Below are positions 1 through 64,000 of a stretch of DNA of 64,000 nucleotides, piece by piece. This DNA is from Acidithiobacillus sp. HP-2 (GTDB taxonomy: Bacteria > Pseudomonadota > Gammaproteobacteria > Acidithiobacillales > Acidithiobacillaceae), in contig NZ_JACKZA010000008.1 in NCBI RefSeq assembly GCF_015100155.1, positions 1 to 64,000 of the forward strand. The letters are read 5' to 3'. Under the pieces are notes generated by a model that saw only the letters and a program-made list of their open reading frames with translations, was not told where the DNA came from and did not search any database. Position 1 is the stretch's first letter, and every line of letters starts with the position of its first letter. The translations under genes were made by a program, and so were the position numbers.

Positions 1-252
1 GTCCCGCACCTTGGGTACTTTGACGGGTACCGGACCCAGAGCGGTCATGATCTCGCGCTCCGGCAGATGCCCATTACGCACGACCGCCTGACGCCCATCA
101 ACCATCCGCACCGTCGCAAATTCTTCCAGCAATACCGCCACCTCTGCCTCTATGGCCTGCTCAATCAGAGAGCGTGCCGCGCGTCGAAGTATCCCTTCAA
201 TGCCCAGACCCAACTCTCCCATCCCACCTGCTATTACGGTATTCTTTTCCAC
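1..252 (-). CDS. IS256-family (mutator-type) transposase, N-terminal part, cut by window edge
   Basis: The minus strand reads open from a GTG at 252 to the left edge (84 codons). A TAAGGAG ribosome site sits at 259-265, six bases upstream of the start. The translation contains LIEQAIEAEVAVLLEEF and then NGHLPEREI followed by PVKVPKVRD. This is the N-terminal signature of IS256/mutator transposases, in which a helical region precedes the DDE catalytic core. The core and the rest of the protein lie outside the window, so it cannot be judged whether the enzyme is intact. It is the first of at least six mobile-element traces in the window. The family call rests on this N-terminal pattern only. 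Confidence 0.75.
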   Translation of the reverse strand, partial: MEKNTVIAGGMGELGLGIEGILRRAARSLIEQAIEAEVAVLLEEFATVRMVDGRQAVVRNGHLPEREIMTALGPVPVKVPKVRD

Positions 253-649
253 GGCGTACTCCTTATGTTGCTCTTTGAGTCGGAAACCCTTTGTAGCAAC
301 AGTACGCCACCTCATTCAAGCCAGTTGTAACGCGCCCGTACACCACTTTCGAGCATAGCTCCACCTTGCGTCCCGACGGGCAGAAGCTGCTGGCCCGGTT
401 GTGAGGGTGGGTCAAACCGTATCAAGGCTGATCATGGGCGTCTCACTGTGATCGTGATAGACCGCCTATAATCATTAGATGAGCCGTTTTGCGACATTAA
501 CGCCATAATATTAGCTGTATGGCGACAAATCACGAGAACTACATGCCTTCTTTAGCTGGAAAACGACGATTGGGCATCGAGGACAGCGCAGTTCTTCGCC
601 TATGTAAGAGCGAATGAAACGGTCAAGGGCGGCCAGATGGCCGCCATTT
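253..649. other. Intergenic, likely end of the IS256-type element
   Basis: No convincing gene is seen. The outer end of the IS256-type element must lie somewhere in this stretch, but its partner terminal repeat is outside the window and cannot be matched. Short overlapping reading frames here lack ribosome sites and family motifs. Confidence 0.4.
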
Positions 650-937
650 TCACCTCCGACCTGGTGGCCACTGCCTGGTAGCGTGTAGCACACGCAGCAC
701 GCGCACCAGGTCGCCAGCGACGTCATAGATCAGGATGTAATTCTGATGAACCACTAGCTCGCGAGTGCCTGCGACACGACCAGGCCGACCGATGCCGGGA
801 TGATCGAGCAAACGCCCGGCCTTTTCTGCAAACAGTTCATCAAGGGCCAATGCGGCGGCCGGGTTGTCGGCCTCAATGTAGTCATAGATTTCGTCGCGGT
901 CTTGTGTCGCCTCTGGCGTCCAGAACAACGCCATCAT
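650..937 (-). CDS. RelE/ParE-family toxin
   Basis: A 95-residue protein of the RelE/ParE superfamily. Visible family features are the N-terminal FWTPEATQDRDEIYDYI helix, the central LLDHPGIGRPGRV segment, the strand RELVVHQNYILIYDV and the closing VRVLRVLHATRQWP, which carries the conserved basic and aromatic residues near the C terminus. Such proteins either cleave mRNA at the ribosome (RelE) or poison gyrase (ParE), and the sequence alone does not decide which. The gene overlaps the upstream antitoxin by four bases (ATGA), so the two are translationally coupled. Start ATG at 937, with a second ATG directly after it. It lies in the plasmid-like part and probably stabilises that DNA. Confidence 0.85.
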   Translation of the reverse strand: MMALFWTPEATQDRDEIYDYIEADNPAAALALDELFAEKAGRLLDHPGIGRPGRVAGTRELVVHQNYILIYDVAGDLVRVLRVLHATRQWPPGRR

Positions 938-1224
938 TCGGCGGAGGCTTCAAGTCGGCGGCGTGTTGCTGCCCGCTTGACCGCGAACTTTGCTTCGACC
1001 TCGGCCGCTGGGATCAGATTACCGGCATTGGCTGAGTCAAGGCCGATTTGCGCCTGGCGACGAAACCAAGCGTCATGCTCGGCGGCTTCCTGCTGCTGCC
1101 GAACGAAGTCGCGCATGAAGTCGCGTAGGAGCTGCGCGGCGTTGCGATCGCGGTTTTTGGCTGCGGTGGAGAACTCGGATTTCAGCGCTTCATCGACCCG
1201 GAAAGTAAAGGTAGACTCGCTCAT
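934..1224 (-). CDS. RelB/ParD-like ribbon-helix-helix antitoxin
   Basis: A 96-residue antitoxin immediately upstream of the RelE/ParE toxin. The N terminus STFTFRVDEALKSEFSTAAK is a ribbon-helix-helix DNA-binding segment, followed by NRDRNAAQLLRDFMRDFV. The charged C-terminal half would wrap the toxin. The reading frame is open further upstream, but the ATG at 1224 follows a GAGGG ribosome site, and the upstream residues look non-coding, so this start is preferred. Antitoxins of this type normally bind an operator over their own promoter and repress the pair together with the toxin. Confidence 0.85.
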   Translation of the reverse strand: MSESTFTFRVDEALKSEFSTAAKNRDRNAAQLLRDFMRDFVRQQQEAAEHDAWFRRQAQIGLDSANAGNLIPAAEVEAKFAVKRAATRRRLEASAE

Positions 1225-1934
1225 GGCGTTGCCCTCATGTGTTACAGGATAAATACATCGTAGCACAATGCTAGGTGCGCTGAAATTGTTTTGCCGTGTC
1301 GCGTAAGTCCTGAAGGGAGGGCGGAAGGCGCCTTGCGCACTGCGGAAGGCCGGCTGGTGGCCCAAGGGATGCCCGGGGATTCGGGCGCGCTGCACCGCCT
1401 GGGCCGGCCGGCCGATGCCCTGCAGGAGACCCCCTGCCCTGCTTGACAATAGAGTTCTTTGAGTCAGGGCCTTTTCTGAGAAGCCATTAATCTGAAGTTT
1501 CAGTAAGTTTCATGAGGCACAGATTGTTGGGCGCTACGCTACCATATCCATTTGTGCCTGGACGAATAATTTATGAGGAGTTGGCAGAGATTTGACTAAA
1601 TCCCCAGAATTGATCGGGGATGATTTCGTCCGCAAGCAGTAAGTGGATACACTCCTGCACCACTACGCTAATACATTACGACATGTTGATATGTTAACAT
1701 GTCGTAATAATTACATGTATACACGTAGCATGATAGGCTTGGCTTTTTGCTTCTTGTAATTGCGGTATTATCCGGAATTATTGGATCGACGTCATTGACG
1801 ATGGTGCTCATCGAGAAAAACGAGAGGCTGCCACTCCTCTGTGATGGATAAGGCATATATCGCTGTATTGACTAATATATCCGCCATACAATACACTTAT
1901 ACAAGTATCCATTATGACATAACGAGGTGTATAC
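1225..1934. other. Intergenic region upstream of parA
   Basis: No supported gene is present. The stretch changes from GC-rich (about 1260-1440) to AT-rich (after about 1480), which marks the start of the AT-rich plasmid-maintenance block. It contains the inverted repeat at 1675-1708 and, just before parA, AT-rich promoter-like sequence. A TTGACT lies at 1868, but no well-spaced -10 is certain. Confidence 0.5.
1675..1708. repeat. 13-bp perfect inverted repeat, possible partition site or operator
   Basis: The arms ATTACGACATGTT (1675-1687) and AACATGTCGTAAT (1696-1708) are perfectly complementary around an 8-base spacer. The repeat lies 230 bp upstream of parA in an AT-rich stretch with no gene. 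Its position suits a centromere-like site or an operator for the ribbon-helix-helix partner. The structure is seen directly, but the role is inferred. Confidence 0.5.
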
Positions 1935-2567
1935 ATGTCAGAGTGTAAAGTTGTGTCGGTAATTGCAGAAAAAGGAGGTGTGGGCAAGACTACAGTTGCC
2001 TTGACTCTTGCTGTGGCTGCTGTTCAAGCAGGCAACAAGGTTGCCGTGTTTGACCTTGATCCTCAAGCAACTGCAACACAATGGACCGATCGTCGTGAAG
2101 CCGAATTTCCATGGGTTGTTGCAATTCCATCGACTCGTTTGTCGGTTTCTTTAGAAAACGCCAAGGCACAAGGCGTAAATTTTGTGGTGATTGATACGCC
2201 TCCCCATGCAGGAAGTGCTTCTGTAGAAGCTGTTCGATATTCAGACTTAACGGTAATACCCGTAGAACCTCACTTATATACTATTGAAACACTACCAAAA
2301 CTAAATGACATAATAAGATTGGGTGGGGATCGGCCGGCTTTATTCTTAATAAGTAAAGCAGCAACACAGGGTAAAGAAGGATTAGATGCCGCAACATACA
2401 TTACGAAACAAGGGTTTAATGTCTGTCCTACAATCCTTCACCTCCGCGCAGCACATCGACATGCGGGAAATGTCGGCATGACAGCACAAGAGTATGAACC
2501 AAAAGGGAAAGCTTCGGAAGAATCTAACCTTGTATACATGTATACATTATCGCTTTTAACCATTTAG
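1935..2567 (+). CDS. parA: ParA-family partition ATPase
   Basis: A 210-residue ParA/Soj-type ATPase. The deviant Walker A motif EKGGVGKTT lies at about residues 12-20. The Walker A' segment VFDLDPQATATQW follows, and the Walker B region is FVVIDTPPHAG. The length fits the short plasmid ParA class without an N-terminal DNA-binding domain. In this class the ATPase moves plasmid copies along the nucleoid with a small ribbon-helix-helix partner and a centromere site. The gene for such a partner starts ten bases after the stop. Start ATG at 1935. Base composition is AT-rich, like the next two genes and unlike the flanks. The C terminus after KASEESNLVYMYTL looks somewhat irregular. Confidence 0.9.
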   Translation: MSECKVVSVIAEKGGVGKTTVALTLAVAAVQAGNKVAVFDLDPQATATQWTDRREAEFPWVVAIPSTRLSVSLENAKAQGVNFVVIDTPPHAGSASVEAVRYSDLTVIPVEPHLYTIETLPKLNDIIRLGGDRPALFLISKAATQGKEGLDAATYITKQGFNVCPTILHLRAAHRHAGNVGMTAQEYEPKGKASEESNLVYMYTLSLLTI

Positions 2568-2576
2568 GAGAGAGGC

Positions 2577-2903
2577 ATGGCAAAAATAAACCCATTATCA
2601 CAAGGACTTAAACAACAAGAGCTACATCCTGACAACGCACAAGGGAAATCTATTCAGATTGATGTGCAAAATGAGCATATCGAGCATACAAAAAAATTGC
2701 CACCATCCCGTGCTGGCCGCGTCTTGATTGGAGGACATTTTGCACCTGAGGTACAAACAGAGTTGAAGATATTAGCGGCTCGAGAAAGAACAAGCGTTCA
2801 ATCACTTATTGCTGAAGGTATAAATGCTGTTTTTGCTAGGCGGCACAAACCACAAATAGCAACAATCTCTCCGCTATCTCTTTCTACAAAGAAAACAAAT
2901 TAG
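2577..2903 (+). CDS. Ribbon-helix-helix partition partner (ParG/ParB-like)
   Basis: A 108-residue protein with a disordered, charged N terminus. A C-terminal ribbon-helix-helix-like domain follows: RVLIGGHFAPEV, then TELKILAARERTSVQSLIAEGINAVFARR. This layout is typical of the small DNA-binding partners encoded just downstream of plasmid parA genes, which bind the centromere and repress the operon. An AGGAGAGAG ribosome site precedes the ATG, ten bases after parA. The alternative is an antitoxin-like regulator of the same fold, but position favours the partition role. The N-terminal half has no recognised match. Confidence 0.7.
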   Translation: MAKINPLSQGLKQQELHPDNAQGKSIQIDVQNEHIEHTKKLPPSRAGRVLIGGHFAPEVQTELKILAARERTSVQSLIAEGINAVFARRHKPQIATISPLSLSTKKTN

Positions 2904-2930
2904 TTCATTATAAATTAAAGGAGATGTGCC

Positions 2931-4043
2931 ATGGAATCTAAGACACGCCCCCCAAAAAAAAGAAATATGCAATCTATCAAACCAGTCCCAGAAAATGCCT
3001 TTAGCAATAAGCAACTGAATTTATTCCAAGATTTTTTGGTTAACTCTGACAGCGAATCGGAGGCACTATCTAATGCTATTGACTTATGGGATAGCATACC
3101 ACGCTATTCTATATCAAGAAAGAAAGAGGATGAATTGCGCCTTCCTGGCGGTTTTCTTCCTGCAAGAAAGGTCGACTTTAAATATAGGGGACGGAACTAT
3201 ATAGCACAAATAAGACCTGCTAGAATAGATATTAGAGATAAAAACGGAAATTATACAGGTGATACAATAGAACATTATCCAAGCGCGCGCGAAGAACTAA
3301 TTGAGCACACATTACGTAAATTAGCTACAGAGAGTTTTTCGGGTTTTTACGATGCGCCAGACTATCGGAGCGGTGTGTCGTTTACCTTACATAGATTACG
3401 TACAGAGCTAGCAAAACACGGCCATTCAATGACTTACAACGGAATTGTAGAAGGCCTTGAAATATTGCATTATTCATATCTAGCAGTAATTGATGCTGAA
3501 TCAGATCCTAATGACCCAAATATGATATCCCAACCATACTTTCCAGCCTTAGCAAAGGTTAATAGAAAAAAAAGAGCAGAAGATCCAGAGGCAAAATGGT
3601 TTGTTCAGTTTCATGGTCTTGTCACTAACAGTATAAATCATATTACATATAGACAATTTAATTATCAGCGCCTGATGAAGTGTAATTCACAGCTTGCACG
3701 GTGGATAATTAGTCAGCTGGTGTTAAAATACACGCAAGCATCAATTACAAATAGTTTCCAGATTAATCTAAGTACAATTAAAAGAGACAGTGTTTTGCTT
3801 GATGGGTATTCACGCCAACGTGATGCTCTGGCTGCTTTAAACGAAGCGTGGGAAGAGATCAAATCTCTTGGGGCGGTTTCCTTGGTTGAGAAAGTGGAAA
3901 AGCGTGGCGTTCGAGGAAAGCTAGAGGATGTCGTCTACACTATATTTCCAACCAGTGAGTTTGCACAAGAGCAAAAAGCGGCTAACCGGAGACGTAGAAA
4001 TGCGGCGGAATCTCAATTATCTGACTCACCCCATGAAATTTAA
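2931..4043 (+). CDS. Plasmid replication initiator, RepA-like
   Basis: A 370-residue initiator-like protein following the partition genes, with AAAGGAG upstream of its ATG. Recognisable segments are the region around LPARKVDFKYRGR, then SAREELIEHTLRKLATE, then YRSGVSFTLHRLRTELAKHGHSM, and later FVQFHGLVTNSINHITYRQFNY. They resemble the RepA initiators of IncW-like broad-host-range plasmids, which have a winged-helix fold and bind iterons. Six iterons start 34 bases after the stop codon, strongly supporting the assignment. The C terminus is basic (NRRRRNAAES). The gene is AT-rich. No frameshift is seen, so it may be functional. The family match is from memory of the motif pattern. Confidence 0.75.
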   Translation: MESKTRPPKKRNMQSIKPVPENAFSNKQLNLFQDFLVNSDSESEALSNAIDLWDSIPRYSISRKKEDELRLPGGFLPARKVDFKYRGRNYIAQIRPARIDIRDKNGNYTGDTIEHYPSAREELIEHTLRKLATESFSGFYDAPDYRSGVSFTLHRLRTELAKHGHSMTYNGIVEGLEILHYSYLAVIDAESDPNDPNMISQPYFPALAKVNRKKRAEDPEAKWFVQFHGLVTNSINHITYRQFNYQRLMKCNSQLARWIISQLVLKYTQASITNSFQINLSTIKRDSVLLDGYSRQRDALAALNEAWEEIKSLGAVSLVEKVEKRGVRGKLEDVVYTIFPTSEFAQEQKAANRRRRNAAESQLSDSPHEI

Positions 4044-4076
4044 GAAATTTTCCAACAAGGGGATAGAAATCACATA

Positions 4077-4306
4077 GCAGGTTATCCAGGTCGCACATAG
4101 CAGGTTATCCAGGTCGCACGTCATTTTTAGGCAGGTTATCCAGGTCGCGAGTTTTGCTAAAGGCAGGTTATTCAGGTCGCGGGTTTCGCTAAAGGCAGGT
4201 TATTCAGGTCGCGGGTTGTGATCAAAAAGAAATTAGCGATCGTGATCACCACAATTTATAGCCAAACACACTGTAAAATATATACATAGCAGGTTATCCA
4301 GGTCGC
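4077..4306 (+). repeat. Six 18-bp iterons, probable origin of replication
   Basis: Six direct copies of GCAGGTTATYCAGGTCGC start at 4077, 4100, 4131, 4163, 4195 and 4289. Four are identical, with C at the variable position, and the copies at 4163 and 4195 have T. Start-to-start spacing is 23, 31, 32, 32 and 94 bases, so most copies lie on the same face of the helix. The array follows the initiator gene and is succeeded by AT-rich sequence (4220-4390) that could be the unwinding region. This is the usual layout of an iteron-controlled theta origin. Confidence 0.9.
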
Positions 4307-4898
4307 ACATCATTTTTTCAGCGTTTTGTTTTTTAACAATAAAACTCGAATTAACCAGCCCCTATCCTTTTTATCCTTTTAATTAACCTTTTATTATCCT
4401 TGGCTTCGCAAGCTCCGCCGCCGTCTCTTGGGGGCTTCGCCCCCGCCGACTCGAACCCACGCCTTTGGACGCTTCGCGTCCGTCTGCGTGTCCCACCCGG
4501 CATCCCCCTTATTTTAATGAGCACCCACTTGCCGCCTACGGCGCCGGGCACAAACCTAACCCGGCGGGGACCCTGCTGGTCCCCCTGTCCGCGCCTACGG
4601 CTTGCCGGGTCGACCCCCTTCGGGGACTGCGTCCCCCACTGCCTACGGCAGTGGCTCCCCCTCTAGTTTTACAAAAGAGGGGTAAATTTGGCGTAGGGCG
4701 TTATTTTGGTGGTTGAGTGATGGAAATGTACCGGAATAGGATTTACGTCGGTTCTGGGGCGGTTTCTGGGCCTTTACAGTAGGATTCTGTGTCGGCTTTC
4801 TGATTAGCTCTTTGTCAACTGTTAGGACGATTCCTCTTGTGGTCGTTACAGTCACGGTTTATGCTCTGCTCCTGTAACCGTTTTGGGGGTTCTTAAAA
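4307..4898. other. Post-iteron intergenic region with hairpin array
   Basis: No supported gene. After a short AT-rich stretch the sequence becomes GC-rich and is filled with small stem-loops (listed separately, 4399-4653). An unremarkable lead-in then runs to the gene starting at 4899. Confidence 0.5.
4399..4653. repeat. Cluster of short GC-rich hairpins with three-base loops
   Basis: At least seven short palindromes lie within 255 bp. These are GGGGGC-TTC-GCCCCC (4430-4444), GGACGC-TTC-GCGTCC (4467-4481), CGCC-TAC-GGCG (4533-4543), GGGGACC-CTGCT-GGTCCCC (4566-4584), GCC-TAC-GGC (4593-4601), GGGGAC-TGC-GTCCCC (4622-4636) and CACTGCC-TAC-GGCAGTG (4637-4653). Most have a three-base loop closed by C and G. 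They are not followed by T-runs, so they are unlikely to be ordinary terminators. They lie directly after the iterons. Confidence 0.8.
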
Positions 4899-5117
4899 AT
4901 GGGCAAAAGCCCGGCTGAACGACAAAGAGACAAGCGGGAAAGGGATTATGCGTTGGTCTGGGGGGGAGGAGGTGATGAAACCCAGTTGTCCGATACCGCC
5001 TTACTGGAACAAATCGCTATTGCCTATCGCAAGGGACGAAACCTTCCCGGTGAGAACGTCATCCTGCGCGGATTGATTCAGGAACTGATGCAACGGGCGC
5101 GGCTGTTGTCAGAATGA
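4899..5117 (+). CDS. Small hypothetical plasmid protein
   Basis: A 72-residue charged protein with no recognised family. It begins with a basic stretch (SPAERQRDKRERDYAL) and continues with a helical segment rich in leucine (DTALLEQIAIAYRKG, then ILRGLIQELMQRARLL). The start is the ATG at 4899, with only a weak G-rich ribosome site upstream. Its stop overlaps the start of the next gene in an ATGA, so the two form a translationally coupled pair. Function is unknown. Confidence 0.55.
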   Translation: MGKSPAERQRDKRERDYALVWGGGGDETQLSDTALLEQIAIAYRKGRNLPGENVILRGLIQELMQRARLLSE

Positions 5118-5371
5118 ACGCGCGGACCCCGCAAGCCCGCCATCCTCTGGCGGCTCAGGATATGGGGCGGATTCTTGCCTATCTGCAGCAAAACCCCGGT
5201 ACCTCCGTGGAGATTGCCCGGGCCTTACGATTGACCGTGAACCGGGTGAATGGATTGCTTCTGGAGTTGCGGGCGCAGGGACTAGTGTATGTGCCTTCCT
5301 GTACGATCGGCAGTAAGGGCAGTACGGTCAATGTCTGGGCCTGTAGGGAAGCGGAGGAGGGCGCCCGATAG
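5114..5371 (+). CDS. Winged-helix DNA-binding protein, hypothetical
   Basis: An 85-residue protein whose central region reads MGRILAYLQQNPGTSVEIARALRLTVNRVNGLLLELRAQGLVYV in sense. It is a helix-turn-helix with a following wing of the MarR/ArsR-like or replication-initiator type: a first helix, a positioning helix around TSVEIARAL, a recognition helix around TVNRVNGLLLEL, and a wing rich in glycine and serine (GSKGSTVNVW). The start overlaps the previous stop by four bases. It is a likely local regulator of the plasmid genes, but target and ligand are unknown. Confidence 0.6.
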   Translation: MNARTPQARHPLAAQDMGRILAYLQQNPGTSVEIARALRLTVNRVNGLLLELRAQGLVYVPSCTIGSKGSTVNVWACREAEEGAR

Positions 5372-5474
5372 GGGGGGAGGGTTCTCTATATCGCTCGTGC
5401 GGCTTAGTCCCGGCAGGGCTGACAGGTTTTTACGGTTTTTATAGGACATACCGATCGCTGGAGGAGAATGGGTC

Positions 5475-5849
5475 ATGGATACGTCCGATTCAGATAGCGA
5501 TCTGGTTTATGATCTGTCCCACTGGTGGTGTGTGACCTGGCAGAAGGTTCAACCCGATGCAGTACCCCCGGTCTTCCGCTATTACCGGCTCTGTCTGCAG
5601 CAGAATCTTTGGGGACAATGGGAGCTGCTCCGCTGTTGGGGCAGAATCGGTCAGAAACCCTCCCGCGAACAGCGCGAAAGGGTGGGTTCTCCGGGAGCGG
5701 CAGAAGTCATTCGACAGCAAGTTCAGAAAACCCGACGGCAGCATCGCTATGTGCCGGTAGAAGTCCCCTTGGTCGCGCTGGATCTGGCCGACTGGACCTC
5801 CGAGCATACAGGGAACACCGTTTTGCGGGGAAATCTAAATAAAGGATAG
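5475..5849 (+). CDS. WGR-domain protein
   Basis: A 124-residue protein containing a WGR domain. The core reads RYYRLCLQQNLWGQWELLRC, then WGRIGQ, and later a helix GAAEVIRQQVQKTRRQHRY. The W-G-R triplet of the family is intact at WGRIG. WGR domains are nucleic-acid-binding modules known from eukaryotic PARPs and from many small plasmid proteins. Here it stands alone with no second domain. The ATG follows a GGAGGAGA ribosome site. It lies in a run of small same-strand plasmid genes. Its role there is unknown. Confidence 0.8.
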   Translation: MDTSDSDSDLVYDLSHWWCVTWQKVQPDAVPPVFRYYRLCLQQNLWGQWELLRCWGRIGQKPSREQRERVGSPGAAEVIRQQVQKTRRQHRYVPVEVPLVALDLADWTSEHTGNTVLRGNLNKG

Positions 5850-6032
5850 CTCGAAAACTCCATTTTTTTGACGGATGAAGAAAATAAAGGCAAAGAAAAC
5901 GCTCAAAAAAAAGGTTTTTGAAAAGACGTAATGACATTATCTGGCTGTTTCTATGTGGAAGAAAATGTGGATACAATCATCCAAAATTCTCTTTAGATAA
6001 GCTGACGAATCAGTAGCACTGTGAGAAAAACA

Positions 6033-6329
6033 ATGACGAAATCCGAACTCATGGACACGATCTATCAGGCCTTACGGGATCAGGGAAACCAAGCGATATC
6101 CCGCCAGGAGGTCATTATGGCCGTCGGACTGATCCTGGATCATTGTGCCCAAGCTTTAGGGGCCGGCGAGCGGATCGAGATCCGGGATTTCGGGGCGTTT
6201 ACCCTGCATACGATAGCGGCCAAAGCCGGCCGGAATCCGAAGACGGGTGCGTCTGTAGCCGTACCTGAAAAACGCAGCGTGCATTTTAAGCCCGGTCAGG
6301 CGATGCGGAGATTGGTCAATTCGCAATAA
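6033..6329 (+). CDS. HU/IHF-family DNA-binding protein (first copy)
   Basis: A histone-like protein of about 98 residues. MTKSELMDTIYQAL is the usual N-terminal helix, and IEIRDFGAFTLHTIAAKAGRNPKTGASVAVPEKRSVHFKPG contains the GxF turn and the RNPKTG DNA-intercalating arm of the HU/IHF family (quoted by its parts: RDFGAFTL and RNPKTG). The ATG at 6033 matches the family start. A GTG at 6021 in the same frame is an alternative that adds four residues. Such proteins bend DNA and are common on large plasmids. It is followed by a second family member. Confidence 0.88.
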   Translation: MTKSELMDTIYQALRDQGNQAISRQEVIMAVGLILDHCAQALGAGERIEIRDFGAFTLHTIAAKAGRNPKTGASVAVPEKRSVHFKPGQAMRRLVNSQ

Positions 6330-6420
6330 AACCTTACGCGGAATGGCACGCGCTTGTGTTGCGCCGGTTATGGGAATTCCCTACATTGGCCAGACACGTA
6401 TCCTAAAAAAAGAGGTTCTG

Positions 6421-6696
6421 ATGAACAAAACCGAATTTATTGCTGCCCTGGCCCGTCATGGGGAGATGTCCAAAGTGGATGCGGAAAAATGTTTTCAGGT
6501 GTTCCGTCATACGTTGGAAACGGAATTGCCTGCGGCCGGTAAAATCACTTTTCCCGGATTCTGTACGTTTGAAATCGTGGACAAACCCGCGCGTAAGGCC
6601 CGGAATCCCGCTACGGGACAGGAAATTGAAGTACCTGCCAAGAAAAGTATCAAGTTCAAGGCGGGGAAAGAGTTTGCCGGGAAAGTGAATCACTGA
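6421..6696 (+). CDS. HU/IHF-family DNA-binding protein (second copy)
   Basis: A 91-residue histone-like protein. MNKTEFIAALARHGEMS forms the first helices, FPGFCTFEIVDKPAR gives the GxF-type turn, and RNPATGQEIEVPAKKSIKF is the DNA-binding arm. The frame is open upstream to 6343, but AGAGG before the ATG at 6421 and the family length decide this start. It resembles the first copy only moderately, so it is not a recent duplication. Two HU-like genes in a row may form a heterodimer, as HU alpha/beta and IHF do. That is an inference from gene order. Confidence 0.88.
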   Translation: MNKTEFIAALARHGEMSKVDAEKCFQVFRHTLETELPAAGKITFPGFCTFEIVDKPARKARNPATGQEIEVPAKKSIKFKAGKEFAGKVNH

Positions 6697-6716
6697 GGAA
6701 CAGAAAAGGAGAAAAC

Positions 6717-7064
6717 GTGACTGAAGGGAAAAAACGGGTGCGGCGCACTCCGGAACAGCGTCTGGCCGATCTGGAGAAAAAGCAGACGGAGATTCTGGAA
6801 CGCCAGAAAGCGGCACTGGCCAGAATCGAGGCGGCGAAAAAACGGTTGATGCAGACTCCGTCAGCTCGTAAGAAAAACGTAGCGCAGGAAAAACGCTTTG
6901 TGCGGGCGGCTGAGGCATTAGCTCCGGAATGGGATTACCGTCACTTTATCGCGGCTATTGAAAAAGCCCTTCAGGAAGATCCACAGGCCTTGCAGGAACG
7001 GGGGGAAGCTTTGTTGGAAGAACATGGCAAGGCCCGGCGGGGACGGCGACCAAAGGTCCATTAA
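6717..7064 (+). CDS. Charged coiled-coil plasmid protein, hypothetical
   Basis: A 115-residue, highly charged protein starting at a GTG 20 bases after the HU gene, with AAAGGAG as ribosome site. The first half (RRTPEQRLADLEKKQTEI and on through ARIEAAKKRLMQT) is a clear coiled coil. The second half is helical, with a basic tail ending KARRGRRPKVH. MobC-like and other plasmid accessory proteins have this make-up, but no diagnostic motif is present. It is the last gene before the IS21-family element and may belong to the transcription unit of the HU genes. Confidence 0.6.
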   Translation: MTEGKKRVRRTPEQRLADLEKKQTEILERQKAALARIEAAKKRLMQTPSARKKNVAQEKRFVRAAEALAPEWDYRHFIAAIEKALQEDPQALQERGEALLEEHGKARRGRRPKVH

Positions 7065-7252
7065 GCATGCGGTCAGGGTAGGGGGCCGCAGGGGGAATGG
7101 TCCTGGTCCTGACTCGGCGTACTATGAAAACTGTCACGGGTCGGCAATATGGCGCCATTGCAGGGTCACCATAATGGTGCCACCTGCGGCTTAGTTATCA
7201 GGGTCTCGAACTTCTATTGGATCGGTTACCTTCCTCACTTTTGGAGGGAACC

Positions 7253-8797
7253 ATGAGCAACAGGAGATTTGAGATGTTTACGATTCGTCAGATTTTGGTG
7301 CGGATGCGCCAAGGCGACACCGACCGCAGTATTGCCCGTGCTGGACTCATGGGCCGTAAGAAATTGGGGCTGTTGCGGCAGCAAGCTGCACAAAGGAACT
7401 GGCTGGATCCTCGGCAGCCATTGCCCGAGGATGCCGAGATGGCGGTGGCCCTACAACGGCCGCCAGAAGGTCAACCACCCCAGCGTCTCTCCAGCCTCAG
7501 AGAGCATGAGGAACGCATCACCGCGTGGGTAGCCCAAGGTATTCAGGGGACCACCATTCATGCAGCACTGGTGCGGCAGTATGGCTTTGGCGGTAGCTAT
7601 TCCGCCGTTAAACGGTTGATTCGTGGGATTCATGCAGCCGAACCCCCTCGCGTCACCTCCCGACTGACCTTCACTCCGGGGGAAGCGGCCCAGGTGGATT
7701 TCGGTGCGGGTCCGCTACTGGCCGATCCCAGAACAGGAGAATTACGCAAGACGTGGTTTTTTGTGATGACCTTGTGTTGGTCGCGACATCAATATGCGGA
7801 GTTCGTTTGGGACCAGAAGGTGATGACGTGGCTCGCTTGCCACCAGCATGCTTTTCGCTGGTTTGGAGGCGTACCCAAGCGGGTGATTATTGATAATGCC
7901 AAATGCGCCATTACGAAGGCTTGTATCAATGATCCGGTGGTACAACGGGCTTATGGCGAATACGCTGAGGGGTATGGTTTCCGGGTCGATCCCTGCCCAC
8001 CTCATGACCCGCAAAAAAAGGGTATCGTGGAATCGGGTGTGAAATACATCAAGCGATCCTTTTTGCCCTTGCGGGAGTTTCGCCACCGTGATGACGCCCA
8101 GCATCAGCTTCAGGAATGGGTGCTGGGCGAAGCGGGCAACCGGATCCATGGCACGACCAGAGAGGTGCCACTCAACCGCTTTGCCGAGGTCGAGCGGCCC
8201 TTACTGCAACCGTTACCGGAGAACCCGCCAGAAATCTCCGAATGGGCTCGCCCAAAGGTCTATCGCGACGGGCATGTCCAATACAATCGTTGCTATTATT
8301 CCGTCCCCTTCCGATTTGTTGACCAGCAGCTCTGGTTGCGTGCCACCTACACCACTGTCCGAATTTATTGGGAACAGGCCTTGATTGCTACGCATCCACG
8401 GCTCTTTCAACCGGGCAGCTTTGCCACCGTCCGGGATCATCTGCCACCGGAGGCCCAAGCCTGGCAGACTCAGGACATCCAATGGTGTTTACGCATGGCA
8501 GAAGGTGTCGGCCCTCATTGTCATGCGGTGGTTCATCAGCTCTTTGCTGACCGTCAACTCGTCTATTTGCGCACGGTGCAGAATCTCTTGCGTCTCCGCG
8601 AGAAGTACAGTCCGCAGCGGTTGGAGAATGCTTGTGCACGAGCGGTGCATTACGGGAATGCGCGCTATAAGCCCATCGCTGAGATCCTGAAGAAAGGGCT
8701 TGATCAGGAACCACTCACTCCGGTCGACATTCAGAACGACAGCACCTATACGCGCGGTGGCCGTTTCCTGCGCGACAGCAGAAACCTTTTTCATTGA
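7253..8797 (+). CDS. istA: IS21-family transposase IstA
   Basis: A 514-residue transposase. The N-terminal helix-turn-helix (FTIRQILVRMRQGDTDRSIA and what follows) is followed by the integrase-like core: AQVDFGAGPL carries the first aspartate, RVIIDNAKCAI the second, and GIVESGVKYIKRSF the catalytic glutamate. The C-terminal part has the beta-barrel seen in the family. ATG at 7253 with GGAGGG upstream is preferred over a TTG at 7217 in the same frame. IstA acts with the ATPase IstB encoded 12 bases downstream. No break is seen. Confidence 0.93.
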   Translation: MSNRRFEMFTIRQILVRMRQGDTDRSIARAGLMGRKKLGLLRQQAAQRNWLDPRQPLPEDAEMAVALQRPPEGQPPQRLSSLREHEERITAWVAQGIQGTTIHAALVRQYGFGGSYSAVKRLIRGIHAAEPPRVTSRLTFTPGEAAQVDFGAGPLLADPRTGELRKTWFFVMTLCWSRHQYAEFVWDQKVMTWLACHQHAFRWFGGVPKRVIIDNAKCAITKACINDPVVQRAYGEYAEGYGFRVDPCPPHDPQKKGIVESGVKYIKRSFLPLREFRHRDDAQHQLQEWVLGEAGNRIHGTTREVPLNRFAEVERPLLQPLPENPPEISEWARPKVYRDGHVQYNRCYYSVPFRFVDQQLWLRATYTTVRIYWEQALIATHPRLFQPGSFATVRDHLPPEAQAWQTQDIQWCLRMAEGVGPHCHAVVHQLFADRQLVYLRTVQNLLRLREKYSPQRLENACARAVHYGNARYKPIAEILKKGLDQEPLTPVDIQNDSTYTRGGRFLRDSRNLFH

Positions 8798-8809
8798 GAG
8801 GCATACACC

Positions 8810-9604
8810 ATGCAAACCCAAGAATTACTTTATGCTCTACGCTCCTTGCGTCTATCCGGGGTACTGGAGACCCTGGAAGCCCGTAATCGCCAGGCGATCG
8901 ACGGGCAACTCGCCTACACCGAATTTCTCGCGCTTTTACTTCAGGATGAAATGGCCCGCAGGGACCAAAAGAAATTCGACACGCTCTTACGCCAAGCCCG
9001 GTTTCGCAACCACAAAACACTGGAGGATTTTGCCTTTGATCGCCTGCCGACCTTAAATCGCAGCATGGTGCACGAGCTCGCCACAGGCCGCTATCTCCAG
9101 GAGAAAGCCCCTGTGCTCATCGTTGGGCCCTGTGGTACGGGCAAGAGCCATCTCGCGCAAGCGCTGGGCCACAGCGCTGTCCGCCAAGCTGTTGATGTGC
9201 GATTCCTCACGCAAAGTGAATTGGTGGGTGGTCTCCATGCGGCTCGGGCTACGGGTACCTATGACAAGGTTTTCCGGCAGTGGGTCAGAGTCTCTCTCCT
9301 GATCGTGGATGATTTTGGACTCAAGCCATTGCGACCGCCCCATGATGAGGACTTTCACGACCTCATCGCCGAGCGCTATGAACAGACCACAACTATGGTG
9401 ACCAGTAACCTGGATTTTAACGAATGGGGAGACGTCTTTCCCGCTAACCGAATGCTGGGCGTAGCCACGCTGGATCGGTTACGGCACGGTGCTTACCGAC
9501 TCATCCTGGAAGGGGAAAGTTACCGCACGCCAAGGCCCTGCCAGAGGACCCGAAAAGGACGGTTGCGAAACACCCAAAAATCGCCCAATCTTGACCCTGT
9601 TTGA
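8810..9604 (+). CDS. istB: IS21-family ATPase helper IstB
   Basis: A 264-residue AAA+ ATPase of the IstB/DnaC type. An N-terminal helical region (LYALRSLRLSGVLETLEARN) precedes Walker A GPCGTGKSHLAQALG and Walker B SLLIVDDFGLKP. The sensor segment TTMVTSNLDFNEWGDVF follows. It starts 12 bases after istA, with GAGAGG as ribosome site. The second position of Walker A is Pro-Cys rather than the usual Pro-Pro or Pro-Thr, a minor change. It helps IstA choose the target and assemble the transposition complex. Confidence 0.93.
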   Translation: MQTQELLYALRSLRLSGVLETLEARNRQAIDGQLAYTEFLALLLQDEMARRDQKKFDTLLRQARFRNHKTLEDFAFDRLPTLNRSMVHELATGRYLQEKAPVLIVGPCGTGKSHLAQALGHSAVRQAVDVRFLTQSELVGGLHAARATGTYDKVFRQWVRVSLLIVDDFGLKPLRPPHDEDFHDLIAERYEQTTTMVTSNLDFNEWGDVFPANRMLGVATLDRLRHGAYRLILEGESYRTPRPCQRTRKGRLRNTQKSPNLDPV

Positions 9605-9678
9605 GACCCCGATTTTGACACTTTGAAATGGCGCCATTATGCCGACCTTCGGTGGCGCCATATTGCCGGCCCGTGACA

Positions 9679-10132
9679 GTCCCTTCAGAAAACGGAATAT
9701 AAAACCCGTTAAGCTCCTGCGAAGGGCCTCAGCGGCCGATATTTTCCCTGCCTGGGGGTGTAAGCCGGAACCCCAGAAAATTCCGTCGGGAAACATCGGC
9801 GGCAGAGTTTCCGAGCATCGCACCTGACCGACATGGTTTTCCGACAGCCCGCACCAGAGCGGGGTTTTGGTCTTTTTTTCAAATCATCTGGGAGGCGTTT
9901 CACACAAAACTCCAGAGCAGGTTTTTCAAGTTTGACGTAAAAATCTGAGGTTCAGGCTTACACCCCCATGACGGAGAGCAAGGTGGCATCGGCCAGGAAA
10001 CTTCTGGATAACGGCACACCACGCAGAGAGGTCGCGGAGCACCTCGAGGTATCCTTGCCGACGCTCTATCGCTGGATTCCAGGAGCATCGCGCCCTTAAC
10101 GGGTTTTATATTCCGTTTTCTGAAGGGACCCC
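9679..10132. mobile_element. Short Tn3-family remnant bounded by two terminal repeats
   Basis: A 454-bp segment lies between a right-pointing Tn3-type terminal repeat (9679-9713, which starts GTCCCTTCAGAAAACGG and ends CCCGTTAAG) and its complement at 10095-10132. The complement is the full 38-bp form starting GGGG on the other strand. The left repeat lacks the first three G because the IS21 element abuts it. The first 120 bp are nearly identical to 53967-54087 at the second Tn3 remnant. The interior carries only a resolvase tail, so this is a non-autonomous, MITE-like derivative. Confidence 0.85.
9968..10099 (+). pseudogene. tnpR: Resolvase (TnpR) C-terminal fragment
   Basis: An open frame of 43 residues reads TESKVASARKLLDNGTPRRE, then VAEHLEVSLPTLYRWIPGAS, ending at a TAA that lies inside the 38-bp terminal repeat. 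This is the C-terminal helix-turn-helix that Tn3-family resolvases use to bind the res site. The catalytic N-terminal domain with its serine is absent. The sequence just before it (about 9945-9966) is an inverted copy of part of the left end, which suggests a deletion and inversion created the fragment. Confidence 0.75.
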
Positions 10133-10234
10133 TAATACAATACCGGAAACGGGAATACGTCCGGTGCTCCACAAGCACTGATTAGCCCCTGGCCGCCTGA
10201 GTCATTCAGGCACTTTGCACAGAGGGCTTAGATC

Positions 10235-10492
10235 ATGGAAAACCTCACAGATTTAACCGAGATCAACGAAGCGCAATATTTTGATGTGGACCGGACTGAC
10301 AGCTCCGGTGCGGCGGCGCTCGACGGCATTACAGCGATTCTGTCCGTTCTTCGTGGCGATGTATCGAATGACAGATGCGCTGATTGTACTGGTAGGCCAG
10401 CGGTACGCCTAAGTCCATATACAGCGGGTGGCCTCATCGAGGCTATTGAAGTGCTGACGGAAGTCGCGAGAACCGAATTGGACGGCAGTTGA
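10235..10492 (+). CDS. Small acidic hypothetical protein
   Basis: An 85-residue acidic protein with no recognised family. It starts at an ATG preceded by GAGGG. It contains a CADC pair (DRCADCTGRPAVRLSPYTAG) that could bind metal, and a C-terminal helix GGLIEAIEVLTEVARTEL. It lies between the Tn3 remnant and the heptamer array upstream of the ParB-like gene, on the same strand. No function can be assigned. Confidence 0.5.
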   Translation: MENLTDLTEINEAQYFDVDRTDSSGAAALDGITAILSVLRGDVSNDRCADCTGRPAVRLSPYTAGGLIEAIEVLTEVARTELDGS

Positions 10493-10507
10493 GAAAAGGG
10501 GAGAGGC

Positions 10508-10670
10508 GTCTGACTGCCTGTCAGACAGCACGGTTTTTTTGTCTGACCAAGCGTCTGACACCCCGTCAGACAATGCTGTCGGACGCCCTGTCCGACGCTT
10601 TTTATTTCACCACACCTGACGCACCAAAGGTGCAGTTTTTAGACCCCGTCCAGATGGCTGGATGTCGGAC
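10508..10670. promoter_or_regulatory. Eight GTCNGAC heptamers upstream of the ParB-like gene
   Basis: The palindromic heptamer GTCNGAC occurs at 10508, 10520, 10541, 10553, 10565, 10578, 10590 and 10664, each 7 bp long. N is T, A, T, T, A, G, C and G in that order. Most start-to-start distances are near 12 bases, with one of 21. Such phasing suggests cooperative binding of a regulator or a ParB-like protein to its own promoter region. The repeats are seen directly. The binding role is inferred. Confidence 0.7.
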
Positions 10671-10739
10671 AATCAATAGGTTGCGCGTCTGTCAGTAGGT
10701 TTGCTAAAACGGTTGTTATTCTTGTAAGGAGGCTTTTTT

Positions 10740-12140
10740 ATGAGCACACAAGCATTGGCCCAGACCCAGATCAATAACCGGGAAATCCGCTACGCCAGAG
10801 TTGAGCGGTTTACCGGCATTGAAAGCGTCATTCAATTGATGCCCCCCAGAGACAACGGGCGACCCGAGTTCACTACCCTGCTCGACAGTGCTCGGGAAAT
10901 GGGCATCCTGAATCCGGTTGTCGCCATTGAGCATAATGACGGCGCGCTGTATGTCATTGACGGATACATGCGGATAATGGTCGGAGATCGGCTGGGACTG
11001 CAGCAGATTCCCTACATCCACACGCCGTTAAATCCCGATGATCCCGCCGTAGTGGACATGGCCGCCCGTCTCAATTGGTCTCATCGCCATCTTTCGGATT
11101 TTGAAAAGGTCTGGGTGATTGGGAACCACTATATCAGTGAAAAACAGAGAGAGGGCGCACCAAGTGGTAATTTGAATGCAGCCAAAACAACGGTGCCAAA
11201 TGACACCGTTGTTTCCTCAACATCGGCGGATGGCCGTACAAGAGAAAAGCTTGCAGATCTTTATCATGTTGGTGCGCGTACCGTTCATCGCTACGGCAAC
11301 ATGGCCAAGGTCTGCCGCAGCATCATCCGCGTGCTGGCCGGACAGCTGCAGATCAGCGAGGAAGATGCTACATCGCGCTTCTTCGATTTGTGGAAGGACA
11401 CCCAGCGCGGCAAACATGTCGATCTCAGTGTGCTTTCCAAAATCAGCTATCGGCTGGTGGAATACGGAACCATTGATGACCCGGATCCCTGGATTCGGCA
11501 GGCTTTCAGCGCCTACGCTGTGGATCTCGCCCGATTTCCCAAAGATTCCGCAGCGCATGAATATGCATTGCCCAATCTGAGAGCGGAAGGATTGATCCTG
11601 GCCACCTTTGCGGAACTCGAAAAGACCCTACCCCCCAAAAAGGGAACAGAACAATGGACCCGACAAAATAAGGCCGCACCGACACAGACAAAATCCGGAG
11701 AATATCTGCCAGCAGAAAAAAACATGGGACAGCCTGAAGCAGCGATCGTTGAGGAAATTCCGTCTATTCCAGAAGATTCATCGCCCATCAACCACATTCA
11801 GCAGCGTGCCGTTCAGTTTCAGTCTGGGGTCTCTGCCATGCAGCACCAACTGGATAACACGTTGACGGCATACATCCCCAATCTGACCCGGCTAACAGAC
11901 GATCTGATCCAGATCATGGAAGACAACTGGAAAGAGGACTTCAACAGCGCCAATAAAGCGTTGCGGCCTACCTGGGAAGACATATCCCGCTTTTATCGAT
12001 CTCTGAACCTCAAAAAAGGCATTTTGCTGGAAGTGATGGAGGCAGACCGGGATGCCATCACCCGACTGCGTAGCCGTCTGGAAAAACTCGCGGAGCTGGT
12101 CAATAGCAGGATGCCGGAGATTAGCAGCGGACTGTTCTAG
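10740..12140 (+). CDS. ParB/RepB-domain protein
   Basis: A 466-residue protein with a ParB N-terminal domain. The segment LLDSAREMGILNPVVAIEHNDGALYVIDGYMRIMVGDRLGLQQIPYI (read here in parts: GILNPVVAIE, then YVIDGYMRIMVGDRLG) matches the ParB/Srx core, with the Asp-Gly-Tyr/Arg turn in place of the usual DGxRR. A helix-turn-helix region follows (TREKLADLYHVGARTVHRY). The C-terminal half is helical and unassigned. Ribosome site AAGGAGG precedes the ATG. No parA lies next to it, so it may be a regulator or CTP switch of the plasmid rather than a partition protein. The heptamer array upstream is its likely binding site. Confidence 0.8.
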   Translation: MSTQALAQTQINNREIRYARVERFTGIESVIQLMPPRDNGRPEFTTLLDSAREMGILNPVVAIEHNDGALYVIDGYMRIMVGDRLGLQQIPYIHTPLNPDDPAVVDMAARLNWSHRHLSDFEKVWVIGNHYISEKQREGAPSGNLNAAKTTVPNDTVVSSTSADGRTREKLADLYHVGARTVHRYGNMAKVCRSIIRVLAGQLQISEEDATSRFFDLWKDTQRGKHVDLSVLSKISYRLVEYGTIDDPDPWIRQAFSAYAVDLARFPKDSAAHEYALPNLRAEGLILATFAELEKTLPPKKGTEQWTRQNKAAPTQTKSGEYLPAEKNMGQPEAAIVEEIPSIPEDSSPINHIQQRAVQFQSGVSAMQHQLDNTLTAYIPNLTRLTDDLIQIMEDNWKEDFNSANKALRPTWEDISRFYRSLNLKKGILLEVMEADRDAITRLRSRLEKLAELVNSRMPEISSGLF

Positions 12141-12447
12141 CGACTAAATCCTCCGTAACCATTATTGCGATACGTTACTGTTACGGCGTAACGACAGTCA
12201 CAGAGTTTCGTGACTGGTCGCAAATAGGGTTTTTCGGGAGACACTTGGGCGCATTTTGGGCAATGTGGTCAAATCTGCCCCATTCAAAGACCAAAAACCA
12301 GCATGGATAATGGCTTCAGAGCCAGTCAGACCAGCGGATTAACAATCCGGGGGTCTGTGAAACAGCCGTTACCGTAACGATTGCGGCAGACCTCCCAAAA
12401 TAGGGTTGTTCGTGATGCTTCCGTGAAACTTGCTGTAGCAAGTCCCC
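12141..12447. other. Intergenic with inverted repeats between convergent genes
   Basis: No gene. It contains CAGTCAC-8-GTGACTG (12195-12216), repeated GTTAC/GTAAC words around 12170-12195 and 12365-12380, and ACTTGC-TGTA-GCAAGT (12428-12443) at the end of the GGDEF/EAL gene. These could act as terminators for the converging genes, though none has a strong T-run. Confidence 0.45.
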
Positions 12448-15400
12448 TCATAACTCCTCATCGGCCGGGCGATGATGCTTCGATGAATAGGCATCGAGAA
12501 TGGCTTCTCCCAGCGCGTTTTGTGCTTGTTCCATAATGCACCAGTCTAAAGCTTCTAGAGAGACTGATAATTGGCGGATCATCTCTGCGAGGGCTTTGTG
12601 GTACTCCCTATGACGCTGATCTAATGGGCTTCCTTCTGATACACCCAGATGCTGCATCGCCCTGTGTAATGGACAAACGCCAGGATCTACCATCTCTTTA
12701 TAATTCATCAGCCGAAGATTCTGGCGCATGGTTTTTTCCAGGACGCTGTGGAGGCTGAGATGAAGGGCGTATAGCCCCAAAAAGGTATGAGGATAAGTCG
12801 ATCGCTCAATGGCTGGGCGCCGCAAGAATTGCTGTAGTTCTTTCATGGGCAAGGGCCTAGCAATAGCGTATCCCTGTAAAAGGGAGACGCCTGCAACCGT
12901 GACCGCATCCAGGATGTCTTCTGTTTCCACCCCTTCTACAACCAGAGTCACCCCTAAACTGGTAGACAGATCCTGCACCGTATTCACAAAATAAAGATCT
13001 CGGGGTTGTTTCTCCAGTGTGCGAACAAAAGCCTGATCCAGTTTGATTTTATCAAAAGGCAGTGTTTTTAAGCGCAGGAGTGAACCATAGGCGCTGCCGA
13101 GATCATCTAATGCCAGATGAACACCGAACCGTTTCATTTCAAGAAGATGCTCTATGGACGAGGACTGCTCCAGGAAGTCATCTCCTTCAAGAATTTCCAG
13201 GGTAATACGGGATGGATCGATGCGGGTTGGCGCAATCAGTGCCCTTAAACATTCTACGCATTCGGCAGAAACGGAATGCGCATCAAGATTGACGGATACC
13301 CATAAGGAATATCCTTGCCCGTCCAGAACCGCAAGATCCACCAATGCTTGTGAAAGCACGCCCTTCGTCAATGTAGTAAGGTCCATGGTCTTTAATTCCG
13401 GTAAAAAGCGAGCAGGGGTCCAAAGCTTCCCCTCGGTATCTCTTAAGCGTGCCAACGCCTCTAATCCAACAATCTTCCGGGTAAAATTATCAAGAATGGG
13501 TTGATACCAGACCTCCAGTGCGCCGTTATCCAGCAGAACCTGTGCCGGATTACGCTGATCTGGATGGAGATCTTCGCCGAAAACCATCCAGCAATTCTCC
13601 CGATCCGCTTTGTGGGCTTTGATTTCATAGAGCGCCTGATCAGACCAGCGCAGCAGCTGATCTGCTTGGTCTGTATCAGCAGTAGGATAGAGCGCGATAC
13701 CCATGCTTGCCCCAACCTGAACGCTTTCACCATTACTCAGACGGATGGGTACGGTGATGATCTCCTCAATCTTTTTCAGGAGTTGCGCAAGGTCTGCATG
13801 CCCCGCCAAATCTTCCAGCAGGAGCACGAATTCATCCCCTCCGTAACGGGCGATAAAATCGGTTTTGCGCAACGTATTAGACAAACGTTTACCCAGCATC
13901 ATCAGCACTTCATCGCCTATCTCATGACCATAGGTGTCATTGATTGGTTTGAAATTATCCAGATCGAGCATACAGACCGCCAAAAGACGATTGTGCCGAA
14001 TGGCTCGGAGCATGGCTTGCTCCATCTGCGTTTCCAGGAAACGCCGGTTGGGCAATCCCGTAACCAGGTCGGTCCTGGCGAGCTGCGCCTCCTGTTCCTG
14101 CAGAAAACGCAGACGCTCCTTGAGGTCATATTCGTCCAGGCTGTGACCCAGCAAGGAGGCTGCGCGCTCACAGGCGGTGATGGTGTCACTATCGAAAACC
14201 GGTTCCGTGGAAATAAACGTTATGACGACGAAGGGTTTTCCATCTCTCCATACAGGAGTCGCTAATGCCGAACTCCATCCGAATGTAGCGAGTATCTGTC
14301 CCCACGGACGGTCTGCCTGTGAAGAAGAGAAATCGGAATGTACGATGGTTTTCTGCTCGCTCCATGCGCGTGCAGAAAGGCAAGAAGGATCGTCCACGTA
14401 GATTTGGAACGGTTGCATCTTCTCGACTCCGGGACCCGCCCCAGCTAGCACCTGCACTCTTCCCTGCGGGTCAGGGCGCACAACGCCGATGGTATGAAAG
14501 ACCTCCATGTCCACGAGCTGGGTGCAGGTAGTTTCCAGCATGTCCTGTACATCACGCCCCTGCAAAAGGAGATCCGCTTCCACGGACAAAGCCTGATAGA
14601 TCTTCTGCTGTTTCTTTAGCTGCTGTGCCTGCTGCACCGACTCCGTCACATCCACCATGGTCCAGATGGAGGTCTCCTGATCCTCCAGCAACGTCCCGAA
14701 TGCGTCGATGAGCAGTGGTTGTTGATCGGCATGAGAGAATGCGATACGGCGGACAACGGTCGTTCCCGTTTGGAAGAGCTCGGAATAGGCCTGTCCAACC
14801 CGTTCCCAGTTTGCCTCATCAGGGTAAAGTAACCGGGTGTCTTGCCCGATCATGCGCTCTAGCGACAGACCCATCATGTCTGCCATATGCTGGTTGCACT
14901 GCACGATGTGGCGTTGGCGCACTACCATAATCCCCACCGCCGCGTTGTCCAGCAGTGTCTGGAGAAGATTCCTGTTTTCGCGTTCCTGGGTGATGTCCTG
15001 TTGCAGGCCGATGAATCCGGTCAATGTACCTTGATCATTGAGAACAGGATCAATGTGCAAACGATTCCAGAACAAAGTGCCGTCCTTGCGCTGGTTGAGG
15101 ATGTCTCCGGTGTAGGACTGTTCCTGCGCCAAAGCAATGGCAATCTCCCTGACAGTCTGTGCATCGGTCTGCCGGGTTTGCAGAAACTTGCAGTCGCGTC
15201 CAAGTACTTCTTCCTCTGTGTAGCCGGTGAGTTTCAGAAAAGCTTGGTTGGTATAGACAAAGTGTCTTTGTGGGTCAGCAATGGTGACGCCGCCATCCAG
15301 CGCCTCCACCGAGGCGCGCAAAAAGCGCAACCTCTGCATATCCTGCAGTCGCTCCAGACCCCGACTGATCTGGAGGGACATTTGTTGCAGAATGGTCCGC

Positions 15401-15837
15401 AGGACATCGTCGAATGGGGTTCCATCGCCGCTATAGACCGATAAAAGTGCCCAGACCTTTCCGTTGCGGAAAAGGGGCAGTATTGCGCTGGCGGTCAGTC
15501 CATAGGCCAGTGCACGCTCTTTCCAAGGGGTCAGAAATGGCGCGTTTGCAAAATCATTGTCGATATAAGCGCGCGCCTCGCGCCAAGCACTCCCTGCGGG
15601 GCCTTGCCCTTCTGGAATCTGCGCATCACTGGAGATGAACAGATCTTTGAGGTAGTCCACTTGTCCGGCAGTAGCCAGAAACTGAAATCGCCCCTGTGCA
15701 TCTGGTCGGGAAATAAAGGCTAGCTTCAGATCGGCTTGCTGCACGGCAATTTCGCATAGGTGTTGTAGCAGTACAGACTCGTCTTCAGCGACAGAAATGG
15801 TCAGATGGATTTGGGTCAGGAGAGTGTTTAGGGCCAT
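12448..15837 (-). CDS. GAF-LOV-PAS-GAF-GGDEF-EAL cyclic-di-GMP protein with CZB-like tail
   Basis: A 1129-residue cytoplasmic sensor. Domains in order: GAF (about 10-165); LOV-type PAS (about 173-287) with GRDCKFLQ around Cys216, the two flavin-contacting asparagines in LNQRKDG and FWN, and the glutamine in GFIGLQQD; a second PAS (292-405); a second GAF (410-570); GGDEF (590-750) with intact GGDEF at 666-670 and an inhibitory RKTD five residues before it; EAL (765-1005) with EAL at 793-795, DDLGSAYGSL and VVEGVET. The tail has His1026/1030, Cys1055, His1076 and His1080, spaced like a zinc-binding CZB domain. Both catalytic domains look able to act. The gene stands alone in the plasmid-like part. 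Confidence 0.9.
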   Translation of the reverse strand: MALNTLLTQIHLTISVAEDESVLLQHLCEIAVQQADLKLAFISRPDAQGRFQFLATAGQVDYLKDLFISSDAQIPEGQGPAGSAWREARAYIDNDFANAPFLTPWKERALAYGLTASAILPLFRNGKVWALLSVYSGDGTPFDDVLRTILQQMSLQISRGLERLQDMQRLRFLRASVEALDGGVTIADPQRHFVYTNQAFLKLTGYTEEEVLGRDCKFLQTRQTDAQTVREIAIALAQEQSYTGDILNQRKDGTLFWNRLHIDPVLNDQGTLTGFIGLQQDITQERENRNLLQTLLDNAAVGIMVVRQRHIVQCNQHMADMMGLSLERMIGQDTRLLYPDEANWERVGQAYSELFQTGTTVVRRIAFSHADQQPLLIDAFGTLLEDQETSIWTMVDVTESVQQAQQLKKQQKIYQALSVEADLLLQGRDVQDMLETTCTQLVDMEVFHTIGVVRPDPQGRVQVLAGAGPGVEKMQPFQIYVDDPSCLSARAWSEQKTIVHSDFSSSQADRPWGQILATFGWSSALATPVWRDGKPFVVITFISTEPVFDSDTITACERAASLLGHSLDEYDLKERLRFLQEQEAQLARTDLVTGLPNRRFLETQMEQAMLRAIRHNRLLAVCMLDLDNFKPINDTYGHEIGDEVLMMLGKRLSNTLRKTDFIARYGGDEFVLLLEDLAGHADLAQLLKKIEEIITVPIRLSNGESVQVGASMGIALYPTADTDQADQLLRWSDQALYEIKAHKADRENCWMVFGEDLHPDQRNPAQVLLDNGALEVWYQPILDNFTRKIVGLEALARLRDTEGKLWTPARFLPELKTMDLTTLTKGVLSQALVDLAVLDGQGYSLWVSVNLDAHSVSAECVECLRALIAPTRIDPSRITLEILEGDDFLEQSSSIEHLLEMKRFGVHLALDDLGSAYGSLLRLKTLPFDKIKLDQAFVRTLEKQPRDLYFVNTVQDLSTSLGVTLVVEGVETEDILDAVTVAGVSLLQGYAIARPLPMKELQQFLRRPAIERSTYPHTFLGLYALHLSLHSVLEKTMRQNLRLMNYKEMVDPGVCPLHRAMQHLGVSEGSPLDQRHREYHKALAEMIRQLSVSLEALDWCIMEQAQNALGEAILDAYSSKHHRPADEEL

Positions 15838-16072
15838 GGTTTTCGCTTTCGTCTGTGCACCTCCACCCTATGACTTATATGGAATCGGGCAATGAACGCT
15901 AAGAAAGGTTCAGAGGTAGCATGAAATGGTTTGTTCTTGGTCTACAGGACAGAATGCGTCATTCTGTCTCGTAGTCCCAAAACCCTGAACGGCAGATCGC
16001 CCGGTTTTGCTCGGTTCTTCTGCCACCCACGAGGGCCGATTATGGGACATTACGTTGGGTCTACTTATTTGG

Positions 16073-16411
16073 TCATTCCAAAATGGCCTGTATTTTGGTT
16101 ATCACTTCGTCGACTATGGAATCTGGGACCATCTCAACAAACTTGCCATCTCTTGCCATAAGGTCAACGGTGCGGGATTGGTTACTCATCACTATCCCCT
16201 GTGTTTTTGTTCCAGACTCCATCAAAGAGACTGCAAAGCCCGCGAATCGAGCTTGATTGCCACCTTGGGTGATAGGGCTGACCCAAACCAGGCCAGAGCG
16301 ATTGAAGGCTTCTCTCGATATGATCAGCATAGGGCGATGACCTTGCTGCTCACGGCCTGAAGTCGGGCTGAGATTTGCCTGCCAAATCTCCCCTCGCCGT
16401 GGCCACCGCAT
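16073..16411 (-). CDS. MazF/PemK-family toxin
   Basis: A 112-residue PemK/MazF-type endoribonuclease. RRGEIWQANLSPTSGREQQGHRPMLIIS matches the family (parts: RRGEIWQANL and GREQQGHRPMLII). VSPITQGG and later VMSNQSRTVDL follow, holding the catalytic arginine loop and the QxR segment. Toxins of this family cut mRNA at short sequences. The ATG at 16411 overlaps the antitoxin stop by one base. A TTG just before it is an alternative. With the upstream gene it forms the second toxin-antitoxin pair in the plasmid-like part. Confidence 0.88.
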   Translation of the reverse strand: MRWPRRGEIWQANLSPTSGREQQGHRPMLIISREAFNRSGLVWVSPITQGGNQARFAGFAVSLMESGTKTQGIVMSNQSRTVDLMARDGKFVEMVPDSIVDEVITKIQAILE

Positions 16412-16665
16412 CAAATTTCCTCAATGCCTACGGATGGCGCGTCTATCCATTCGCGCTCCTCGGTGCTTATGGGCTGAGTGAAGTCACATTGTGATAGCAA
16501 TTCGTCCAAGGTGTAACGCTTTTGTGCTGGTCGTGCTACCAGTGCGCCGTTTTCAATCTTCAATGAGACGGCTTGACCCTCGCCGACGCCCCAACTCCGT
16601 ATAGTCGTGGCGGGTATGCGTAGGGCCATGCTGTGTCCCCACTTCTGAATTTTGGTCTGATTCAT
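16411..16665 (-). CDS. MazE/ChpBI-family antitoxin
   Basis: An 84-residue antitoxin with an AbrB-type swapped-hairpin DNA-binding N terminus: KIQKWGHSMALRIPATTIRS, then GVGEGQAVSLKIENGALVARPA. The acidic C terminus (ISTEEREWIDAPSVGIEEI) would occupy the toxin cleft. It precedes and overlaps the MazF-like gene, as usual. The ATG at 16665 follows a GGCACACTC stretch with no strong ribosome site. It is expected to repress its own promoter, which lies in the AT-rich DNA around 16680-16760. Confidence 0.85.
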   Translation of the reverse strand: MNQTKIQKWGHSMALRIPATTIRSWGVGEGQAVSLKIENGALVARPAQKRYTLDELLSQCDFTQPISTEEREWIDAPSVGIEEI

Positions 16666-16757
16666 GAGTGTGCCCCGTGTTTAATGAATAAACATTGTAG
16701 ATTCAATTCGATTGTGGTGCAAGCCTCTGAGGGAAACTTATGGACAGATTTTCTGAT

Positions 16758-16774
16758 TGACATGATATATGTCA
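16758..16774. promoter_or_regulatory. Palindromic operator TGACAT-N5-ATGTCA
   Basis: TGACAT (16758-16763) and ATGTCA (16769-16774) form a perfect inverted repeat with a GATAT spacer. A third half-site TGACATAT lies at 16791-16798, between the palindrome and the ATG of the KfrA-like gene at 16818. This arrangement fits autoregulation by the helix-turn-helix protein encoded just downstream. Confidence 0.6.
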
Positions 16775-16817
16775 ACAACATTACACTAAATGACATATAC
16801 GGTTAACAGGTGAAGAC

Positions 16818-17231
16818 ATGTCTTTTGTTACGGTAACGCATGCTGCAAAATTGGCAGGAGTCAGTCGCCAATATCTTTACAAGGCTTACATAAATACAGG
16901 GAAAATAAGCGTTGAAAGGGATCCAAGCGGAGCCCCTCTGATTGAAACATCCGAACTTATTAGAGTTTTTGGGGTTTTGGAAGGGAAATTTTCGGAGAGA
17001 CAAGAAGGCGACAATAATTTACATGAAATGACGCAAGAAAATGTTGTTGACATCAAGGTGTTGGAGGTCGAGCTTGCTGCAAAAGATGAAGTTATTCGCC
17101 GTTTGGAGCGGCAAATAGCTGAGGGAGGAGAGCGCGAAGTGTGGCTGCGTCAACAGCTTGAGAGGGCGCAGGCGGTATTGACCGACCAAAGGACAACAGA
17201 AAAGCGTCGATGGTGGCAGTTTTGGGGCTAA
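16818..17231 (+). CDS. KfrA-like helix-turn-helix and coiled-coil plasmid regulator
   Basis: A 137-residue protein. The N terminus (VTVTHAAKLAGVSRQYLYKA) is a MerR/KfrA-like helix-turn-helix. The middle is a heptad-rich coiled coil (LEVELAAKDEVIRRLERQI, then LRQQLERAQAVL). The C terminus is the unusual aromatic tail RRWWQFWG. AGGTGA serves as ribosome site. Proteins of this plan act as plasmid-encoded DNA-binding and nucleoid-like factors. The palindromic operator just upstream suggests autorepression. The same aromatic tail ends the truncated replicase about 0.8 kb downstream. Confidence 0.7.
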   Translation: MSFVTVTHAAKLAGVSRQYLYKAYINTGKISVERDPSGAPLIETSELIRVFGVLEGKFSERQEGDNNLHEMTQENVVDIKVLEVELAAKDEVIRRLERQIAEGGEREVWLRQQLERAQAVLTDQRTTEKRRWWQFWG

Positions 17232-17463
17232 TCTTGCCGAATAGAGGCTCTCGGGCGTAGTCTCAGAGGATTAATAACAACCGAAGGTATTACCCATGAT
17301 AGAAATGGTAATGCCCCGTAACCTGACAGTCTGGGCAGACAAAGGTATACGGGGCATCGCAAGTCCGGCGACCGACAGGTCCAGTATAGCCACCCTTGGC
17401 TATGCAATCAAAGCCTAGCCTGTCCGATCCCCATGCAGAGCATGAGCGCGATCGGGGGCTTTG

Positions 17464-18009
17464 ATGGGCAGATTTGATCCCACAGCCTCCTGTGTTCTTG
17501 ACCGCTTTGCCGAACACCTGCCCCATAAGCCGTATTGCACGGATGACCTGACTGCAGGCCTGCAAATCCGGTCCTTAAAAACCGCCTTACAACGCGCTTA
17601 CATCCAGCACAACCACCCCGGCATGATCTGGGCCATGGTCTATGACGTGGACCGTGCCTGTGTGAATCCGACAGACTGGTGGCCGATCTGGGAAAGTGTT
17701 GGACTGCCTGCGCCCAACATGGCCGTCATGAATCACCGGACAAAGCGTGGCCACCTGATTTATCTGCTGGAGGCGAGTGTATGCCGGACGGAACTCGCGC
17801 GCCTCAAACCCTTGCGCTACATCGCCAGCATTGAGCGGGCCTATACCGCCGTTTTGGGTGCGGACCCTGGTTATGCTGGCCTCATCTGCAAAAACCCCTT
17901 TAACGACCGCTGGCAGGTTTGGGAGATCCACAGCAACCCGTACACGCTGGACGAGCAGGCCAGTAGCCAAGTTGCCATGAGAAAATCGTGGTGGCGATTT
18001 TGGGGATGA
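17464..18009 (+). CDS. ColE2-type replicase, C-terminally truncated
   Basis: A protein of 181 residues matching the N-terminal primase-like domain of ColE2-family Rep proteins. Visible segments are the LDRFAEHLPHKPYCTDDL region, then WAMVYDVDRACV with its paired acidic residues, APNMAVMNHRTKRGHLIYLL with the conserved histidine, LKPLRYIASIERAY and YAGLICKNPFN. The family is normally near 300 residues, with a C-terminal DNA-binding domain that is missing here. After NPYTLDEQASSQVAM the frame ends in RKSWWRFWG, which resembles the tail of the KfrA-like protein upstream. The ATG at 17464 follows a G-run. The C terminus was probably replaced by recombination, so origin binding is doubtful. Confidence 0.8.
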   Translation: MGRFDPTASCVLDRFAEHLPHKPYCTDDLTAGLQIRSLKTALQRAYIQHNHPGMIWAMVYDVDRACVNPTDWWPIWESVGLPAPNMAVMNHRTKRGHLIYLLEASVCRTELARLKPLRYIASIERAYTAVLGADPGYAGLICKNPFNDRWQVWEIHSNPYTLDEQASSQVAMRKSWWRFWG

Positions 18010-18048
18010 GTGGCTTGTTTGGTATCAGAAGCGATATATTAAATCATA

Positions 18049-18162
18049 GCTGACAAGAAGCTCGTTGATGAAGTTCATCATATTTCCAGAAAGCGAGGGA
18101 ATGGGCAGCTGCGCCGGGAAGTGTGGGTGGATGAAAGGGGCGAAGTAACGCGGTACAACCTA
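18049..18162 (+). pseudogene. tumE: TumE-type (DUF6516) toxin, 5' part, split by IS630
   Basis: This 38-codon fragment joins exactly, in frame, to 19334-19510 once the IS630-family element and one TA copy are removed. The joined protein (GQLRREVWVDERGEVTRYNL, then AYISHAICAVDNGRV and YDNQPGYHHRHYLG) belongs to the TumE/DUF6516 toxin family. The antitoxin gene follows it. No ATG, GTG or TTG opens the frame at the expected place. An ATA at 18046 is the likely former start, preceded in frame by a TAA. The gene may already have been dead, or is mis-started, apart from the insertion. Confidence 0.75.
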
Positions 18163-19249
18163 GTGTAGTGTTGCATTCTGTTTGCTGCTTAAGTGGCTAT
18201 TGGCGCGAATGACCTTTTGCAGGATGTCGCGGGCGGTTTTGGTCCAGATGAAGGGTTTGGGATGGGTGTTGTGGTGGTCGATGTACCCCTCAATGGCCTG
18301 GATGAGTTCAGGCACACTGGTGAACGCCCCACAACGTAACCGCTGGGTCGTGATATCCCGAAAGAAACGCTCGACCATATTGAGCCAGGATGCCGAAGTG
18401 GGCGTGAAGTGCATGTGAATACGCGGGTGCTTGTCGAGCCACGCCTGTACTACCGGGTGTTTATGGGTCGCATAGTTGTCGGCGATCAGATGCAGAGCCT
18501 TGTCCCTGGGCGTCTGCCGATCAATTTTCTTCAGGAACTTCAGCCATTCCACATGGGTATGGCGCTGTTGACACTGTCCGATGACCTGACCATCCAGCAC
18601 GTTGAGTGCGGCAAACAAGGTCGTAGTGCCATTACGTTTGTAGTCGTGGGTCATCGTTTCTGCGCGGCCCTTTTTGAGGGGGAGTCCCGGTTGGGTCCGG
18701 TCCAGGGCCTGTACCTGACTTTTTTCATCCACGCAGAGCACCAAGGCATGCTCCGGGGGAGACATATACAACCCCACAATATCTTCCAGCTTTTCCACAA
18801 AATGCGGGTCTCGTGACACCTTGAAACCACGCAGCAGATGAGGCTTGAGGCCATGCTTGCGCCAATGCCGCGACACACTGGCGGCACTGACACCCAGTTC
18901 TGCCGCCATCCTGCGCGTACTCCAATGCGTCATCGCTTCCGGCTTACTCTGCGTGGTCAATTCTACCAGACGGGCCACATCCATTTTCACCGGAGGGGCG
19001 CCGCGCGGTAAATCGCGTTCAATGCCCGACAAGCGGTGTTCCAGATAACGCTTGCGCCAACGTGCGACTTGCAGGCAGGCGATCCACCCCCAGGCGCTCC
19101 GCAATTTCCTTGTTCTGCAAGCCCTCTGCCGCCAGCAATATCATCCGTGCCCGTAATGACAAGCGGACACTGCTTAATCGGGAGGAGACTATACGGGACA
19201 ACTCGGACCGCTCTTCGCTGGTTAAAGTGACTGTGGGCGCAACTCGCAA
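18160..19249 (-). pseudogene. IS630-family transposase, frameshifted by a 4-base duplication
   Basis: Two frames together encode one transposase. The first (from ATG 19249) has the helix-turn-helix LQNKEIAERLGVDRL. The second continues QVARWRKRYLEHRLSGIERD and holds the DDE triad in LVLCVDEKSQ, HLIADNYATHKHP and WLNMVERFFRDI. The break lies at about 19078, where GCCTGCCTGC on the minus strand holds a tandem repeat of four bases. Removing one copy restores the continuous reading DRLQVARWRKRY. The stop TAG uses the flanking TA. Some IS families use programmed frameshifting, but a 4-base duplication points to simple inactivation. Confidence 0.85.
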
Positions 19250-19331
19250 GGCTCGACTCCATTCATACCCTCAACATGGAGCTATTTTATCATCATTAAC
19301 CTTAAGGTTCACCAAGAATGCAACACTACAC
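18163..19331 (-). mobile_element. IS630-family insertion sequence inside tumE
   Basis: An 1169-bp element with perfect 17-bp terminal inverted repeats, GTGTAGTGTTGCATTCT at 18163-18179 and its complement at 19315-19331. It is flanked by the TA dinucleotide on both sides (18161-18162 and 19332-19333), which is the target preference of the family. It is inserted in the tumE toxin gene and carries one frameshifted transposase gene on the minus strand. Confidence 0.93.
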
Positions 19332-19333
19332 TA

Positions 19334-19510
19334 GCCTATATCAGTCACGCGATATGCGCCGTGGATAATGGTCGTGTTGTGGGATACGACAACCAGCCCG
19401 GATACCACCATCGTCATTATTTGGGGGATATGCACCCGATAGATTTTGTCAGTTTTGAGGAAGTCGAAGCACGTTTTGAAGAGGATTGGATGGCCTTAAG
19501 GAGGCAATAA
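19334..19510 (+). pseudogene. tumE: TumE-type (DUF6516) toxin, 3' part
   Basis: The 3' part of the split toxin: 58 codons from GCC at 19334 to TAA at 19510, reading AYISHAICAVDNGRVVGYDN, then QPGYHHRHYLGDMHPIDFVS and a helical end FEEVEARFEEDWMALRRQ. The HHRH segment and the flanking YDN are the conserved part of the family. The antitoxin gene begins two bases after the stop. Confidence 0.75.
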
Positions 19511-19511
19511 A

Positions 19512-19877
19512 ATGTTACTGCAGGTAGCCAATGAAAAAATGTTCTTTGAACGGGGTAGGAAGATTGCTCGTACAGCGGATGCCAGACAGTCCATTTCCGA
19601 AGAAAAGATCATTAGTTTTGAAGGCGCCGCAGACTTGCTGCATTTGCTGACTACGGCCCGGCTTGCACTGATGCAAGTGGTGTTAGAGAGACCACTTTCC
19701 ATTACAGAGATTTCGGAACGTCTTGGGCGGGATCGTAGTGCTGTGAAGCGGGATATAGATTTATTAGCGGATTCCGGACTGGTTATCGTGGAGGAAAAAC
19801 CGTTGCCTGGTCACGGACGAAAAAAAGAAGTGAGGCCTGCCGCGCATTCTCTTCGCCTGGAGGCTGTATTAGCGTGA
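19512..19877 (+). CDS. tumA: TumA-type winged-helix antitoxin
   Basis: A 121-residue protein with a winged helix-turn-helix of the kind paired with TumE toxins. LMQVVLERPLSITEISERLG, then RDRSAVKRDIDLLADSGLV, gives the DNA-binding helices, and VEEKPLPGHGRKKEV the wing. The N-terminal region (FERGRKIARTADAR) would contact the toxin. AAGGAGG sits in the end of tumE, so the two genes are coupled. With the toxin split it is an orphan antitoxin and could still neutralise related toxins. The gene converges on the broken efflux operon, and its 3' end overlaps the remnant DUF1656 frame. Confidence 0.8.
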   Translation: MLLQVANEKMFFERGRKIARTADARQSISEEKIISFEGAADLLHLLTTARLALMQVVLERPLSITEISERLGRDRSAVKRDIDLLADSGLVIVEEKPLPGHGRKKEVRPAAHSLRLEAVLA

Positions 19878-20035
19878 CTGGGCATCTTCGTTTTGATCGT
19901 TATGTGTAGCGGCTTACAATCCAGATCCCAACGACTGGTCCATTTGTCCACGATCAGATACAGCATGACGCTCAGCCCAAAAACAGGCAAAAGGGTGGGC
20001 AGCACAGCACCAAAGAGAACTATTTCAACGGGCAT
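19811..20035 (-). pseudogene. DUF1656 (AaeX-like) small membrane protein, truncated
   Basis: The first 35-40 residues (MPVEIVLFGAVLPTLLPVFG, then LSVMLYLIVDKWTSRWDL) match the DUF1656/AaeX family, which is found beside FUSC efflux permeases. After that the sequence no longer fits: the second membrane segment is missing, and the frame runs on into DNA antisense to tumA until a stop at 19811. The ATG at 20035 overlaps the FUSC stop by 11 bases. The fusion-protein gene that normally follows is absent. The break at about 19.88-19.93 kb marks the edge between the plasmid-like block and chromosome-like DNA. Confidence 0.7.
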
Positions 20036-22208
20036 GCTCAGCCTCCTTTTCAATAGAAAGGCGGCGGGAAACACTGGCTATCACATGAACATAAACACGA
20101 AACAAGGCATCGGGCGGCAAAATAGGGTGCAAAGTCTTATCAACGTTTTCTGTGGGCAAGCTGGCTGCAGCGTCTATCACCGCACATAACCGTTCCTCAT
20201 AATTGGCCGACATGGGCATTACATATTTTTGCGGAAACGCATCAAACAGAGGAGTCACATATTGTGCTTCGTAGCGCTGCAAAGGTTGCTCACCTTCCAT
20301 TTCTGCCTGTGCATGCAGCAAAATACGCAGCTGCAGGATCCCTTCGGCGAGATCGTCAAGGCGCATTGCTTCGTGCAGAATTTTCAGGTCACTCGCCTGA
20401 TGCGGAGACAAATCTGCGGCCAATAAACGCAAATATTCACGACTTTCCGCTTGGAATTGATTGCGCAAGTTAAACAGTGGAGCTTGGGCTGCGACCCGGA
20501 CAAGTCCGCGAAAGCGTTTCAGAATACGCTCTCGCTCCCAGCTATTACCTACTGGAAAAATGAGATAAAAAGCAATACCCACTATAAATACGGCCAGCAA
20601 TTGTGCGATCCCATTATTCAGCAATGCAGTATAGGAAATTTCCTGCCCCTCTCCCGGAATAGCAAACAGGGGGAAAAATATACCAAAGCCCGCCGCTGTT
20701 CCTGACCACCGGGTACGCGTCAACAACCACGGAGGGATCAACAAAAAAGGCAACAGCGCAAGGGCCAGCATAGGAAAACCCGATATTCGGGGTAAAAACT
20801 CCAGACTGAACAGGAGAGCCGCGAGAAATGCCAAAAGCACACCGAACCCCATCTGCCGCACCGAGGCCAGCGGATTGGGAAAGGTGGAAAATAACGCGCT
20901 GAGGACTACGGCAAAAATGACGGCTTCGGGGCCAGAAGGCCACGCCGTGTTTAGCCAGAAAAGCGAAACCACCGCAACAACAACCATGCTGCGCAAGGCT
21001 GCACTCAAGGGCTGGGCTATTTCTGTAGGCGGACGGTCAAAAGAGGTGTGCCAATGTTTCCCTTGCACTCTGGCAATCGTCAGTGGTAAGGGAGGGATCG
21101 TTTTGATCGTCTCGGGACAAATCAATTGCCCATAACTGACCACATAGCGCCGGAGTTCAGCCAGAAAGCGGGTGAGTAACAGGATCAGACTATCGAGAGC
21201 CAGTCGTTGATCATAATTAAGTTCATCTTGCAAAGAGACCCGTAACTCATCTAACTGCTGTTCGGTCCTGTTTTGCAGAACCTGCAGATGGTTTTCTGCC
21301 TTAGGAATCTCACTATTCTGAAGTTGCTGTTGTATCTCCTGAAAATCCAGACGTATCGAATCGATCAAATTTTCAGTTTTGATACGCACCGGTGCGAGCG
21401 TATCGCGTCGCAATCTGCGAATATGACTGTTGAGTAAATGCAAAGAACCCGAAGCAAACATCATATTGGCAATCATTTCCCGGACACGGATGTTTTTGCT
21501 GCGTCCGCGTTTACTTTCAAACAGCGCCCCGGAACGGTAACTGTCCAACTGTAAAGTTTCCTGAATCCCTTCAAGATGCAGGGCAATCCAGTCAGCCCTC
21601 GGCACCCCTCCCTGCAGTACGCGCAAGGTATTGCGCAAAAAATGCTGCAGGCGCGTTTGTGCCGTATGCTGCAGCAGATCTTCCAGCGGTTGCGGAAATA
21701 CAATGGCACTCATGACCGAGGCCACCATGATCCCAAGCATCACATCGCTCAGGCGCGCAACGCCAATATAAAAGGCATGTTCAGGATCCAATGCCGCAGG
21801 CAGCCCGACCAGAGCAGCAGTATAGCCAGCCAGCACAAAGGCATAGGCCTGAAAATTACGGAAATAACGCGCCCCGGCAGTGCAAAATCCCACCCAGAGG
21901 GCCAAGCCGGCAAGGAATCCCAGTCGTTCATCCGGAAATGTCGCTACCAGCAACAAGGCGACAATACTGCCTGCAATAGTACCAATCGCCCGGTAAAAAC
22001 TCTTGGCAAGAACCATCCCGTTACGCGACTGCATCACAATAAACACGGTGATTACGACCGTACTGGGAGAGTCCAGCTGGAATCTATAAGCCAACCAAAG
22101 ACCAATCAGCGCTGCAGCGGCTGTCTTGGCCCAGAAAATCCAGGTTTGCAGATCGTGCTGGTAGAAACTCTGCCAATATTGGCGACTGGCAAGATTCAGG
22201 GTACTCAT
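20025..22208 (-). CDS. FUSC-family inner-membrane efflux permease (AaeB/YccS-like)
   Basis: A 727-residue FUSC permease. The N-terminal membrane domain has about five helices (WAKTAAAALIGLWLAYRFQL, TVVITVFIVMQSRNGMVLAK and on to VMSAIVFPQP). A soluble helical region of about 200 residues follows. A second membrane domain then starts near residue 390 (MVVVAVVSLFWLNTAWPSG, then LASVRQMGFGVLLAFLAALL), with a soluble end. AaeB relatives export aromatic acids together with a fusion protein. Here the order on the minus strand is outer-membrane factor, FUSC, DUF1656, with the fusion protein missing. Its ATG overlaps the end of the outer-membrane factor gene by four bases. The substrate is unknown. 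Confidence 0.88.
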   Translation of the reverse strand: MSTLNLASRQYWQSFYQHDLQTWIFWAKTAAAALIGLWLAYRFQLDSPSTVVITVFIVMQSRNGMVLAKSFYRAIGTIAGSIVALLLVATFPDERLGFLAGLALWVGFCTAGARYFRNFQAYAFVLAGYTAALVGLPAALDPEHAFYIGVARLSDVMLGIMVASVMSAIVFPQPLEDLLQHTAQTRLQHFLRNTLRVLQGGVPRADWIALHLEGIQETLQLDSYRSGALFESKRGRSKNIRVREMIANMMFASGSLHLLNSHIRRLRRDTLAPVRIKTENLIDSIRLDFQEIQQQLQNSEIPKAENHLQVLQNRTEQQLDELRVSLQDELNYDQRLALDSLILLLTRFLAELRRYVVSYGQLICPETIKTIPPLPLTIARVQGKHWHTSFDRPPTEIAQPLSAALRSMVVVAVVSLFWLNTAWPSGPEAVIFAVVLSALFSTFPNPLASVRQMGFGVLLAFLAALLFSLEFLPRISGFPMLALALLPFLLIPPWLLTRTRWSGTAAGFGIFFPLFAIPGEGQEISYTALLNNGIAQLLAVFIVGIAFYLIFPVGNSWERERILKRFRGLVRVAAQAPLFNLRNQFQAESREYLRLLAADLSPHQASDLKILHEAMRLDDLAEGILQLRILLHAQAEMEGEQPLQRYEAQYVTPLFDAFPQKYVMPMSANYEERLCAVIDAAASLPTENVDKTLHPILPPDALFRVYVHVIASVSRRLSIEKEAEHAR

Positions 22209-23650
22209 GATGGTGAATGCGGTCCCGTCCAGGTTTTTGGAATCACCCTACCCCCCAGAGCGGCATAGAGTTTGATCAGATTCTGCCGGGCATAAGTATC
22301 CAGGCGAATTTGCTGCATCTGATTGTCGATGATAGGCAGTTGCGCCGTCATGACTGGCAGGGCATTACTTAGACCCGCTTGATATCTTTGTTGTTGTAAA
22401 GCCGCGCTGCGCGACAAGGCTTGCGCACGCCGCTGTAAGATTTCCCGCTCCTGACTGGCAGACTGCAATTGTCTCAGACTGAAAGCGACTTGCTGCAAAG
22501 CCTGTAACAAGCTTTTTTGATATGCGGCGCGAGCCAGCTGATATTTCGCCTGACTGGCATCAAAGTGGCCCCGCAGTCGCCCCCCGGTAAACAATGGCAA
22601 ACTGATAGCTGGTCCCACACCTGCTTGTAAGGACCCCGGATTCAAAAAAGTAAACAAGCCGCCTGCCGCTGCCAAACCACCCGCAAAAGCCACCAGATTG
22701 ATATTGGGATAATAGGCATCGCGGGCAATATGCACCGCTGCAGCAGCCGCCTTGATGGTCATCCGCTGGGCGACAATATCCGGCCGCTCGGCAATCCATT
22801 CAGCCGGAACAGTGCTGGGTTGCTGCCAATGGGTCTGCAACAGATTGGGCTGATAATGACGCAGCACCAAGGGGAGTTGGACACCCACACCGCACAGTGT
22901 CGCCAAGGCCTGACGATTGCTGTCGTACTTGGCCTTTTGTGCGGCTATTTCCTGCTCCAAACCCGCCAGACGGGCGACACTTGCCAGGCTGAGCAAGGAA
23001 TCACTGAGGCCATGCTGCTGTCTTTCCTCTTCAATTTGTTCAAGCCGCTGCAAGATGTGATGCTCGGCCTGTAAACGCTGCAGAATGGCAGCACTGGCAT
23101 CTATTGCAAGAAGCTGTTGCAACACGGCATTTTCAAGAATCAACCTGGCAGCGCGCCGTTGCTGTTCGGCTGCCTGCAAGCGCAGGCGCGCCTCCTTGAC
23201 CTGCTCCTGCTCCTTGCCCCAAAGATCAAGATGAAAAGAAAAATCAAACTTTAACGAATTGTTCCAGGAGGTTTCTCCGGCATAGGGTGGCAAATAAAAT
23301 TGATTTTTGGTCCAACGGCTTACCCCAATCTGACCGGTGCCCTGGAGTTGTGGTTCGCGCTGCGCTCCCGCTTCGCGCAAGGCAGATAAAGCCAAGGCTA
23401 TTCTAGCTTTCGCAGCAAGCATGTCCGGATTTTTTTCAAGAGCCAGTTGCATGATGTTTTGCTCTGGCTGATTGAGTAAAGGACGCCACCAGTCCGCAAC
23501 AGCAGCTACAGACGAGTTTTTTTGTGTCAAGTCACTGCCAAGCTGTAAATCCTGCAATGGGGTAGGTTTTGCCAGATGCGGCATGGGCGGTGCACAGCCA
23601 GCCAGCATCAACGCTGGCAGCAAGCAGCCCAGGAAATGCCAGGATTTCAA
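22205..23650 (-). CDS. Outer-membrane efflux lipoprotein (NodT/OprM type)
   Basis: A 481-residue outer-membrane factor. The signal peptide ends in a lipobox (LMLAGC) at residues 14-19. Two TolC-type repeats follow, visible in LALEKNPDMLAAKARIALAL and in AEWIAERPDIVAQRMTIKAA with the YYPNINL loop. The ISLPLFTGGRLRG segment is typical of the family. It is the first gene of the broken FUSC operon and overlaps the next gene in an ATGA. It would form the channel through the outer membrane. Because the operon lacks a fusion protein, it can work only if another one is borrowed. Confidence 0.88.
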   Translation of the reverse strand: MKSWHFLGCLLPALMLAGCAPPMPHLAKPTPLQDLQLGSDLTQKNSSVAAVADWWRPLLNQPEQNIMQLALEKNPDMLAAKARIALALSALREAGAQREPQLQGTGQIGVSRWTKNQFYLPPYAGETSWNNSLKFDFSFHLDLWGKEQEQVKEARLRLQAAEQQRRAARLILENAVLQQLLAIDASAAILQRLQAEHHILQRLEQIEEERQQHGLSDSLLSLASVARLAGLEQEIAAQKAKYDSNRQALATLCGVGVQLPLVLRHYQPNLLQTHWQQPSTVPAEWIAERPDIVAQRMTIKAAAAAVHIARDAYYPNINLVAFAGGLAAAGGLFTFLNPGSLQAGVGPAISLPLFTGGRLRGHFDASQAKYQLARAAYQKSLLQALQQVAFSLRQLQSASQEREILQRRAQALSRSAALQQQRYQAGLSNALPVMTAQLPIIDNQMQQIRLDTYARQNLIKLYAALGGRVIPKTWTGPHSPS

Positions 23651-23946
23651 TCATGTTCTCCCGTAGAAGATTTTGGAGATTTGCCGAGACTGGTGGTTTT
23701 CAGAACAGTCGATAGATACCGTCTTATCCAGAGCCTTCAATTACAAATAGCCTAAAGTTTCACGGTGGGTGCCGCTCTTTCTAGCCCTTTTACATCCTCT
23801 GCGTCTTACACTCCACGAGAAGCAGTTCTCCAAATCACTCTGAATGACCATAGAATAAATTGCCCTCTTCCTCAGATAATGAAAGAAACGCCTAAGTCTA
23901 TCAGATGGATAATGTCATTTCAGCGGAGTTAACTGCCGAATTAGAT

Positions 23947-26352
23947 TCAATAGATTTCTCGCTTTTCCAGTTCCAGAACATGCAGGGTGGTTTTCAGTAC
24001 GGAATCCGGGTTGAGGCTCATGGATTCAATGCCAATATCGACCAGAAACTCAGCCATTTCCGGATAGTCTGAAGGCGCCTGACCACAAATTCCAGAGTGG
24101 ATACCATGCCGTTTACAGCCATCCACAGCGAGGCGAATCATAGTTTTCACCCCTTCGTCGCGCTCGTCGTAGTCAAAGGCGACAATTTCCGAATCCCGAT
24201 CAACCCCGAGAGTGAGTTGGGTGAGATCATTACTGCCAATGGAGAATCCGTCAAAGCGCTGGGCAAACGCATCAATTAAAAGCACATTGTTGGGGACTTC
24301 GCACATGGCATAAATTTTCAGGCCATTTTCGCCGCGCTTCAGGCCAAATTCTGCCATTTGCGCAAGAACGTCGTCGGCTTCCTGCACGCGGCGTACAAAA
24401 GGCAGCATCAAAATGACATTATCCAGGCCCATGGTTTCTCGCACTCTTTTCATGGCCAGGCATTCCAGATGAAAACCTTCTTTGTACGCTGGATGTGCAT
24501 AGCGGGAAGCACCGCGAAAGCCCAGCATGGGGTTGTCTTCTTCGGGTTCGAAGCCGCGACCTCCAAGCAATGAGGCATACTCGTTGCTTTTGAAATCAGA
24601 CATACGGACCACTACCGGTTTGGGATAAAAAGCGGCAGCCAGGGTGCCGACGCCCTCTGATAGCCGTTCCACAAAAAAATCCTGGGGCTGCGTGTAGCCT
24701 TGGGTGAGCTTCGCCAGGGCCAGACGCTCCTGCGGGTCTTTGACCTTTTCCGGGTAGAGCAAAGCCATGGGGTGCGCCTTGATGGTATTGCTGATGATGA
24801 ATTCCATCCGCGCCAGACCAATACCATCGCTGGGGAGATTAGCCGTCTGGAAAGCAATTTCCGGGTTGCCCAGATTGATCATGATTTTGGTTTTGGGTCG
24901 GGGAAGTGCGGCCAGATCGGTATGCTGAACGGTAAATGGCAATTGACCCCCATAAATATTTCCCATATCGCCTTCCGCACAGGAAACTGTGACCGGCTCA
25001 CCGTCGTGCAGTATTTCGGTGGCTGTTTCTGCGCCGACTACCGCCGGTATCCCCAGTTCACGGGCAATGATGGCAGCGTGGCAGGTTCGTCCGCCGCGAT
25101 TGGTGATCACCGCCGCTGCATTTTTCATGACCGGCTCCCAATCGGGCGTGGTGGTGTCTGCTACCAGTATTTCACCGGGGCGAAACTCGGCGAGATGTTC
25201 AAGACTACGAATAATCCGGACGGGTCCGGTAGCAATTTTACTGCCTACGGCCCGACCGCTGCCAAGACGTTTTCCGTGTTCACCCAGAATATACTCCTCC
25301 AGAATTTGTCCCTTCTTTTGCGAGGCAACGGTTTCCGGTCGGGCCTGCACCATGTAAATAGCCCCATCCAGTCCGTCTTTTGCCCACTCCATGTCCATGG
25401 GTCGGCTTTCGCCCATTTTCTGGCTGTAGTGATTTTCAATTTTGATGGCGTAATCGGCGAGAATGAATATATCCTCATCCTTCAAACAAAAGCGTTCCTG
25501 TTCATCGAGATGTGTCGGTACATTGCGGGTCCCATGGCGGGTGTCTCCCTCGGTATAAATCATCTTGATTTTTTTGCTGCCGAGAACCCTGCGCAAAACT
25601 GCCTTTTTTCCCTTCTGGAAGGCGGGTTTGAAGACATAATATTCATCGGGATTGACGGTTCCCTGGACAACATTTTCACCCAGACCCCAGGATGCCGTAA
25701 TAAAGACGGCATCTCTAAAACCAGTTTCAGTGTCCAGTGAAAACATGACGCCGCTGGTGGCGAGATCGGAGCGCACCATTTTCATGATGACAATCGATAG
25801 GGCCACCTTGAAATGATCAAAGCCCTGATCAACGCGATAATGAATGGCCCGGTCGGTAAACAGGCTGGCAAAGCAGCGACGACAGGCATCCAGCAAAGCG
25901 GCCTCACCGGAAATGTTCAGATAAGTATCCTGCTGACCAGCGAAACTGGCCGTTGGCAGGTCTTCTGCGGTGGCAGAAGAACGCACGGCCAAAGACAGCG
26001 TATCTCCGTATTCCTGACGTAATTGGGCGTAAGCGGCCAAAATTTCGGTTTGCAAATCTTCGGGAAGGGGCGCGCTGTAGACAATTTCCCGAGCCTTGGC
26101 ACCCCGTTTGGCCAGATCGCGAACATTATCGGGGTCGAGGCCGTCCAGTGCCTCATGCAGCTTTGACCAGGCACCGGCCTGATCCAGCAGATAGTGATAG
26201 GCGTCGCCGGTAATGGCAAAGCCGTTGGGTACTTTCACTCCCTGCGGCGTGAGTTGGTGATACATCTCTCCCAGAGAAGCGTTTTTACCACCGACCAAGG
26301 GCACATCTTCTATGCGAATTTCATTAAAAAAACGTATGTATTTCGCAGTCAT
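23947..26352 (-). CDS. ppsA: Phosphoenolpyruvate synthase
   Basis: An 801-residue PEP synthase that converts pyruvate, ATP and water to PEP, AMP and phosphate, feeding gluconeogenesis in an autotroph. The N-terminal ATP-grasp domain begins RFFNEIRIEDVPLVGGKNASLGEM (key part VGGKNASLGEM) and has LAVRSSATAEDLPTASFAGQ. The swivelling domain carries the phospho-histidine in GGRTCHAAIIARELGIPAVV. The C-terminal PEP-binding barrel has GFRGASRY, FSIGSNDLTQLTLGVDRD and the catalytic cysteine in HSGICGQAPSD. Full family length with no break. GGAGAAAA before the ATG acts as ribosome site. Confidence 0.96.
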   Translation of the reverse strand: MTAKYIRFFNEIRIEDVPLVGGKNASLGEMYHQLTPQGVKVPNGFAITGDAYHYLLDQAGAWSKLHEALDGLDPDNVRDLAKRGAKAREIVYSAPLPEDLQTEILAAYAQLRQEYGDTLSLAVRSSATAEDLPTASFAGQQDTYLNISGEAALLDACRRCFASLFTDRAIHYRVDQGFDHFKVALSIVIMKMVRSDLATSGVMFSLDTETGFRDAVFITASWGLGENVVQGTVNPDEYYVFKPAFQKGKKAVLRRVLGSKKIKMIYTEGDTRHGTRNVPTHLDEQERFCLKDEDIFILADYAIKIENHYSQKMGESRPMDMEWAKDGLDGAIYMVQARPETVASQKKGQILEEYILGEHGKRLGSGRAVGSKIATGPVRIIRSLEHLAEFRPGEILVADTTTPDWEPVMKNAAAVITNRGGRTCHAAIIARELGIPAVVGAETATEILHDGEPVTVSCAEGDMGNIYGGQLPFTVQHTDLAALPRPKTKIMINLGNPEIAFQTANLPSDGIGLARMEFIISNTIKAHPMALLYPEKVKDPQERLALAKLTQGYTQPQDFFVERLSEGVGTLAAAFYPKPVVVRMSDFKSNEYASLLGGRGFEPEEDNPMLGFRGASRYAHPAYKEGFHLECLAMKRVRETMGLDNVILMLPFVRRVQEADDVLAQMAEFGLKRGENGLKIYAMCEVPNNVLLIDAFAQRFDGFSIGSNDLTQLTLGVDRDSEIVAFDYDERDEGVKTMIRLAVDGCKRHGIHSGICGQAPSDYPEMAEFLVDIGIESMSLNPDSVLKTTLHVLELEKREIY

Positions 26353-26888
26353 AAGATTTTCTCCAGATAAATCAGAGTAAACACTCTGAATAAAAGATAG
26401 TCAAAGTACACAGTACGGACAGGCTGATCGCTGCCATTAGAGTTAACTGCTGTATGGTAACAGATAACAGAGCAGCATTATTTCCCGAGCTTTTCAGGGA
26501 TGCAGAATGATCTTCCAAGATATGCCTGAAAGAAGATGCCTGGTGGCATCAAAACCACGAAAAACCCTTGCGCGGCAAAGCGGGAAAGACGATCCATGAT
26601 GACTTCCGAACCGGGAATGTGGCACCGATTACCCATCTCGGCTTCATGAAAGTCCACTTGCGGCCCCACTGGGGGAGCATAACCATAGGTATGATATGCA
26701 TTTCCTGAAGATCCTAAAAATAGTAAAAAACTATTCACCATTTAGCATCGTTTAAAAGAGCTTTTTTTGATCATACCGATTCCCATCGCTAAAAAACGGT
26801 CAAAATTTAGATGGCAAGATCTATTTCTTCTGCAAACTAGAGTCAGACTTTTCGCTTGAAGTAATGGAGAATAATATATTGATTATTA
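26353..26888. other. Intergenic upstream of ppsA, with a doubtful 87-codon frame
   Basis: A minus-strand frame at 26478-26741 (87 residues, with SSGNAYHTYGYAPPVGPQVD) has no ribosome site and no recognised family. It may be a decayed gene. The rest holds the ppsA promoter region and AT-rich DNA downstream of the LysR gene. No terminator stands out. Confidence 0.35.
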
Positions 26889-27809
26889 TCATAGCATTTT
26901 ATTATCGAACCAGAGCAAAGATTGCCGGAGTACATCCAGGAATACCCGGGTACTGTGACTGCTTTCCTTGCGATACAAAACAGAGAGGTGGTGTGGAATT
27001 CGGGGCACCGTTTTCAAAGTCACCAGACCTGGCCGCAGATCACCACCATCACTGAGCGCAGAAACAAAACTGACCCCTAATCCGCAACGCACGGCAGCCC
27101 GGATAGCCGCAAGACCGCTGAGCTCATAACGAATTTCCGGGTGAACACCTGCCGCTTTCAAGGCCTGTAAAGCCTGTTCACGAATGCCTGAACCTTCTTC
27201 CCGCCACACCAACACCTCTGTTTCTAATGACAGCAGAGGCACGAGTTTTGGGGCTAACTGAAGCCAGCGTGGCGTTTCGGGAGCCAGCAGGATAATAGTG
27301 CTGTCCACCAGAATTTCTTCTTTCCATCCGGAACCTCTGGATAATGCCGGGCTGTCTTCCACGAACACCAGATCAGCCTGATCGCGCATTTCCCGGGCCG
27401 CCCGGCTATTGGTCGCCACCAGACGCAGGAATACACCCGGATAATGCTGCCGGAATCGCGCGATCACCTGCGGGAGGAGCGTTTCAGCGTTGCTATGACT
27501 GGCAAGAATCGACAAAGAACCCCGCAGCAGGTCTTTTCTGTCCCGGCAAAGGACGCGAGCACTTTCCAGCGCGCTTTCAATTTGCTCGGAGATACGCAAT
27601 AAAGCCATGCCAGTGCTGGTCGGCGTAATGCCCTGCGGATTGCGTTGATAGAGCGGCTCGCCAACAACGTCCTGTAATTGCCGGAGTCGCTGGGAAACGG
27701 CAGGCTGGGTCATGAAGAGCGCTTGCGCTGCCGCATGCAGATTCTTGTGGCGCGCAGCCTGCGCCCAGACCAGTAATAACGCGGGATCCAATCGTTCATG
27801 CAACATCAC
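26889..27809 (-). CDS. LysR-family regulator (paralogue 1)
   Basis: A 306-residue LysR regulator. The N-terminal winged helix is RHKNLHAAAQALFMTQPAVS followed by QRLRQLQDVVGEPLYQRNPQ. The linker helix follows, then the two-lobed effector domain with LVWREEGSGIREQALQALKA and LSGLAAIRAAVRCGLGVSFV. These two segments recur almost unchanged in the LysR gene at 28556, so the two are paralogues. The effector domain is of the CysB/CbbR-like kind, but no ligand can be named. It lies downstream of the PagL-like gene on the same strand, separated by 26 bases. Confidence 0.9.
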   Translation of the reverse strand: MMLHERLDPALLLVWAQAARHKNLHAAAQALFMTQPAVSQRLRQLQDVVGEPLYQRNPQGITPTSTGMALLRISEQIESALESARVLCRDRKDLLRGSLSILASHSNAETLLPQVIARFRQHYPGVFLRLVATNSRAAREMRDQADLVFVEDSPALSRGSGWKEEILVDSTIILLAPETPRWLQLAPKLVPLLSLETEVLVWREEGSGIREQALQALKAAGVHPEIRYELSGLAAIRAAVRCGLGVSFVSALSDGGDLRPGLVTLKTVPRIPHHLSVLYRKESSHSTRVFLDVLRQSLLWFDNKML

Positions 27810-27835
27810 CCGTTCCTCCTACGCACCAGGAGCAA

Positions 27836-28414
27836 TCAACCCCCCTGCTGGTGTTCTCCCCAAGAAATCGGCATGGAGTAATTCAGGAGGATTTCATCCT
27901 CACCCGGGTCCTGTTTTTTGATAAAGGCGTTGGAAATATGCGCAATTTTCAGGCCGAAACGGGATTGATTGGCAAACTGATAGTCCAGGCTGAGTTCCAG
28001 GCGAAACTGGAAGGTCCCATACAGCTGCTTCCCACGGCCCTGATGGTATCCCCCCATCGCCAGTACCGGGGTCAGTACCCAGTGATGCCAGGCAATATCC
28101 GTGTAAAACCCGGTATAACCCATGAAACCGCCATCGGTGTTGGCAACTATCCCGTAAACAGATCCTATCCCAAATAACTTGGCGCCGGATTGGTATTCCA
28201 GATCCATTTCCGGAAGCGTCGCGTTATTTTTGCCGACACCGGGACTGACCCCTGCCGCATTAAACGCACCGAGCCCCATATTGAAGTACGCAGGACCACC
28301 CTGAATGACCCGTATTCCCGCATTCTCAGCCTGGGCCTGAGCAGGCAGTGCGATGAACCCGCCCAGCACCATACCCGTTACCATTCCTTTACAAACACCT
28401 TGCCAATCTTTCAT
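27836..28414 (-). CDS. PagL-like lipid A 3-O-deacylase (acyloxyacyl hydrolase)
   Basis: A 192-residue outer-membrane beta-barrel protein. The signal peptide ends at ALPAQAQA. The C-terminal motif KIAHISNAFIKKQDPGEDEI contains the His-Ser-Asn of the PagL active site (H-x-S-N) and is followed by an alternating strand LLNYSMPISW. PagL removes one acyl chain from lipid A and so remodels the outer leaflet, a plausible trait under acid stress. The family length (about 170-190) fits. It lies between two paralogous LysR genes on the same strand, and one or both may control it. The alternative is a related small barrel without enzyme activity. Confidence 0.75.
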   Translation of the reverse strand: MKDWQGVCKGMVTGMVLGGFIALPAQAQAENAGIRVIQGGPAYFNMGLGAFNAAGVSPGVGKNNATLPEMDLEYQSGAKLFGIGSVYGIVANTDGGFMGYTGFYTDIAWHHWVLTPVLAMGGYHQGRGKQLYGTFQFRLELSLDYQFANQSRFGLKIAHISNAFIKKQDPGEDEILLNYSMPISWGEHQQGG

Positions 28415-28555
28415 GAATACTCCTTCGTAATCTTAGTTGCCACCGACATCGCGCCCTGACAAATGAAACCCTCTCCACAGCCCCGTGCATGAACGCACTT
28501 GTTGCTTGAAGAAACGAGTCCTACAACAGGAGCGGCCGTCGGAATCCGGGTGCTT

Positions 28556-29446
28556 TCAATGCTCAAATACCGATAACCGGATAACTTCCAGAAAGGACGC
28601 CACCAAATGCCCGTAATGCGTGCGATGCAACACACTTAATGTATGGGGAATACTGGGAACCACCGGAATGAGGCGCACACCGACCAGCTGCTCTGGCGAC
28701 AGTAATGTCGAGGAGAAACCGATACCAATCCCGTTTCTGACAGCGCTGCGCACCGCCGCCAATCCGCTGAATTCATAATGGATATACGGATAGATTCCCG
28801 CTTGTCGAAAGGCGTGGATCACATCCTCCCGGATTCCGGAACCCTCCTCACGCCAGATCAACTTTTCCGATGCCAGATCTTCAAGGGGGATGGCGGTCAA
28901 CGCCGCCAGCGGATGGGAGACCGGAACCAGTGCCGAAATCTCGGTTTCTATCAAGGTCGTCCGTGTCCACTCAACCGGCTCCCGCACCAGGTCTTCTGCG
29001 CTTTCAATCAACAGCAGATCCACCTCATCGCGGTGGAGCCAGGCCTGTTGACTGTTCATGGTCGCGGTTCGCACATTGACTGCGGGATACTTCCGGCAGT
29101 ATTCGCCCACCAAGAGGGGTAACAGATACTCGGCATTCGTGTGACTGGCAGATAAGCGTAAGGTCCCGCGCAACAAATCTTTGGTTTTGTCACGTACGGC
29201 CTGGGCTTCCTGCAGGACCGCTTCCATATTCTCCCCTGTCCTCTGGAGAATCCGGCCTATCTCGGTGGGTTCAATACCCCGGGCCGTCCGGTGGTACAGG
29301 GGTTCTCCCAACCAGTCTTGCAGCCGTTTGAGCTGGTGGGAGATGGCTGGCTGACTCAAAAACAGGCTCTTGCCTGCGGCCTGCAGATTTCTCAGCTGCG
29401 CTACACGCGCCCAAACCAGCAACAACGATGGATCTATTTTTTGCAT
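28556..29446 (-). CDS. LysR-family regulator (paralogue 2)
   Basis: A 296-residue LysR regulator. The DNA-binding part is LRNLQAAGKSLFLSQPAISH followed by QLKRLQDWLGEPLYHRTARG. The effector domain carries LIWREEGSGIREDVIHAFRQ and FSGLAAVRSAVRNGIGIGFS, closely matching the LysR at 26889. It sits 27 bases downstream of moaA on the same strand and upstream of the PagL-like gene, so it may be co-transcribed with the molybdoenzyme cluster. Its ligand is unknown. The duplication around a lipid A enzyme is a notable arrangement. Confidence 0.9.
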   Translation of the reverse strand: MQKIDPSLLLVWARVAQLRNLQAAGKSLFLSQPAISHQLKRLQDWLGEPLYHRTARGIEPTEIGRILQRTGENMEAVLQEAQAVRDKTKDLLRGTLRLSASHTNAEYLLPLLVGEYCRKYPAVNVRTATMNSQQAWLHRDEVDLLLIESAEDLVREPVEWTRTTLIETEISALVPVSHPLAALTAIPLEDLASEKLIWREEGSGIREDVIHAFRQAGIYPYIHYEFSGLAAVRSAVRNGIGIGFSSTLLSPEQLVGVRLIPVVPSIPHTLSVLHRTHYGHLVASFLEVIRLSVFEH

Positions 29447-29473
29447 AAAACGGTATAACCACGCACTGGGACG

Positions 29474-30481
29474 TTATCCACCCACCCGCATCATAAAAAC
29501 CGGTGCGGAGCGATCGGGCACGTCCTCAAAATAATGGCGTTCCGGCTTGTCATGCCAGACACCCTGCTGAATCTTCTGCGCAATGTGCCGGTCCGCAAGG
29601 CCTCCCCGTAATACCTCACGCAGTTCGAGCCCGGCTTCCTGCCCAAGACAATAGAGTAATCGTCCCGCAGCGTTCACGCGCACCCGATTACAGGCCGCGC
29701 AAAAATTGTGACTCCAGGGCGTAATGAATCCTACCCGCGATGCAAAGCCCGGTACGCGATAGAGACTCGCCGGACCGTCCGTGGGGGAATCCTGCACGGG
29801 CAGTAGCGGACCAAATACGGTTTCTATCAGCGCCTTCGCCTTTTGGGCGGAATAAAAATCACGCTGATAAAGCGTGCTGCCAGCAGAACCCAGGGGCATC
29901 AACTCAATGAAACGGATGTCCAGGTCCCCGACCAGGGCAAACTCTGCAAGACGCAGCAAATCTTCGCGGGTGCTGGACTGATGCAGGACGACATTGAGCG
30001 CAATTTGCGGCACGCCTATTTGCCTGGCCACCTCGATCCCTTCCAACACGGCATCCAAATCTCCCCCCCGGGTAATGGCCGAGAAGCGTTCCTTGTTGAG
30101 GGAGTCCAGGCTGATATTCACTTTACTGAGTCCTGCACGCAGCAAGGTGGCACCCTTCCGGGCAAAGAGAACACCATTGGTGCTGACGCTTCTTTTCGCC
30201 ACACCCGCCGCTTTGGCTTCGGCAATGAGCTCCGGCAACGCCGGAAACAACAAGGGTTCTCCCCCGGTAAATCGGATATGGGAAACACCCAGCCCGGCAA
30301 AAATACGGATGAGCCGTTTATATTCGTTTGCCGTCAGCTGTTCCGGTTTCGGAAACCAGGGTGCCCCGCTTTCCGGCGTACAATACTGGCATCGGAAATT
30401 ACAGTGGTCGGTCACCGAAATACGCACATAGCGAATGCTTCGTTGCCAGGAATCCTCCAGTGTCTGGGGCTTATCCTGCAT
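29474..30481 (-). CDS. moaA: GTP 3',8-cyclase, molybdenum cofactor biosynthesis
   Basis: A 335-residue radical SAM enzyme that performs the first step of molybdopterin synthesis. The N-terminal cluster motif is CNFRCQYC (SAM-binding iron-sulfur cluster), followed by IRFTGGEPLLFP. The C-terminal cluster motif is FCAACNRVRVNAAGRLLYCLG. The usual C-terminal GG pair is present at the very end (MMRVGG). Length fits the family. It is the last gene related to the molybdoenzyme in a same-strand series that starts with soeA, so it probably supplies cofactor for SoeA. Other cofactor genes are not in the window. Confidence 0.95.
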   Translation of the reverse strand: MQDKPQTLEDSWQRSIRYVRISVTDHCNFRCQYCTPESGAPWFPKPEQLTANEYKRLIRIFAGLGVSHIRFTGGEPLLFPALPELIAEAKAAGVAKRSVSTNGVLFARKGATLLRAGLSKVNISLDSLNKERFSAITRGGDLDAVLEGIEVARQIGVPQIALNVVLHQSSTREDLLRLAEFALVGDLDIRFIELMPLGSAGSTLYQRDFYSAQKAKALIETVFGPLLPVQDSPTDGPASLYRVPGFASRVGFITPWSHNFCAACNRVRVNAAGRLLYCLGQEAGLELREVLRGGLADRHIAQKIQQGVWHDKPERHYFEDVPDRSAPVFMMRVGG

Positions 30482-30644
30482 GGGTCAGCCCCTCCCGATA
30501 TCCCGCATCTGCAGACACTTTTTCAGGAATGGACTGCACCTGGATGTTCATACCAGCAGCCGGTCTTGTCGTGATCCACGCTCCTGTGCACAGATAACTG
30601 GCAGGTTCTTTTAATCCTTTCACTATGTGCCTTCTACCGTCGTT

Positions 30645-30989
30645 TTACGCACGTGGATGCATTTGCGCATCGACTTCCGCCGCCACCTGGGCAATGCTCC
30701 GGGCCAGGCACGCTTCGGATTCCGTCAATTCCCACTCGCGTTCACTCTCCACAGACACAGGGTGCTCTGCGCAGGAGCCTGATAAACTTTGTGGGGTCTG
30801 GCTTTGATATAAAAAGGTCGCATAATCCAGCACCTGATCGTTATCGATAACTTTTACCGCCGCATCCAGGGTGACGGAATCGCATCCGCACAGCTGCTCT
30901 GACACGGCCAGGAAAGCCGCATCCAAGGCACTGTGTAAACGCAACGCCAAGGCCCGTTGTATGGCTTGCTGAGGATCAATTTTCTTCAT
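30645..30989 (-). CDS. Hypothetical protein in the soe-moaA cluster
   Basis: A 114-residue soluble protein without recognised family. It is mostly helical. It contains a CGCD pair (LCGCDSVTLDAAVKVID) and a C-terminal acidic helix SEACLARSIAQVAAEVDAQM. AGGAGA precedes the ATG. It lies between the DUF202 genes and moaA on the same strand. A role as assembly factor or small regulator of the molybdoenzyme would fit the position, but nothing in the sequence proves it. Confidence 0.65.
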   Translation of the reverse strand: MKKIDPQQAIQRALALRLHSALDAAFLAVSEQLCGCDSVTLDAAVKVIDNDQVLDYATFLYQSQTPQSLSGSCAEHPVSVESEREWELTESEACLARSIAQVAAEVDAQMHPRA

Positions 30990-31023
30990 TGTCTTCTCCT
31001 GTTCAAGATGTATCTCATTCAGA

Positions 31024-31428
31024 CTATCTCTCGACCCGCGTCAGCGCCGAAGGTTTGAAATTTTCCGAGGCCAGCAGAAACTGCCGGTAATGTTGTCGGA
31101 CCGACATGAACCGATACAGCGCATAGCCACCGGTGAACCCGGAAATCAGGATAAACAGGGCACCAATGGCGATGACCCATGAATATCCAAAGAACCGAAT
31201 CAACACCAGTCCCGAGATATTAAAATCCAGCGTCGTCCGTAAAAAGGAATAGAAAGTCCGGCGATTCGCCGCCGCTGTCCGGTCCAACGCGAGCCAATCC
31301 CTTAACACCAGCTTACTTTTCGGATAGCGATGAAAATGATGACGATGCGCATCCAGAAACCGGAAATGCCAGCGCTTTGCAGAGGCAGCACGGAGCGGCC
31401 CTTTAATCATGCGCATCCCATTTGGCAC
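31024..31428 (-). CDS. DUF202-family membrane protein (copy 3)
   Basis: A 134-residue membrane protein. After a basic N-terminal region rich in histidine (FLDAHRHHFHRYPKSKLVLR) comes the family signature LRDWLALDRTAAANRRTFYS, then helices around ISGLVLIRFFGYSWVIAIGA and LFILISGFTGGYALYRF. The signature (RDWLAxDRTxxAxxRTxxxxxRT) also occurs in the two other DUF202 genes here. Members of this family have no settled function. The start at 31428 overlaps the previous gene by 26 bases. ATGs at 31416 and 31410 in the same frame are alternatives. Confidence 0.8.
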   Translation of the reverse strand: MPNGMRMIKGPLRAASAKRWHFRFLDAHRHHFHRYPKSKLVLRDWLALDRTAAANRRTFYSFLRTTLDFNISGLVLIRFFGYSWVIAIGALFILISGFTGGYALYRFMSVRQHYRQFLLASENFKPSALTRVER

Positions 31429-31717
31429 AGCGCTCTATGCGATCCAAATCCCGACGATGCTGGCGGATGCGCATGAACTGCAGCACCCCCGTCACCAACA
31501 GAATAAACGCCACCATAAACCCCAAATAAAGCAGCGTGTCCCAAACGTGCCCTCTGAAAACCGCCAGAAAGACAATCGTCGCAATCACCAGCGTCGTGAA
31601 AGTCTTTATGTAGTCCATGAAGGTGCGTGTCCCGGCAAAAAGCGTTCGATCCATCGCTAACCAGTCCCGAAGAATCATTTCTTTTCGGGAATAATCATCA
31701 TAGGGGAGTCGCCGCAA
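31403..31717 (-). CDS. DUF202-family membrane protein (copy 2)
   Basis: A 104-residue membrane protein with the DUF202 signature LRDWLAMDRTLFAGTRTFMD. Helices FTTLVIATIVFLAVFRG and LLYLGFMVAFILLVTGVLQF follow, with a basic end. The start is a TTG at 31717, ten bases after the NAD(P)-binding gene, with a G-rich ribosome site. An internal ATG just before the signature is an alternative. It overlaps the next DUF202 gene. The first copy lies upstream of soeA, so the soe genes are bracketed by members of this family. Confidence 0.8.
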   Translation of the reverse strand: MRRLPYDDYSRKEMILRDWLAMDRTLFAGTRTFMDYIKTFTTLVIATIVFLAVFRGHVWDTLLYLGFMVAFILLVTGVLQFMRIRQHRRDLDRIERCAKWDAHD

Positions 31718-31726
31718 AATGCCCCC

Positions 31727-32428
31727 TTACGCGTAGATCTTGCCGGGATAGATGGTGACCCGCGCCTTGTCCGTCCAGGCCTCCTGAATCTTGCCGATAC
31801 TCTCGGGATCGTCCAGCGTTTCGATGATAATTCGTGCCCAGTGATCCAGATCGGCACTGCGCAGCTTGGGCAGCCGAAGAACGGTCGATGCGAGCCTGGA
31901 ACCCCATCCAAACTTGGGGCCATTGAGATAGGTGAAGTGGCCCTGGGCGGCACTGTCCTCGCTCGCTTCGCGGACAATGATTTCCCCCAGGCCTTTGCTG
32001 CGCAGACGCGCATTGGAGGACAAGGGACTGGCTCCATAACAACTGACGTGAACGATCCGGCACCCGCCGATTTTCACCGCACTGTGGATCATGCGCCGGG
32101 GAATTTCGATATGCACTTCCTCAAAGTCCCCCCGCCTGGCGGGCGGCAGATCGATGCGGCTACGTCGCTCCTCACGATGAATACTCACCAGATTGATGAC
32201 CGCATCCGCCTGCGACAGCAGGGTGTCCAGCGTACTGGTATCATATTCCCTGATCTGATGGACATGGACGTTGTTGAGGGCCGCGAATGCGGGTTTCAGT
32301 GCCCCGGCTTTCCGCGTGCTCACCAGTACCCGACGTTCTTTTTGTGCCAGCTGCTGGACCAGCTTCTGCCCGAGAAAACCGCTCCCGCCCATGACCAGCA
32401 CATCATAGGGTCTCACTTCCTGTGTCAT
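31727..32428 (-). CDS. NAD(P)-binding Rossmann-fold protein (atypical SDR, NDUFA9-like)
   Basis: A protein of 233 residues with an N-terminal nucleotide-binding loop VLVMGGSGFLGQKLVQQLAQ. The following segments are like those of atypical short-chain dehydrogenases of the complex I NDUFA9 group: QADAVINLVSIHREERR and HVSCYGASPLSSN, where the tyrosine is present but the catalytic Y-x3-K is not clear. FTYLNGPKFGWGSRLAS follows. The ATG at 32428 has AAGGAG at good spacing. An upstream ATG at 32449 overlaps soeC. Its place after soeC suggests a link to the quinone-coupled enzyme, perhaps as assembly or stability factor. That is inference. Confidence 0.75.
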   Translation of the reverse strand: MTQEVRPYDVLVMGGSGFLGQKLVQQLAQKERRVLVSTRKAGALKPAFAALNNVHVHQIREYDTSTLDTLLSQADAVINLVSIHREERRSRIDLPPARRGDFEEVHIEIPRRMIHSAVKIGGCRIVHVSCYGASPLSSNARLRSKGLGEIIVREASEDSAAQGHFTYLNGPKFGWGSRLASTVLRLPKLRSADLDHWARIIIETLDDPESIGKIQEAWTDKARVTIYPGKIYA

Positions 32429-32442
32429 CTGCGTAAGCTCCT

Positions 32443-33384
32443 TCAACATTGCTGCCGACCGTGATAGAGGTTCACGACATGCTGCGCCTCAATAAAGAAC
32501 AGCCAGCGCTCGACACCAAATCCGGTCAACACCAATAAAGCCGCCAGGACCGCGAGGGCAGCCACCTGCCCCCAGAGCGCGATGGCCAGCAAAGCCAGCG
32601 GCAGGATGATGGCAATGAGATACATCAGTATCTTGATGCTTTTGGCTTTGGCAGGCGGAAGCTGATGTCCAAATTCTTCCGTCAGGAAGGTACCAAAAGT
32701 GTGTCCCTGATCCAGAATCCGCACGGAAAAACGATTGAAACCGGTGGCCGTGCGAATGGTCGGTCCGCCAGGGCGACTGATCCAGAAGTAATAAATCCCC
32801 TTGAGCACGCCCGTAGCCACGAGCAGGGCCGCTGCAATGCCGATCAGTGCGGGGTCCGGCTGGCCCGTCGTGAGCTGCTGAATCGCCGCTAACCAGGTGG
32901 CCCCTATGGCCAGTCCCATCGCGTAAAAGTTGGCGGGAACCAGTGGTGTATTCCATTGCCGCATCGTCCGGAGCACCGCATAAATCATGCCCTGACAGAA
33001 AATCGTGATCAGACCGATAATCGCCGCCAGATTCGCGAGAATCAATCCGATAGCGTCGTGGGTGCCGCCCGTGAAAAAGACCCAGACCAGGTATAAAAAA
33101 GCAAAGGGATAGTACATCACCGCGAAAACGCCCTCGCGCGCCAGCCACGAGGTTCTCCATCGAGTAAACGCTCTCCAGGCATTTTTCGGATTCGCCAGAT
33201 GCGCAGTGGATGACAGCAGCCCGATGGAAACAAAAGCCATGGAAATAATCAGTGCTATCATGGTCTGCAGTGGATTGAGTCCACCGTCAATCTGGAAATC
33301 ATTGACCAGCGCCGTCAGGGCCATGAGGCCAAAACCACCCCCTGAAAAAAGGGTCAGAAAGATTACTGCTAATGCGGGATGCAT
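32443..33384 (-). CDS. soeC: SoeC-type membrane anchor (DmsC/NrfD-like)
   Basis: A 313-residue integral membrane protein with about eight helices, of the DmsC class. It starts MHPALAVIFLTLFSGGGFGL and contains SIGLLSSTAHLANPKNAWRA with the conserved histidine region, then SWLAREGVFAVMYYPFAFLY. It would anchor SoeAB to the inner membrane and pass electrons to quinone. AAAGGAG precedes the ATG. It lies 12 bases downstream of soeB, so they form one operon. The same anchor type serves DMSO and polysulfide reductases. The sulfite role is chosen because of the large subunit and the sulfur-oxidiser context. Confidence 0.82.
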   Translation of the reverse strand: MHPALAVIFLTLFSGGGFGLMALTALVNDFQIDGGLNPLQTMIALIISMAFVSIGLLSSTAHLANPKNAWRAFTRWRTSWLAREGVFAVMYYPFAFLYLVWVFFTGGTHDAIGLILANLAAIIGLITIFCQGMIYAVLRTMRQWNTPLVPANFYAMGLAIGATWLAAIQQLTTGQPDPALIGIAAALLVATGVLKGIYYFWISRPGGPTIRTATGFNRFSVRILDQGHTFGTFLTEEFGHQLPPAKAKSIKILMYLIAIILPLALLAIALWGQVAALAVLAALLVLTGFGVERWLFFIEAQHVVNLYHGRQQC

Positions 33385-33396
33385 ACGGCTTCTCCT

Positions 33397-34089
33397 TTAC
33401 CGGGTAACGGCCTGATGAATCCAGTCTTTGACCTGACGGATTCCCCGTTTTTTGAGATTCTCTGTGGGAATGGGCCGGGTTGGACGGGGCGGCAGATACT
33501 TGTTACTCGGCTGATAATTCAGCTCCGGCATCAGCTCATACCCACCTCTTTCCCGGACAGCGCGACTGACTGGACTCTCCGGATCATCAAAATCACCAAA
33601 CATGCGTGCGTGGGCCGGACAGGTCAAAACACAGGCCGGTTGTCGCTCTTCTTCCGGAATTTCCATGTCATAGATGCGATCCACGCAAAGCGTGCATTTC
33701 TTCATGGTTCCGGAGGCCCTATCCAGTTCCCGGGCTCCGTAAGGACAGGCCCAGGAGCAGTAATTGCAGCCCATGCATTTATTTTGATCCACCAGGACAA
33801 TCCCGTCTTCCGCTCTTTTATAGGAGGCGCCGGTCGGACAAACCGTCACACACTCCGCATTTTCACAATGCATGCAGGACATGGGAAAATTGATGGTTTT
33901 GTTGTGCGGATAATCCCCCAGCTCAAAATGCCGTATGCGGTTGAACCACACCCCGGAAGGTTCCGCGCCATAGGGATGATAGTCGGTCAAAGCGCCCGTG
34001 GTCCCACTGGTGTTCCATTCTTTACAGGCAACCGCGCAGGCATGGCAACCTACGCATGTGTCCAAATCGATAACCAATCCAAGTCTCAT
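33397..34089 (-). CDS. soeB: SoeB-type iron-sulfur subunit
   Basis: A 230-residue ferredoxin-like subunit with four cysteine clusters. The first is CVGCHACAVAC, the second CMHCENAECVTVCP, the third CMGCNYCSWACPYG, and the fourth CTLCVDRI with the later CVLTCP. This is the DmsB/PsrB/SoeB plan of four [4Fe-4S] clusters and fits the family length. No signal peptide is present. It starts 11 bases after soeA with AAGGAGG as ribosome site. It would carry electrons from the molybdenum site to the SoeC anchor. Confidence 0.88.
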   Translation of the reverse strand: MRLGLVIDLDTCVGCHACAVACKEWNTSGTTGALTDYHPYGAEPSGVWFNRIRHFELGDYPHNKTINFPMSCMHCENAECVTVCPTGASYKRAEDGIVLVDQNKCMGCNYCSWACPYGARELDRASGTMKKCTLCVDRIYDMEIPEEERQPACVLTCPAHARMFGDFDDPESPVSRAVRERGGYELMPELNYQPSNKYLPPRPTRPIPTENLKKRGIRQVKDWIHQAVTR

Positions 34090-34100
34090 CCGATGCCTCC

Positions 34101-36974
34101 TTAAGATTTCAGGTTGACGGGCGGGTGCGTGTGGTACCGCAAGCGGTCCACTGGTCGCGGCTCATCCGGTAATGGCTTGATGGTGGGGAAGGTCGGCCAG
34201 GTGCCTTCTTCGCCAGGGGCGGCCGGATAAATGCGCACCCGTAAATCATACCAGGCCGCCTGACCGGTGATCGGATCCGAGTTGGTCAAACGCCTTTCCC
34301 CCGTCTTCTCCGGCAAGAGCTCTGAGATCAGATGGTTCATCAAGAATCCGCGCGTGGCTTCCGGGGCATCGGGCGAGAGTGCCCAGGCCCCGGACTGTTT
34401 GCCAATGGCATTCCAGGTCCATACCGTGTCTTCCTGACAGCCTTCGATCAGTTTGACCTGAACCCGAATTTTACCATTATGGCTCTCCACCCATACCCAA
34501 CTTTTATCCGCAATGCCGAGATGCTCGCCACGCTGGCGATTCATATACAGAAAATTCTGCGCAATGATTTGCCGCAACCAGGCATTCTGGCTATCCCAGG
34601 AATGGTACATCATCATGGGCCGTTGATTGACCGCGAAGAAGGGATATTCTTCCGCACTGACCCGTTGTTGTTCCAGGGGTTCGTACCAGAAAGGCAGCGG
34701 ATCAAAATATTTGGCCAGCCGCTCCCGGTCTGCGGGCTGTGTGGGCCGAGGTCCGTCATAAACCCCTTCTCCGGCCAGGCGGAAACGTTGCAAGGGTTCC
34801 GAATAAATCTCGATAAACATCGGCTCGGCCTTCGGAATGTAGGCTGCTTCCACCGCAAAATCCAGGTAGGCCTGATTGACGAACCGGAAATACCGGATAT
34901 TCAGGGGCAGATGGTGTTGAAAAAAGCTTTGGTGATCGATGTAAGCTTCCCACTGACGCGGGTTGGGTTCCCCGCGCAGATGCTGATCCCCATTTTTGCC
35001 CCGCCAGCCGGAAAGAAAGCCTATGCCGGGCTCTTTCTGGTAATTGACAATGAAATCCTTGTAATCCTGGTAGCGCTTTTCGCCGTTTTCGTGCACAAAG
35101 GCGGGAAACTGGAGTCTTCCCGCAAGATCCACCAGCACTTCCTGCCAGGCGCGCACATCACGATTCGTTTTGAGGATGGGGTGGCGAATCGAATCGCATA
35201 CGGCATCGGTCTCAGAAATCGGACGATCCAGCATGGACAAGGTATCGTAACGTTCCAGATAGGTGGTATCGGGCAAAATCAGATCGGCAAAATTGACCAT
35301 TTCCGAATGATAGGCGTCCGACACCACGATAAACGGGATGCGATACTCGCCATCCTCTGAATCCTTTGCCACTAACATCTTCTGGATTTCTGCAGTGTTC
35401 ATGCTGCTGTTCCAGGCCATATTGGCCATAAACAAAATCAGCGTATCAATACGGTAAGGATCATAGTTGTGGGCATTGGTAATCACCATATGCAGCAAGC
35501 CCTGAATGGAAAGGGGCGTTTCCCAGGAGAATGCCTTGTCAATCCGTTTGGGATTCCCTTGCTCATCAATCACCAGATCTTCAGGTCCGGTCGGGTAGCC
35601 CAGGGGAGATGAGGAAAGCGGCTGGTTGGGCGCGCTGTGTTGCGCCGGCTTGACGGGCGGTGGCACCGGCTTCGGATAGGGCGGCTTCGCGCAAAAACCG
35701 CCGGGACAATCAATGGTGCCGAGCAGAATTTGCAGCAGATGAATGGCACGGGCCGACTGAAACCCGTTGGAATGCGCAGAAACCCCGCGCATGGCATACA
35801 TGGAGACCGGACGGCCGATGAACTTGTCGTGTTTCCGCCCCGTCCAATCCGTCCATTCACAGGCTATTTCAATGGTTTCTTCAAAAGCCACCTGGGCCAT
35901 CTCCAGGGCGAGACGTTCAATGGTTTCCGCCGGCACGCCGGTGATTTTACTTACCTGTTCCGGGGCATAGGATGCATCCAGATACTTTTCGATCATCAGG
36001 GACATCACGGTACGCACGGTGCGTCCGGCCGGGGTAATATGCTTATCCAGCAACGACAGGGAGGGATTGGAGCCCGCTTCCATGCCATCGGCGAAATTCT
36101 GGGTACACATATCCCACACTTGTGGATGACCGGCAGCATTGCGCCAAAACAGGCCATGATCACTGCTTCCCGGTGCATCAATAATCAGAAAAGGCGCATT
36201 GGTGTAGCGGATCAGAAAATCCCAGTCGAAGAGTTCTCTTTCCAGCAGGACATGGACCATGGATAAGGCCAATAGCCCATCGGTTCCCGGTTTGATGGCC
36301 ACCCACTCGTCGGCGATCGCCTGATAGCCTGTGCGTGCGGGGTTGATGGCCACAAATTTGGCGCCTCTGCGCTTGAGCTTCTCCAAGGCAATTTTAATGG
36401 GATTGGAGGCATGATCTTCGGCGACACCCCAGAGCATGAAATACTTGGTACGATCCCAGTCGGGATCGCCAAATTCCCAGAAGGCGAAGGGCATCATGTA
36501 GAGCCCGCCGGCGGCCATATTGACCGAACAAAATCCCCCATGCGCAGCCCAGTTCAGCGTGCCAAACTGCTGCGCCCACAAGCCTGTTAGTGCCTGCATT
36601 TGATCGCGACCGGTAAAAAAAGCCAGCTTGTCCGGATTGGTGGAACGGATATTCTGAAGACGCGCCGTCAACATATCCAAGGCCTTTTCCCAGGAGATGG
36701 GGACGAACTCCCCTGCACCCCGGGCCGTTCCCGGCTTGCGCAGCAACGGCTGGCGAAGTTTCCCCGGGGAATTCTGCTTCATGATGCCGGCGGAGCCCTT
36801 GGCACAGAGCACTCCCTGATTGGTGGGATGATTACGATTCCCCTGGATGAAGCGGACGTTGTCATTTTCGATCGTCACTTTAATGCCACAACGACAGGCA
36901 CACATATAACAGGTGGAATACTCGATCCGCTGATTTTTATGGTCTTCAAAGACCGTCACTTGATCTGTCATCAT
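34101..36974 (-). CDS. soeA: SoeA-type molybdopterin sulfite dehydrogenase, catalytic subunit
   Basis: A 957-residue enzyme of the DMSO-reductase superfamily. The N-terminal [4Fe-4S] motif has Cys22, Cys25, Cys29 and Cys57 (TCYMCACRCGIKV, then GVLCAKG). The molybdenum ligand is probably the cysteine in HGGFCSVNMAAGG. FVAINPARTGYQAIADEWV and ALRGVSAHSNG-like sequence (read YAMRGVSAHSNG) mark the cofactor domains, and the C-terminal domain has WSLNA-like WTWNAIGKQSG. No Tat signal precedes it, so it acts in the cytoplasm like SoeA of phototrophic sulfur bacteria, oxidising sulfite to sulfate. Polysulfide or thiosulfate reductase relatives are the alternative, but those usually carry a Tat signal. 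Confidence 0.82.
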   Translation of the reverse strand: MMTDQVTVFEDHKNQRIEYSTCYMCACRCGIKVTIENDNVRFIQGNRNHPTNQGVLCAKGSAGIMKQNSPGKLRQPLLRKPGTARGAGEFVPISWEKALDMLTARLQNIRSTNPDKLAFFTGRDQMQALTGLWAQQFGTLNWAAHGGFCSVNMAAGGLYMMPFAFWEFGDPDWDRTKYFMLWGVAEDHASNPIKIALEKLKRRGAKFVAINPARTGYQAIADEWVAIKPGTDGLLALSMVHVLLERELFDWDFLIRYTNAPFLIIDAPGSSDHGLFWRNAAGHPQVWDMCTQNFADGMEAGSNPSLSLLDKHITPAGRTVRTVMSLMIEKYLDASYAPEQVSKITGVPAETIERLALEMAQVAFEETIEIACEWTDWTGRKHDKFIGRPVSMYAMRGVSAHSNGFQSARAIHLLQILLGTIDCPGGFCAKPPYPKPVPPPVKPAQHSAPNQPLSSSPLGYPTGPEDLVIDEQGNPKRIDKAFSWETPLSIQGLLHMVITNAHNYDPYRIDTLILFMANMAWNSSMNTAEIQKMLVAKDSEDGEYRIPFIVVSDAYHSEMVNFADLILPDTTYLERYDTLSMLDRPISETDAVCDSIRHPILKTNRDVRAWQEVLVDLAGRLQFPAFVHENGEKRYQDYKDFIVNYQKEPGIGFLSGWRGKNGDQHLRGEPNPRQWEAYIDHQSFFQHHLPLNIRYFRFVNQAYLDFAVEAAYIPKAEPMFIEIYSEPLQRFRLAGEGVYDGPRPTQPADRERLAKYFDPLPFWYEPLEQQRVSAEEYPFFAVNQRPMMMYHSWDSQNAWLRQIIAQNFLYMNRQRGEHLGIADKSWVWVESHNGKIRVQVKLIEGCQEDTVWTWNAIGKQSGAWALSPDAPEATRGFLMNHLISELLPEKTGERRLTNSDPITGQAAWYDLRVRIYPAAPGEEGTWPTFPTIKPLPDEPRPVDRLRYHTHPPVNLKS

Positions 36975-37068
36975 CCTTTACCTCTCGCCATCATTGAAGT
37001 TCACCATAATAGAGTCCTGCCGCCTTTACCAATGCAGGTTTTGGATGTTGATATTCATGCAGAGAATA

Positions 37069-37491
37069 TCAGTGCGTTTGCACCTTCTGTTCCGAGCGCT
37101 CGCCGCGTTCTTCCTGCACATAGGCCTGATAATGCTGAAGCTTGCCCAGATAGCGTTGCAATCCGATTCCCCAAATTACCAAACCGGTGGCCAGGCTGAC
37201 GTATCCCAGTGCCGCCCACAGTTGCGGTCCAAAAAAGCGGATAAAGGTCAGGCCCGCCAGAATCAGCGTCAACGCCGTGCGGGTGTAGGACAAAAGTGTC
37301 CGTTCGTTCGCCAGAATCGTCCGATCCACGGCAAGCCAGTCCCGTAGAATGAAATCCCGCGATAAAAATTTCTCATAAGGTAACAACGCATCTCCTTTTG
37401 CCGAAAGAACATCCACAATCATGCACAAGCCATCTAAACCCGCCCAATCAGGACTGTCAAAGTTTCCAGTCGATTTTAAGCGTTGGAGCAT
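37069..37491 (-). CDS. DUF202-family membrane protein (copy 1)
   Basis: A 140-residue membrane protein. A soluble N terminus is followed by the signature LRDWLAVDRTILANERTLLS with YTRTALTLILAGLTFIRF, then AALGYVSLATGLVIWGIGLQ and a charged end. This is the clearest of the three DUF202 copies. The start at 37491 gives a longer N terminus than usual, and an in-frame ATG near MIVDVLSAKG is an alternative. It is the first gene of the soe cluster, 94 bases upstream of soeA. The function of the family is unknown. Confidence 0.8.
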   Translation of the reverse strand: MLQRLKSTGNFDSPDWAGLDGLCMIVDVLSAKGDALLPYEKFLSRDFILRDWLAVDRTILANERTLLSYTRTALTLILAGLTFIRFFGPQLWAALGYVSLATGLVIWGIGLQRYLGKLQHYQAYVQEERGERSEQKVQTH

Positions 37492-37732
37492 TTATTCCCA
37501 CCTGACCGGACAATTTTACTGCCCATTGGAAACGTCGGAATACCAATAACTCATTGTAGAAAAACCCATCAGCCTTTACCCATGCAGATTTTAGATGTCA
37601 TTATTCGCATATGGAATATCACAAAGACGTTCTATTCTTTGGCCATCTCGCGATAGGTATCTCACATAACGGCTTCCAGACATTTCAAAGCGCTTCGCAG
37701 CCCGCCCCGGAATGATCGCGCCCAGGAAAATG

Positions 37733-37999
37733 TCAAGACGCTTTGTGGTGCGGTTTTGTTGTTGTAGTGCTCTCTTTTGAAGATCCCGATGCTTTTGAGC
37801 CCGCATCTTTCGGAGTCACCGATTTCTTTTCAATCGATCTGCCCTTTTTGTATGGCTGAGCCGGCTGACAATGCCCGCAGTCATTCTGCTTTTGATAAGC
37901 AGTCGGAAAAGGAACACCCGTATGGGTAATAATATCTGCGTACGAGAAATTACCAAAAAGAATAGTAATAACAGCTAACGCTACCGAACTTTTTTTCAT
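37733..37999 (-). CDS. Small secreted protein with a CxxC pair, hypothetical
   Basis: An 88-residue exported protein. It has a clear signal peptide (MKKSSVALAVITILFGNFSY, cleaved after FSYA), a short segment with CGHCQPAQPY holding a CxxC pair, and a tail rich in lysine, serine and threonine (KASGSSKESTTTTKPHH). The ATG at 37999 with GAGGGAG upstream is preferred to longer frames. No family is recognised. The CxxC may bind metal or be redox-active in the periplasm. It precedes the DUF202-soe cluster on the same strand. Confidence 0.65.
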   Translation of the reverse strand: MKKSSVALAVITILFGNFSYADIITHTGVPFPTAYQKQNDCGHCQPAQPYKKGRSIEKKSVTPKDAGSKASGSSKESTTTTKPHHKAS

Positions 38000-38082
38000 G
38001 ATCAACTCCCTCATCGTCGACATAACAAGCGCCGCACATCTGACTTCCACGTCCAACAGACGCTTATACAACCATTTACAAA

Positions 38083-38397
38083 CTAAATACTCTGCGTCAG
38101 AGCGTGGGTTAACACGCCAATAACCGCAACAACAAACAGGCCTATGAGAACGATGCCGGCGCCGGTAATGGGCGCCGCGTAGAAATGTAGACCGATCCAG
38201 ACCCAGGAATGGGCATACCGCAAAGCCAATGCACCCAATATGCCCAGAATCAATAAGATGAAAAGAACATGATACCAGACACACCAACATAAAAACCCAC
38301 GCCATCCGGCACGAGACATATCGCGCTGCGCCGATATCGGTTCGGATTCCTTCCGCACGCCCTGAAAGGTTTCATGTGGTTTTTGTCCGGCACACAT
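38083..38397 (-). CDS. Small inner-membrane protein, hypothetical
   Basis: A 104-residue protein with a soluble N terminus and two or three predicted membrane helices (VWYHVLFILLILGILGALAL and AGIVLIGLFVVAVIGVL). Two cysteines lie at the start of the first helix (FLCWCVWYH). The start is the ATG at 38397, at the edge of a long gene-free stretch. No family is recognised. It is the most upstream gene of the minus-strand series that runs to 20 kb and may share a transcript with the small secreted protein. Confidence 0.6.
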   Translation of the reverse strand: MCAGQKPHETFQGVRKESEPISAQRDMSRAGWRGFLCWCVWYHVLFILLILGILGALALRYAHSWVWIGLHFYAAPITGAGIVLIGLFVVAVIGVLTHALTQSI

Positions 38398-38619
38398 TGC
38401 GTTTCCTCACATCTCCCTTTACTCCGTACGTTTATAAGCCCTGTCAGCGCAACAGGCCAATGATAAGATCGAATCCTGTTATTCCTATCAAGAATAATGC
38501 TTTATCGCGATTTTGCGTGCGCATCGATCAACGTCAATAATACCGGCATCAGTAACGCAAAAGACACAGCGGGATCGTTTGGGTGAAAACAGGCTACAGA
38601 GAGAGGGATAAACTGTAAG

Positions 38620-38668
38620 CGGCACACGGCACACGGCACACGGCACACGGCACACGGCACACGGCACT
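38620..38668. repeat. Tandem repeat, seven units of CGGCACA
   Basis: Six perfect CGGCACA units run head to tail from 38620 to 38661, and a seventh (CGGCACT) ends at 38668. The unit is not a multiple of three bases and lies outside any gene. It is a simple-sequence array likely to vary in copy number by slippage. Confidence 0.9.
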
Positions 38669-38902
38669 ACGAGCTAACGCTGCTAATTAGCGTCATTTGT
38701 TTGCCATCTGTTAGCATCAGGTAGTTACCATCTCATATCGTGGAGTATGAATCATTAGTTTGTTGAAATATTAAGTGTATTAGCTAAATGCTGAGGCCCT
38801 CAATGGCGAACCATCCAAACCCTGATTTCTGCTGAAAGCTGGCTGATCACCAGCGATCCTTGACACTGGATGAAACTGTTCCACCTTCTTTTTGTAGATT
38901 TG

Positions 38903-38987
38903 TGCTAGAATTATTCACTGATCTGCTGCGCAATGCGACAGGTTGTTTTGCGATTTATTCTGCCGGGGCTTAACCCGGCACTTTTTT
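38903..38987 (+). ncRNA. Candidate small RNA with its own promoter and terminator
   Basis: An extended -10 box TGCTAGAAT (38903-38911) is followed about 50 bases later by a strong terminator: TGCCGGG (38961-38967), loop GCTTAA, CCCGGCA (38974-38980) and then CTTTTTTC. A TTGACA lies further upstream at 38860 but is not at ideal spacing. No gene lies between, so a transcript of about 70 bases is predicted. The signals are seen directly. The RNA is inferred. Confidence 0.35.
38961..38987 (+). terminator. Rho-independent terminator
   Basis: A 7-bp GC-rich stem (TGCCGGG / CCCGGCA) with a 6-base loop is followed by CTTTTTTC on the plus strand. It closes the candidate small RNA, and no plus-strand gene lies upstream. 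Confidence 0.8.
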
Positions 38988-39080
38988 CATAAGCATATTG
39001 ATCTTTCAGATATAATTCTTGTCGTTTTTAGTCATGGCAAGTTCTCATGTCTGGCTACAGGCCCAAGCAGAGCATAGCAA

Positions 39081-39240
39081 TGACCGCCCGTCGTCCGCAT
39101 TTAAAAGCGGCTAGCGGTCAAAACTCAATCTCCTCTTGCTTGCATCCGGTACCGAAGCGACCTAGGATTATCGGCGAATCTGATTTTTCATGGTCAGACT
39201 CCTCCTCACGGGCTAGGCACTGTTGTCTGGCCCGTGCTTT
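39081..39240 (+). promoter_or_regulatory. Structured leader upstream of the porin
   Basis: Two stem-loops lie between a TATAAT (39011-39016) and the porin ATG. The first has TGACCGC (39081-39087) with GCGGTCA (39114-39120) and an inner stem CCGC/GCGG. The second is CACGGGC (39207-39213) with GCCCGTG (39230-39236), followed by CTTTTTC. The second looks like a terminator placed before the gene, so attenuation or a small RNA is possible. The leader would be about 370 bases. Confidence 0.45.
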
Positions 39241-39386
39241 TTCTAGTTTCGCTAGGCATTCCGTTATTATGCCTTGCGATTTCCTGATATTGTTGTATGC
39301 TTTCCACATGAGGTAGGCAAAAAATACACACGCCCGCATTTTTGGGGCGGTGCCAAGCCTCTAACTTGTTTCAGGAGGAGTATCAA

Positions 39387-40676
39387 ATGAAAAAGAATTT
39401 AATTGCTTTGGCAGTAGCAGCGGCTTTTGTAGTCCCCGGTATGGCTTTTGCGTCTACGAACGGCGTGTTCGCGCCCGCAAATAACAATGATGATACTGGC
39501 CCCATTCTGTATGGTTACGCTCAGATCACTGGTGCCCAGCAGTGGGGAACATCAACGAACGGATCCGCCTCAGGATCGAATGGTTTGGTTTTCGGCGCCA
39601 ATCGAATTCGCTTGGGCGTCAAGGGTGAAGCAGTTCCTGGTGTGACGTACAACATTGAAGCGGGCTGGGATAATGCTGCGATCACTGGCAACACTTATTA
39701 TCCTGGCGGCAATATGTTGAATGACGGCCTCGGTAATAGCGGCAATGCCTCAATCATCAACGCTTGGTTGAATTATGCTCCTGTACCTTTTGCTCAACTG
39801 GAAGTTGGTAAGTTCAAACTGCCTGTGGGTAATGAATATGTGAGTAGGGCAGGTAATGAGTTGCCTTTCGTATTCCGTAGCATGGCTCAGTCCTTACTCC
39901 CGGGTCGGTCTGCCGGCGCTATGATCCATGCCAATGACGTGATGGGAACAGGTGTAAGCTACGCAGCAGGTTTGGCTGATGACACATCCCTAGATGCTTA
40001 TAACGCTTATAATTGGACTGCAAACGGCTCCATGCCGTTCGGAAGCGGCCAGGGCGGTTACTTGAATGGCAGCGGTAATTACATCGCCTTTGCCCGTTTG
40101 GGTTATGACTTCATGGGGCCGTTGCTGAAGGCTGAGTTGAGCGGATCGCGCATGAGTCTTGGCTCTACACCCAACGGAAGCCCTATCCCACCCGACGGTT
40201 TGTCGCGCACAGCCATTTACACTTGGAACGTCGGCGTGCATGGCGGCTTGATGGGTATTCACTATGTGGCTTCTTATACCAACATGACCTCCGGGCGTAG
40301 TTTTGGTGTGAACGGTTACAATAACAACGGTATGCTGGCTACTGACTGGAACGTAGGTTTAGGTGTAAACCTGCATCAGATGACGCTAACGCCATCATGG
40401 TTAGATATTGAACCTGCGGTACGCTTCGATTCCTTCAGTATCAATAACCACACTGGATACGATGCGAAGATCGACAACACGACGGTTGGATTGAACTATT
40501 TCGTCAACCCAAACAACCAACACGCTGCAGAAATACAGTTGAATTACATCATCCCAACTGCACGTCAAGGTAAGTTCGGAACAGGAACAATGGGAGGTGT
40601 ATTCGGCGCCAATGATGCTCCTATCAACGGCATGGCCTACAATACACTGATGTTGCAGTTCCAGGCTGGATTCTGA
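39387..40676 (+). CDS. Outer-membrane porin (OprP/OprO-like beta-barrel)
   Basis: A 429-residue exported barrel. The signal peptide is MKKNLIALAVAAAFVVPGMA followed by FAS. Short alternating strands follow, for example ILYGYAQITGAQQWG and IRLGVKGEAVPGVTYNIEAG, then AWLNYAPVPFAQLEVGKFKL with the SRAGNELPFVFRSMAQSLLP segment of phosphate-selective-type porins. The protein ends in an aromatic residue (MLQFQAGF), as outer-membrane porins do. ATG 39387 has AGGAGG at ideal spacing. The longer frame upstream is ruled out. A leader with possible attenuator precedes it and a terminator follows, so it is a single-gene unit. The substrate is not determined. Confidence 0.85.
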   Translation: MKKNLIALAVAAAFVVPGMAFASTNGVFAPANNNDDTGPILYGYAQITGAQQWGTSTNGSASGSNGLVFGANRIRLGVKGEAVPGVTYNIEAGWDNAAITGNTYYPGGNMLNDGLGNSGNASIINAWLNYAPVPFAQLEVGKFKLPVGNEYVSRAGNELPFVFRSMAQSLLPGRSAGAMIHANDVMGTGVSYAAGLADDTSLDAYNAYNWTANGSMPFGSGQGGYLNGSGNYIAFARLGYDFMGPLLKAELSGSRMSLGSTPNGSPIPPDGLSRTAIYTWNVGVHGGLMGIHYVASYTNMTSGRSFGVNGYNNNGMLATDWNVGLGVNLHQMTLTPSWLDIEPAVRFDSFSINNHTGYDAKIDNTTVGLNYFVNPNNQHAAEIQLNYIIPTARQGKFGTGTMGGVFGANDAPINGMAYNTLMLQFQAGF

Positions 40677-40696
40677 TTAGTTAATCAGCAAAAAAT

Positions 40697-40728
40697 GGGT
40701 CGCCGCCGCAATGACAGCGGCCCGTTTT
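40697..40728 (+). terminator. Terminator after the porin gene
   Basis: An imperfect stem GGG-TCG-CCGC with GCGG-CCC (40697-40706 and 40717-40723) is followed by GTTTTAA, 20 bases after the porin stop. Confidence 0.6.
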
Positions 40729-40739
40729 AATTGATCGGC

Positions 40740-41309
40740 ATGCCATACAAAAAACAAAGCGCAAACGAAGATGAGCAGTTTCGATTGGCTGCAAAGGCTA
40801 TTATTGTCCTACGTAGCGAAAAGCTGTCCAGCATAGCGAAAGCTCTGCAACTTGATCCCGGCGGACTCTCAGGATGGTTGGGAGGCACTCCAAACAGGCT
40901 GTCTTTAGAAAAAAAAGAGATCCTTTCAAATTATTTAGGGCTGGAATATACACATATAAAGCCTGGCATTGTACATTTTTGGAACACAAACATAGAAGAT
41001 TTGAGCGAACTTGCTCCAGTAGTTATAAACAAAGACCTTCTAAAGAAAATAATAATAACCCCAATACTGGCAGACACAATCACTATTGGGTGTGTTTATC
41101 ACTCGAAAGTAGGAGATGTTACGTTAGTTATTTTATGTAGACCTCAAAACAAGGCTTTTCAAATACCTATTTTATCCCCAGAAATAACCGGATGGGGAAA
41201 TCTATCTCAACCTGTTGAAATAAAAAAATGCATGTTTGAATCATGGTGGAAAGAAAAGAATATATCTCCAGAGTATATCTGGACACAAATTCACGATGGC
41301 ATAAAATAA
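40740..41309 (+). CDS. AT-rich orphan protein with N-terminal helix-turn-helix
   Basis: A 189-residue protein with no recognised family. Its N-terminal part (EDEQFRLAAKAIIVLRSEKL, then SSIAKALQLDPGGLSGWLGG) looks like a helix-turn-helix. The rest has short strands and a C-terminal segment rich in tryptophan (ESWWKEKNISPEYIWTQIHD). The ATG at 40740 is used, and a TTG at 40731 is an alternative. Base composition is much more AT-rich than both neighbours, which suggests recent transfer. It stands alone between the porin terminator and an IS110-family element. A role as phage- or defence-associated regulator is possible but unsupported. Confidence 0.6.
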   Translation: MPYKKQSANEDEQFRLAAKAIIVLRSEKLSSIAKALQLDPGGLSGWLGGTPNRLSLEKKEILSNYLGLEYTHIKPGIVHFWNTNIEDLSELAPVVINKDLLKKIIITPILADTITIGCVYHSKVGDVTLVILCRPQNKAFQIPILSPEITGWGNLSQPVEIKKCMFESWWKEKNISPEYIWTQIHDGIK

Positions 41310-41529
41310 AGACCAAATCTTATGAGAGGTTGCCTGATAAATTATGTAAAAAAGACAATCAGTTGCAGTTAATGTGAGCACGGCTCTTTCGATTGCAAGC
41401 CGCTACACATAGGTCCCGCAGTGTTTCAGTTGCAGCAAAAACACTGGAGGCCCTTACTGTGAAAGAGATGGGATTACGGGCACAGAAGTCCCTGGCCTGT
41501 GAGGACCATTTGACGGGATCTGAAAGCGG

Positions 41530-42750
41530 TTATGCCGGATCGGGCAGGAATCCGAACTTGATCAGCTTTTTAATCCAGCGTGCGGCATTACGTTGTACGC
41601 TCAAGGCTTCATAATCGGTGGCGGTGTCCCGGTAATATGTGCCGCGAGAGAGCATGAAGTAGATGATGCGCAGCATTTTGTGGGCCAAGGCGATAATGGA
41701 TCGTTTATGACCTCGGCGCACGACCAGGTTCTGGAATTTGGTGGGCAGAGCGCATTGGGTGCGACTGGCGGCATGGGCGCATTCGCACAAGACGCGGCGC
41801 ACGTAAGGATTCCCTTTCCGGGTGCGACCACTTTTGCGCTTACCGGCCGATTCGTTGTTGCCCGGGCACAGACCGGCCCACGACGCCAGGCGATCGGCAC
41901 TCCCGAAGGCCTTCATATCGTCCCCGATTTCCACCAGCAATAAGGCAGCACCTATGGTATCCACCCCCGGCAAGGTCTGCAGCAAGGCCAGGGCATGCTG
42001 TTGCAGGGCCAAACCGTCCAACAAGCGGGTATCGAAGCGCGCGATCTGCGCTTCCAGGGCTTCGATATGGTGCATCACTTCGTCCAGAACAAAACGATGG
42101 CAGGCACTCAAATCGCCCTGCAACGCATCCAGAATCTCCTCCCGGCTGGCCTTGAGGCGATGGCTCGCCAGGGACAGTACCTCCTGAGGCGTGGCGCCCT
42201 GAATCAGCGCCTTGATCATGGCGCGTGCCGATTGACCATGAATGTCGCTGACCACCACGCCCAGGCGGATCCCCCCGTCGGTCAGCACCTTGTGTAGCCG
42301 GTTTTTTTCGGAGGCCAGCATGCCGACCAACTTCTGTCGTTGGCGGGTAATCAAGCGTTATTCCCGCAGTGGCGCTGGCGGGACAAAGGAACCGCGTAAC
42401 AAGCCCGCGCGCGCCAGCATGGCCAGCCATTCCGCATCGCCGACATCGGTTTTGCGACCGGGCACCTGTTTGACGTGACGGGCATTGACGACCTGGGCAC
42501 GAATGCCGACCTGCTCCAAAGCCGCATAGGGACTTTTCCAGTAAATCCCGGTACTCTCCATGACCACTGCATCCGACTGCCAGGTCGCACACCAATCCGC
42601 CAAGGCCCAGCGGTCTTTCTTGAAGCTGCCAAACTGACGGCGCTCTACCTCCACAGTGCCATCCGGGTTACCAATGATGGCACAGCCCGTCACTTGTGCC
42701 TGATGAATATCCAGGCCGATCACACGTTGAAAAATGGGTTTCAGTTCCAT
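41530..42750 (-). pseudogene. IS110-family transposase with internal stop codon
   Basis: A single frame from ATG 42750 to 41530 encodes an IS110 transposase, interrupted by a TAA at 42358-42360. The N-terminal DEDD nuclease domain has VIGLDIHQAQV, VVMESTGIYWKS and GRKTDVGDAEWLA. The C-terminal part has LPGVDTIGAALLLVEIGD, then WAGLCPGNNESAGKRKSGRT and GNPYVRRVLCECAHAA with the catalytic serine region. The reading continues in the same frame after the stop (RLITRQRQKLV). The family does not use stop readthrough, so this copy is probably inactive. The 288 bases up to the RND gene hold only the non-coding end of the element, whose exact limits cannot be set because IS110 lacks terminal repeats. 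Confidence 0.88.
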
Positions 42751-43038
42751 TGGCTTTCCTCTCCATCTATACTGAAAACGTGGGAGGCGATGGATGCCGA
42801 TGCCGAATCAACCTGCCTGCAGCAAGCCACAGGCGGTCCTCTTAATGTGCGCTCTCATGGAGGCAATCCGGGGTACGAGTCGGCCCGGCGGGTCACGTTA
42901 GAAACGGGATCAAGTCACCAAAATTTCGCGCGATCTCAATCCGCCGCCACCCGCTCCCATTCTCTTTCATTCTCCGGGGTGGCGCGAGTCGCAATGGACG
43001 TTAGAAGAAAACGAATAGCATGATGCGTTTCCAGGTTT

Positions 43039-46000
43039 TTATCCGTTCAGAGTGTTTTCCTCCTTTTGGGTATGTACTGACCGACCAAACCAGAGATAAA
43101 ACGCCGGAACCACGAACAAGGACACCATTGATCCAAATCCCAGGCCGCTGACAATGACCAAGCCCATGGAAAACCGGGCATCCGCATTTCCTCCACTGGC
43201 AAAAAGCAATGGCATGGCTCCCGCAATCATAGCGGCCACCGTCATTAAAATCGGACGCAGGCGCAAAGTGCCCGCTTCTATTACTGCGTGTAATTTATCC
43301 AGATGCTTTTCTTCCTGCATGACCCGAGCAAATTGCACAATCAGAATTCCCTGCTTGGCGATCAGACCAATCAGCATCACCATCCCCACCTCAGAGTAAA
43401 TATTCACGCTAGAAGCGCCAAGACTAATAGGCAACAAGGCCCCGAAAAGTGCGACGGGGACGGCGGTAAGAACCACCAGGGAGTCACGGAAGCTGTTGAA
43501 CTGCGTCGCCAGCAACAGGAACACCATCAAGAGGGCAAAGCCAAAGGTAACCAATAAAGTGTCACCCTGATGTTCATACTGGCGAGACTCACCTGCGTAC
43601 CGCACTTGATCGCCACTGGGAAGAATTTTCTTCGCATGCACTTGCAAAAACTGTAGTGCTTGGCCCAGTGATACACCGGGCGCTGGATTGGCTTGAATGA
43701 ATACTGCTGGCAACTGTTGAAACTGCGGCAAATAGGTCGGAGCAGATTCTGGTTTCAAGGAGACAAACGTGGATAGTGGAACCTCAGTACCTGCAGGCGT
43801 CTTGATGGTATATGCCTTGAGAAAATTGGGATTAGCCCGCAAGGCTGGCGGCACTTGGGGGACCACCCGATAACTTAGTCCTTTCATGTCGAAATAGTTG
43901 ACATAATTCCCCCCTAGCAGGGTCTCCAGATTTTGGCCAATATCCGCCATGCTCAGTCCAAAAGAGGCTACCATTTGTCGATTAATAACGATTTTCTGAA
44001 TCTGATCGTTGTAATCGAGGTTTTTAGAGACGAACGAAAACAGTCCGCTGGCTTTGGCCTCTTGTACCAGTTTAGCGGATAGGGCATCCAACTGCTGATA
44101 AGAAGATCCCCCTGCGCTAGTCAGTACAAACTGCACCGGCAAGCCTACCGCAGCGCCAGGGAGTGGCGGCAGGCCAAAGGCGGACAACTTCATGCCAGGC
44201 ACCTGTTCTGACAGGGTCTGCACTTTGTTCCTTACCTCCTGGGTAGTAACATCACCTCGCTTGGGATTGAGAACCACCCCAGCCATCACTTCATTATTCA
44301 ATAACATGCCTCCGATCCCGACTCCGTTGACCGCAAAACTATGTCCCCGACTCTGGATTTTGTCGAAAACGGTCTTAGTCAGATAACGATCATAGGTATT
44401 CATATACTCAAGGGTTGCGGTGGGCGGAGCCACCCCATTGACATACACAAGCCCCTGATTGGCCGGAGGAGCCAGTTCACTCTGACTGATGCTGAAAAGA
44501 AAATAGATTCCTCCGGTCAAAACCAGAGCCAAAGTCACCGTCACTGGCCAGATCTTCAGACTGGCGAAAAGAAGACGCCCATAAAAAGCCTTTAAGCGCC
44601 CAAACACATGATCTACCAAATGAGCAACCCGGCCTTCCTGCCCAGCCTTCAGAACCCGTGAGGCCAGCATGGGTGCCAGAGTCAGAGCGGCAATCATAGA
44701 CAGCAGTACGGTGGCCACAATGGTGAAAGCAAACTCGCTGAACAGGTGTCCCACCAGGCCACCGATAAACGCCATGGGCGCAAAGACCGCTACCAGGGTC
44801 GTTGCCATCACCAGGATGGGACTGGCCAACTCTTTGGCACTTTGCAAAGCGGCATGCAAAGGGGTTGCGCCGTGTTCAATATGTCGGTGGACATTTTCCA
44901 CTACGATAATGGCATCATCCACGACCAAACCTATTGCCAGCACCATGGCCAGCAATGTCAGCAGGTTAAGGGTGTAACCCAGCGCGTGAATGATCGTCAT
45001 GGCTCCTACCATCGCAACCGGAATAGCCAGAGCCGGAACGATCAATGCGCGCCAGGAACCCATAAAAAGGTAAATCACCAGGATAACGGCCAGCAGAGCC
45101 AAACCAATAGTGCCCTCTACTTCCTGAAGGGAGCTTTTGACAAATTGTGCACCATTATAAATGACGGACCCTTGTACACCCGGTGGCATGGTAGATTTCA
45201 ACCGGGCCATTACCTTTTCGACTCCACCGGCAACCTGCAGCGCATTACTGCCAGGGGCCTGTTCGATCCCGATATTAACGGCCGCTCGTCCGTCCACCAT
45301 GACGGAAGAATCATAAGTCTGGGCACCCAAAGACACCTTGGCGACCTGACTCAGATGAATAGGTACACCGTGGACGGTCGCCACAACCAGGTTGCGGAAT
45401 TCCGCAGGGGTATGCAGGGCGGTGTTAGCGCTCAGAGAAACAGCGGTGTACTCCCCCCTCAATCGCCCTACTGCGGCAACAAAATCATTTTTCTTCAGGG
45501 CGGCGCTGACCTGGGATGGGGTGATACCCAAGACCGACATTTCATGCGGGTTCAGCCATACCCGCATCGCAAAAGTATTTCCGTTGGGGCCGGTCCCCGG
45601 CGGAAGAATCGAGGTTAGCCCTATCCCCGGGACAGACTCAATCGCAGGTTGCACGACACGGGTGAGATAATCGGTGATCTGCTGCTGGTTAAAGCCTTTG
45701 CCATGGTAAGTCAACATCATCAAATAGGCCCCAGAACCCGACATTTCCTGAACGATTGGCTGCATCACCCCTTTAGGAAGCTGATTGAGTACCGTATTAA
45801 CCTTACTCTGCACTTGAGATAAAGCGGCGTTCGGATTCTCTCCCATACGCATATAGAGTGTAATTATGGAAACACCATCTTCGCTCACGCCGGTCATATA
45901 GTTGATGCCCGGAGCCTGCCCAACGGCTTTTTCCAAAGGCGCGGTGATAAAGGCATTGACGGTTTTTGGCGTCGCCCCAAAATAATGGGTGGTTACCGTG

Positions 46001-46134
46001 AGCATTGAGCTGTCAGTGGGTGGATACTCAGTAATGGGCAACATTCCCAGAGAACGCAACCCGAAGAAAAACAGGACGAGCGCTAAAGAAATGGCGAGAA
46101 CAGGGCGACGGATAAAGGGTTCGGTAAAATGCAT
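43039..46134 (-). CDS. RND efflux permease, HAE1 (AcrB/MexB-like) family
   Basis: A 1031-residue inner-membrane proton-drug antiporter with twelve helices and two large periplasmic loops. The proton-relay pair lies in GLVVDDAIIVVENVHRH. The TM10 lysine lies in MLIGLIAKQGILIVQFARVM. The N terminus (FIRRPVLAISLALVLFFFGL) is typical. It works as a trimer with the fusion protein and outer-membrane factor encoded upstream on the same strand. It is 14 bases downstream of the fusion-protein gene. Substrates cannot be read from the sequence, but HAE1 members usually export organic compounds rather than metal ions. The gene is complete. Confidence 0.94.
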   Translation of the reverse strand: MHFTEPFIRRPVLAISLALVLFFFGLRSLGMLPITEYPPTDSSMLTVTTHYFGATPKTVNAFITAPLEKAVGQAPGINYMTGVSEDGVSIITLYMRMGENPNAALSQVQSKVNTVLNQLPKGVMQPIVQEMSGSGAYLMMLTYHGKGFNQQQITDYLTRVVQPAIESVPGIGLTSILPPGTGPNGNTFAMRVWLNPHEMSVLGITPSQVSAALKKNDFVAAVGRLRGEYTAVSLSANTALHTPAEFRNLVVATVHGVPIHLSQVAKVSLGAQTYDSSVMVDGRAAVNIGIEQAPGSNALQVAGGVEKVMARLKSTMPPGVQGSVIYNGAQFVKSSLQEVEGTIGLALLAVILVIYLFMGSWRALIVPALAIPVAMVGAMTIIHALGYTLNLLTLLAMVLAIGLVVDDAIIVVENVHRHIEHGATPLHAALQSAKELASPILVMATTLVAVFAPMAFIGGLVGHLFSEFAFTIVATVLLSMIAALTLAPMLASRVLKAGQEGRVAHLVDHVFGRLKAFYGRLLFASLKIWPVTVTLALVLTGGIYFLFSISQSELAPPANQGLVYVNGVAPPTATLEYMNTYDRYLTKTVFDKIQSRGHSFAVNGVGIGGMLLNNEVMAGVVLNPKRGDVTTQEVRNKVQTLSEQVPGMKLSAFGLPPLPGAAVGLPVQFVLTSAGGSSYQQLDALSAKLVQEAKASGLFSFVSKNLDYNDQIQKIVINRQMVASFGLSMADIGQNLETLLGGNYVNYFDMKGLSYRVVPQVPPALRANPNFLKAYTIKTPAGTEVPLSTFVSLKPESAPTYLPQFQQLPAVFIQANPAPGVSLGQALQFLQVHAKKILPSGDQVRYAGESRQYEHQGDTLLVTFGFALLMVFLLLATQFNSFRDSLVVLTAVPVALFGALLPISLGASSVNIYSEVGMVMLIGLIAKQGILIVQFARVMQEEKHLDKLHAVIEAGTLRLRPILMTVAAMIAGAMPLLFASGGNADARFSMGLVIVSGLGFGSMVSLFVVPAFYLWFGRSVHTQKEENTLNG

Positions 46135-46148
46135 GCTGATCTCCGTCG

Positions 46149-47234
46149 TTATAGGTGTGCAGCGTTGTTAATGTGCACAGAATCCCCACTGTGCAGCTTG
46201 ACCTGCCCAGCAGTGACGACAGTTTCACCCGCCTTGAGACCACTGATAATGGCGGTATATTTGCCACGCTGTATACCGGTCACTACCTTCTGTTCCTTGG
46301 CGATGAGATGATGCTTTGACTCGGCGGAAGTGAGTACGTAAACAAAATCACCATAGGTGTTAAAACTCACCGACACTGTCGGGATCATCAGCATTTCTTT
46401 AGGCGCTGACTTCTGCAAGTCCACCTGGACAAACATGCCAGGTTTAAGCCCCTGGGCTGCCTTCACAATTCCCCGCACACTAATAGCCCGGTTTGCTGCG
46501 TCCACATGGCTGGAAATGGCGTACACCGTGGAGACGTAATGTTTTACTTTTTCTCCGTCATGGATGTCGATTTGTACAGGTGCCCCTGGATGTAGCACTT
46601 TGGCATCGCGCTGAGGAACGGTGAAGTCAACATACAGATGATGCAGGTTCTCCAGATGGACCACCGGGGTATCTGCATGAATATATTCACCGGCATTTAC
46701 CGTGCGCAGGCTGAGCATCCCTGAAAATGGGGCTCGTATCTGGGTGTCCGCCAATGATTCCTGTAGGGCCGCTACTTGTCCCTGAGCCGCCTGGGCATCA
46801 AATTTGGCCTTATCCAGCGCCGCCGTGGAAATTCCGTGAATGGCATACACTTTCTGTGCCCGTTGATAATCGACTTGGGTCAGTTCAGCGTGCGCCTGTG
46901 CAGCTTGAAGTTGACCGGGCAAATTCCCGGGGTTGAGCGACAGGAGTAGCTGTCCCTGGGTCACCGTCTGCCCGGAATGGAAATAGAGTTTTTCGATCAC
47001 GCCACCGACTTGAGGGCTGAGTACCGCACCTTGTTGCGGAACAATTTCCCCAACGGCCGTTAATTTACCCGCAAGACTGTGCTCGCGGACTTGGGTAGCG
47101 GAGACCGTCACCGCCGGATTGGCCTTGGCCGCGAGGTGTGCCTGTAGTCGCTGTTGCCGCCAGGAGTGCCAGCCATAGATGGCAGCAAAAAGCAGCACAA
47201 CAATCAACCCTAAGAAAAGAAAAGCCTTTTTCAT
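46149..47234 (-). CDS. RND periplasmic fusion protein (AcrA/MdtA-like)
   Basis: A 361-residue membrane fusion protein. An N-terminal membrane anchor (FLFLGLIVVLLFAAIYGW) is followed by a lipoyl-like half-motif GEIVPQQGAVLSPQVGGVIE, a helical hairpin (AQAHAELTQVDYQRAQKVYA), the second lipoyl half ADTQIRAPFSGMLSLRTV and beta-barrel domains. Length fits the family. The ATG overlaps the stop of the outer-membrane factor gene (ATGA). It bridges permease and outer-membrane channel. Confidence 0.92.
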   Translation of the reverse strand: MKKAFLFLGLIVVLLFAAIYGWHSWRQQRLQAHLAAKANPAVTVSATQVREHSLAGKLTAVGEIVPQQGAVLSPQVGGVIEKLYFHSGQTVTQGQLLLSLNPGNLPGQLQAAQAHAELTQVDYQRAQKVYAIHGISTAALDKAKFDAQAAQGQVAALQESLADTQIRAPFSGMLSLRTVNAGEYIHADTPVVHLENLHHLYVDFTVPQRDAKVLHPGAPVQIDIHDGEKVKHYVSTVYAISSHVDAANRAISVRGIVKAAQGLKPGMFVQVDLQKSAPKEMLMIPTVSVSFNTYGDFVYVLTSAESKHHLIAKEQKVVTGIQRGKYTAIISGLKAGETVVTAGQVKLHSGDSVHINNAAHL

Positions 47235-48784
47235 GCGGGAACTCCTGCAGAGTGATTCAAAGTGGAAGGAGATGTTTTTTCAGGATGTGGGACAGCTCCC
47301 GATGTTGGCTGCCAGCCATCACCCAGAGCGACAAACAAAGCCACGCTATCCAGATAACGCTGACTGCGTCCCTGAATGGCCTTTACCGTATCCTGCTGAT
47401 AGGCAATTTCCGCATCCAAGACATCTGTGTAGCCGGTGACCCCATCGCGATATCGCGCTTCAGCCAATTGCAAGGCCTTCCCAGAGGAAATTTGTGCCCG
47501 TTTTTGCTGAGTGTATGCGGCATCGGCACCTTGTAGGGCGCGTAAAGCGTCCGCCACTTCCCGGAATGCATTGAGCACGGTAGAGCGATACTGATCGCTA
47601 ACGACGTGATATTGATCTATGGCAGCACGGCGTTGGGCGTGCAAGGCGCCACCATTATAAATGGGCGCTGCCAGCCCTGCGCCCAGCGACCAGATAGTAG
47701 AAAACGGATTGAAAAAGAGTCCCCCTGTCATAGCCGCCTTGCCAATATCGGCAGTAATATTGAATTGAGGGTAGAGGTTGGCGGTTGCCACATCGGCCTG
47801 TGCAGCCGCCACCTTGAGTTCTGCCGTCGCCGCCTGAATATCCGGACGATTTTCAGCCAGTGCAGAGGGAATTGTCGCGGGTAAATGCGCAGGCAATTGC
47901 AGATTGTGCAGTTTCGGCATAGTGAGTGGCACATTCGGAGATTCGCCCAATAAATCTGCTAGCGCGTGCCGGGAAGCGGCGAATGCCGCCTGCAAAGGGG
48001 CTATGCGTGCGCGAGCAGCGGCCGTCTGGGCAGCTTGTTGCTCTACGTTTTGTAAGTTTTGATCCCCAATCCGATATTCTTGCTGTAAAAGTTTCAACAA
48101 GTGTTCATCTGCAGTGGTAATTTTTTGAGCCGCGTGTAGTTGTGCCTGGAGGGCGGCGCCCTGAATAACCGCCCGACTCACATCAGCAGCCAAAAACACT
48201 TCGGTTTGATCGAGCTCCGCCAGACTGACCGTCTTGCGCGCTTTGGCGGCATGTATCAGGTCATTCTGGCGTCCGAATACATCCGGGTTATAACTAATAT
48301 CGAGAGTCCCCAGGAAAAGGCTGTAAAGATTGCCTGGTATCCGATAGCTCTGTCCTCCATTGGACCCTGTACGCAACGCACGTTGTCGACTGATTCCCGC
48401 ATTGGCTCCGATTTGAGGATAGAGCCCGCCCTGGGCGGCAAGCACCAAGGCCTGCTGCCGTGCCAGTGCTGCGTGAGCCGCCTGCAAGTTGGGGTTGGCT
48501 TTCATAGCCTTCTGAATGTAGGCAGTCAGCGTTGTTGAGTGAAATAGAGACCACCAGGATTTTGCTTGCTGTCTGGTCCACTGTATGTGTTGTCGAGAGG
48601 AGCTTAAAAACAGTGAATGTGCATTGTACGATTTGGGCGCCGCGACATTCGGCGCGGATAAATGTGGACCGACTGCGCAACCCGACAATCCCATTATCAG
48701 TGTGGCCCCTATCAACAGGGTGACATATTTTTTTTGAATAGGATGTGTCGATTCCTGGTGTACCACAGATTTTTTTGGAGCCAT
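47231..48784 (-). CDS. Outer-membrane efflux lipoprotein of the RND operon
   Basis: A 517-residue TolC/OprM-like channel. The signal region ends in the lipobox LSGC (ATLIMGLSGCAVGPHLSAP). The two structural repeats show AYIQKAMKANPNLQAAHAAL and ALAENRPDIQAATAELKVAA, with YPQFNITADIG and a GLAAPIYNGGALHAQR segment. The annotated ATG gives an N terminus about 25 residues longer than usual, and a later start is possible. It is the first gene of the operon and is divergent from the two-component genes. The shared 174-bp promoter region holds repeated TGTAACA boxes. Confidence 0.9.
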   Translation of the reverse strand: MAPKKSVVHQESTHPIQKKYVTLLIGATLIMGLSGCAVGPHLSAPNVAAPKSYNAHSLFLSSSRQHIQWTRQQAKSWWSLFHSTTLTAYIQKAMKANPNLQAAHAALARQQALVLAAQGGLYPQIGANAGISRQRALRTGSNGGQSYRIPGNLYSLFLGTLDISYNPDVFGRQNDLIHAAKARKTVSLAELDQTEVFLAADVSRAVIQGAALQAQLHAAQKITTADEHLLKLLQQEYRIGDQNLQNVEQQAAQTAAARARIAPLQAAFAASRHALADLLGESPNVPLTMPKLHNLQLPAHLPATIPSALAENRPDIQAATAELKVAAAQADVATANLYPQFNITADIGKAAMTGGLFFNPFSTIWSLGAGLAAPIYNGGALHAQRRAAIDQYHVVSDQYRSTVLNAFREVADALRALQGADAAYTQQKRAQISSGKALQLAEARYRDGVTGYTDVLDAEIAYQQDTVKAIQGRSQRYLDSVALFVALGDGWQPTSGAVPHPEKTSPSTLNHSAGVPA

Positions 48785-48839
48785 GAATCATCCTTGCTCA
48801 GTTCAATAGAAAATATTCGCATATTATAACGAGGCTCAC

Positions 48840-48915
48840 TGTAACAATCGTGCGCATAACCGCTGTGAGATGTAACAATTTGTTTTTTTGTAACATGATA
48901 GGCTTTTTAGTTACA
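48840..48915. promoter_or_regulatory. TGTAACA box cluster in the divergent promoter
   Basis: TGTAACA occurs at 48840, 48871 and 48889, with an inverted copy (GTTACA) at 48910-48915, all in the region between the RND operon and the response-regulator gene. A further TGTAACC lies at 51011, upstream of tetH. Repeated hexamers of this kind are typical of OmpR-family response-regulator sites, so the regulator encoded next door is the likely binder. Confidence 0.55.
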
Positions 48916-48958
48916 CTTTTATTTGGCTAATTCGATCGATAAATGTACAGTGTGATTC

Positions 48959-49666
48959 ATGAAAGACAAACAACATATTCTCATTGTCGATGACGATCTG
49001 CGTCTACGCAGTCTGGTGGAATCCCATCTGAAAGGATACGGTTTTGCTGTACAGGGCATGGGGGATGGCAGTCAGATAGAGTCTGTTCTTGGGACTTTTC
49101 CTGTTGATCTGATCATTCTGGATCTGGGCTTGCCCCAGGAAGACGGTCTGCAGATCTGCCGCCGATTGCGTCAGCATCACCATGATGTACCGATTCTCAT
49201 GCTGACGGCCAGGGGAGATGAAATTGATCGCATTCTGGGATTAGAAATGGGAGCTGATGACTATTTGGCCAAGCCCTTTCATCCACGGGAGTTGGCAGCG
49301 CGTATCCAGGCCATATTGCGTCGTGCTCGAAATCCCGTATCAGGCACTACTGAAGTTTCTCCCAGTTTTCAGAAAGGGCCCTTTTTAGTAGATATGAGTC
49401 GTCAAGAAATACGTCTTCATGGCCAAGTCATCGCGCTAACTAGTACTGAATTTTTAACACTGTCTACCCTGATCCAACATGAGGGACAACCGCTAACGCG
49501 CGAGAAACTCATGTGGCTGACACGTGGCCGCGATCTGGAGACAGATGATCGCAGTATTGATATGCAGATATCACGCCTGCGTCGCCTGCTCGACAAGAAT
49601 CCGGGGCGTCCCCGACATATTCGCACGGTCTGGGGACATGGCTATCTCTTTGTGGCTGAACCCTGA
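48959..49666 (+). CDS. OmpR/PhoB-family response regulator
   Basis: A 235-residue regulator. The receiver domain has the acidic pocket IVDDDLRLRS, the phosphorylated Asp55 in LIILDLGLPQEDG, and the conserved lysine in DYLAKPFHPREL. The C-terminal winged helix (LTSTEFLTLSTLIQHEGQPL, then RSIDMQISRLRRLLDKNPGR) ends in the usual TVWGHGYLF. It is co-transcribed with the sensor kinase that starts at its stop codon. It is placed to control both the divergent RND operon and tetH downstream, where a related box occurs. Confidence 0.94.
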   Translation: MKDKQHILIVDDDLRLRSLVESHLKGYGFAVQGMGDGSQIESVLGTFPVDLIILDLGLPQEDGLQICRRLRQHHHDVPILMLTARGDEIDRILGLEMGADDYLAKPFHPRELAARIQAILRRARNPVSGTTEVSPSFQKGPFLVDMSRQEIRLHGQVIALTSTEFLTLSTLIQHEGQPLTREKLMWLTRGRDLETDDRSIDMQISRLRRLLDKNPGRPRHIRTVWGHGYLFVAEP

Positions 49667-50955
49667 ATATCGGAGCCTTCTGGCCTCGCAGCACGCTGGG
49701 ACGGACTCTGCTGCTGCTCGGACTGCTGTTACTCAGTACGCAGGCAGCCGTTTATGTGCTTTTTCATCAGTACGTGTTAAATCCCTCCGCAGAACGCTTT
49801 GCCGAGTTTCTGTTGCAGACTGACCATGCCCTTGTCAGTCGTCACGCGCCATACGGCTCTGCCGGGAAACTGCAATGGCGTCCGGCCAATGCGCATCCTG
49901 GCCATATTCCCGATCAGTATTTTCTCCGCGAAAGCGCGCGTTATCTGCAACAACGTACGCCGGGGGCTCGCCTTCGAATTGGCCCTGAAGAAGGTAACGA
50001 TACCTGGATATGGATACGCGGCGGTCCCGATCAGTCCTGGTTGGGGATGCCTGTTTCGTCCATGGACTTTGGTGGACAAGGATTCATGCTCATGCGCCTT
50101 GGGATCATCGCACTGGTTACCCTGCTGGGGGCTTGGTTGATCGTGCGACAGATTAATCGTCCCTTGGCACGCCTGGCCGCTGAAGCGCCGCGCATTGGTC
50201 TCGGCGACTCGCCTGATGCGCTGGGACCGATTGGTGGACCCCTGGAAGTACAGCGATTAACCGAGGCTATTACCAGCATGGCCAATGATCTCCATCGACT
50301 CCACGAAGAACGCACGCTACTCCTTACCGGTATTTCTCATGAGTTGCGAACACCGCTTTCTCGCCTACTGTTGACCCTGCACTTGCCCGATAGAAACTTT
50401 TTGGCGCAAAAATCTTCCATGCGCATAGATGTCCGCGAGATGGACGAAACGATTGATAAATTCTTGGCACTGGTGCGCAGCGGTGACCAGGAAAAGGGCA
50501 TTTCCATTAACGTGCAAGAATGGTTGGCCAAAATGACAGAAATAGCCCGGGAGCGTTACGGACTGCTTGTTCACGTAGAGAGGCCCGTACCAGATTTCAG
50601 TCCGCATGTTTTGCAATGCCGCCCGCTGGCGTTGGAAAGAGTTTTTCGTATTCTTTTCGATAACACAAAGCGTTATGGCGGAGGGATCCTGGAGATTCAG
50701 TTTTTAGCCTGTCCAACGTACCTCGAAATTCGGCTTCGTGATTATGGGCCTGGTGTTTCTGCTGCATTTCTTCAAGCACTCAATCAGGGCAATTTACCTC
50801 ATCAAACAGGGCATGGAGCGGGAATTGGTGTCCGGATTTGTCACCGCATCATGGCGTTGCATAACGGGAGTCTTCACTATGAAATGGCAACAGATGATGG
50901 GTTAATTGCAGTGCTTCGCTTTTATAGTCCTCCAGAAAGACATGATTCATTATAA
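49663..50955 (+). CDS. EnvZ/CpxA-type sensor histidine kinase, probable CTG start
   Basis: A 430-residue membrane sensor kinase. The N-terminal helix (FWPRSTLGRTLLLLGLLLLS) has the classical EnvZ-like start, then a periplasmic domain, a second helix (IIALVTLLGAWLIVRQINRP) and HAMP. HisKA follows with LLTGISHELRTPLSRLLLTL, then an ATPase domain with N box RVFRILFDNTKRYGG, DYGPGVS and GAGIGVRICHRIM. No ATG, GTG or TTG opens the frame before a GTG at 49756, which would remove the first helix. CTG at 49663, overlapping the regulator stop as CTGA, is the only start that keeps it. The ligand is unknown. Confidence 0.85.
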   Translation: MNIGAFWPRSTLGRTLLLLGLLLLSTQAAVYVLFHQYVLNPSAERFAEFLLQTDHALVSRHAPYGSAGKLQWRPANAHPGHIPDQYFLRESARYLQQRTPGARLRIGPEEGNDTWIWIRGGPDQSWLGMPVSSMDFGGQGFMLMRLGIIALVTLLGAWLIVRQINRPLARLAAEAPRIGLGDSPDALGPIGGPLEVQRLTEAITSMANDLHRLHEERTLLLTGISHELRTPLSRLLLTLHLPDRNFLAQKSSMRIDVREMDETIDKFLALVRSGDQEKGISINVQEWLAKMTEIARERYGLLVHVERPVPDFSPHVLQCRPLALERVFRILFDNTKRYGGGILEIQFLACPTYLEIRLRDYGPGVSAAFLQALNQGNLPHQTGHGAGIGVRICHRIMALHNGSLHYEMATDDGLIAVLRFYSPPERHDSL

Positions 50956-51197
50956 AATGCTTGGTGTGATTTATAAAATATCAAATTGTTGCAAATGCCA
51001 TGTAAAAATATGTAACCCCGTTTCAATCTTTTACATTTATATTATTGATATCTTATATCGAGAGGTTTAGGTTTCAGTAACTCAATGATGATACTGAATT
51101 ATTCATTAACAAATTAGAATTTTCTAATTGTTCAGCACGCCTCATGAGAGAATTTACAACGAGGTTGTTTCACATTTTCAACGCGCGAGGAGAAGTG

Positions 51198-52709
51198 ATG
51201 AAATTCCGCAAAATAGTCATATTGTCAGCAGTCAGCATCTTGATTTCCGGGACCGCCTGGGCGCAAACCAATCAGGTTCCCCAGGATCCCATTAACAATA
51301 CCCTGGACCCCCAAAGTCCCTTTGCGACGCTATATTTACCGCAAAATGCGCCACAGGCCAATGATCAGGTCGGTCCTTCAGAGTGGACCCACGCCTATGG
51401 AAACCCTCAGCACAATGCCGGATTCCCTGTTGCGCACAACGCGCCCCGTTGGATTCGTGATGGCGTCCGCTGGAATTTTCCTGAAGCCCGGGCCTGGCCG
51501 CTCAATGATAACCATCCCTACGGCGAAAAAGTGGATGGCATCAAGGAAGCACTCCCGGTACAAACCCAGTTTTATGGAAATGCTCTGGGCGTTTCGGTGG
51601 TCAAAGGGGTCGTGTATGCGGAAAGCGATGATATGTTCGCTTACGCCGTCAATGCTCAAACTGGCAGGCTGATCTGGCGGAGCAGCCCGGTAGCCAATAC
51701 CCTCATGGGTAATCCTCTGGTCGTCGGCAAAAAGGTCTATCTATCAGCGGGTAGCGTGTCTTTCAATTTTGCCAATGTCATGGAGTACTCCAAGCATCCC
51801 AAGCAGGCCGGACGTGGCAAGGATATCAGCTATAACGGGATTTTCTGCCTGGATCGTAAAGATGGCAAGCTACTCTGGAGTTTCAAGACCCAGGGTGATG
51901 CCATGCCCACCCCGGCCTATGCGGACCACTCGCTTTTCATCAGCACCGGCGACGGTAATATTTACCGGATTCACTCTACGGACGGAAAGGCCATCTGGAA
52001 AACCCATGTAGGGGGCATAGCCAACATGTCCAGCCCCGTAGTCTGGAAAAACCATGTCTATGTCTCCATGTCCGTCATCCCCGGTCTTTATGCACTGAAT
52101 ATCAATAACGGCAAGGTGTTGTGGAAGGGTGAAATTCCCGGTGCCGTCAACACCGGTATGGGCGATGTATCCCCCGTTGTGGATAACGGTATTGTCGTCA
52201 TGGACACCGTGGCCAACCCCAAAATGGTAGATGGCAAACCCACCATGGAAACCCTGGTTCGGGCTTTTAATGCCAATACCGGACAAGTTCTGTGGACAAA
52301 CAATATGGGACGTGGCCCCAAGATTCCGGCATTCAAAGGCGGGGTTCCCATGATTCATGATGGGATGGTTTATGTCGGTTCTCCTGTCACCTCGACCTAT
52401 GAGGCCATGAATCTGCATACCGGTAAAGTGGCTTGGACCTGGCACGTACCCAATCCTGGTCCTGCCGGAGCAGGACGTGGTGCACCGACGTACTATCAAA
52501 ATATGCTCTATATTTCTACCGGACCGGATATTTATGCCATTCAGCCTAAAACGGGGCAGATGGTTCACGAATATCATGTCGGGGGTCGCTTCGGCATCGT
52601 GAATCCCACCATTGTCGGAGGCACCATGTACCTGGGTAACTCGTGGGACTGGATCAACGCCGTACCGGTCAAGGACGTCAACCCGCAATTCAACGCCAAC
52701 AAGGCTTAA
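51198..52709 (+). CDS. tetH: Tetrathionate hydrolase
   Basis: A 503-residue exported beta-propeller protein. The signal peptide is MKFRKIVILSAVSILISGTA with cleavage after AWA. The mature part has repeated PQQ-like propeller blades (YAVNAQTGRLIWRSS, LDRKDGKLLWSFKTQGDA, IHSTDGKAIWKTHVGG, LNINNGKVLWKGEIPG, FNANTGQVLWTNNMG). Length and blade pattern agree with the TetH enzymes of Acidithiobacillus, which split tetrathionate in the acidic periplasm. ATG 51198 has AGGAG at good spacing. Upstream lies a two-component pair on the same strand, as known for tetH loci in this genus. A TGTAAC box lies in its promoter. A general PQQ-like dehydrogenase is the alternative. Confidence 0.82.
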   Translation: MKFRKIVILSAVSILISGTAWAQTNQVPQDPINNTLDPQSPFATLYLPQNAPQANDQVGPSEWTHAYGNPQHNAGFPVAHNAPRWIRDGVRWNFPEARAWPLNDNHPYGEKVDGIKEALPVQTQFYGNALGVSVVKGVVYAESDDMFAYAVNAQTGRLIWRSSPVANTLMGNPLVVGKKVYLSAGSVSFNFANVMEYSKHPKQAGRGKDISYNGIFCLDRKDGKLLWSFKTQGDAMPTPAYADHSLFISTGDGNIYRIHSTDGKAIWKTHVGGIANMSSPVVWKNHVYVSMSVIPGLYALNINNGKVLWKGEIPGAVNTGMGDVSPVVDNGIVVMDTVANPKMVDGKPTMETLVRAFNANTGQVLWTNNMGRGPKIPAFKGGVPMIHDGMVYVGSPVTSTYEAMNLHTGKVAWTWHVPNPGPAGAGRGAPTYYQNMLYISTGPDIYAIQPKTGQMVHEYHVGGRFGIVNPTIVGGTMYLGNSWDWINAVPVKDVNPQFNANKA

Positions 52710-52735
52710 ATAAGGCTTAAATAAGGCTTAACAGA
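52701..52735 (+). repeat. 11-bp direct repeats over the tetH stop codon
   Basis: The unit AAGGCTTAAAT is present twice in tandem, from the last codons of tetH into the spacer, and a third copy continues as AAGGCTTAACA. Each unit contains a TAA, so slippage would not change the protein. The array looks like a recent small duplication. Confidence 0.8.
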
Positions 52736-53000
52736 GGTTCAGAATGGCAACGACCATGAAATCTGCAGCAAGCGCACAAATCGCCGCTCATTAAAGGCAT
52801 TTGACGTGAACCATTCGGCGGGAGACGATCTGGTTAGTCTCTCGACGAGCGGTTTTTATATGAGCGAAATATCTTCTGCATTTGCGAAAATGGGTATTAA
52901 CATTCTACCCATTCACCATTTTACTCGGCAGAATTTTGGAAAAGCTACATATTGCTATTCGGCACTAAATATTTAACCAAAACATCACGAGGTGATGAAC
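52710..53000. other. Spacer between tetH and the dsrE-like gene
   Basis: Contains a 16-codon frame (52744-52794, ATGGCAACGACC start) of doubtful value, and a possible weak hairpin near 52830-52860 (GGGAGAC with GTCTCTC, then GGTTTTTA). Otherwise AT-rich sequence. Confidence 0.4.
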
Positions 53001-53129
53001 ATGTATCATAGCCATAGATTTTCCAGAAATACGCTTATTTATGCAGTGGCTGAACTCGGCTTTTCGCCATTAGTTAACGCCTCATACCCGTTACTACTTC
53101 TGGATGCGGGATGTGCCGCATCCGCCTAA
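53001..53129 (+). CDS. Candidate leader peptide with a run of four leucine codons
   Basis: A 42-residue frame starting at an ATG with CGAGG eight bases upstream. An ATG at 52995 in the same frame is an alternative. The peptide is MYHSHRFSRNTLIYAVAELG, then a C-terminal stretch with YPLLLLDAGCAASA. The four leucine codons TTA-CTA-CTT-CTG (53091-53102) end where the first of two overlapping hairpins begins, and the stop TAA lies in the second hairpin. This is the plan of a transcription-attenuation leader. It precedes the dsrE-like gene by 93 bases. The frame is short and could still be chance. Confidence 0.4.
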   Translation: MYHSHRFSRNTLIYAVAELGFSPLVNASYPLLLLDAGCAASA

Positions 53130-53150
53130 TCCGGAGGCGGATAGTTTTTC
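53102..53150 (+). terminator. Two overlapping hairpins with T-run, attenuator-like
   Basis: Hairpin 1 pairs GGATGCGG (53102-53109) with CCGCATCC (53116-53123). Hairpin 2 pairs ATCCGCCT (53120-53127) with AGGCGGAT (53135-53142) and is followed by AGTTTTTCC, so it is a good terminator. The two share bases 53120-53123 and exclude each other. They lie between tetH and the dsrE-like gene. Confidence 0.65.
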
Positions 53151-53222
53151 CCAATGCCGTGGATAATGAATTTGCCATGCAGGCGATGATTGCCTTTTGA
53201 AGAAGATAGCGAGGAGACAGTG

Positions 53223-53741
53223 ATGTTATTGAAAGATTTTTTGAAAGTATCCGTATTAGTCAGTGCTTTGCCAGTGATGGGAATGCTGGGTATGACCACG
53301 GCTTCGGCCAATGTCGATTCAGCCAATGTTTCAATGCTCCATGATTTTCGTTTTGATCATCCCGCTTTTATTCATGACTTGCCTTTTGCCGAGCATCATG
53401 TGGTGATCCAGGTCAGTCAGGATAATCCGGCCCGTTGGACTATGGACCTGAACATCACCCAGAATCTGCTCAACTACTTTGGTCATAAAAAGATTCAGAT
53501 TGTCGTCGTGGCGTTTGGTCCGGGCATCAAAATATATTCTCCTAACAACTCGATGGCGAGTCGCATTGCTGCGATTAATGCTGAGGGAGTAGAGTTTGAT
53601 GTTTGCCATAACAGCATGGAAGCTTTTAAGAAGAAGAGCGGCCATTTTCCCAAACTGGATCCTTCGGTAGTTATTGTTCCGGGAGGTGTCATCCGTATCA
53701 TGCAGCTGGAGCACGCCGGTTTCGATTATATCAACCCCTAA
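53223..53741 (+). CDS. Exported DsrE-family protein
   Basis: A 172-residue protein with a signal peptide (FLKVSVLVSALPVMGMLGMT, cleavage after TASA). The mature part has the DsrE/DsrF fold: HVVIQVSQDNPARWTMDLNI, LLNYFGHKKIQIVVVAFGPG, then GVEFDVCHNSMEAFKK, where the cysteine sits at the place of the sulfur-carrying cysteine of the family, and HPSVV-like DPSVVIVPGGVIRIMQLEHA. ATG 53223 has GAGGAGA upstream. Its neighbour tetH suggests a role in periplasmic sulfur-compound handling. DsrE proteins in the cytoplasm carry sulfur, and an exported form beside tetH is an interesting variant. Confidence 0.78.
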   Translation: MLLKDFLKVSVLVSALPVMGMLGMTTASANVDSANVSMLHDFRFDHPAFIHDLPFAEHHVVIQVSQDNPARWTMDLNITQNLLNYFGHKKIQIVVVAFGPGIKIYSPNNSMASRIAAINAEGVEFDVCHNSMEAFKKKSGHFPKLDPSVVIVPGGVIRIMQLEHAGFDYINP

Positions 53742-53744
53742 ACT

Positions 53745-53772
53745 CAAATTTTCGTTATAAGCAGAAAATTTG
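53745..53772 (+). terminator. Inverted repeat after the dsrE-like gene
   Basis: CAAATTTTC (53745-53753) and GAAAATTTG (53764-53772) pair perfectly over a 10-base loop, starting four bases after the stop codon. The stem is AT-rich with no T-run after it, so it is a weak terminator or a 3' end stabiliser. Confidence 0.45.
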
Positions 53773-53963
53773 GATGTGTCATGCTCTCAATGAGGAATTA
53801 ACTGATGCTTGACCTCTATGAAGATGTGTCTGAAGGAACTTCATCAAACGCTTAAAGTCCATCAATGCATGCCGCTGGCAATTTTTCATAGCGACGCGCG
53901 CTGAACCATAATGCGCTGACCGGATTCACGCAGATATCCGTGTCTCTTGAAATCCGCCATGAC

Positions 53964-54814
53964 GGGGTCCCCTCAGAAAACGGAATATAAAACCCGTTAA
54001 TCTCCTGCGAAGGGCCGCAGCGGCCGATATTTTCTCTGCTTGGGGGTGTAAGCCGGAACCCCAGAAAATTCCGTCGGGAAACATGGGTCTGTCTGCATAA
54101 AGGTACCGAAAGTCCCACAGGATTATCCTCCGGTTAAGTTTCTGCTGAATGCTCCTTCCTGAGCGCCTTGATCCGGTCTGTCGGAAAATAGCGGTAAAAG
54201 GCCGTCCTACCGATCCCCAGCTGGTCAATCACGTCACCAATGAAAGGGTAGTTTGCTGTATCTTTGAGTAAAGTTTCCGCGTGTTTGATGGCTTGCTCAT
54301 TCATGGCTTTTGGCCTACCACCCCGCCGCCCACGCCTATTCGCTGCAGCAAGACCCGCACGAGTATTTTCGACAATCAATTCCCGTTGGAACTCATCGAA
54401 AGCGGCGGTCATATGGAAAAAAAGCCGCCCTTCGGAGGTGCTGGTGCCGATGTTTTGGGTCAGCACCTTAAGGGCTATTCCCCGCTCATGGATGTCAGCC
54501 GCCGTCTGGATGACTTGCGTCAACGAACGGGCCAGCCGGGAAAGTTTCCAGACCACCAGCGTATCCCCTTTACGCAAGTAATCCAGGGCGCCTGTAATTG
54601 TGGCCGGTCCCGATGCGAGCCGGAGGCTTTCTCCGTAAAAATTTTTTCGCAACCCACGGCCTTGAGGGCATCCATTTGAAGGGCTGGGTTTTGATCCATA
54701 GTCGAGACGCGGGCATAACCGATCAGCATGGCAATCTGTTCTTTAATGGAGTTAACGAAACTGTAAGGGAAGTTAAGTTTCGGGACAAGGAAAACGGATA
54801 TCCTTTGGCGTGTA
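53964..54814 (-). mobile_element. Tn3-family remnant with one terminal repeat and tnpR
   Basis: A 38-bp Tn3-type terminal repeat at 53964-54001 starts GGGGTCCCCTCAGAAAACGG and differs in two positions from the copy at 10095-10132. About 120 bp from 53967 match the left end of the remnant at 9679. A resolvase gene follows on the minus strand, with about 85 bp that may be the res site. No transposase gene and no second terminal repeat are found, so the element is one-ended. Its outer limit near 54814 is uncertain. Confidence 0.75.
54134..54729 (-). pseudogene. tnpR: Tn3-family resolvase, one-base frameshift
   Basis: A serine recombinase that would resolve cointegrates at res. The first frame starts at ATG 54729 with [20 protein letters not shown], holding the catalytic serine in YARVST, and runs to SHRDRPQL. 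The second frame continues [20 protein letters not shown] with the catalytic arginines, then FHMTAAFDEFQRELIVENTR, and ends in the helix-turn-helix KDTANYPFIGDVIDQLGIGR. The join at about 54591-54598 lacks one base. The whole is 596 bases, one less than 199 codons. Either the gene is dead or the assembly has a single-base error. Confidence 0.85.
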
Positions 54815-55780
54815 TTACCTCCCTTTGGAGATGTGGCCTGACGCATTGTCCAATAGTGGAAAGGCGCTTTGCGCCAGGTGAATGAACGACTGAAGCGCAG
54901 GACTTTGCTGCGCTGCTTGGTTCTGCCAAGCCAGAGAGACTTCGCTGTCGGCCATCTCATCCTGCAGGGGCAGGAAGGTGACACCGGGGCGGGCGGCCTG
55001 GGCGAACGAAGAAAAGAGAAAGCTCACTGCCAAGCCAGCGGCTACCATACTGAAAACAGCATTAGAATCGGCCAGTTCCGTGAAAATATGCGGCTCCAGG
55101 CCGTGGGCTAGACAGTTGGCCCATATACGGTCATAGGAGCCCGGCGCCACCTCGCGGCGCAACAATACAATATCTACATCAACGAGCCGTGAGAAAGTTA
55201 CAGGTACCTGTTCCACCAGGGCATGCCCTGATGGAACCAGAAGCAAGAGGCGCTCCTTTAGCAAAGAATGTTGCTGGATGTCTGGAACCGCCTCCATGTC
55301 ACGGATCAGAGCCAAGTCTATCTGGCCTGCAAGCAGGGCACGGGTTTGTGCGGCACTACTCATTTCCTGCAACTCTAGACGCACTCTGGGATGGACAGCG
55401 CGGAAGGCGCGCAGGAGAAAAGGCAAAAGGGTAATGGCCGTGGAGCTGATAAAACCGATGCGGAGCAGACCGGCATCGCCCCGGACGATATCTTGTATCA
55501 GGTGTTGAGTGCGCGTCGCCTGGGCAAGGAGTAAACGGGCTTCGGGCAGCAGTGCGGCTCCGGCGGATGTCAGTCGCACCTCGCGCTGGCTGCGTAGAAA
55601 GAGGGAGGTTCCCAAGTCTTCTTCCAGCGTCCGAATACTCCGGCTCAAAGAAGGTTGGGCCAGATGCAGGCGTTCAGCGGCGCGATGAAAATGCAGGGTC
55701 TCGGCCAGAACCACGAAGTGACGCAGATGATGCAAATCCAACGGGCCGGTGCTCCCAGAGAAAAGCTCAGCGTACGCCAT
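54815..55780 (-). CDS. LysR-family regulator of the Emr-type operon
   Basis: A 321-residue LysR regulator. The DNA-binding part reads [20 protein letters not shown], then [20 protein letters not shown] and [20 protein letters not shown]. The effector domain has [20 protein letters not shown] and [15 protein letters not shown]. The ATG at 55780 is preceded by GAGAGG and overlaps the end of the fusion-protein gene by 14 bases. The longer frame to 55882 lies inside that gene. It is the last gene of the efflux operon, so it probably controls it. A 16-bp inverted repeat before the first gene is the likely binding site. The C terminus may be altered by the adjacent transposon. Confidence 0.88.
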
Positions 55781-56918
55781 CCTGGCCTCTCGCCGCCAGG
55801 TTTGTGACCGCACTCGCAGCCCTGGGCCGCGCTGTCTCCATCCAGGGGGGCGTCGGCCCCTGATGGGGTTTGCCGCCAACACGGATGGTCACAGACATGG
55901 TTAGTCCTGGACGGAGGGGGTGGGCAATGAAGCCCTGTGGGTCAAGGGCAATGCGTACAGGTACCCGTTGGGTGAACTTGATCCAGTTGCCGCTAGCATT
56001 TTCTGGGGGCAGGACCGCAAAGACAGCCCCTGAAGCACCGCCAATCCCTGCCACCCAACCATGGTAGGTGACCCCGCTGCCGTACACGTCGGCGTGCAGG
56101 GTGACTCTCGCCCCCACCCGCACACCAGCCAGATCTGTTTCCTTGACGTTGGCGTCTACCCAGATCTGATCGAGAGGGACGATACTAAACAAGCGCTGCC
56201 CTGGCTTTATCCACTGCCCGCGCTGAACTGACTGCTGGGCAAGGATACCGCTGACAGGAGCACGAATGATCTGCCGATGTAGCGCCAATCGTGCCAGCTT
56301 GACACGTTCCAGGGCAGCCTTGACGCTAGGGGTGTTGTCCGGGTTGTGAGCGCCTAGGCGGGCCTGGAGAGCTCGGCCATGGGCGCTTTCCGCCGCTATT
56401 TCTGCCTGCAGGCGGGCCACATCGTTCTTGGTGGTAATGGCCTCTAGGGCCTGCGTCGCCCCGCTCTCGGCCGCCGCTCGATAGCGCCAGGCTTTTTGTC
56501 GTGCCGTGGCCAAAGCCGCCGCTAGGGCCGCCCTGTGGGCCCGACTTGCGTCTATTTCCGCCACGAGGGCGCGGGCACCTTGAAGGCTTTGGGCCAATTG
56601 AGCTTGGGCTTGGCTCAAGGCCAGTTCTGCCCGGCGTCCGCGCAGACTAACCAGCGGATCACCCTGGCGAACGACGAGCGTATTATAGCCGGCCACGGAC
56701 AGCACGGTACCGCTGACCCGAGCATCCACCGGATAGATATTTCCCGCCACATAGGCATCGTCCACATTCACCCACCAGCGGCCCATGAAGAACCACCAAG
56801 CCGCCCAGCCCGACAAGGCCAAAAGGACGATGAGCAGGAGGAGCCACAAATTGCGCCGTCGGCGCCAGTTTTCTTTGGCCAAGCGCCGCAGCTCGCTCGT
56901 CGTCTCAGCGAGAACCAT
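55767..56918 (-). CDS. EmrA-type membrane fusion protein
   Basis: A 383-residue HlyD/EmrA-family protein. A cytoplasmic basic start (LRRLAKENWRRRRN) leads to one membrane helix (LWLLLLIVLLALSGWAAWWF). FMGRWWVNVDDAYVAGNIYP carries the EmrA signature, followed by a lipoyl half (VDARVSGTVLSVAGYNTLVV), a coiled coil, and RQIIRAPVSGILAQQSVQRG. ATG 56918 has GGAGG upstream and overlaps the outer-membrane factor gene by 14 bases. It links the MFS permease to the outer-membrane channel of the same operon. Confidence 0.9.
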   Translation of the reverse strand: MVLAETTSELRRLAKENWRRRRNLWLLLLIVLLALSGWAAWWFFMGRWWVNVDDAYVAGNIYPVDARVSGTVLSVAGYNTLVVRQGDPLVSLRGRRAELALSQAQAQLAQSLQGARALVAEIDASRAHRAALAAALATARQKAWRYRAAAESGATQALEAITTKNDVARLQAEIAAESAHGRALQARLGAHNPDNTPSVKAALERVKLARLALHRQIIRAPVSGILAQQSVQRGQWIKPGQRLFSIVPLDQIWVDANVKETDLAGVRVGARVTLHADVYGSGVTYHGWVAGIGGASGAVFAVLPPENASGNWIKFTQRVPVRIALDPQGFIAHPLRPGLTMSVTIRVGGKPHQGPTPPWMETARPRAASAVTNLAARGQDGVR

Positions 56919-58371
56919 AACCGCCTCCCAATGCCGTCTCCAGTTCGGCCCAAGCCCGGAGACTGCCATAATGTAGTAAACCAACCCGCATTTGCTGTTG
57001 GATGATTTCTTCCTGCTGAGCTAGGACCGCTGTTTCGTCATCCAGGCCTAGTGTTCGGCGCCGCTCCACCAGAACCGCCCGTTGTGCAGCCGATTGTATG
57101 GCCTGGTGTTGAGCCGCCAATTGGCCGGTCTCGCTAGTCCAGGACGAAAGCGCTGTGAGTACCTGGCGAGTAGCCTGTAACACCGTTTGCTCATAAATCG
57201 CCACAGCCTTTGACTGCTGAGCCTCTGCGGCATGCAAACGGGCATGGAGTGCGCCGCTGGTAAAAATCGGCAGATGCACGGCTGGTCCTACCGCGTAGGC
57301 AAAACTGGCCGGATTCAACAGAGTGACCAGGGAAGCACTATTCAGGTCGAGCAAGGCAGAAAAGGAGATATCTGGATAAAATTCCGCGCGTGCAGCTCGG
57401 GTGCTTGCCATACGTGCCACCGCCACATCTCGCGCTGCGCGGACGTCAGGCCGATGCGCCAAGAGATCCAGACGCAGATGCGGAGGTAAGGTTGGGAGAA
57501 CGTTTTCTTGGGGGTACCCCGGCTGCATGGGCAGGGCATCCGGGTCGGTGGCAGCCAGCGCGGCCAGATCGGCCCGTGCATCGTCCGCCAGTCCGGCCCA
57601 GCGTTCTGCCTGCGCCTGGAGAGTCGCTACTTGCTGACGCTGGAGGGTGAGAGGGATTTGCGAACTCAGGCCTAGGCGTTGGCGGGTTTCGGCCAGTTGC
57701 AAACGCTTCTCCGCCAAACCCAGCAAACTTTCCGCCTGCGCATGTTGACGACTGCTCAGGCACCAATTCAGGTAGGTACGGACAATGGCCCCGGCCAGCA
57801 AACGGCGCGTGTCTGCCAGGCGAGCATTGGCGGCATGTTCTTCGCCCAAGGCAGCCTTCCACAAGTCTCGCCGCTTCCCCCAAAAATCTAGCGCCTGACT
57901 GAAGCCCAAGCCGATGTCACCACTATCGTATCTTTTATTTCCCAAGCCCAAAGCGCCAAAGGGTCCGTTGCCGCTGAACTGCATTGGGGCAATGCTGGCA
58001 GCGCCATTGATCTGCGGGCCCAGGGAAGCGCCGTGGAGACGGCTCATAGCGGCGGCCCAATCCAGCTCCGATTGGGCCGCCATGATCTGCGGGCTATGGA
58101 TCAGGGCATGATGCAACAAGCCGTCGAGCAGGACCACGTGCAGACCTTTCCACCAATCCTGTTCTGGCCATGGCCCAGGATGCAGCGGATGAGCACCTTG
58201 TATCGTCTTCACCGTCTTTGCCATGGCCGGAGGTCGCACCCCATTGGGCGAGAGAGCGTGAATCGCCGGAGCACAAGCGCTCAAAAGGATAATCATCAAA
58301 GCCACAGCCATCCGAGTTGGTATTTTCTTAGCCCATAAAAACAGATGTAGGCGATCTTTATTACTGTTCAT
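56905..58371 (-). CDS. Outer-membrane efflux lipoprotein of the Emr-type operon
   Basis: A 488-residue NodT/OprM-type channel. The signal region RMAVALMIILLSACAPAIHA holds the lipobox LSAC. The repeats show ALIHSPQIMAAQSELDWAAA and LDLLAHRPDVRAARDVAVAR with FYPDISFSALLDL, and AVGPAVHLPIFTSGALHARL is the second strand region. The ATG at 58371 overlaps the permease stop by 11 bases. An ATG at 58380 is an alternative, and the longer frame lies inside the permease gene. The gene order permease, channel, fusion protein, regulator is compact, and all four genes overlap. Confidence 0.88.
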   Translation of the reverse strand: MNSNKDRLHLFLWAKKIPTRMAVALMIILLSACAPAIHALSPNGVRPPAMAKTVKTIQGAHPLHPGPWPEQDWWKGLHVVLLDGLLHHALIHSPQIMAAQSELDWAAAMSRLHGASLGPQINGAASIAPMQFSGNGPFGALGLGNKRYDSGDIGLGFSQALDFWGKRRDLWKAALGEEHAANARLADTRRLLAGAIVRTYLNWCLSSRQHAQAESLLGLAEKRLQLAETRQRLGLSSQIPLTLQRQQVATLQAQAERWAGLADDARADLAALAATDPDALPMQPGYPQENVLPTLPPHLRLDLLAHRPDVRAARDVAVARMASTRAARAEFYPDISFSALLDLNSASLVTLLNPASFAYAVGPAVHLPIFTSGALHARLHAAEAQQSKAVAIYEQTVLQATRQVLTALSSWTSETGQLAAQHQAIQSAAQRAVLVERRRTLGLDDETAVLAQQEEIIQQQMRVGLLHYGSLRAWAELETALGGGYGSR

Positions 58372-59995
58372 GAGGTCCATCCACTTCCAAATTTTCCTCA
58401 GTGAAACCGGCGCTTTCCATGATCTCCTCTTCAATGGTGATTCGCCCTGGACGATTGCGCCGGCGCCGATATGGACCCTTACTAAGCCAAAGAAGAGCGA
58501 GGACAACTAAGGCCATCCATCCCCATAGAGTCAGCATGGATTGCATGCTGAGGGACGCGCTCTGCAAGATTAGATGCTGGATGGAAAAGGCATGGGCCTG
58601 TTGCCCGGACATGTCCTTTCCCTGTAATTGCCGAGCCAGGTCAGTCAGGGGCTCGATGGGCGACTGCCAAGCTAGATGGGCGCGAAAGTAATCACTGTGA
58701 CGCATCCATAGAGCTGAAAAAGTGCTCGATAGATAAGCCCCACCGAGGATGCGCACAAAATTCTGCAGAGTCGCAGCAGCGGGTAGTCGCTGCGCTGGCA
58801 AGCGTGAAAACATAATGAGACTCAGAGGAACCAGATAAAAACCCAGGGCCGCTCCCTCAAGAAAATGGCAGAGCAACAAGCTCTTAAGACTGCTGTTGGC
58901 ATTGACCTGGGTCGTGAAGCCATAGACCGCGATCAAGAGATAGCAAATGGTGGCCAGCCACAATGGGTTGACGCGATGGGAGAGGGGGCCCATAACGGCA
59001 ATAAGAGGTACACCGGCAAGGGCCATGGGTAAAAGCACCACGCCGGCCCAGAAGGCCGAATAACCCGCCTGGCCGATGAGTCCCGATACAAAGAGGCTGT
59101 TCCCCCCCAACAAGAGACCCCATCCAAAAATCAAGGCCGGTGTGGCGAGAACAAAATTGCGCCGCTTGAGCAAGCTAAGATCCAGGCATGGATGCGGATG
59201 CTCGCGCGCCCAGATCAAAAAGGCTGCCAGGAACACTGATCCTGCCGCCACCAGCCAGCGAATTCGCGGGGAATCCCACCAATTCCAGTCCTCGCCCCGA
59301 TTGAGCACGACCTGAAAGGTGCTGCTCCACAACGCCAACAGGAACAAACCCACCCAGTCGAAGGGTTGCTGCAGCCGTTCACGGGGATCGTCGCGCAAGA
59401 GCAAGGCCACCACAGCCAGGGAGAGGAAACCCAAAGGGAAAGTCAACAAAGGAGCATCGCGCCAGTCCCAGGTATAGGCAATCCAACCCGCCAGTGAAGG
59501 TCCTGCCAACAAGGGGAACACTAGATTGATGATAGTCAGGTCTGCCACGCTCATCTGCCAATGCGCCGGCGCGTAACGGATGAGCATGCGTCGGGTCAAG
59601 GGTGTCAACAAACCTGCACAAAAGCCCTGTACCAACCTGCCGGCCAGAAACAGGCTGAAATGATTGCTCAACAGATCCGGCAAGGTAGCCAGCATGAGCA
59701 GCGCCAGGGAAAAGAGGTATGTCCGCACCTCACCAAAGCGCTGGTACACCCAGGTCGCCGGCACCACCCCCAAGGCCCAGGCGAGGAGATAAAAGGTCAG
59801 CGACCATACGGCATGATCCAGACTGGTGCTGTAGGCTCCGGCAATATACGGCAACATGGGGATCGACCAGGCCAGGCTCCATGCAGCAAGGAAAAGCCCA
59901 CTGCTTAGCCCGATGATGAGGACCAACAATGGCAGGCCCCGAAACGGGGTTTGCGTCGCATTAGAAGAGGTCGAAATAGACACAGATGATCCCAT
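58361..59995 (-). CDS. EmrB-type MFS multidrug permease (DHA2 family)
   Basis: A 544-residue permease with about fourteen membrane helices. The start of the membrane part is LPLLVLIIGLSSGLFLAAWS. Motif A-like YQRFGEVRTYLFSLALLMLA and motif C-like FPLLAGPSLAGWIAYTWDWR are the recognisable DHA2 elements. A long charged C terminus (GPYRRRRNRPGRITIEEEIM) faces the cytoplasm. It is the first gene of the operon, and a 16-bp inverted repeat lies 63 bases upstream of its start. It would export hydrophobic compounds with proton uptake. Confidence 0.9.
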   Translation of the reverse strand: MGSSVSISTSSNATQTPFRGLPLLVLIIGLSSGLFLAAWSLAWSIPMLPYIAGAYSTSLDHAVWSLTFYLLAWALGVVPATWVYQRFGEVRTYLFSLALLMLATLPDLLSNHFSLFLAGRLVQGFCAGLLTPLTRRMLIRYAPAHWQMSVADLTIINLVFPLLAGPSLAGWIAYTWDWRDAPLLTFPLGFLSLAVVALLLRDDPRERLQQPFDWVGLFLLALWSSTFQVVLNRGEDWNWWDSPRIRWLVAAGSVFLAAFLIWAREHPHPCLDLSLLKRRNFVLATPALIFGWGLLLGGNSLFVSGLIGQAGYSAFWAGVVLLPMALAGVPLIAVMGPLSHRVNPLWLATICYLLIAVYGFTTQVNANSSLKSLLLCHFLEGAALGFYLVPLSLIMFSRLPAQRLPAAATLQNFVRILGGAYLSSTFSALWMRHSDYFRAHLAWQSPIEPLTDLARQLQGKDMSGQQAHAFSIQHLILQSASLSMQSMLTLWGWMALVVLALLWLSKGPYRRRRNRPGRITIEEEIMESAGFTEENLEVDGPHEQ

Positions 59996-60516
59996 ATCCT
60001 GAAAACTGATGGAACTGCAGCTTAATACAAGACGGGAAAATGGATAATGAATTTTACGCTACCCATTGATAGCAAATGGCTATCAATGGGTAGCTGTTCG
60101 AGTGGATCTCTTCGCTGAAAGGGCTGCAAGGTAATAATAGAGAGATCGTATTCTGAATTCTGGGTGCGAGCTGGTGGATGAAATCACTTTGTCAGAGTGA
60201 ATCAGTTGCTGAGTTTATAGCGAGTGGAGTCTTGTTGGGTGTTTATAGTCGCTACCTCTTTTATCAGAATAAATGCTCGTAGTTACGTTACCGAACCCAT
60301 CCACTGCCTAAATACGATGGAGGGACGGATCCTCTATCGGTTGTTCTGAAAAACGACAATGATTATATCTGGAAGATTCATATTTTTATAAAAAAGTGCC
60401 GAGGTAAGCCTCGGCAGAATAAATCGCAAACAACCTATCGCATTGTGCAGCAGACCGGTGACTGATTCTAGTGCTAATATGCCAGAAAAAACGCGGAACC
60501 CTCTTATACAGAAAGG
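59996..60516. other. Intergenic upstream of the Emr-type operon
   Basis: No gene. It holds the inverted repeat at 60058-60094, the promoter of the efflux operon, and the terminator of the globin-domain remnant near its right end. The stretch between about 60110 and 60480 shows nothing further. Confidence 0.5.
60058..60094. promoter_or_regulatory. 16-bp perfect inverted repeat, probable LysR operator
   Basis: GCTACCCATTGATAGC (60058-60073) and its exact complement GCTATCAATGGGTAGC (60079-60094) flank AAATG. It lies 63 bp upstream of the permease start. The inner part includes a T-N11-A element of the LysR type. The position favours an operator for the operon's own LysR gene. A terminator is less likely because no T-run follows. 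Confidence 0.65.
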
Positions 60517-60525
60517 TTATTCCGC
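60485..60525 (-). terminator. Terminator overlapping the end of the globin-domain remnant
   Basis: On the minus strand GCGGAATAACC (60525-60515) pairs imperfectly with GGTTCCGC (60500-60493) and is followed by a six-T run (60490-60485). The stop codon of the 75-residue frame lies inside the stem. Confidence 0.7.
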
Positions 60526-60744
60526 CGTTTCATGGTCACCTATTATGGCAGCAATTTCCTCAAATTCAGTTTGTTTCTTATAAAATTCGTCTACAATAGT
60601 ATCCACATCATCTTCTATAGCTGCTTTGTTTCTTAATGATAAATCAAAATCTTCTTTTCCCAGACTCAGCAGGTTCATGCGGTTTAAAATTTCGCTATCA
60701 TTTATTTTTATTTTTTCGAGAAGCGTTTGCTGGGGATATTTCAA
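60517..60744 (-). CDS. Truncated globin-sensor (protoglobin-like) domain
   Basis: A 75-residue protein resembling the N-terminal third of globin-coupled sensor domains. IKINDSEILNRMNLLSLGKE matches the first helices, and DDVDTIVDEFYKKQTEFEEI has the FY pair at the B/C corner. IIGDHETAE is the point where the family normally continues (DxET-x-RL). Here a TAA follows at once, inside a terminator stem, and the heme-binding part is missing. It may be a remnant, or a short protein reusing the fold. It is the last gene of the minus-strand Roadblock/globin cluster. Confidence 0.55.
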   Translation of the reverse strand: MKYPQQTLLEKIKINDSEILNRMNLLSLGKEDFDLSLRNKAAIEDDVDTIVDEFYKKQTEFEEIAAIIGDHETAE

Positions 60745-60956
60745 TTTTATATTCCCTTATAAATATAGTTTTGAAGTTCTGCCTAGAGACAAATTAAGTA
60801 AATCGACTCCGGCTGGAGTTTTATCCTACCAGATGGATCCCACCAACCTGTCTATTCTGACCAAGAGACTAGGCATAGTCTAGTTATTGGTTTGCTTTTT
60901 ATAAGGTGTGCACAAAACTTCTGATGCGATCATTGTTCACCATATAACGCTTTAGA

Positions 60957-61325
60957 TCATTTGTTTCCTGATCCATGGAGTGCTGCAATCCTGCTTGGGA
61001 CAACCCCGGTTAACATCCGGATGTCCACTTCTGCCGGAAGAACCAGCATCAGAATCGAGTGTTCATCTGCCTGCACGAAAAATGCTGTATGCTGCTCGCA
61101 GCGAATACTGATTTCAGGTGTGGTACATTCTGAAAGTCCAGCACTGATGTGCTCAGCAAGACGCATCAATGCCGCTCCGGCAATCCCTATGATAGGTTCA
61201 TCAGCAACCATTTCCCCCGTCTGAAGGAGTATAACCCCTTCATCGGCAATCCATGCGACGCCCAGTATTTCCGGGATCAACCCCAGCAACTGTGTGTAAA
61301 GATCAGCAAACAAATCCTGATTCAA
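60957..61325 (-). CDS. Roadblock/LC7-domain protein (second copy)
   Basis: A 122-residue protein of the Roadblock/LC7 fold. LLGLIPEILGVAWIADEGVI holds the first strand pair with the usual glycine turn, AALMRLAEHISAGLS the long helix, and FFVQADEHSILMLVLPAEVD the later strands. Such proteins (MglB-like) act as dimeric platforms or as regulators of small GTPases. The start is a TTG at 61325 that overlaps the stop of the di-iron-type gene (TTGA), so the two are tightly coupled. No MglA-like GTPase is in the window, so another partner is likely. Confidence 0.72.
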   Translation of the reverse strand: MNQDLFADLYTQLLGLIPEILGVAWIADEGVILLQTGEMVADEPIIGIAGAALMRLAEHISAGLSECTTPEISIRCEQHTAFFVQADEHSILMLVLPAEVDIRMLTGVVPSRIAALHGSGNK

Positions 61326-62125
61326 GCAGCACCTCCTTCGTTTTCAGGAACAGGGAACTGGAAATCGTCCTGAGTTAACAGGTCTGGACCCGATTCCAGG
61401 GCTTCAAACCAGTCCAGAAATGCGGTGATAGTCTCCTTTCCCTTAAAGGAGGCCCCGTGCTGTGGCACAATCCAGTCAATATCCATACTGCGTATCATGT
61501 GGGTCCACAGCCTGCAGACTTTCTGGCCACCCATATAACGACGGTGGAAGCCGTTCATTGAAGACACAGCGCGATGCGCAGCAAACGCTTCTGCCCCTTC
61601 AATCACTTTGGAAGCATCCGGTCCACTGACCAGATTAGCACCCAAATCTCCCGAAAAAAGTATTTTGCTGAGAGGATCATACACCTGGAAATTTCCCACG
61701 GAATGCATGTAATGTGCGGGAATGAGGGAAAGTGCCTGACCTGCCAGATTAATCGGCATACCCCGTGCTGGAATGCCGATGACGCGTCCGGCAGTCATGC
61801 CCTTGGAACAGAAGTGCGGCAGAAAACGGGTCCACTCGTTGGCAATGAGGATTTTGGCATCGGTAATCAGCAACCATCCATTCGCGGAAGCCACAATATC
61901 CGGGTCCTCGTGGGAGGCAAATACATAATTCAGATGCGCCGGCAGGAAGTAGCTGGCCATCTCGGCCAACAGATTCTTGTAGGTGAGGTTGCCACCAGGA
62001 TCCAGAAGCATGCCTTCACCGTTATGCACAATCAGGAACTGATTAGCCTGAATCCCTTCGCCTTCCACCAGGTCGGTGAATGCTATGCATTTATGGATAC
62101 CATTATCGAAAAGTAGTGTGCTCAA
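61322..62125 (-). CDS. Flavodiiron-like (ODP-type) metallo-beta-lactamase protein
   Basis: A 267-residue stand-alone metallo-beta-lactamase domain related to the oxygen-reducing half of flavodiiron proteins. LVEGEGIQANQFLIVHNGEG matches the family start. The iron ligands are His72, Asp74 and Asp76 in FASHEDPDIVAS (H-x-D/E-x-D), the histidine in AHYMHSVGNFQVYD, the aspartate in LFSGDLGAN and the last histidine in VPQHGASFKG. No flavodoxin domain follows. Related single-domain proteins bind oxygen at a di-iron site and act as sensors. The TTG at 62125, with AGAGG upstream, fits the family start better than ATG 62161. It lies between a globin sensor and a Roadblock gene. Confidence 0.82.
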   Translation of the reverse strand: MSTLLFDNGIHKCIAFTDLVEGEGIQANQFLIVHNGEGMLLDPGGNLTYKNLLAEMASYFLPAHLNYVFASHEDPDIVASANGWLLITDAKILIANEWTRFLPHFCSKGMTAGRVIGIPARGMPINLAGQALSLIPAHYMHSVGNFQVYDPLSKILFSGDLGANLVSGPDASKVIEGAEAFAAHRAVSSMNGFHRRYMGGQKVCRLWTHMIRSMDIDWIVPQHGASFKGKETITAFLDWFEALESGPDLLTQDDFQFPVPENEGGAA

Positions 62126-62243
62126 TTTTCTGAATCCTCTTTGCTTCCTTGAATGGCGCATTGTACTGCGATCGTCTGATCGCTTCGATTTTTTGTATGC
62201 TGTTAGTGAAAACGGCCATCTTCCCGTTCACTATCCGTCCAGA

Positions 62244-62774
62244 TTACTTCAATGTCTGCAGCCGATTGAGCAAGGCCGGGCTGATGCCGAGATTGTTCAT
62301 CAGCGTTTCACTGTACTTGCGATCAATCAGGTAGTGACAGAGATCAAGCAGTTGCAGCAGGGCTTTGGTAGCCTGGCCCGCCTTGGCACTGTCATCGACT
62401 TTACGCTGAATCAGTAGCGGCATGGCTGCGCGCAGGTGACTCATGCTGGAGGCCACAAAATGCGGTGGAATGCGCATTGTGACATGAACTTCGCCGATTT
62501 TTTCCTGACGGCTGATAAAGGCTGCGTCGTGAACTCCGCCGACGAGGTCGCGTATCCAGGTTAAGTGGGTTTGCTTCAAAGCCTCTATCCGGCCTTCCAG
62601 GTAAGGCGCTGTTTGTGCATCACCCAGCAACTGGCGATAGAACTCGTCGGTGAGTTGCGGAAGGTCTGCTTCGATCAGCAGAAATACTTCCGTGAGTGCG
62701 CGTTGCTCTTCTTGGCACAGTCCGCTGATATTGCAGAAGGTACTGAGGTTTGCGTCGTGGTTATCCAGCTGCAT
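62244..62774 (-). CDS. Stand-alone globin-sensor-domain protein
   Basis: A 176-residue protein with the globin-coupled-sensor/protoglobin fold and no output domain. LIEADLPQLTDEFYRQLLGD has the FY pair, and SRQEKIGEVHVTMRIPPHFV has the proximal heme ligand His97 in the typical IGxxH setting. ASSMSHLRAAMPLLIQ and LLDLCHYLIDRKYSETLMNN are the last helices. It should bind heme and sense O2, NO or CO. With no kinase, cyclase or chemoreceptor part, it must pass the signal to another protein, most likely the neighbouring Roadblock or di-iron protein. AAGGAAA precedes the ATG. Confidence 0.8.
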   Translation of the reverse strand: MQLDNHDANLSTFCNISGLCQEEQRALTEVFLLIEADLPQLTDEFYRQLLGDAQTAPYLEGRIEALKQTHLTWIRDLVGGVHDAAFISRQEKIGEVHVTMRIPPHFVASSMSHLRAAMPLLIQRKVDDSAKAGQATKALLQLLDLCHYLIDRKYSETLMNNLGISPALLNRLQTLK

Positions 62775-62822
62775 GTGGCTTTTCCTTGAATGATTTTAGA
62801 AAGGAAGGGCTGACTGCTTCAG

Positions 62823-63185
62823 TCAAAGCATCTTCTCAATGGCTTTTGCAGCCCGAGTCGCGTCCAGGAACACCAACCCCAGTTTGGCTTCTTTCCGAAT
62901 AATGGTACTAAGAACGGCATCTGGCCCGGCATGTATCAACAGAACAAAGCCGTTGTCTCCCTTGATCATGACTTGCTCCAGATTGCCGCGTGCCAACTCC
63001 GTGGCTGTCCGTTCTCCCAAGGAGAGCATAGCCGCAGCCATGGCACCCACACGGTCTTCATCCATAGAAGCGGAAAGTAACGCAGCGATAGTCAGGCCGT
63101 CAGTGGAAATAATGGCGGAGGCCTCTATATCTGCGGAACTGCCATTGAGATCCGATAGCACCGACTTCATCATTTCTTCACGCAC
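62823..63185 (-). CDS. Roadblock/LC7-domain protein (first copy)
   Basis: A 120-residue Roadblock/LC7 protein. IEASAIISTDGLTIAALLSA is the first strand pair, DRVGAMAAAMLSLGERTATE the central helix, and QVMIKGDNGFVLLIHAGPDA the later strands with the conserved KGxxG-type turn, ending LGLVFLDATRAAKAIEKML. It is the classical form, whereas the second copy in the cluster is more divergent. The start is a GTG at 63185, and ATGs at 63173 and 63170 are alternatives. It is the first gene of the minus-strand cluster, preceded by AT-rich promoter-like DNA. Confidence 0.85.
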   Translation of the reverse strand: MREEMMKSVLSDLNGSSADIEASAIISTDGLTIAALLSASMDEDRVGAMAAAMLSLGERTATELARGNLEQVMIKGDNGFVLLIHAGPDAVLSTIIRKEAKLGLVFLDATRAAKAIEKML

Positions 63186-63505
63186 CAGGCACTACCCCTC
63201 TTTCATAATAAATAAAATAATAATATACGAATAATATAATAATAACACAGATTCCATAACGATATGAGCGGCACGACCATCGGGTAAAATTTTTGCTTAA
63301 GTTTTAGCGAACACATTATGTAAATGTCTTTATATGTGCCGATGATTTTTGATGTCTGCATGTAAATGCTGGCAGATTAACACCTGGCGATTGATATTTA
63401 ATAGGTATGGAAGCAAACCCTAAACACACTGGTAGCTGAATTTACGAAGGACTAGGATTCTCCAAGTCCTCTTCAGCCTTATCATGAGTTCATGTTCCTG
63501 AGCCA
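63186..63505. other. AT-rich divergent promoter region
   Basis: No gene. The part next to the Roadblock gene (63195-63250) is extremely AT-rich, with repeated AATAATA words, and probably holds the promoter of the minus-strand cluster. The part near 63480 leads into the MFS gene on the plus strand. Confidence 0.5.
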
Positions 63506-64000
63506 ATGCGCAAACAATCCCTGACTTCCAGCTCCCCGATTTCTGCAGCTTCCGCAAAAGACCCTATTCGTCACGGTACCCGCTCATTCCGAAAGATGAT
63601 CCTGGCGCTCTTCGCTGCAGGATTCGCTACATTCAGTATGATTTATTGTGTACAACCTCTGATGCCGGCCTTCAGCAGAGAATATGGCGTGACCGCCACG
63701 GGGAGTGCGCTTTCCCTGTCGTTGACGACGGGGATTCTGGCTTTCTCGATGCTCCTGGTCGGGAACTGGTCGGATCGTCTGGGGCGCAAGTCTATCATGG
63801 TCTGGTCATTGTTCACGTCCGCATTTCTGGTGCTCGCCACCGGATTCGCGCCCAATTGGGAGGTTTTTTTGTTGGAGCGGGCTTTGCTGGGCATCAGCAT
63901 CAGTGGCCTGCCAGCGGTAGCTATGACCTATCTCAATGAAGAAGTTCATGCGGACTCTATCGGCATAGGTATGGGGTTATATATCAGCGGTAGTGCAGTG
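63506..64000 (+). CDS. MFS transporter (YnfM-like), N-terminal part, cut by window edge
   Basis: The frame is open from ATG 63506 to the window end (165 codons). After a cytoplasmic start come membrane helices with MILALFAAGFATFSMIYCVQ, then PLMPAFSREYGVTATGSALS and the motif-A loop GNWSDRLGRKSIMVWSLF. The ISGLPAVAMTYLNEEVHADS segment is typical of the YnfM/DHA1 group. The rest of the protein is outside the window. It is divergent from the Roadblock/globin cluster. No strong ribosome site is seen. Confidence 0.85.
   Translation, partial: MRKQSLTSSSPISAASAKDPIRHGTRSFRKMILALFAAGFATFSMIYCVQPLMPAFSREYGVTATGSALSLSLTTGILAFSMLLVGNWSDRLGRKSIMVWSLFTSAFLVLATGFAPNWEVFLLERALLGISISGLPAVAMTYLNEEVHADSIGIGMGLYISGSAV

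Follow-up and report, generated by a model that had tools for sequence, protein, structure and literature searches.

Acidithiobacillus sp. HP-2, an acidophilic mineral oxidiser, carries, in a plasmid-like block, a gene whose product has the domain order GAF-LOV-PAS-GAF-GGDEF-EAL followed by a CZB-like C-terminus. Our comparisons indicate that this gene is a natural chimera in which a sensor cassette was joined to a different GGDEF-EAL output, and that the LOV sensor cassette recently crossed species. We favour, with some confidence, the reading that this gene of chimeric origin encodes a soluble blue-light receptor setting the level of c-di-GMP, a signal that governs attachment and movement.

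Gene layout and surroundings

The gene lies on the minus strand of the window (the whole stretch of DNA analysed, 64,000 nucleotides) as an ORF that starts with ATG, has no internal stops and is open from end to end. Its features are:

12448..15837, minus strand: GAF-LOV-PAS-GAF-GGDEF-EAL-(CZB-like) protein, ORF of 1129 aa
15352..15786, minus strand: GAF domain 1, residues 18-162 (Pfam GAF_2, best of 2 stretches)
14986..15324, minus strand: LOV domain, residues 172-284 (profile, PDB matches, model, fold comparison)
15190..15192, minus strand: codon of Cys216, predicted flavin-adduct cysteine (motif position; kept in both orthologues)
14632..14970, minus strand: second PAS domain (PAS2), residues ~290-402, lacking the LOV cysteine motif (Pfam PAS_8 best stretch 290-342; end inferred from alignment)
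14113..14610, minus strand: second GAF domain (GAF2), residues ~410-575 (second Pfam GAF stretch; limits inferred)
14029..14040, minus strand: inferred recombination point, codons 600-603, at the GGDEF start (informative sites)
13603..14076, minus strand: GGDEF domain, residues 588-745, with RxxD I-site (Pfam and motifs)
12853..13542, minus strand: EAL domain, residues 766-995 (Pfam and motifs)
12487..12795, minus strand: C-terminal CZB-like domain, residues 1015-1117, Cys and HxxxH conserved (alignments; PF13682 match absent)

Mean hydropathy never exceeded 1.56 in any 19-residue segment of the protein, so a membrane span is not evident. A whole-protein model made from the single sequence, without an alignment, reached a pLDDT of 37.0 and was set aside.

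The sequence-only reading had placed the gene in a plasmid-like block, and this was borne out. The marks of a plasmid replicon (Rep, iteron-like repeats and ParA) are all present, as is a MazEF-like pair:

1935..2567, plus strand: ParA-type ATPase (Pfam; plasmid homologues)
2931..4043, plus strand: plasmid replication initiator (Rep), 52.7% identical to A. ferrooxidans plasmid Reps
4077..4306, plus strand: six iteron-like direct repeats (GCAGGTTATYCAGGTCGC; repeat analysis)
16073..16665, minus strand: MazF/PemK-like toxin and MazE-like antitoxin, upstream of the gene (Pfam)

A ParB-like gene at 10740-12140, present in 4 of 30 genomes, matched ParB_N below the cut-off (16.8 versus 26.3 bits). 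As read from sequence, housekeeping-like genes lie at the far end of the same 169-kb contig; the block therefore appears to be integrated in, or assembled into, a chromosomal-looking contig. The contig ends show no terminal overlap, and neither a tRNA scan of all parts of the contig nor an Rfam scan of the window found any hit. A FUSC search for the block edge gave matches in 5 of 17 genomes, with no empty site seen. Promoters and terminators near the gene (5 and 3) were not in excess of those in shuffles (4.1 and 4.1). Near-identical DNA to window positions 1-20000 occurs in 27 plasmid records, all with coverage below 80%, and among the 5000 best matches to the whole protein no plasmid record held 80% of it in one place.

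The first PAS domain is a LOV domain by sequence and modelled fold

GRDCKFLQ (residues 213-220) places Cys216 at the adduct-cysteine position of GxNCRFLQ, and the flavin-ring residues are found as Asn248 (LNQRKDG), Asn258 (FWN) and Gln279 (GFIGLQQD). The published LOV search pattern (PMC4844311) matched at 197 and gave one non-LOV match at 418. The Cys+N+N+Q spacing pattern in its loose form was also present in 10 of 2000 whole-protein shuffles, which makes profile and fold stronger evidence than the motif by itself.

Pfam PAS_9 matched two stretches of the protein, the better one being residues 183-284. A PDB search with the LOV domain returned 134 distinct sequences at E ≤ 1e-8, led by YtvA at 1e-26 and including the LOV histidine kinase 3t50 at 4.8e-26; among the best 60 of the 134, the best matches are LOV photoreceptors. 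A domain model built on 51 aligned LOV stretches reached a pLDDT of 96.2. It superposed on the Meiothermus LOV domain 9vf7 with Z 22.0 (rmsd 0.9, 128 residues) and on the LOV diguanylate cyclase 8c05 with Z 20.3 (rmsd 1.4, 126 residues). These data support the LOV signature that had been proposed for the first PAS domain, and residues 172-284 have the sequence and modelled fold of a LOV domain.

Residue counts were made on 116 distinct stretches (domain E < 1e-8, identical ones removed), of which 32 without an aligned Cys were excluded to leave 84. Most counted rows come from at least 80 loci fetched by patterns that required part of the LOV motif, so the frequencies lean toward canonical LOVs. 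Among the 84 Cys-bearing stretches, our own three rows included, agreement was 84 at each of Phe256, Trp257 and Asn258, 83 at Asn248 and 78 at Gln279. The arginine pair at the FMN phosphate, which is usual for LOV photoreceptors without defining them, is absent: Lys217 and Ala233 occupy positions where 68 and 67 of the 84 have Arg. This altered phosphate site may mean that the domain uses riboflavin or FAD. Asp215 before the cysteine (5/84), Gln249 (4/84) and Thr221 after FLQ (about 1-6 of 84) are also rare, and the gene's own orthologous set accounts for three of the bearers at Asp215, Thr221 and Gln249. In a tree of 60 chosen rows, which included seven Cys-less family stretches and omitted L015, L053, L054 and L056 among others, the stem to the three orthologues was long (0.66 changes per column).

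Of 17 genomes of the genus, 3 contain the exact GRDCKFLQ codon pattern, and Cys216, both Asn and the Gln are kept across all three orthologues (our own and those of genomes G011 and G014). Compared with G011, the LOV domain is the best kept (100/113 identical, 88%; whole protein 782/1129, 69%), and NG86 (0.14) and YN00 (0.23) both give it the lowest dN/dS among the four sensor domains. PAS2 is the least conserved of the sensor domains (79/111, 71%; dN/dS 0.49 by NG86, 0.62 by YN00).

The output domains appear intact

GGDEF marks diguanylate cyclases, EAL marks c-di-GMP phosphodiesterases and RxxD is the inhibitory site (I-site) of the former. The GGDEF and EAL domains scored 156.4 and 160.1 bits, both well above the Pfam cut-off. 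Motifs were found at 666 (GGDEF), 657 (RKTD, the RxxD, 5 residues ahead of GGDEF), 793 (EAL), 911 (DDLGSAY), 932 (KLD), 968 (EGVE) and 988 (QGY), in agreement with the earlier view that both domains and the inhibitory site look intact.

CZB domains bind zinc through three His and one Cys (PMC8846402). Of 32 related stretches found for our C-terminus, 19 show an invariant HxxxH and a Cys conserved in at least 90%; the first His is not invariant. An hhalign comparison with 12 CZB sequences gave a probability of 52.9 (E 1.4e-4), and neither the whole protein nor its C-terminus gave a PF13682 row at E ≤ 1; the CZB matches listed in the same genome, four in number, are at other loci. Assignment as a true CZB domain was rejected because the PF13682 cut-off was not reached, and we retain the term CZB-like.

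Light sensing and its alternatives

Judged from sequence and model, light sensing by the LOV domain is likely. Flavin (FMN, or riboflavin/FAD) would be held in the domain, blue light would generate a Cys216-flavin C4a adduct, and the adduct would shift the flavin hydrogen bonds at Asn248, Asn258 and Gln279. The change would pass via the helix after the DIT motif to PAS2-GAF2 and then to GGDEF/EAL. Our guess on direction, at about even chances, is that light would bring more net phosphodiesterase activity and less c-di-GMP, favouring release or motility, as in SL2. Two observations run against this direction: blue light raises c-di-GMP in the Qipengyuania flava LOV pathway (PMC10267684), and LOV-activated cyclases raise it too (PMC10396304).

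Several points count against the light-sensing model, namely Lys217/Ala233, the rare Asp215, Thr221 and Gln249, the long tree stem, the redox-PAS matches and the broken G014 copy. A search of the genome for BLUF found none at E ≤ 0.001. A literature search, mostly outside subscription journals, gave no match for Acidithiobacillus with LOV domain. Nor did searches for Acidithiobacillus light and iron oxidation, for acidophile with LOV domain, or for photoreceptor with ICE and diguanylate cyclase, and the searches made turned up no light phenotype of the genus.

On balance we consider it unlikely that the domain binds flavin but senses redox state or oxygen, in the manner of NifL and MmoS, with light having no biological role. 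The NifL FAD-PAS (2gj3) fits the model at Z 18.8, and the 'sensor protein' 3ewk, presumably MmoS, matched at 4.8e-22, outranking many phototropins. The host genus oxidises iron and sulfur, and in G011 the LOV gene has a protoglobin GGDEF-EAL-CZB gene two positions on. Within the HP-2 genome itself, LOV-like paralogues that lack the cysteine show that the fold is used without it. Most PAS domains of Acidithiobacillus c-di-GMP enzymes have also been grouped with O2/redox sensors (PMC6416229). However, Cys216, both Asn and the Gln are kept in all three orthologues, and the top matches are photoreceptors, with a redox PAS first appearing at place 33 of the best 60 PDB sequences and at places 50 and 41 of two further match lists.

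It seems more improbable still that the LOV domain, photoactive or vestigial, is uncoupled and that the real signal comes from the intervening PAS2 and GAF2. Two domains do separate LOV from GGDEF, the two halves of the protein, sensor and output, differ in history, which could break coupling, and the G014 orthologue is disrupted. Yet no domain is better conserved than LOV, which is under purifying selection, whereas PAS2 is the least conserved sensor domain. We continue to prefer a blue-light receptor that sets c-di-GMP.

The sensor half was probably transferred onto a different output

Codons 1-600 match the ICE-type gene of another species (G011), and codons 603 onward match a GGDEF-EAL gene of the same genome (C15). 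At 853 informative sites, the counts were 305 ICE-type versus 24 before codons 600-603 and 71 versus 453 after. Over residues 585-1000 the output half shares 87.7% identity with the C15 copy, and its DNA is only 68.3% identical to that of G011. Codons before 401 barely align with C15 (<20 codons per bin), so the comparison ahead of the breakpoint rests on four bins. Sensor-domain dS against G011 was 0.30-0.56 (NG86) or 0.20-0.42 (YN00), and the yardstick, from two housekeeping-like genes only, was 1.34-1.69. The gap between 0.30-0.56 and 1.34-1.69 argues that the sensor half was transferred.

A GAF-LOV-PAS-GAF cassette, of the kind adjoining conjugation genes in G011 and G014, would have been joined at the conserved GGDEF start to a GGDEF-EAL-CZB-like output with a close copy in the same genome; either gene could have swapped its output. 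A PilZ gene adjoins the LOV gene in G011 and G014, and the G014 copy is interrupted at its EAL end by an IS66 transposase gene. An assembly artefact fusing two similar genes is very improbable: the genome is a draft of 48 contigs with many GGDEF-EAL genes (23 matching places), but the frame is open throughout and, at only 87.7% identity, the output half is not a collapsed C15 copy.

Related proteins

In one census, about 18% of bacterial LOV proteins carried GGDEF or GGDEF+EAL (PMC4844311). Stretches like this LOV domain (E ≤ 1e-12) occurred in 247 of 72,556 plasmid records, and the argument 'plasmid-borne, therefore surprising' was rejected as stated. Plasmid proteins annotated EAL from Acinetobacter johnsonii, Halomonas sp. 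THAF12 and Shewanella sp. LC6 bear GRNCRFLQ or GQNCRFLQ, with the LOV cysteine in all three proteins fetched and 45% LOV identity to ours. A simple pattern search did not find the exact GG[DE]EF string in these three.

We take the model PRK13558 to be LOV-bearing. Table 2 of PMC6416229 gives it as a partner in 9 and 15 proteins, so LOV matches may have gone unnamed in that survey. A protein of A. ferrooxidans ICEs was listed there in 2019 as GAF-PAS-PAS-GAF-GGDEF-EAL; the order in the second-ICE protein of ATCC 23270 / ATCC 53993 (Table 3) is the same as here. As listed in PMC6416229, it keeps company with protoglobin-GGDEF-EAL-CZB, PilZ and conjugation genes, and the LOV gene has the same company in G011 and G014, whose LOV domains are 88% identical to ours. 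The domain was listed as PAS, and the word LOV is absent from the main text of PMC6416229.

SL2 of Synechococcus elongatus, a LOV-GGDEF-EAL blue-light phosphodiesterase, likewise has the LOV cysteine, GGDEF and EAL in one chain. Our protein differs in having a GAF ahead of LOV, PAS-GAF behind it and a CZB-like C-terminus; it also carries Lys/Ala at the sites of the two arginines that, by the description of SL2, contact the phosphate (PMC8846402). LadC-type LOV-activated cyclases, including 8c05, share the LOV fold (Z 20.3) and GGDEF output but are described as LOV-GGDEF without the EAL present here (PMC10396304). A LOV-GGDEF fragment of the Mesorhizobium loti LOV-GGDEF-EAL protein is repressed by blue light (PMC9098866). 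PASd of Pseudomonas aeruginosa RmcA is also a LOV-like PAS on a c-di-GMP enzyme and has no LOV cysteine (PMC8846402), a trait it shares with the Cys-less paralogues in HP-2. In deep-sea Q. flava, a LOV kinase, REC-GGDEF, PilZ and thiosulfate dehydrogenase pathway drives c-di-GMP and thiosulfate oxidation. Blue light is fed into c-di-GMP in a sulfur oxidiser there, as is proposed here, and its PilZ receptor can be set beside the PilZ gene that adjoins the LOV gene in G011 and G014; in Q. flava, however, LOV sits on a histidine kinase with the cyclase in a second protein, and light raises c-di-GMP (PMC10267684).

The sequence-only reading had called a light-sensing c-di-GMP enzyme on a mobile block in a sulfur oxidiser unexpected, and this stands in part. 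The census share, the plasmid LOV-EAL proteins of other genera and the prior A. ferrooxidans ICE listing make it less so, as does the Q. flava pathway. What is new here is the chimeric gene, with a transferred LOV sensor on a different output enzyme. The chimera, Lys217/Ala233, the CZB-like C-terminus and the Cys-less LOV-like paralogues are additions to the sequence-only reading.

Implications

If photoactive, this would be the first named LOV photoreceptor in acidithiobacilli within the literature searched, which held mostly papers outside subscription. The system lends itself to experiment: the sensor half occurs naturally on two outputs, here and in the G011 gene, and the HP-2 genome also supplies a set of Cys-less LOV-like domains for comparison. 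It would make testable the movement of a light input between enzymes via a single crossover. Mineral attachment by acidithiobacilli is relevant to bioleaching and to acid drainage. A possible but rather doubtful wider reading is that mobile elements of acidithiobacilli spread a blue-light cassette, perhaps one using riboflavin or FAD, that crossovers at the start of GGDEF re-plug onto different c-di-GMP enzymes, which may let light control attachment, motility, sulfur oxidation or conjugation in these rock oxidisers.

A predicted LOV domain with an unusual flavin pocket

The gene at 12448-15837 (minus strand) is a genuine, uninterrupted ORF, and Pfam places two GAF, two PAS, one GGDEF and one EAL domain in its product. 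The sequence-only reading had assigned a full LOV signature to the first PAS domain, and this assignment held up. In the alignment, the LOV-typical positions are occupied (Cys216, Asn248, Asn258 and Gln279). In PDB the domain is matched best by the blue-light receptor YtvA, a Brucella LOV histidine kinase and the Chloroflexus LOV domain. A predicted model built from 51 aligned LOV stretches (pLDDT 96.2) matched solved LOV domains over nearly its full length: Z is 22.0 against 9vf7 and 20.3 against 8c05, a LOV diguanylate cyclase. These data indicate that the first PAS is a LOV domain. The GGDEF motif, the RxxD inhibitory site and the EAL-domain motifs, described earlier as looking intact, were all found; their functional meaning in this protein is presumed.

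Several pocket residues are rare in a set of 84 LOV-like stretches that have the cysteine. Arg occupies position 217 in 68 of them and position 233 in 67, whereas the Lys217 and Ala233 of this protein occur in 6 and 5. The product also carries an Asp directly before the adduct-position Cys (5/84), Gln249 (4/84) and Thr221 after FLQ (1/84). Thr221 excepted, these residues are identical in both orthologues (genomes G011 and G014), and three of each count are this gene and those orthologues. In SL2, the FMN phosphate is contacted by two arginines (PMC8846402), which our reading of the alignment would equate with positions 217 and 233.

Two histories in one gene

In 50-codon bins, DNA identity to the G011 orthologue is 77-89% as far as codon 600 and falls to 48-73% beyond it. 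Against a paralogue on contig C15 of the same genome, identity is 33-54% before codon 600 (four alignable bins only) and 85-95% per bin after it, with 64% in the last bin. The best single breakpoint (853 informative sites) lies between codons 600 and 603, with G011-like and C15-like sites numbering 305 to 24 before it and 71 to 453 after. Its score was attained by 0 of 2000 site shuffles, which disregard linkage. The output half of the G011 orthologue is 86.4% alike to another HP-2 paralogue, on contig C33, over residues 585-1000. The breakpoint falls right behind DLVTGLPNRR, at the start of GGDEF. Because this stretch is conserved, we infer that homologous exchange here is plausible.

As a dS yardstick we used two genes of this contig that look like housekeeping genes (glnA and lysS by our reading). 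Their dS is 1.34-1.69 relative to G011 and G014, and 0.11-0.24 relative to genomes G003 and G004. The four sensor domains gave 0.30-0.56 against G011 (NG86), compared with 1.34-1.69 for the yardstick. This points to transfer: the sensor halves split more recently than the lineages that carry them.

Downstream of EAL, window 12487-12795 encodes a CZB-like domain with homologues (alignment A2) in many acidithiobacilli proteins. HxxxH is invariant and a Cys near-invariant in A2, but the CZB model did not match this domain, which may be a divergent sensor of metals or redox state.

Gene neighbourhoods

The plasmid-like block proposed around the gene was confirmed: the gene's neighbours encode ParA, a Rep accompanied by six iterons, a weakly ParB-like protein and MazEF. 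The iteron-like repeats (window 4077-4306) lie directly behind Rep, a plasmid origin on a contig whose far end carries housekeeping-like genes. Close to the block's edge is a transposase-like ORF (window 18160-19334) flanked by 34-nt inverted repeats, 82% complementary, which we take to be of IS630 type. Two FUSC-family efflux genes of this genome (window 20025-22208 and contig C14, 38595-40775) are 91% identical.

The G011 orthologue has conjugation genes on one side (TrbI, a T4SS coupling protein and a transglycosylase) and, on the other, first a PilZ gene and then a protoglobin-GGDEF-EAL-CZB gene. Both orthologue loci carry this pair:

Gene pairs beside the LOV orthologues
L075 (locus from G011), 10462-13982: PilZ and protoglobin-GGDEF-EAL-CZB genes, by Pfam
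L076 (locus from G014), 12800-16320: PilZ and protoglobin-GGDEF-EAL-CZB genes, by position and sequence

A comparable gene set is listed in A. ferrooxidans ICEs (PMC6416229, Table 3). An unsystematic comparison revealed no further gene common to the window and G011 neighbourhoods. An IS66 transposase gene (L076, 9770-11407) interrupts the C-terminal part of the G014 orthologue. On HP-2 contig C47, PilZ and GGDEF-EAL-CZB matches lie within about 3.5 kb of one another, with no LOV-type match there among the matches listed.

Relatives in the LOV tree

Among 96 genomes searched, HP-2 included, close orthologues occur in G011 and G014 only. Counting matches that yielded a locus, cysteine-bearing LOV-like stretches occur in at least 6 (G000 or HP-2, G006, G011, G014, G018 and G019) of 21 genus and family genomes (G000-G020), within 32 examined; G022 and G025 have one apiece. 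The LOV of G022 also occurs in a record of Acidithiobacillus sp. YTS05. The gene and its orthologues cluster with rows L028 and L082 (99/90). One starred group gathers seven family rows without the cysteine, HP-2 paralogues on contigs C31 and C6 included, and adjoins cysteine-bearing rows at a join that is not starred (94/75).

Cysteine-less LOV-like PAS domains in HP-2 lie on C31 (L010/L012), C6 (L013/L014) and C35 (L015). The C31 and C6 copies, both on GGDEF proteins, are almost identical within this domain and have SRFGLHHLQG in place of the cysteine motif.

Probable light signaling and novelty

The main alternative is that the PAS domain senses oxygen or redox state, toward which a survey of Acidithiobacillus PAS domains inclined (PMC6416229). 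We consider a blue-light relay from LOV to GGDEF/EAL the most likely working mode. Blue light would form a Cys216-flavin adduct, altering hydrogen bonding at Gln279; the helices flanking the LOV core would then move, and PAS2 and GAF2 would pass this movement on to the two enzyme domains.

On direction, we lean barely, at close to an even call, toward light lowering c-di-GMP, by analogy. SL2, RmcA, BlrP1 and two BldP are marked as blue-light-positive phosphodiesterases among rows of Table 1 of PMC8846402, and a LOV-GGDEF fragment taken from an M. loti LOV-GGDEF-EAL protein yields less c-di-GMP in light (PMC9098866). LadC cyclases (PMC10396304) and a Q. flava pathway (PMC10267684) yield more.

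A light-sensing enzyme on such a block had been called unexpected, which stands in part. The LOV-GGDEF/EAL architecture is already known, a census of 1390 putting its share of bacterial LOV proteins at about 18% (PMC4844311), and so is plasmid carriage of LOV proteins. A 2019 paper also lists this protein class on ICEs, with LOV unnamed (PMC6416229; 0 occurrences in the main text), and another ties light, LOV, c-di-GMP and sulfur oxidation together in a marine bacterium (PMC10267684). The gene adds a further member to this known kind, one with a documented module join and a flavin pocket that appears unusual from its residues.
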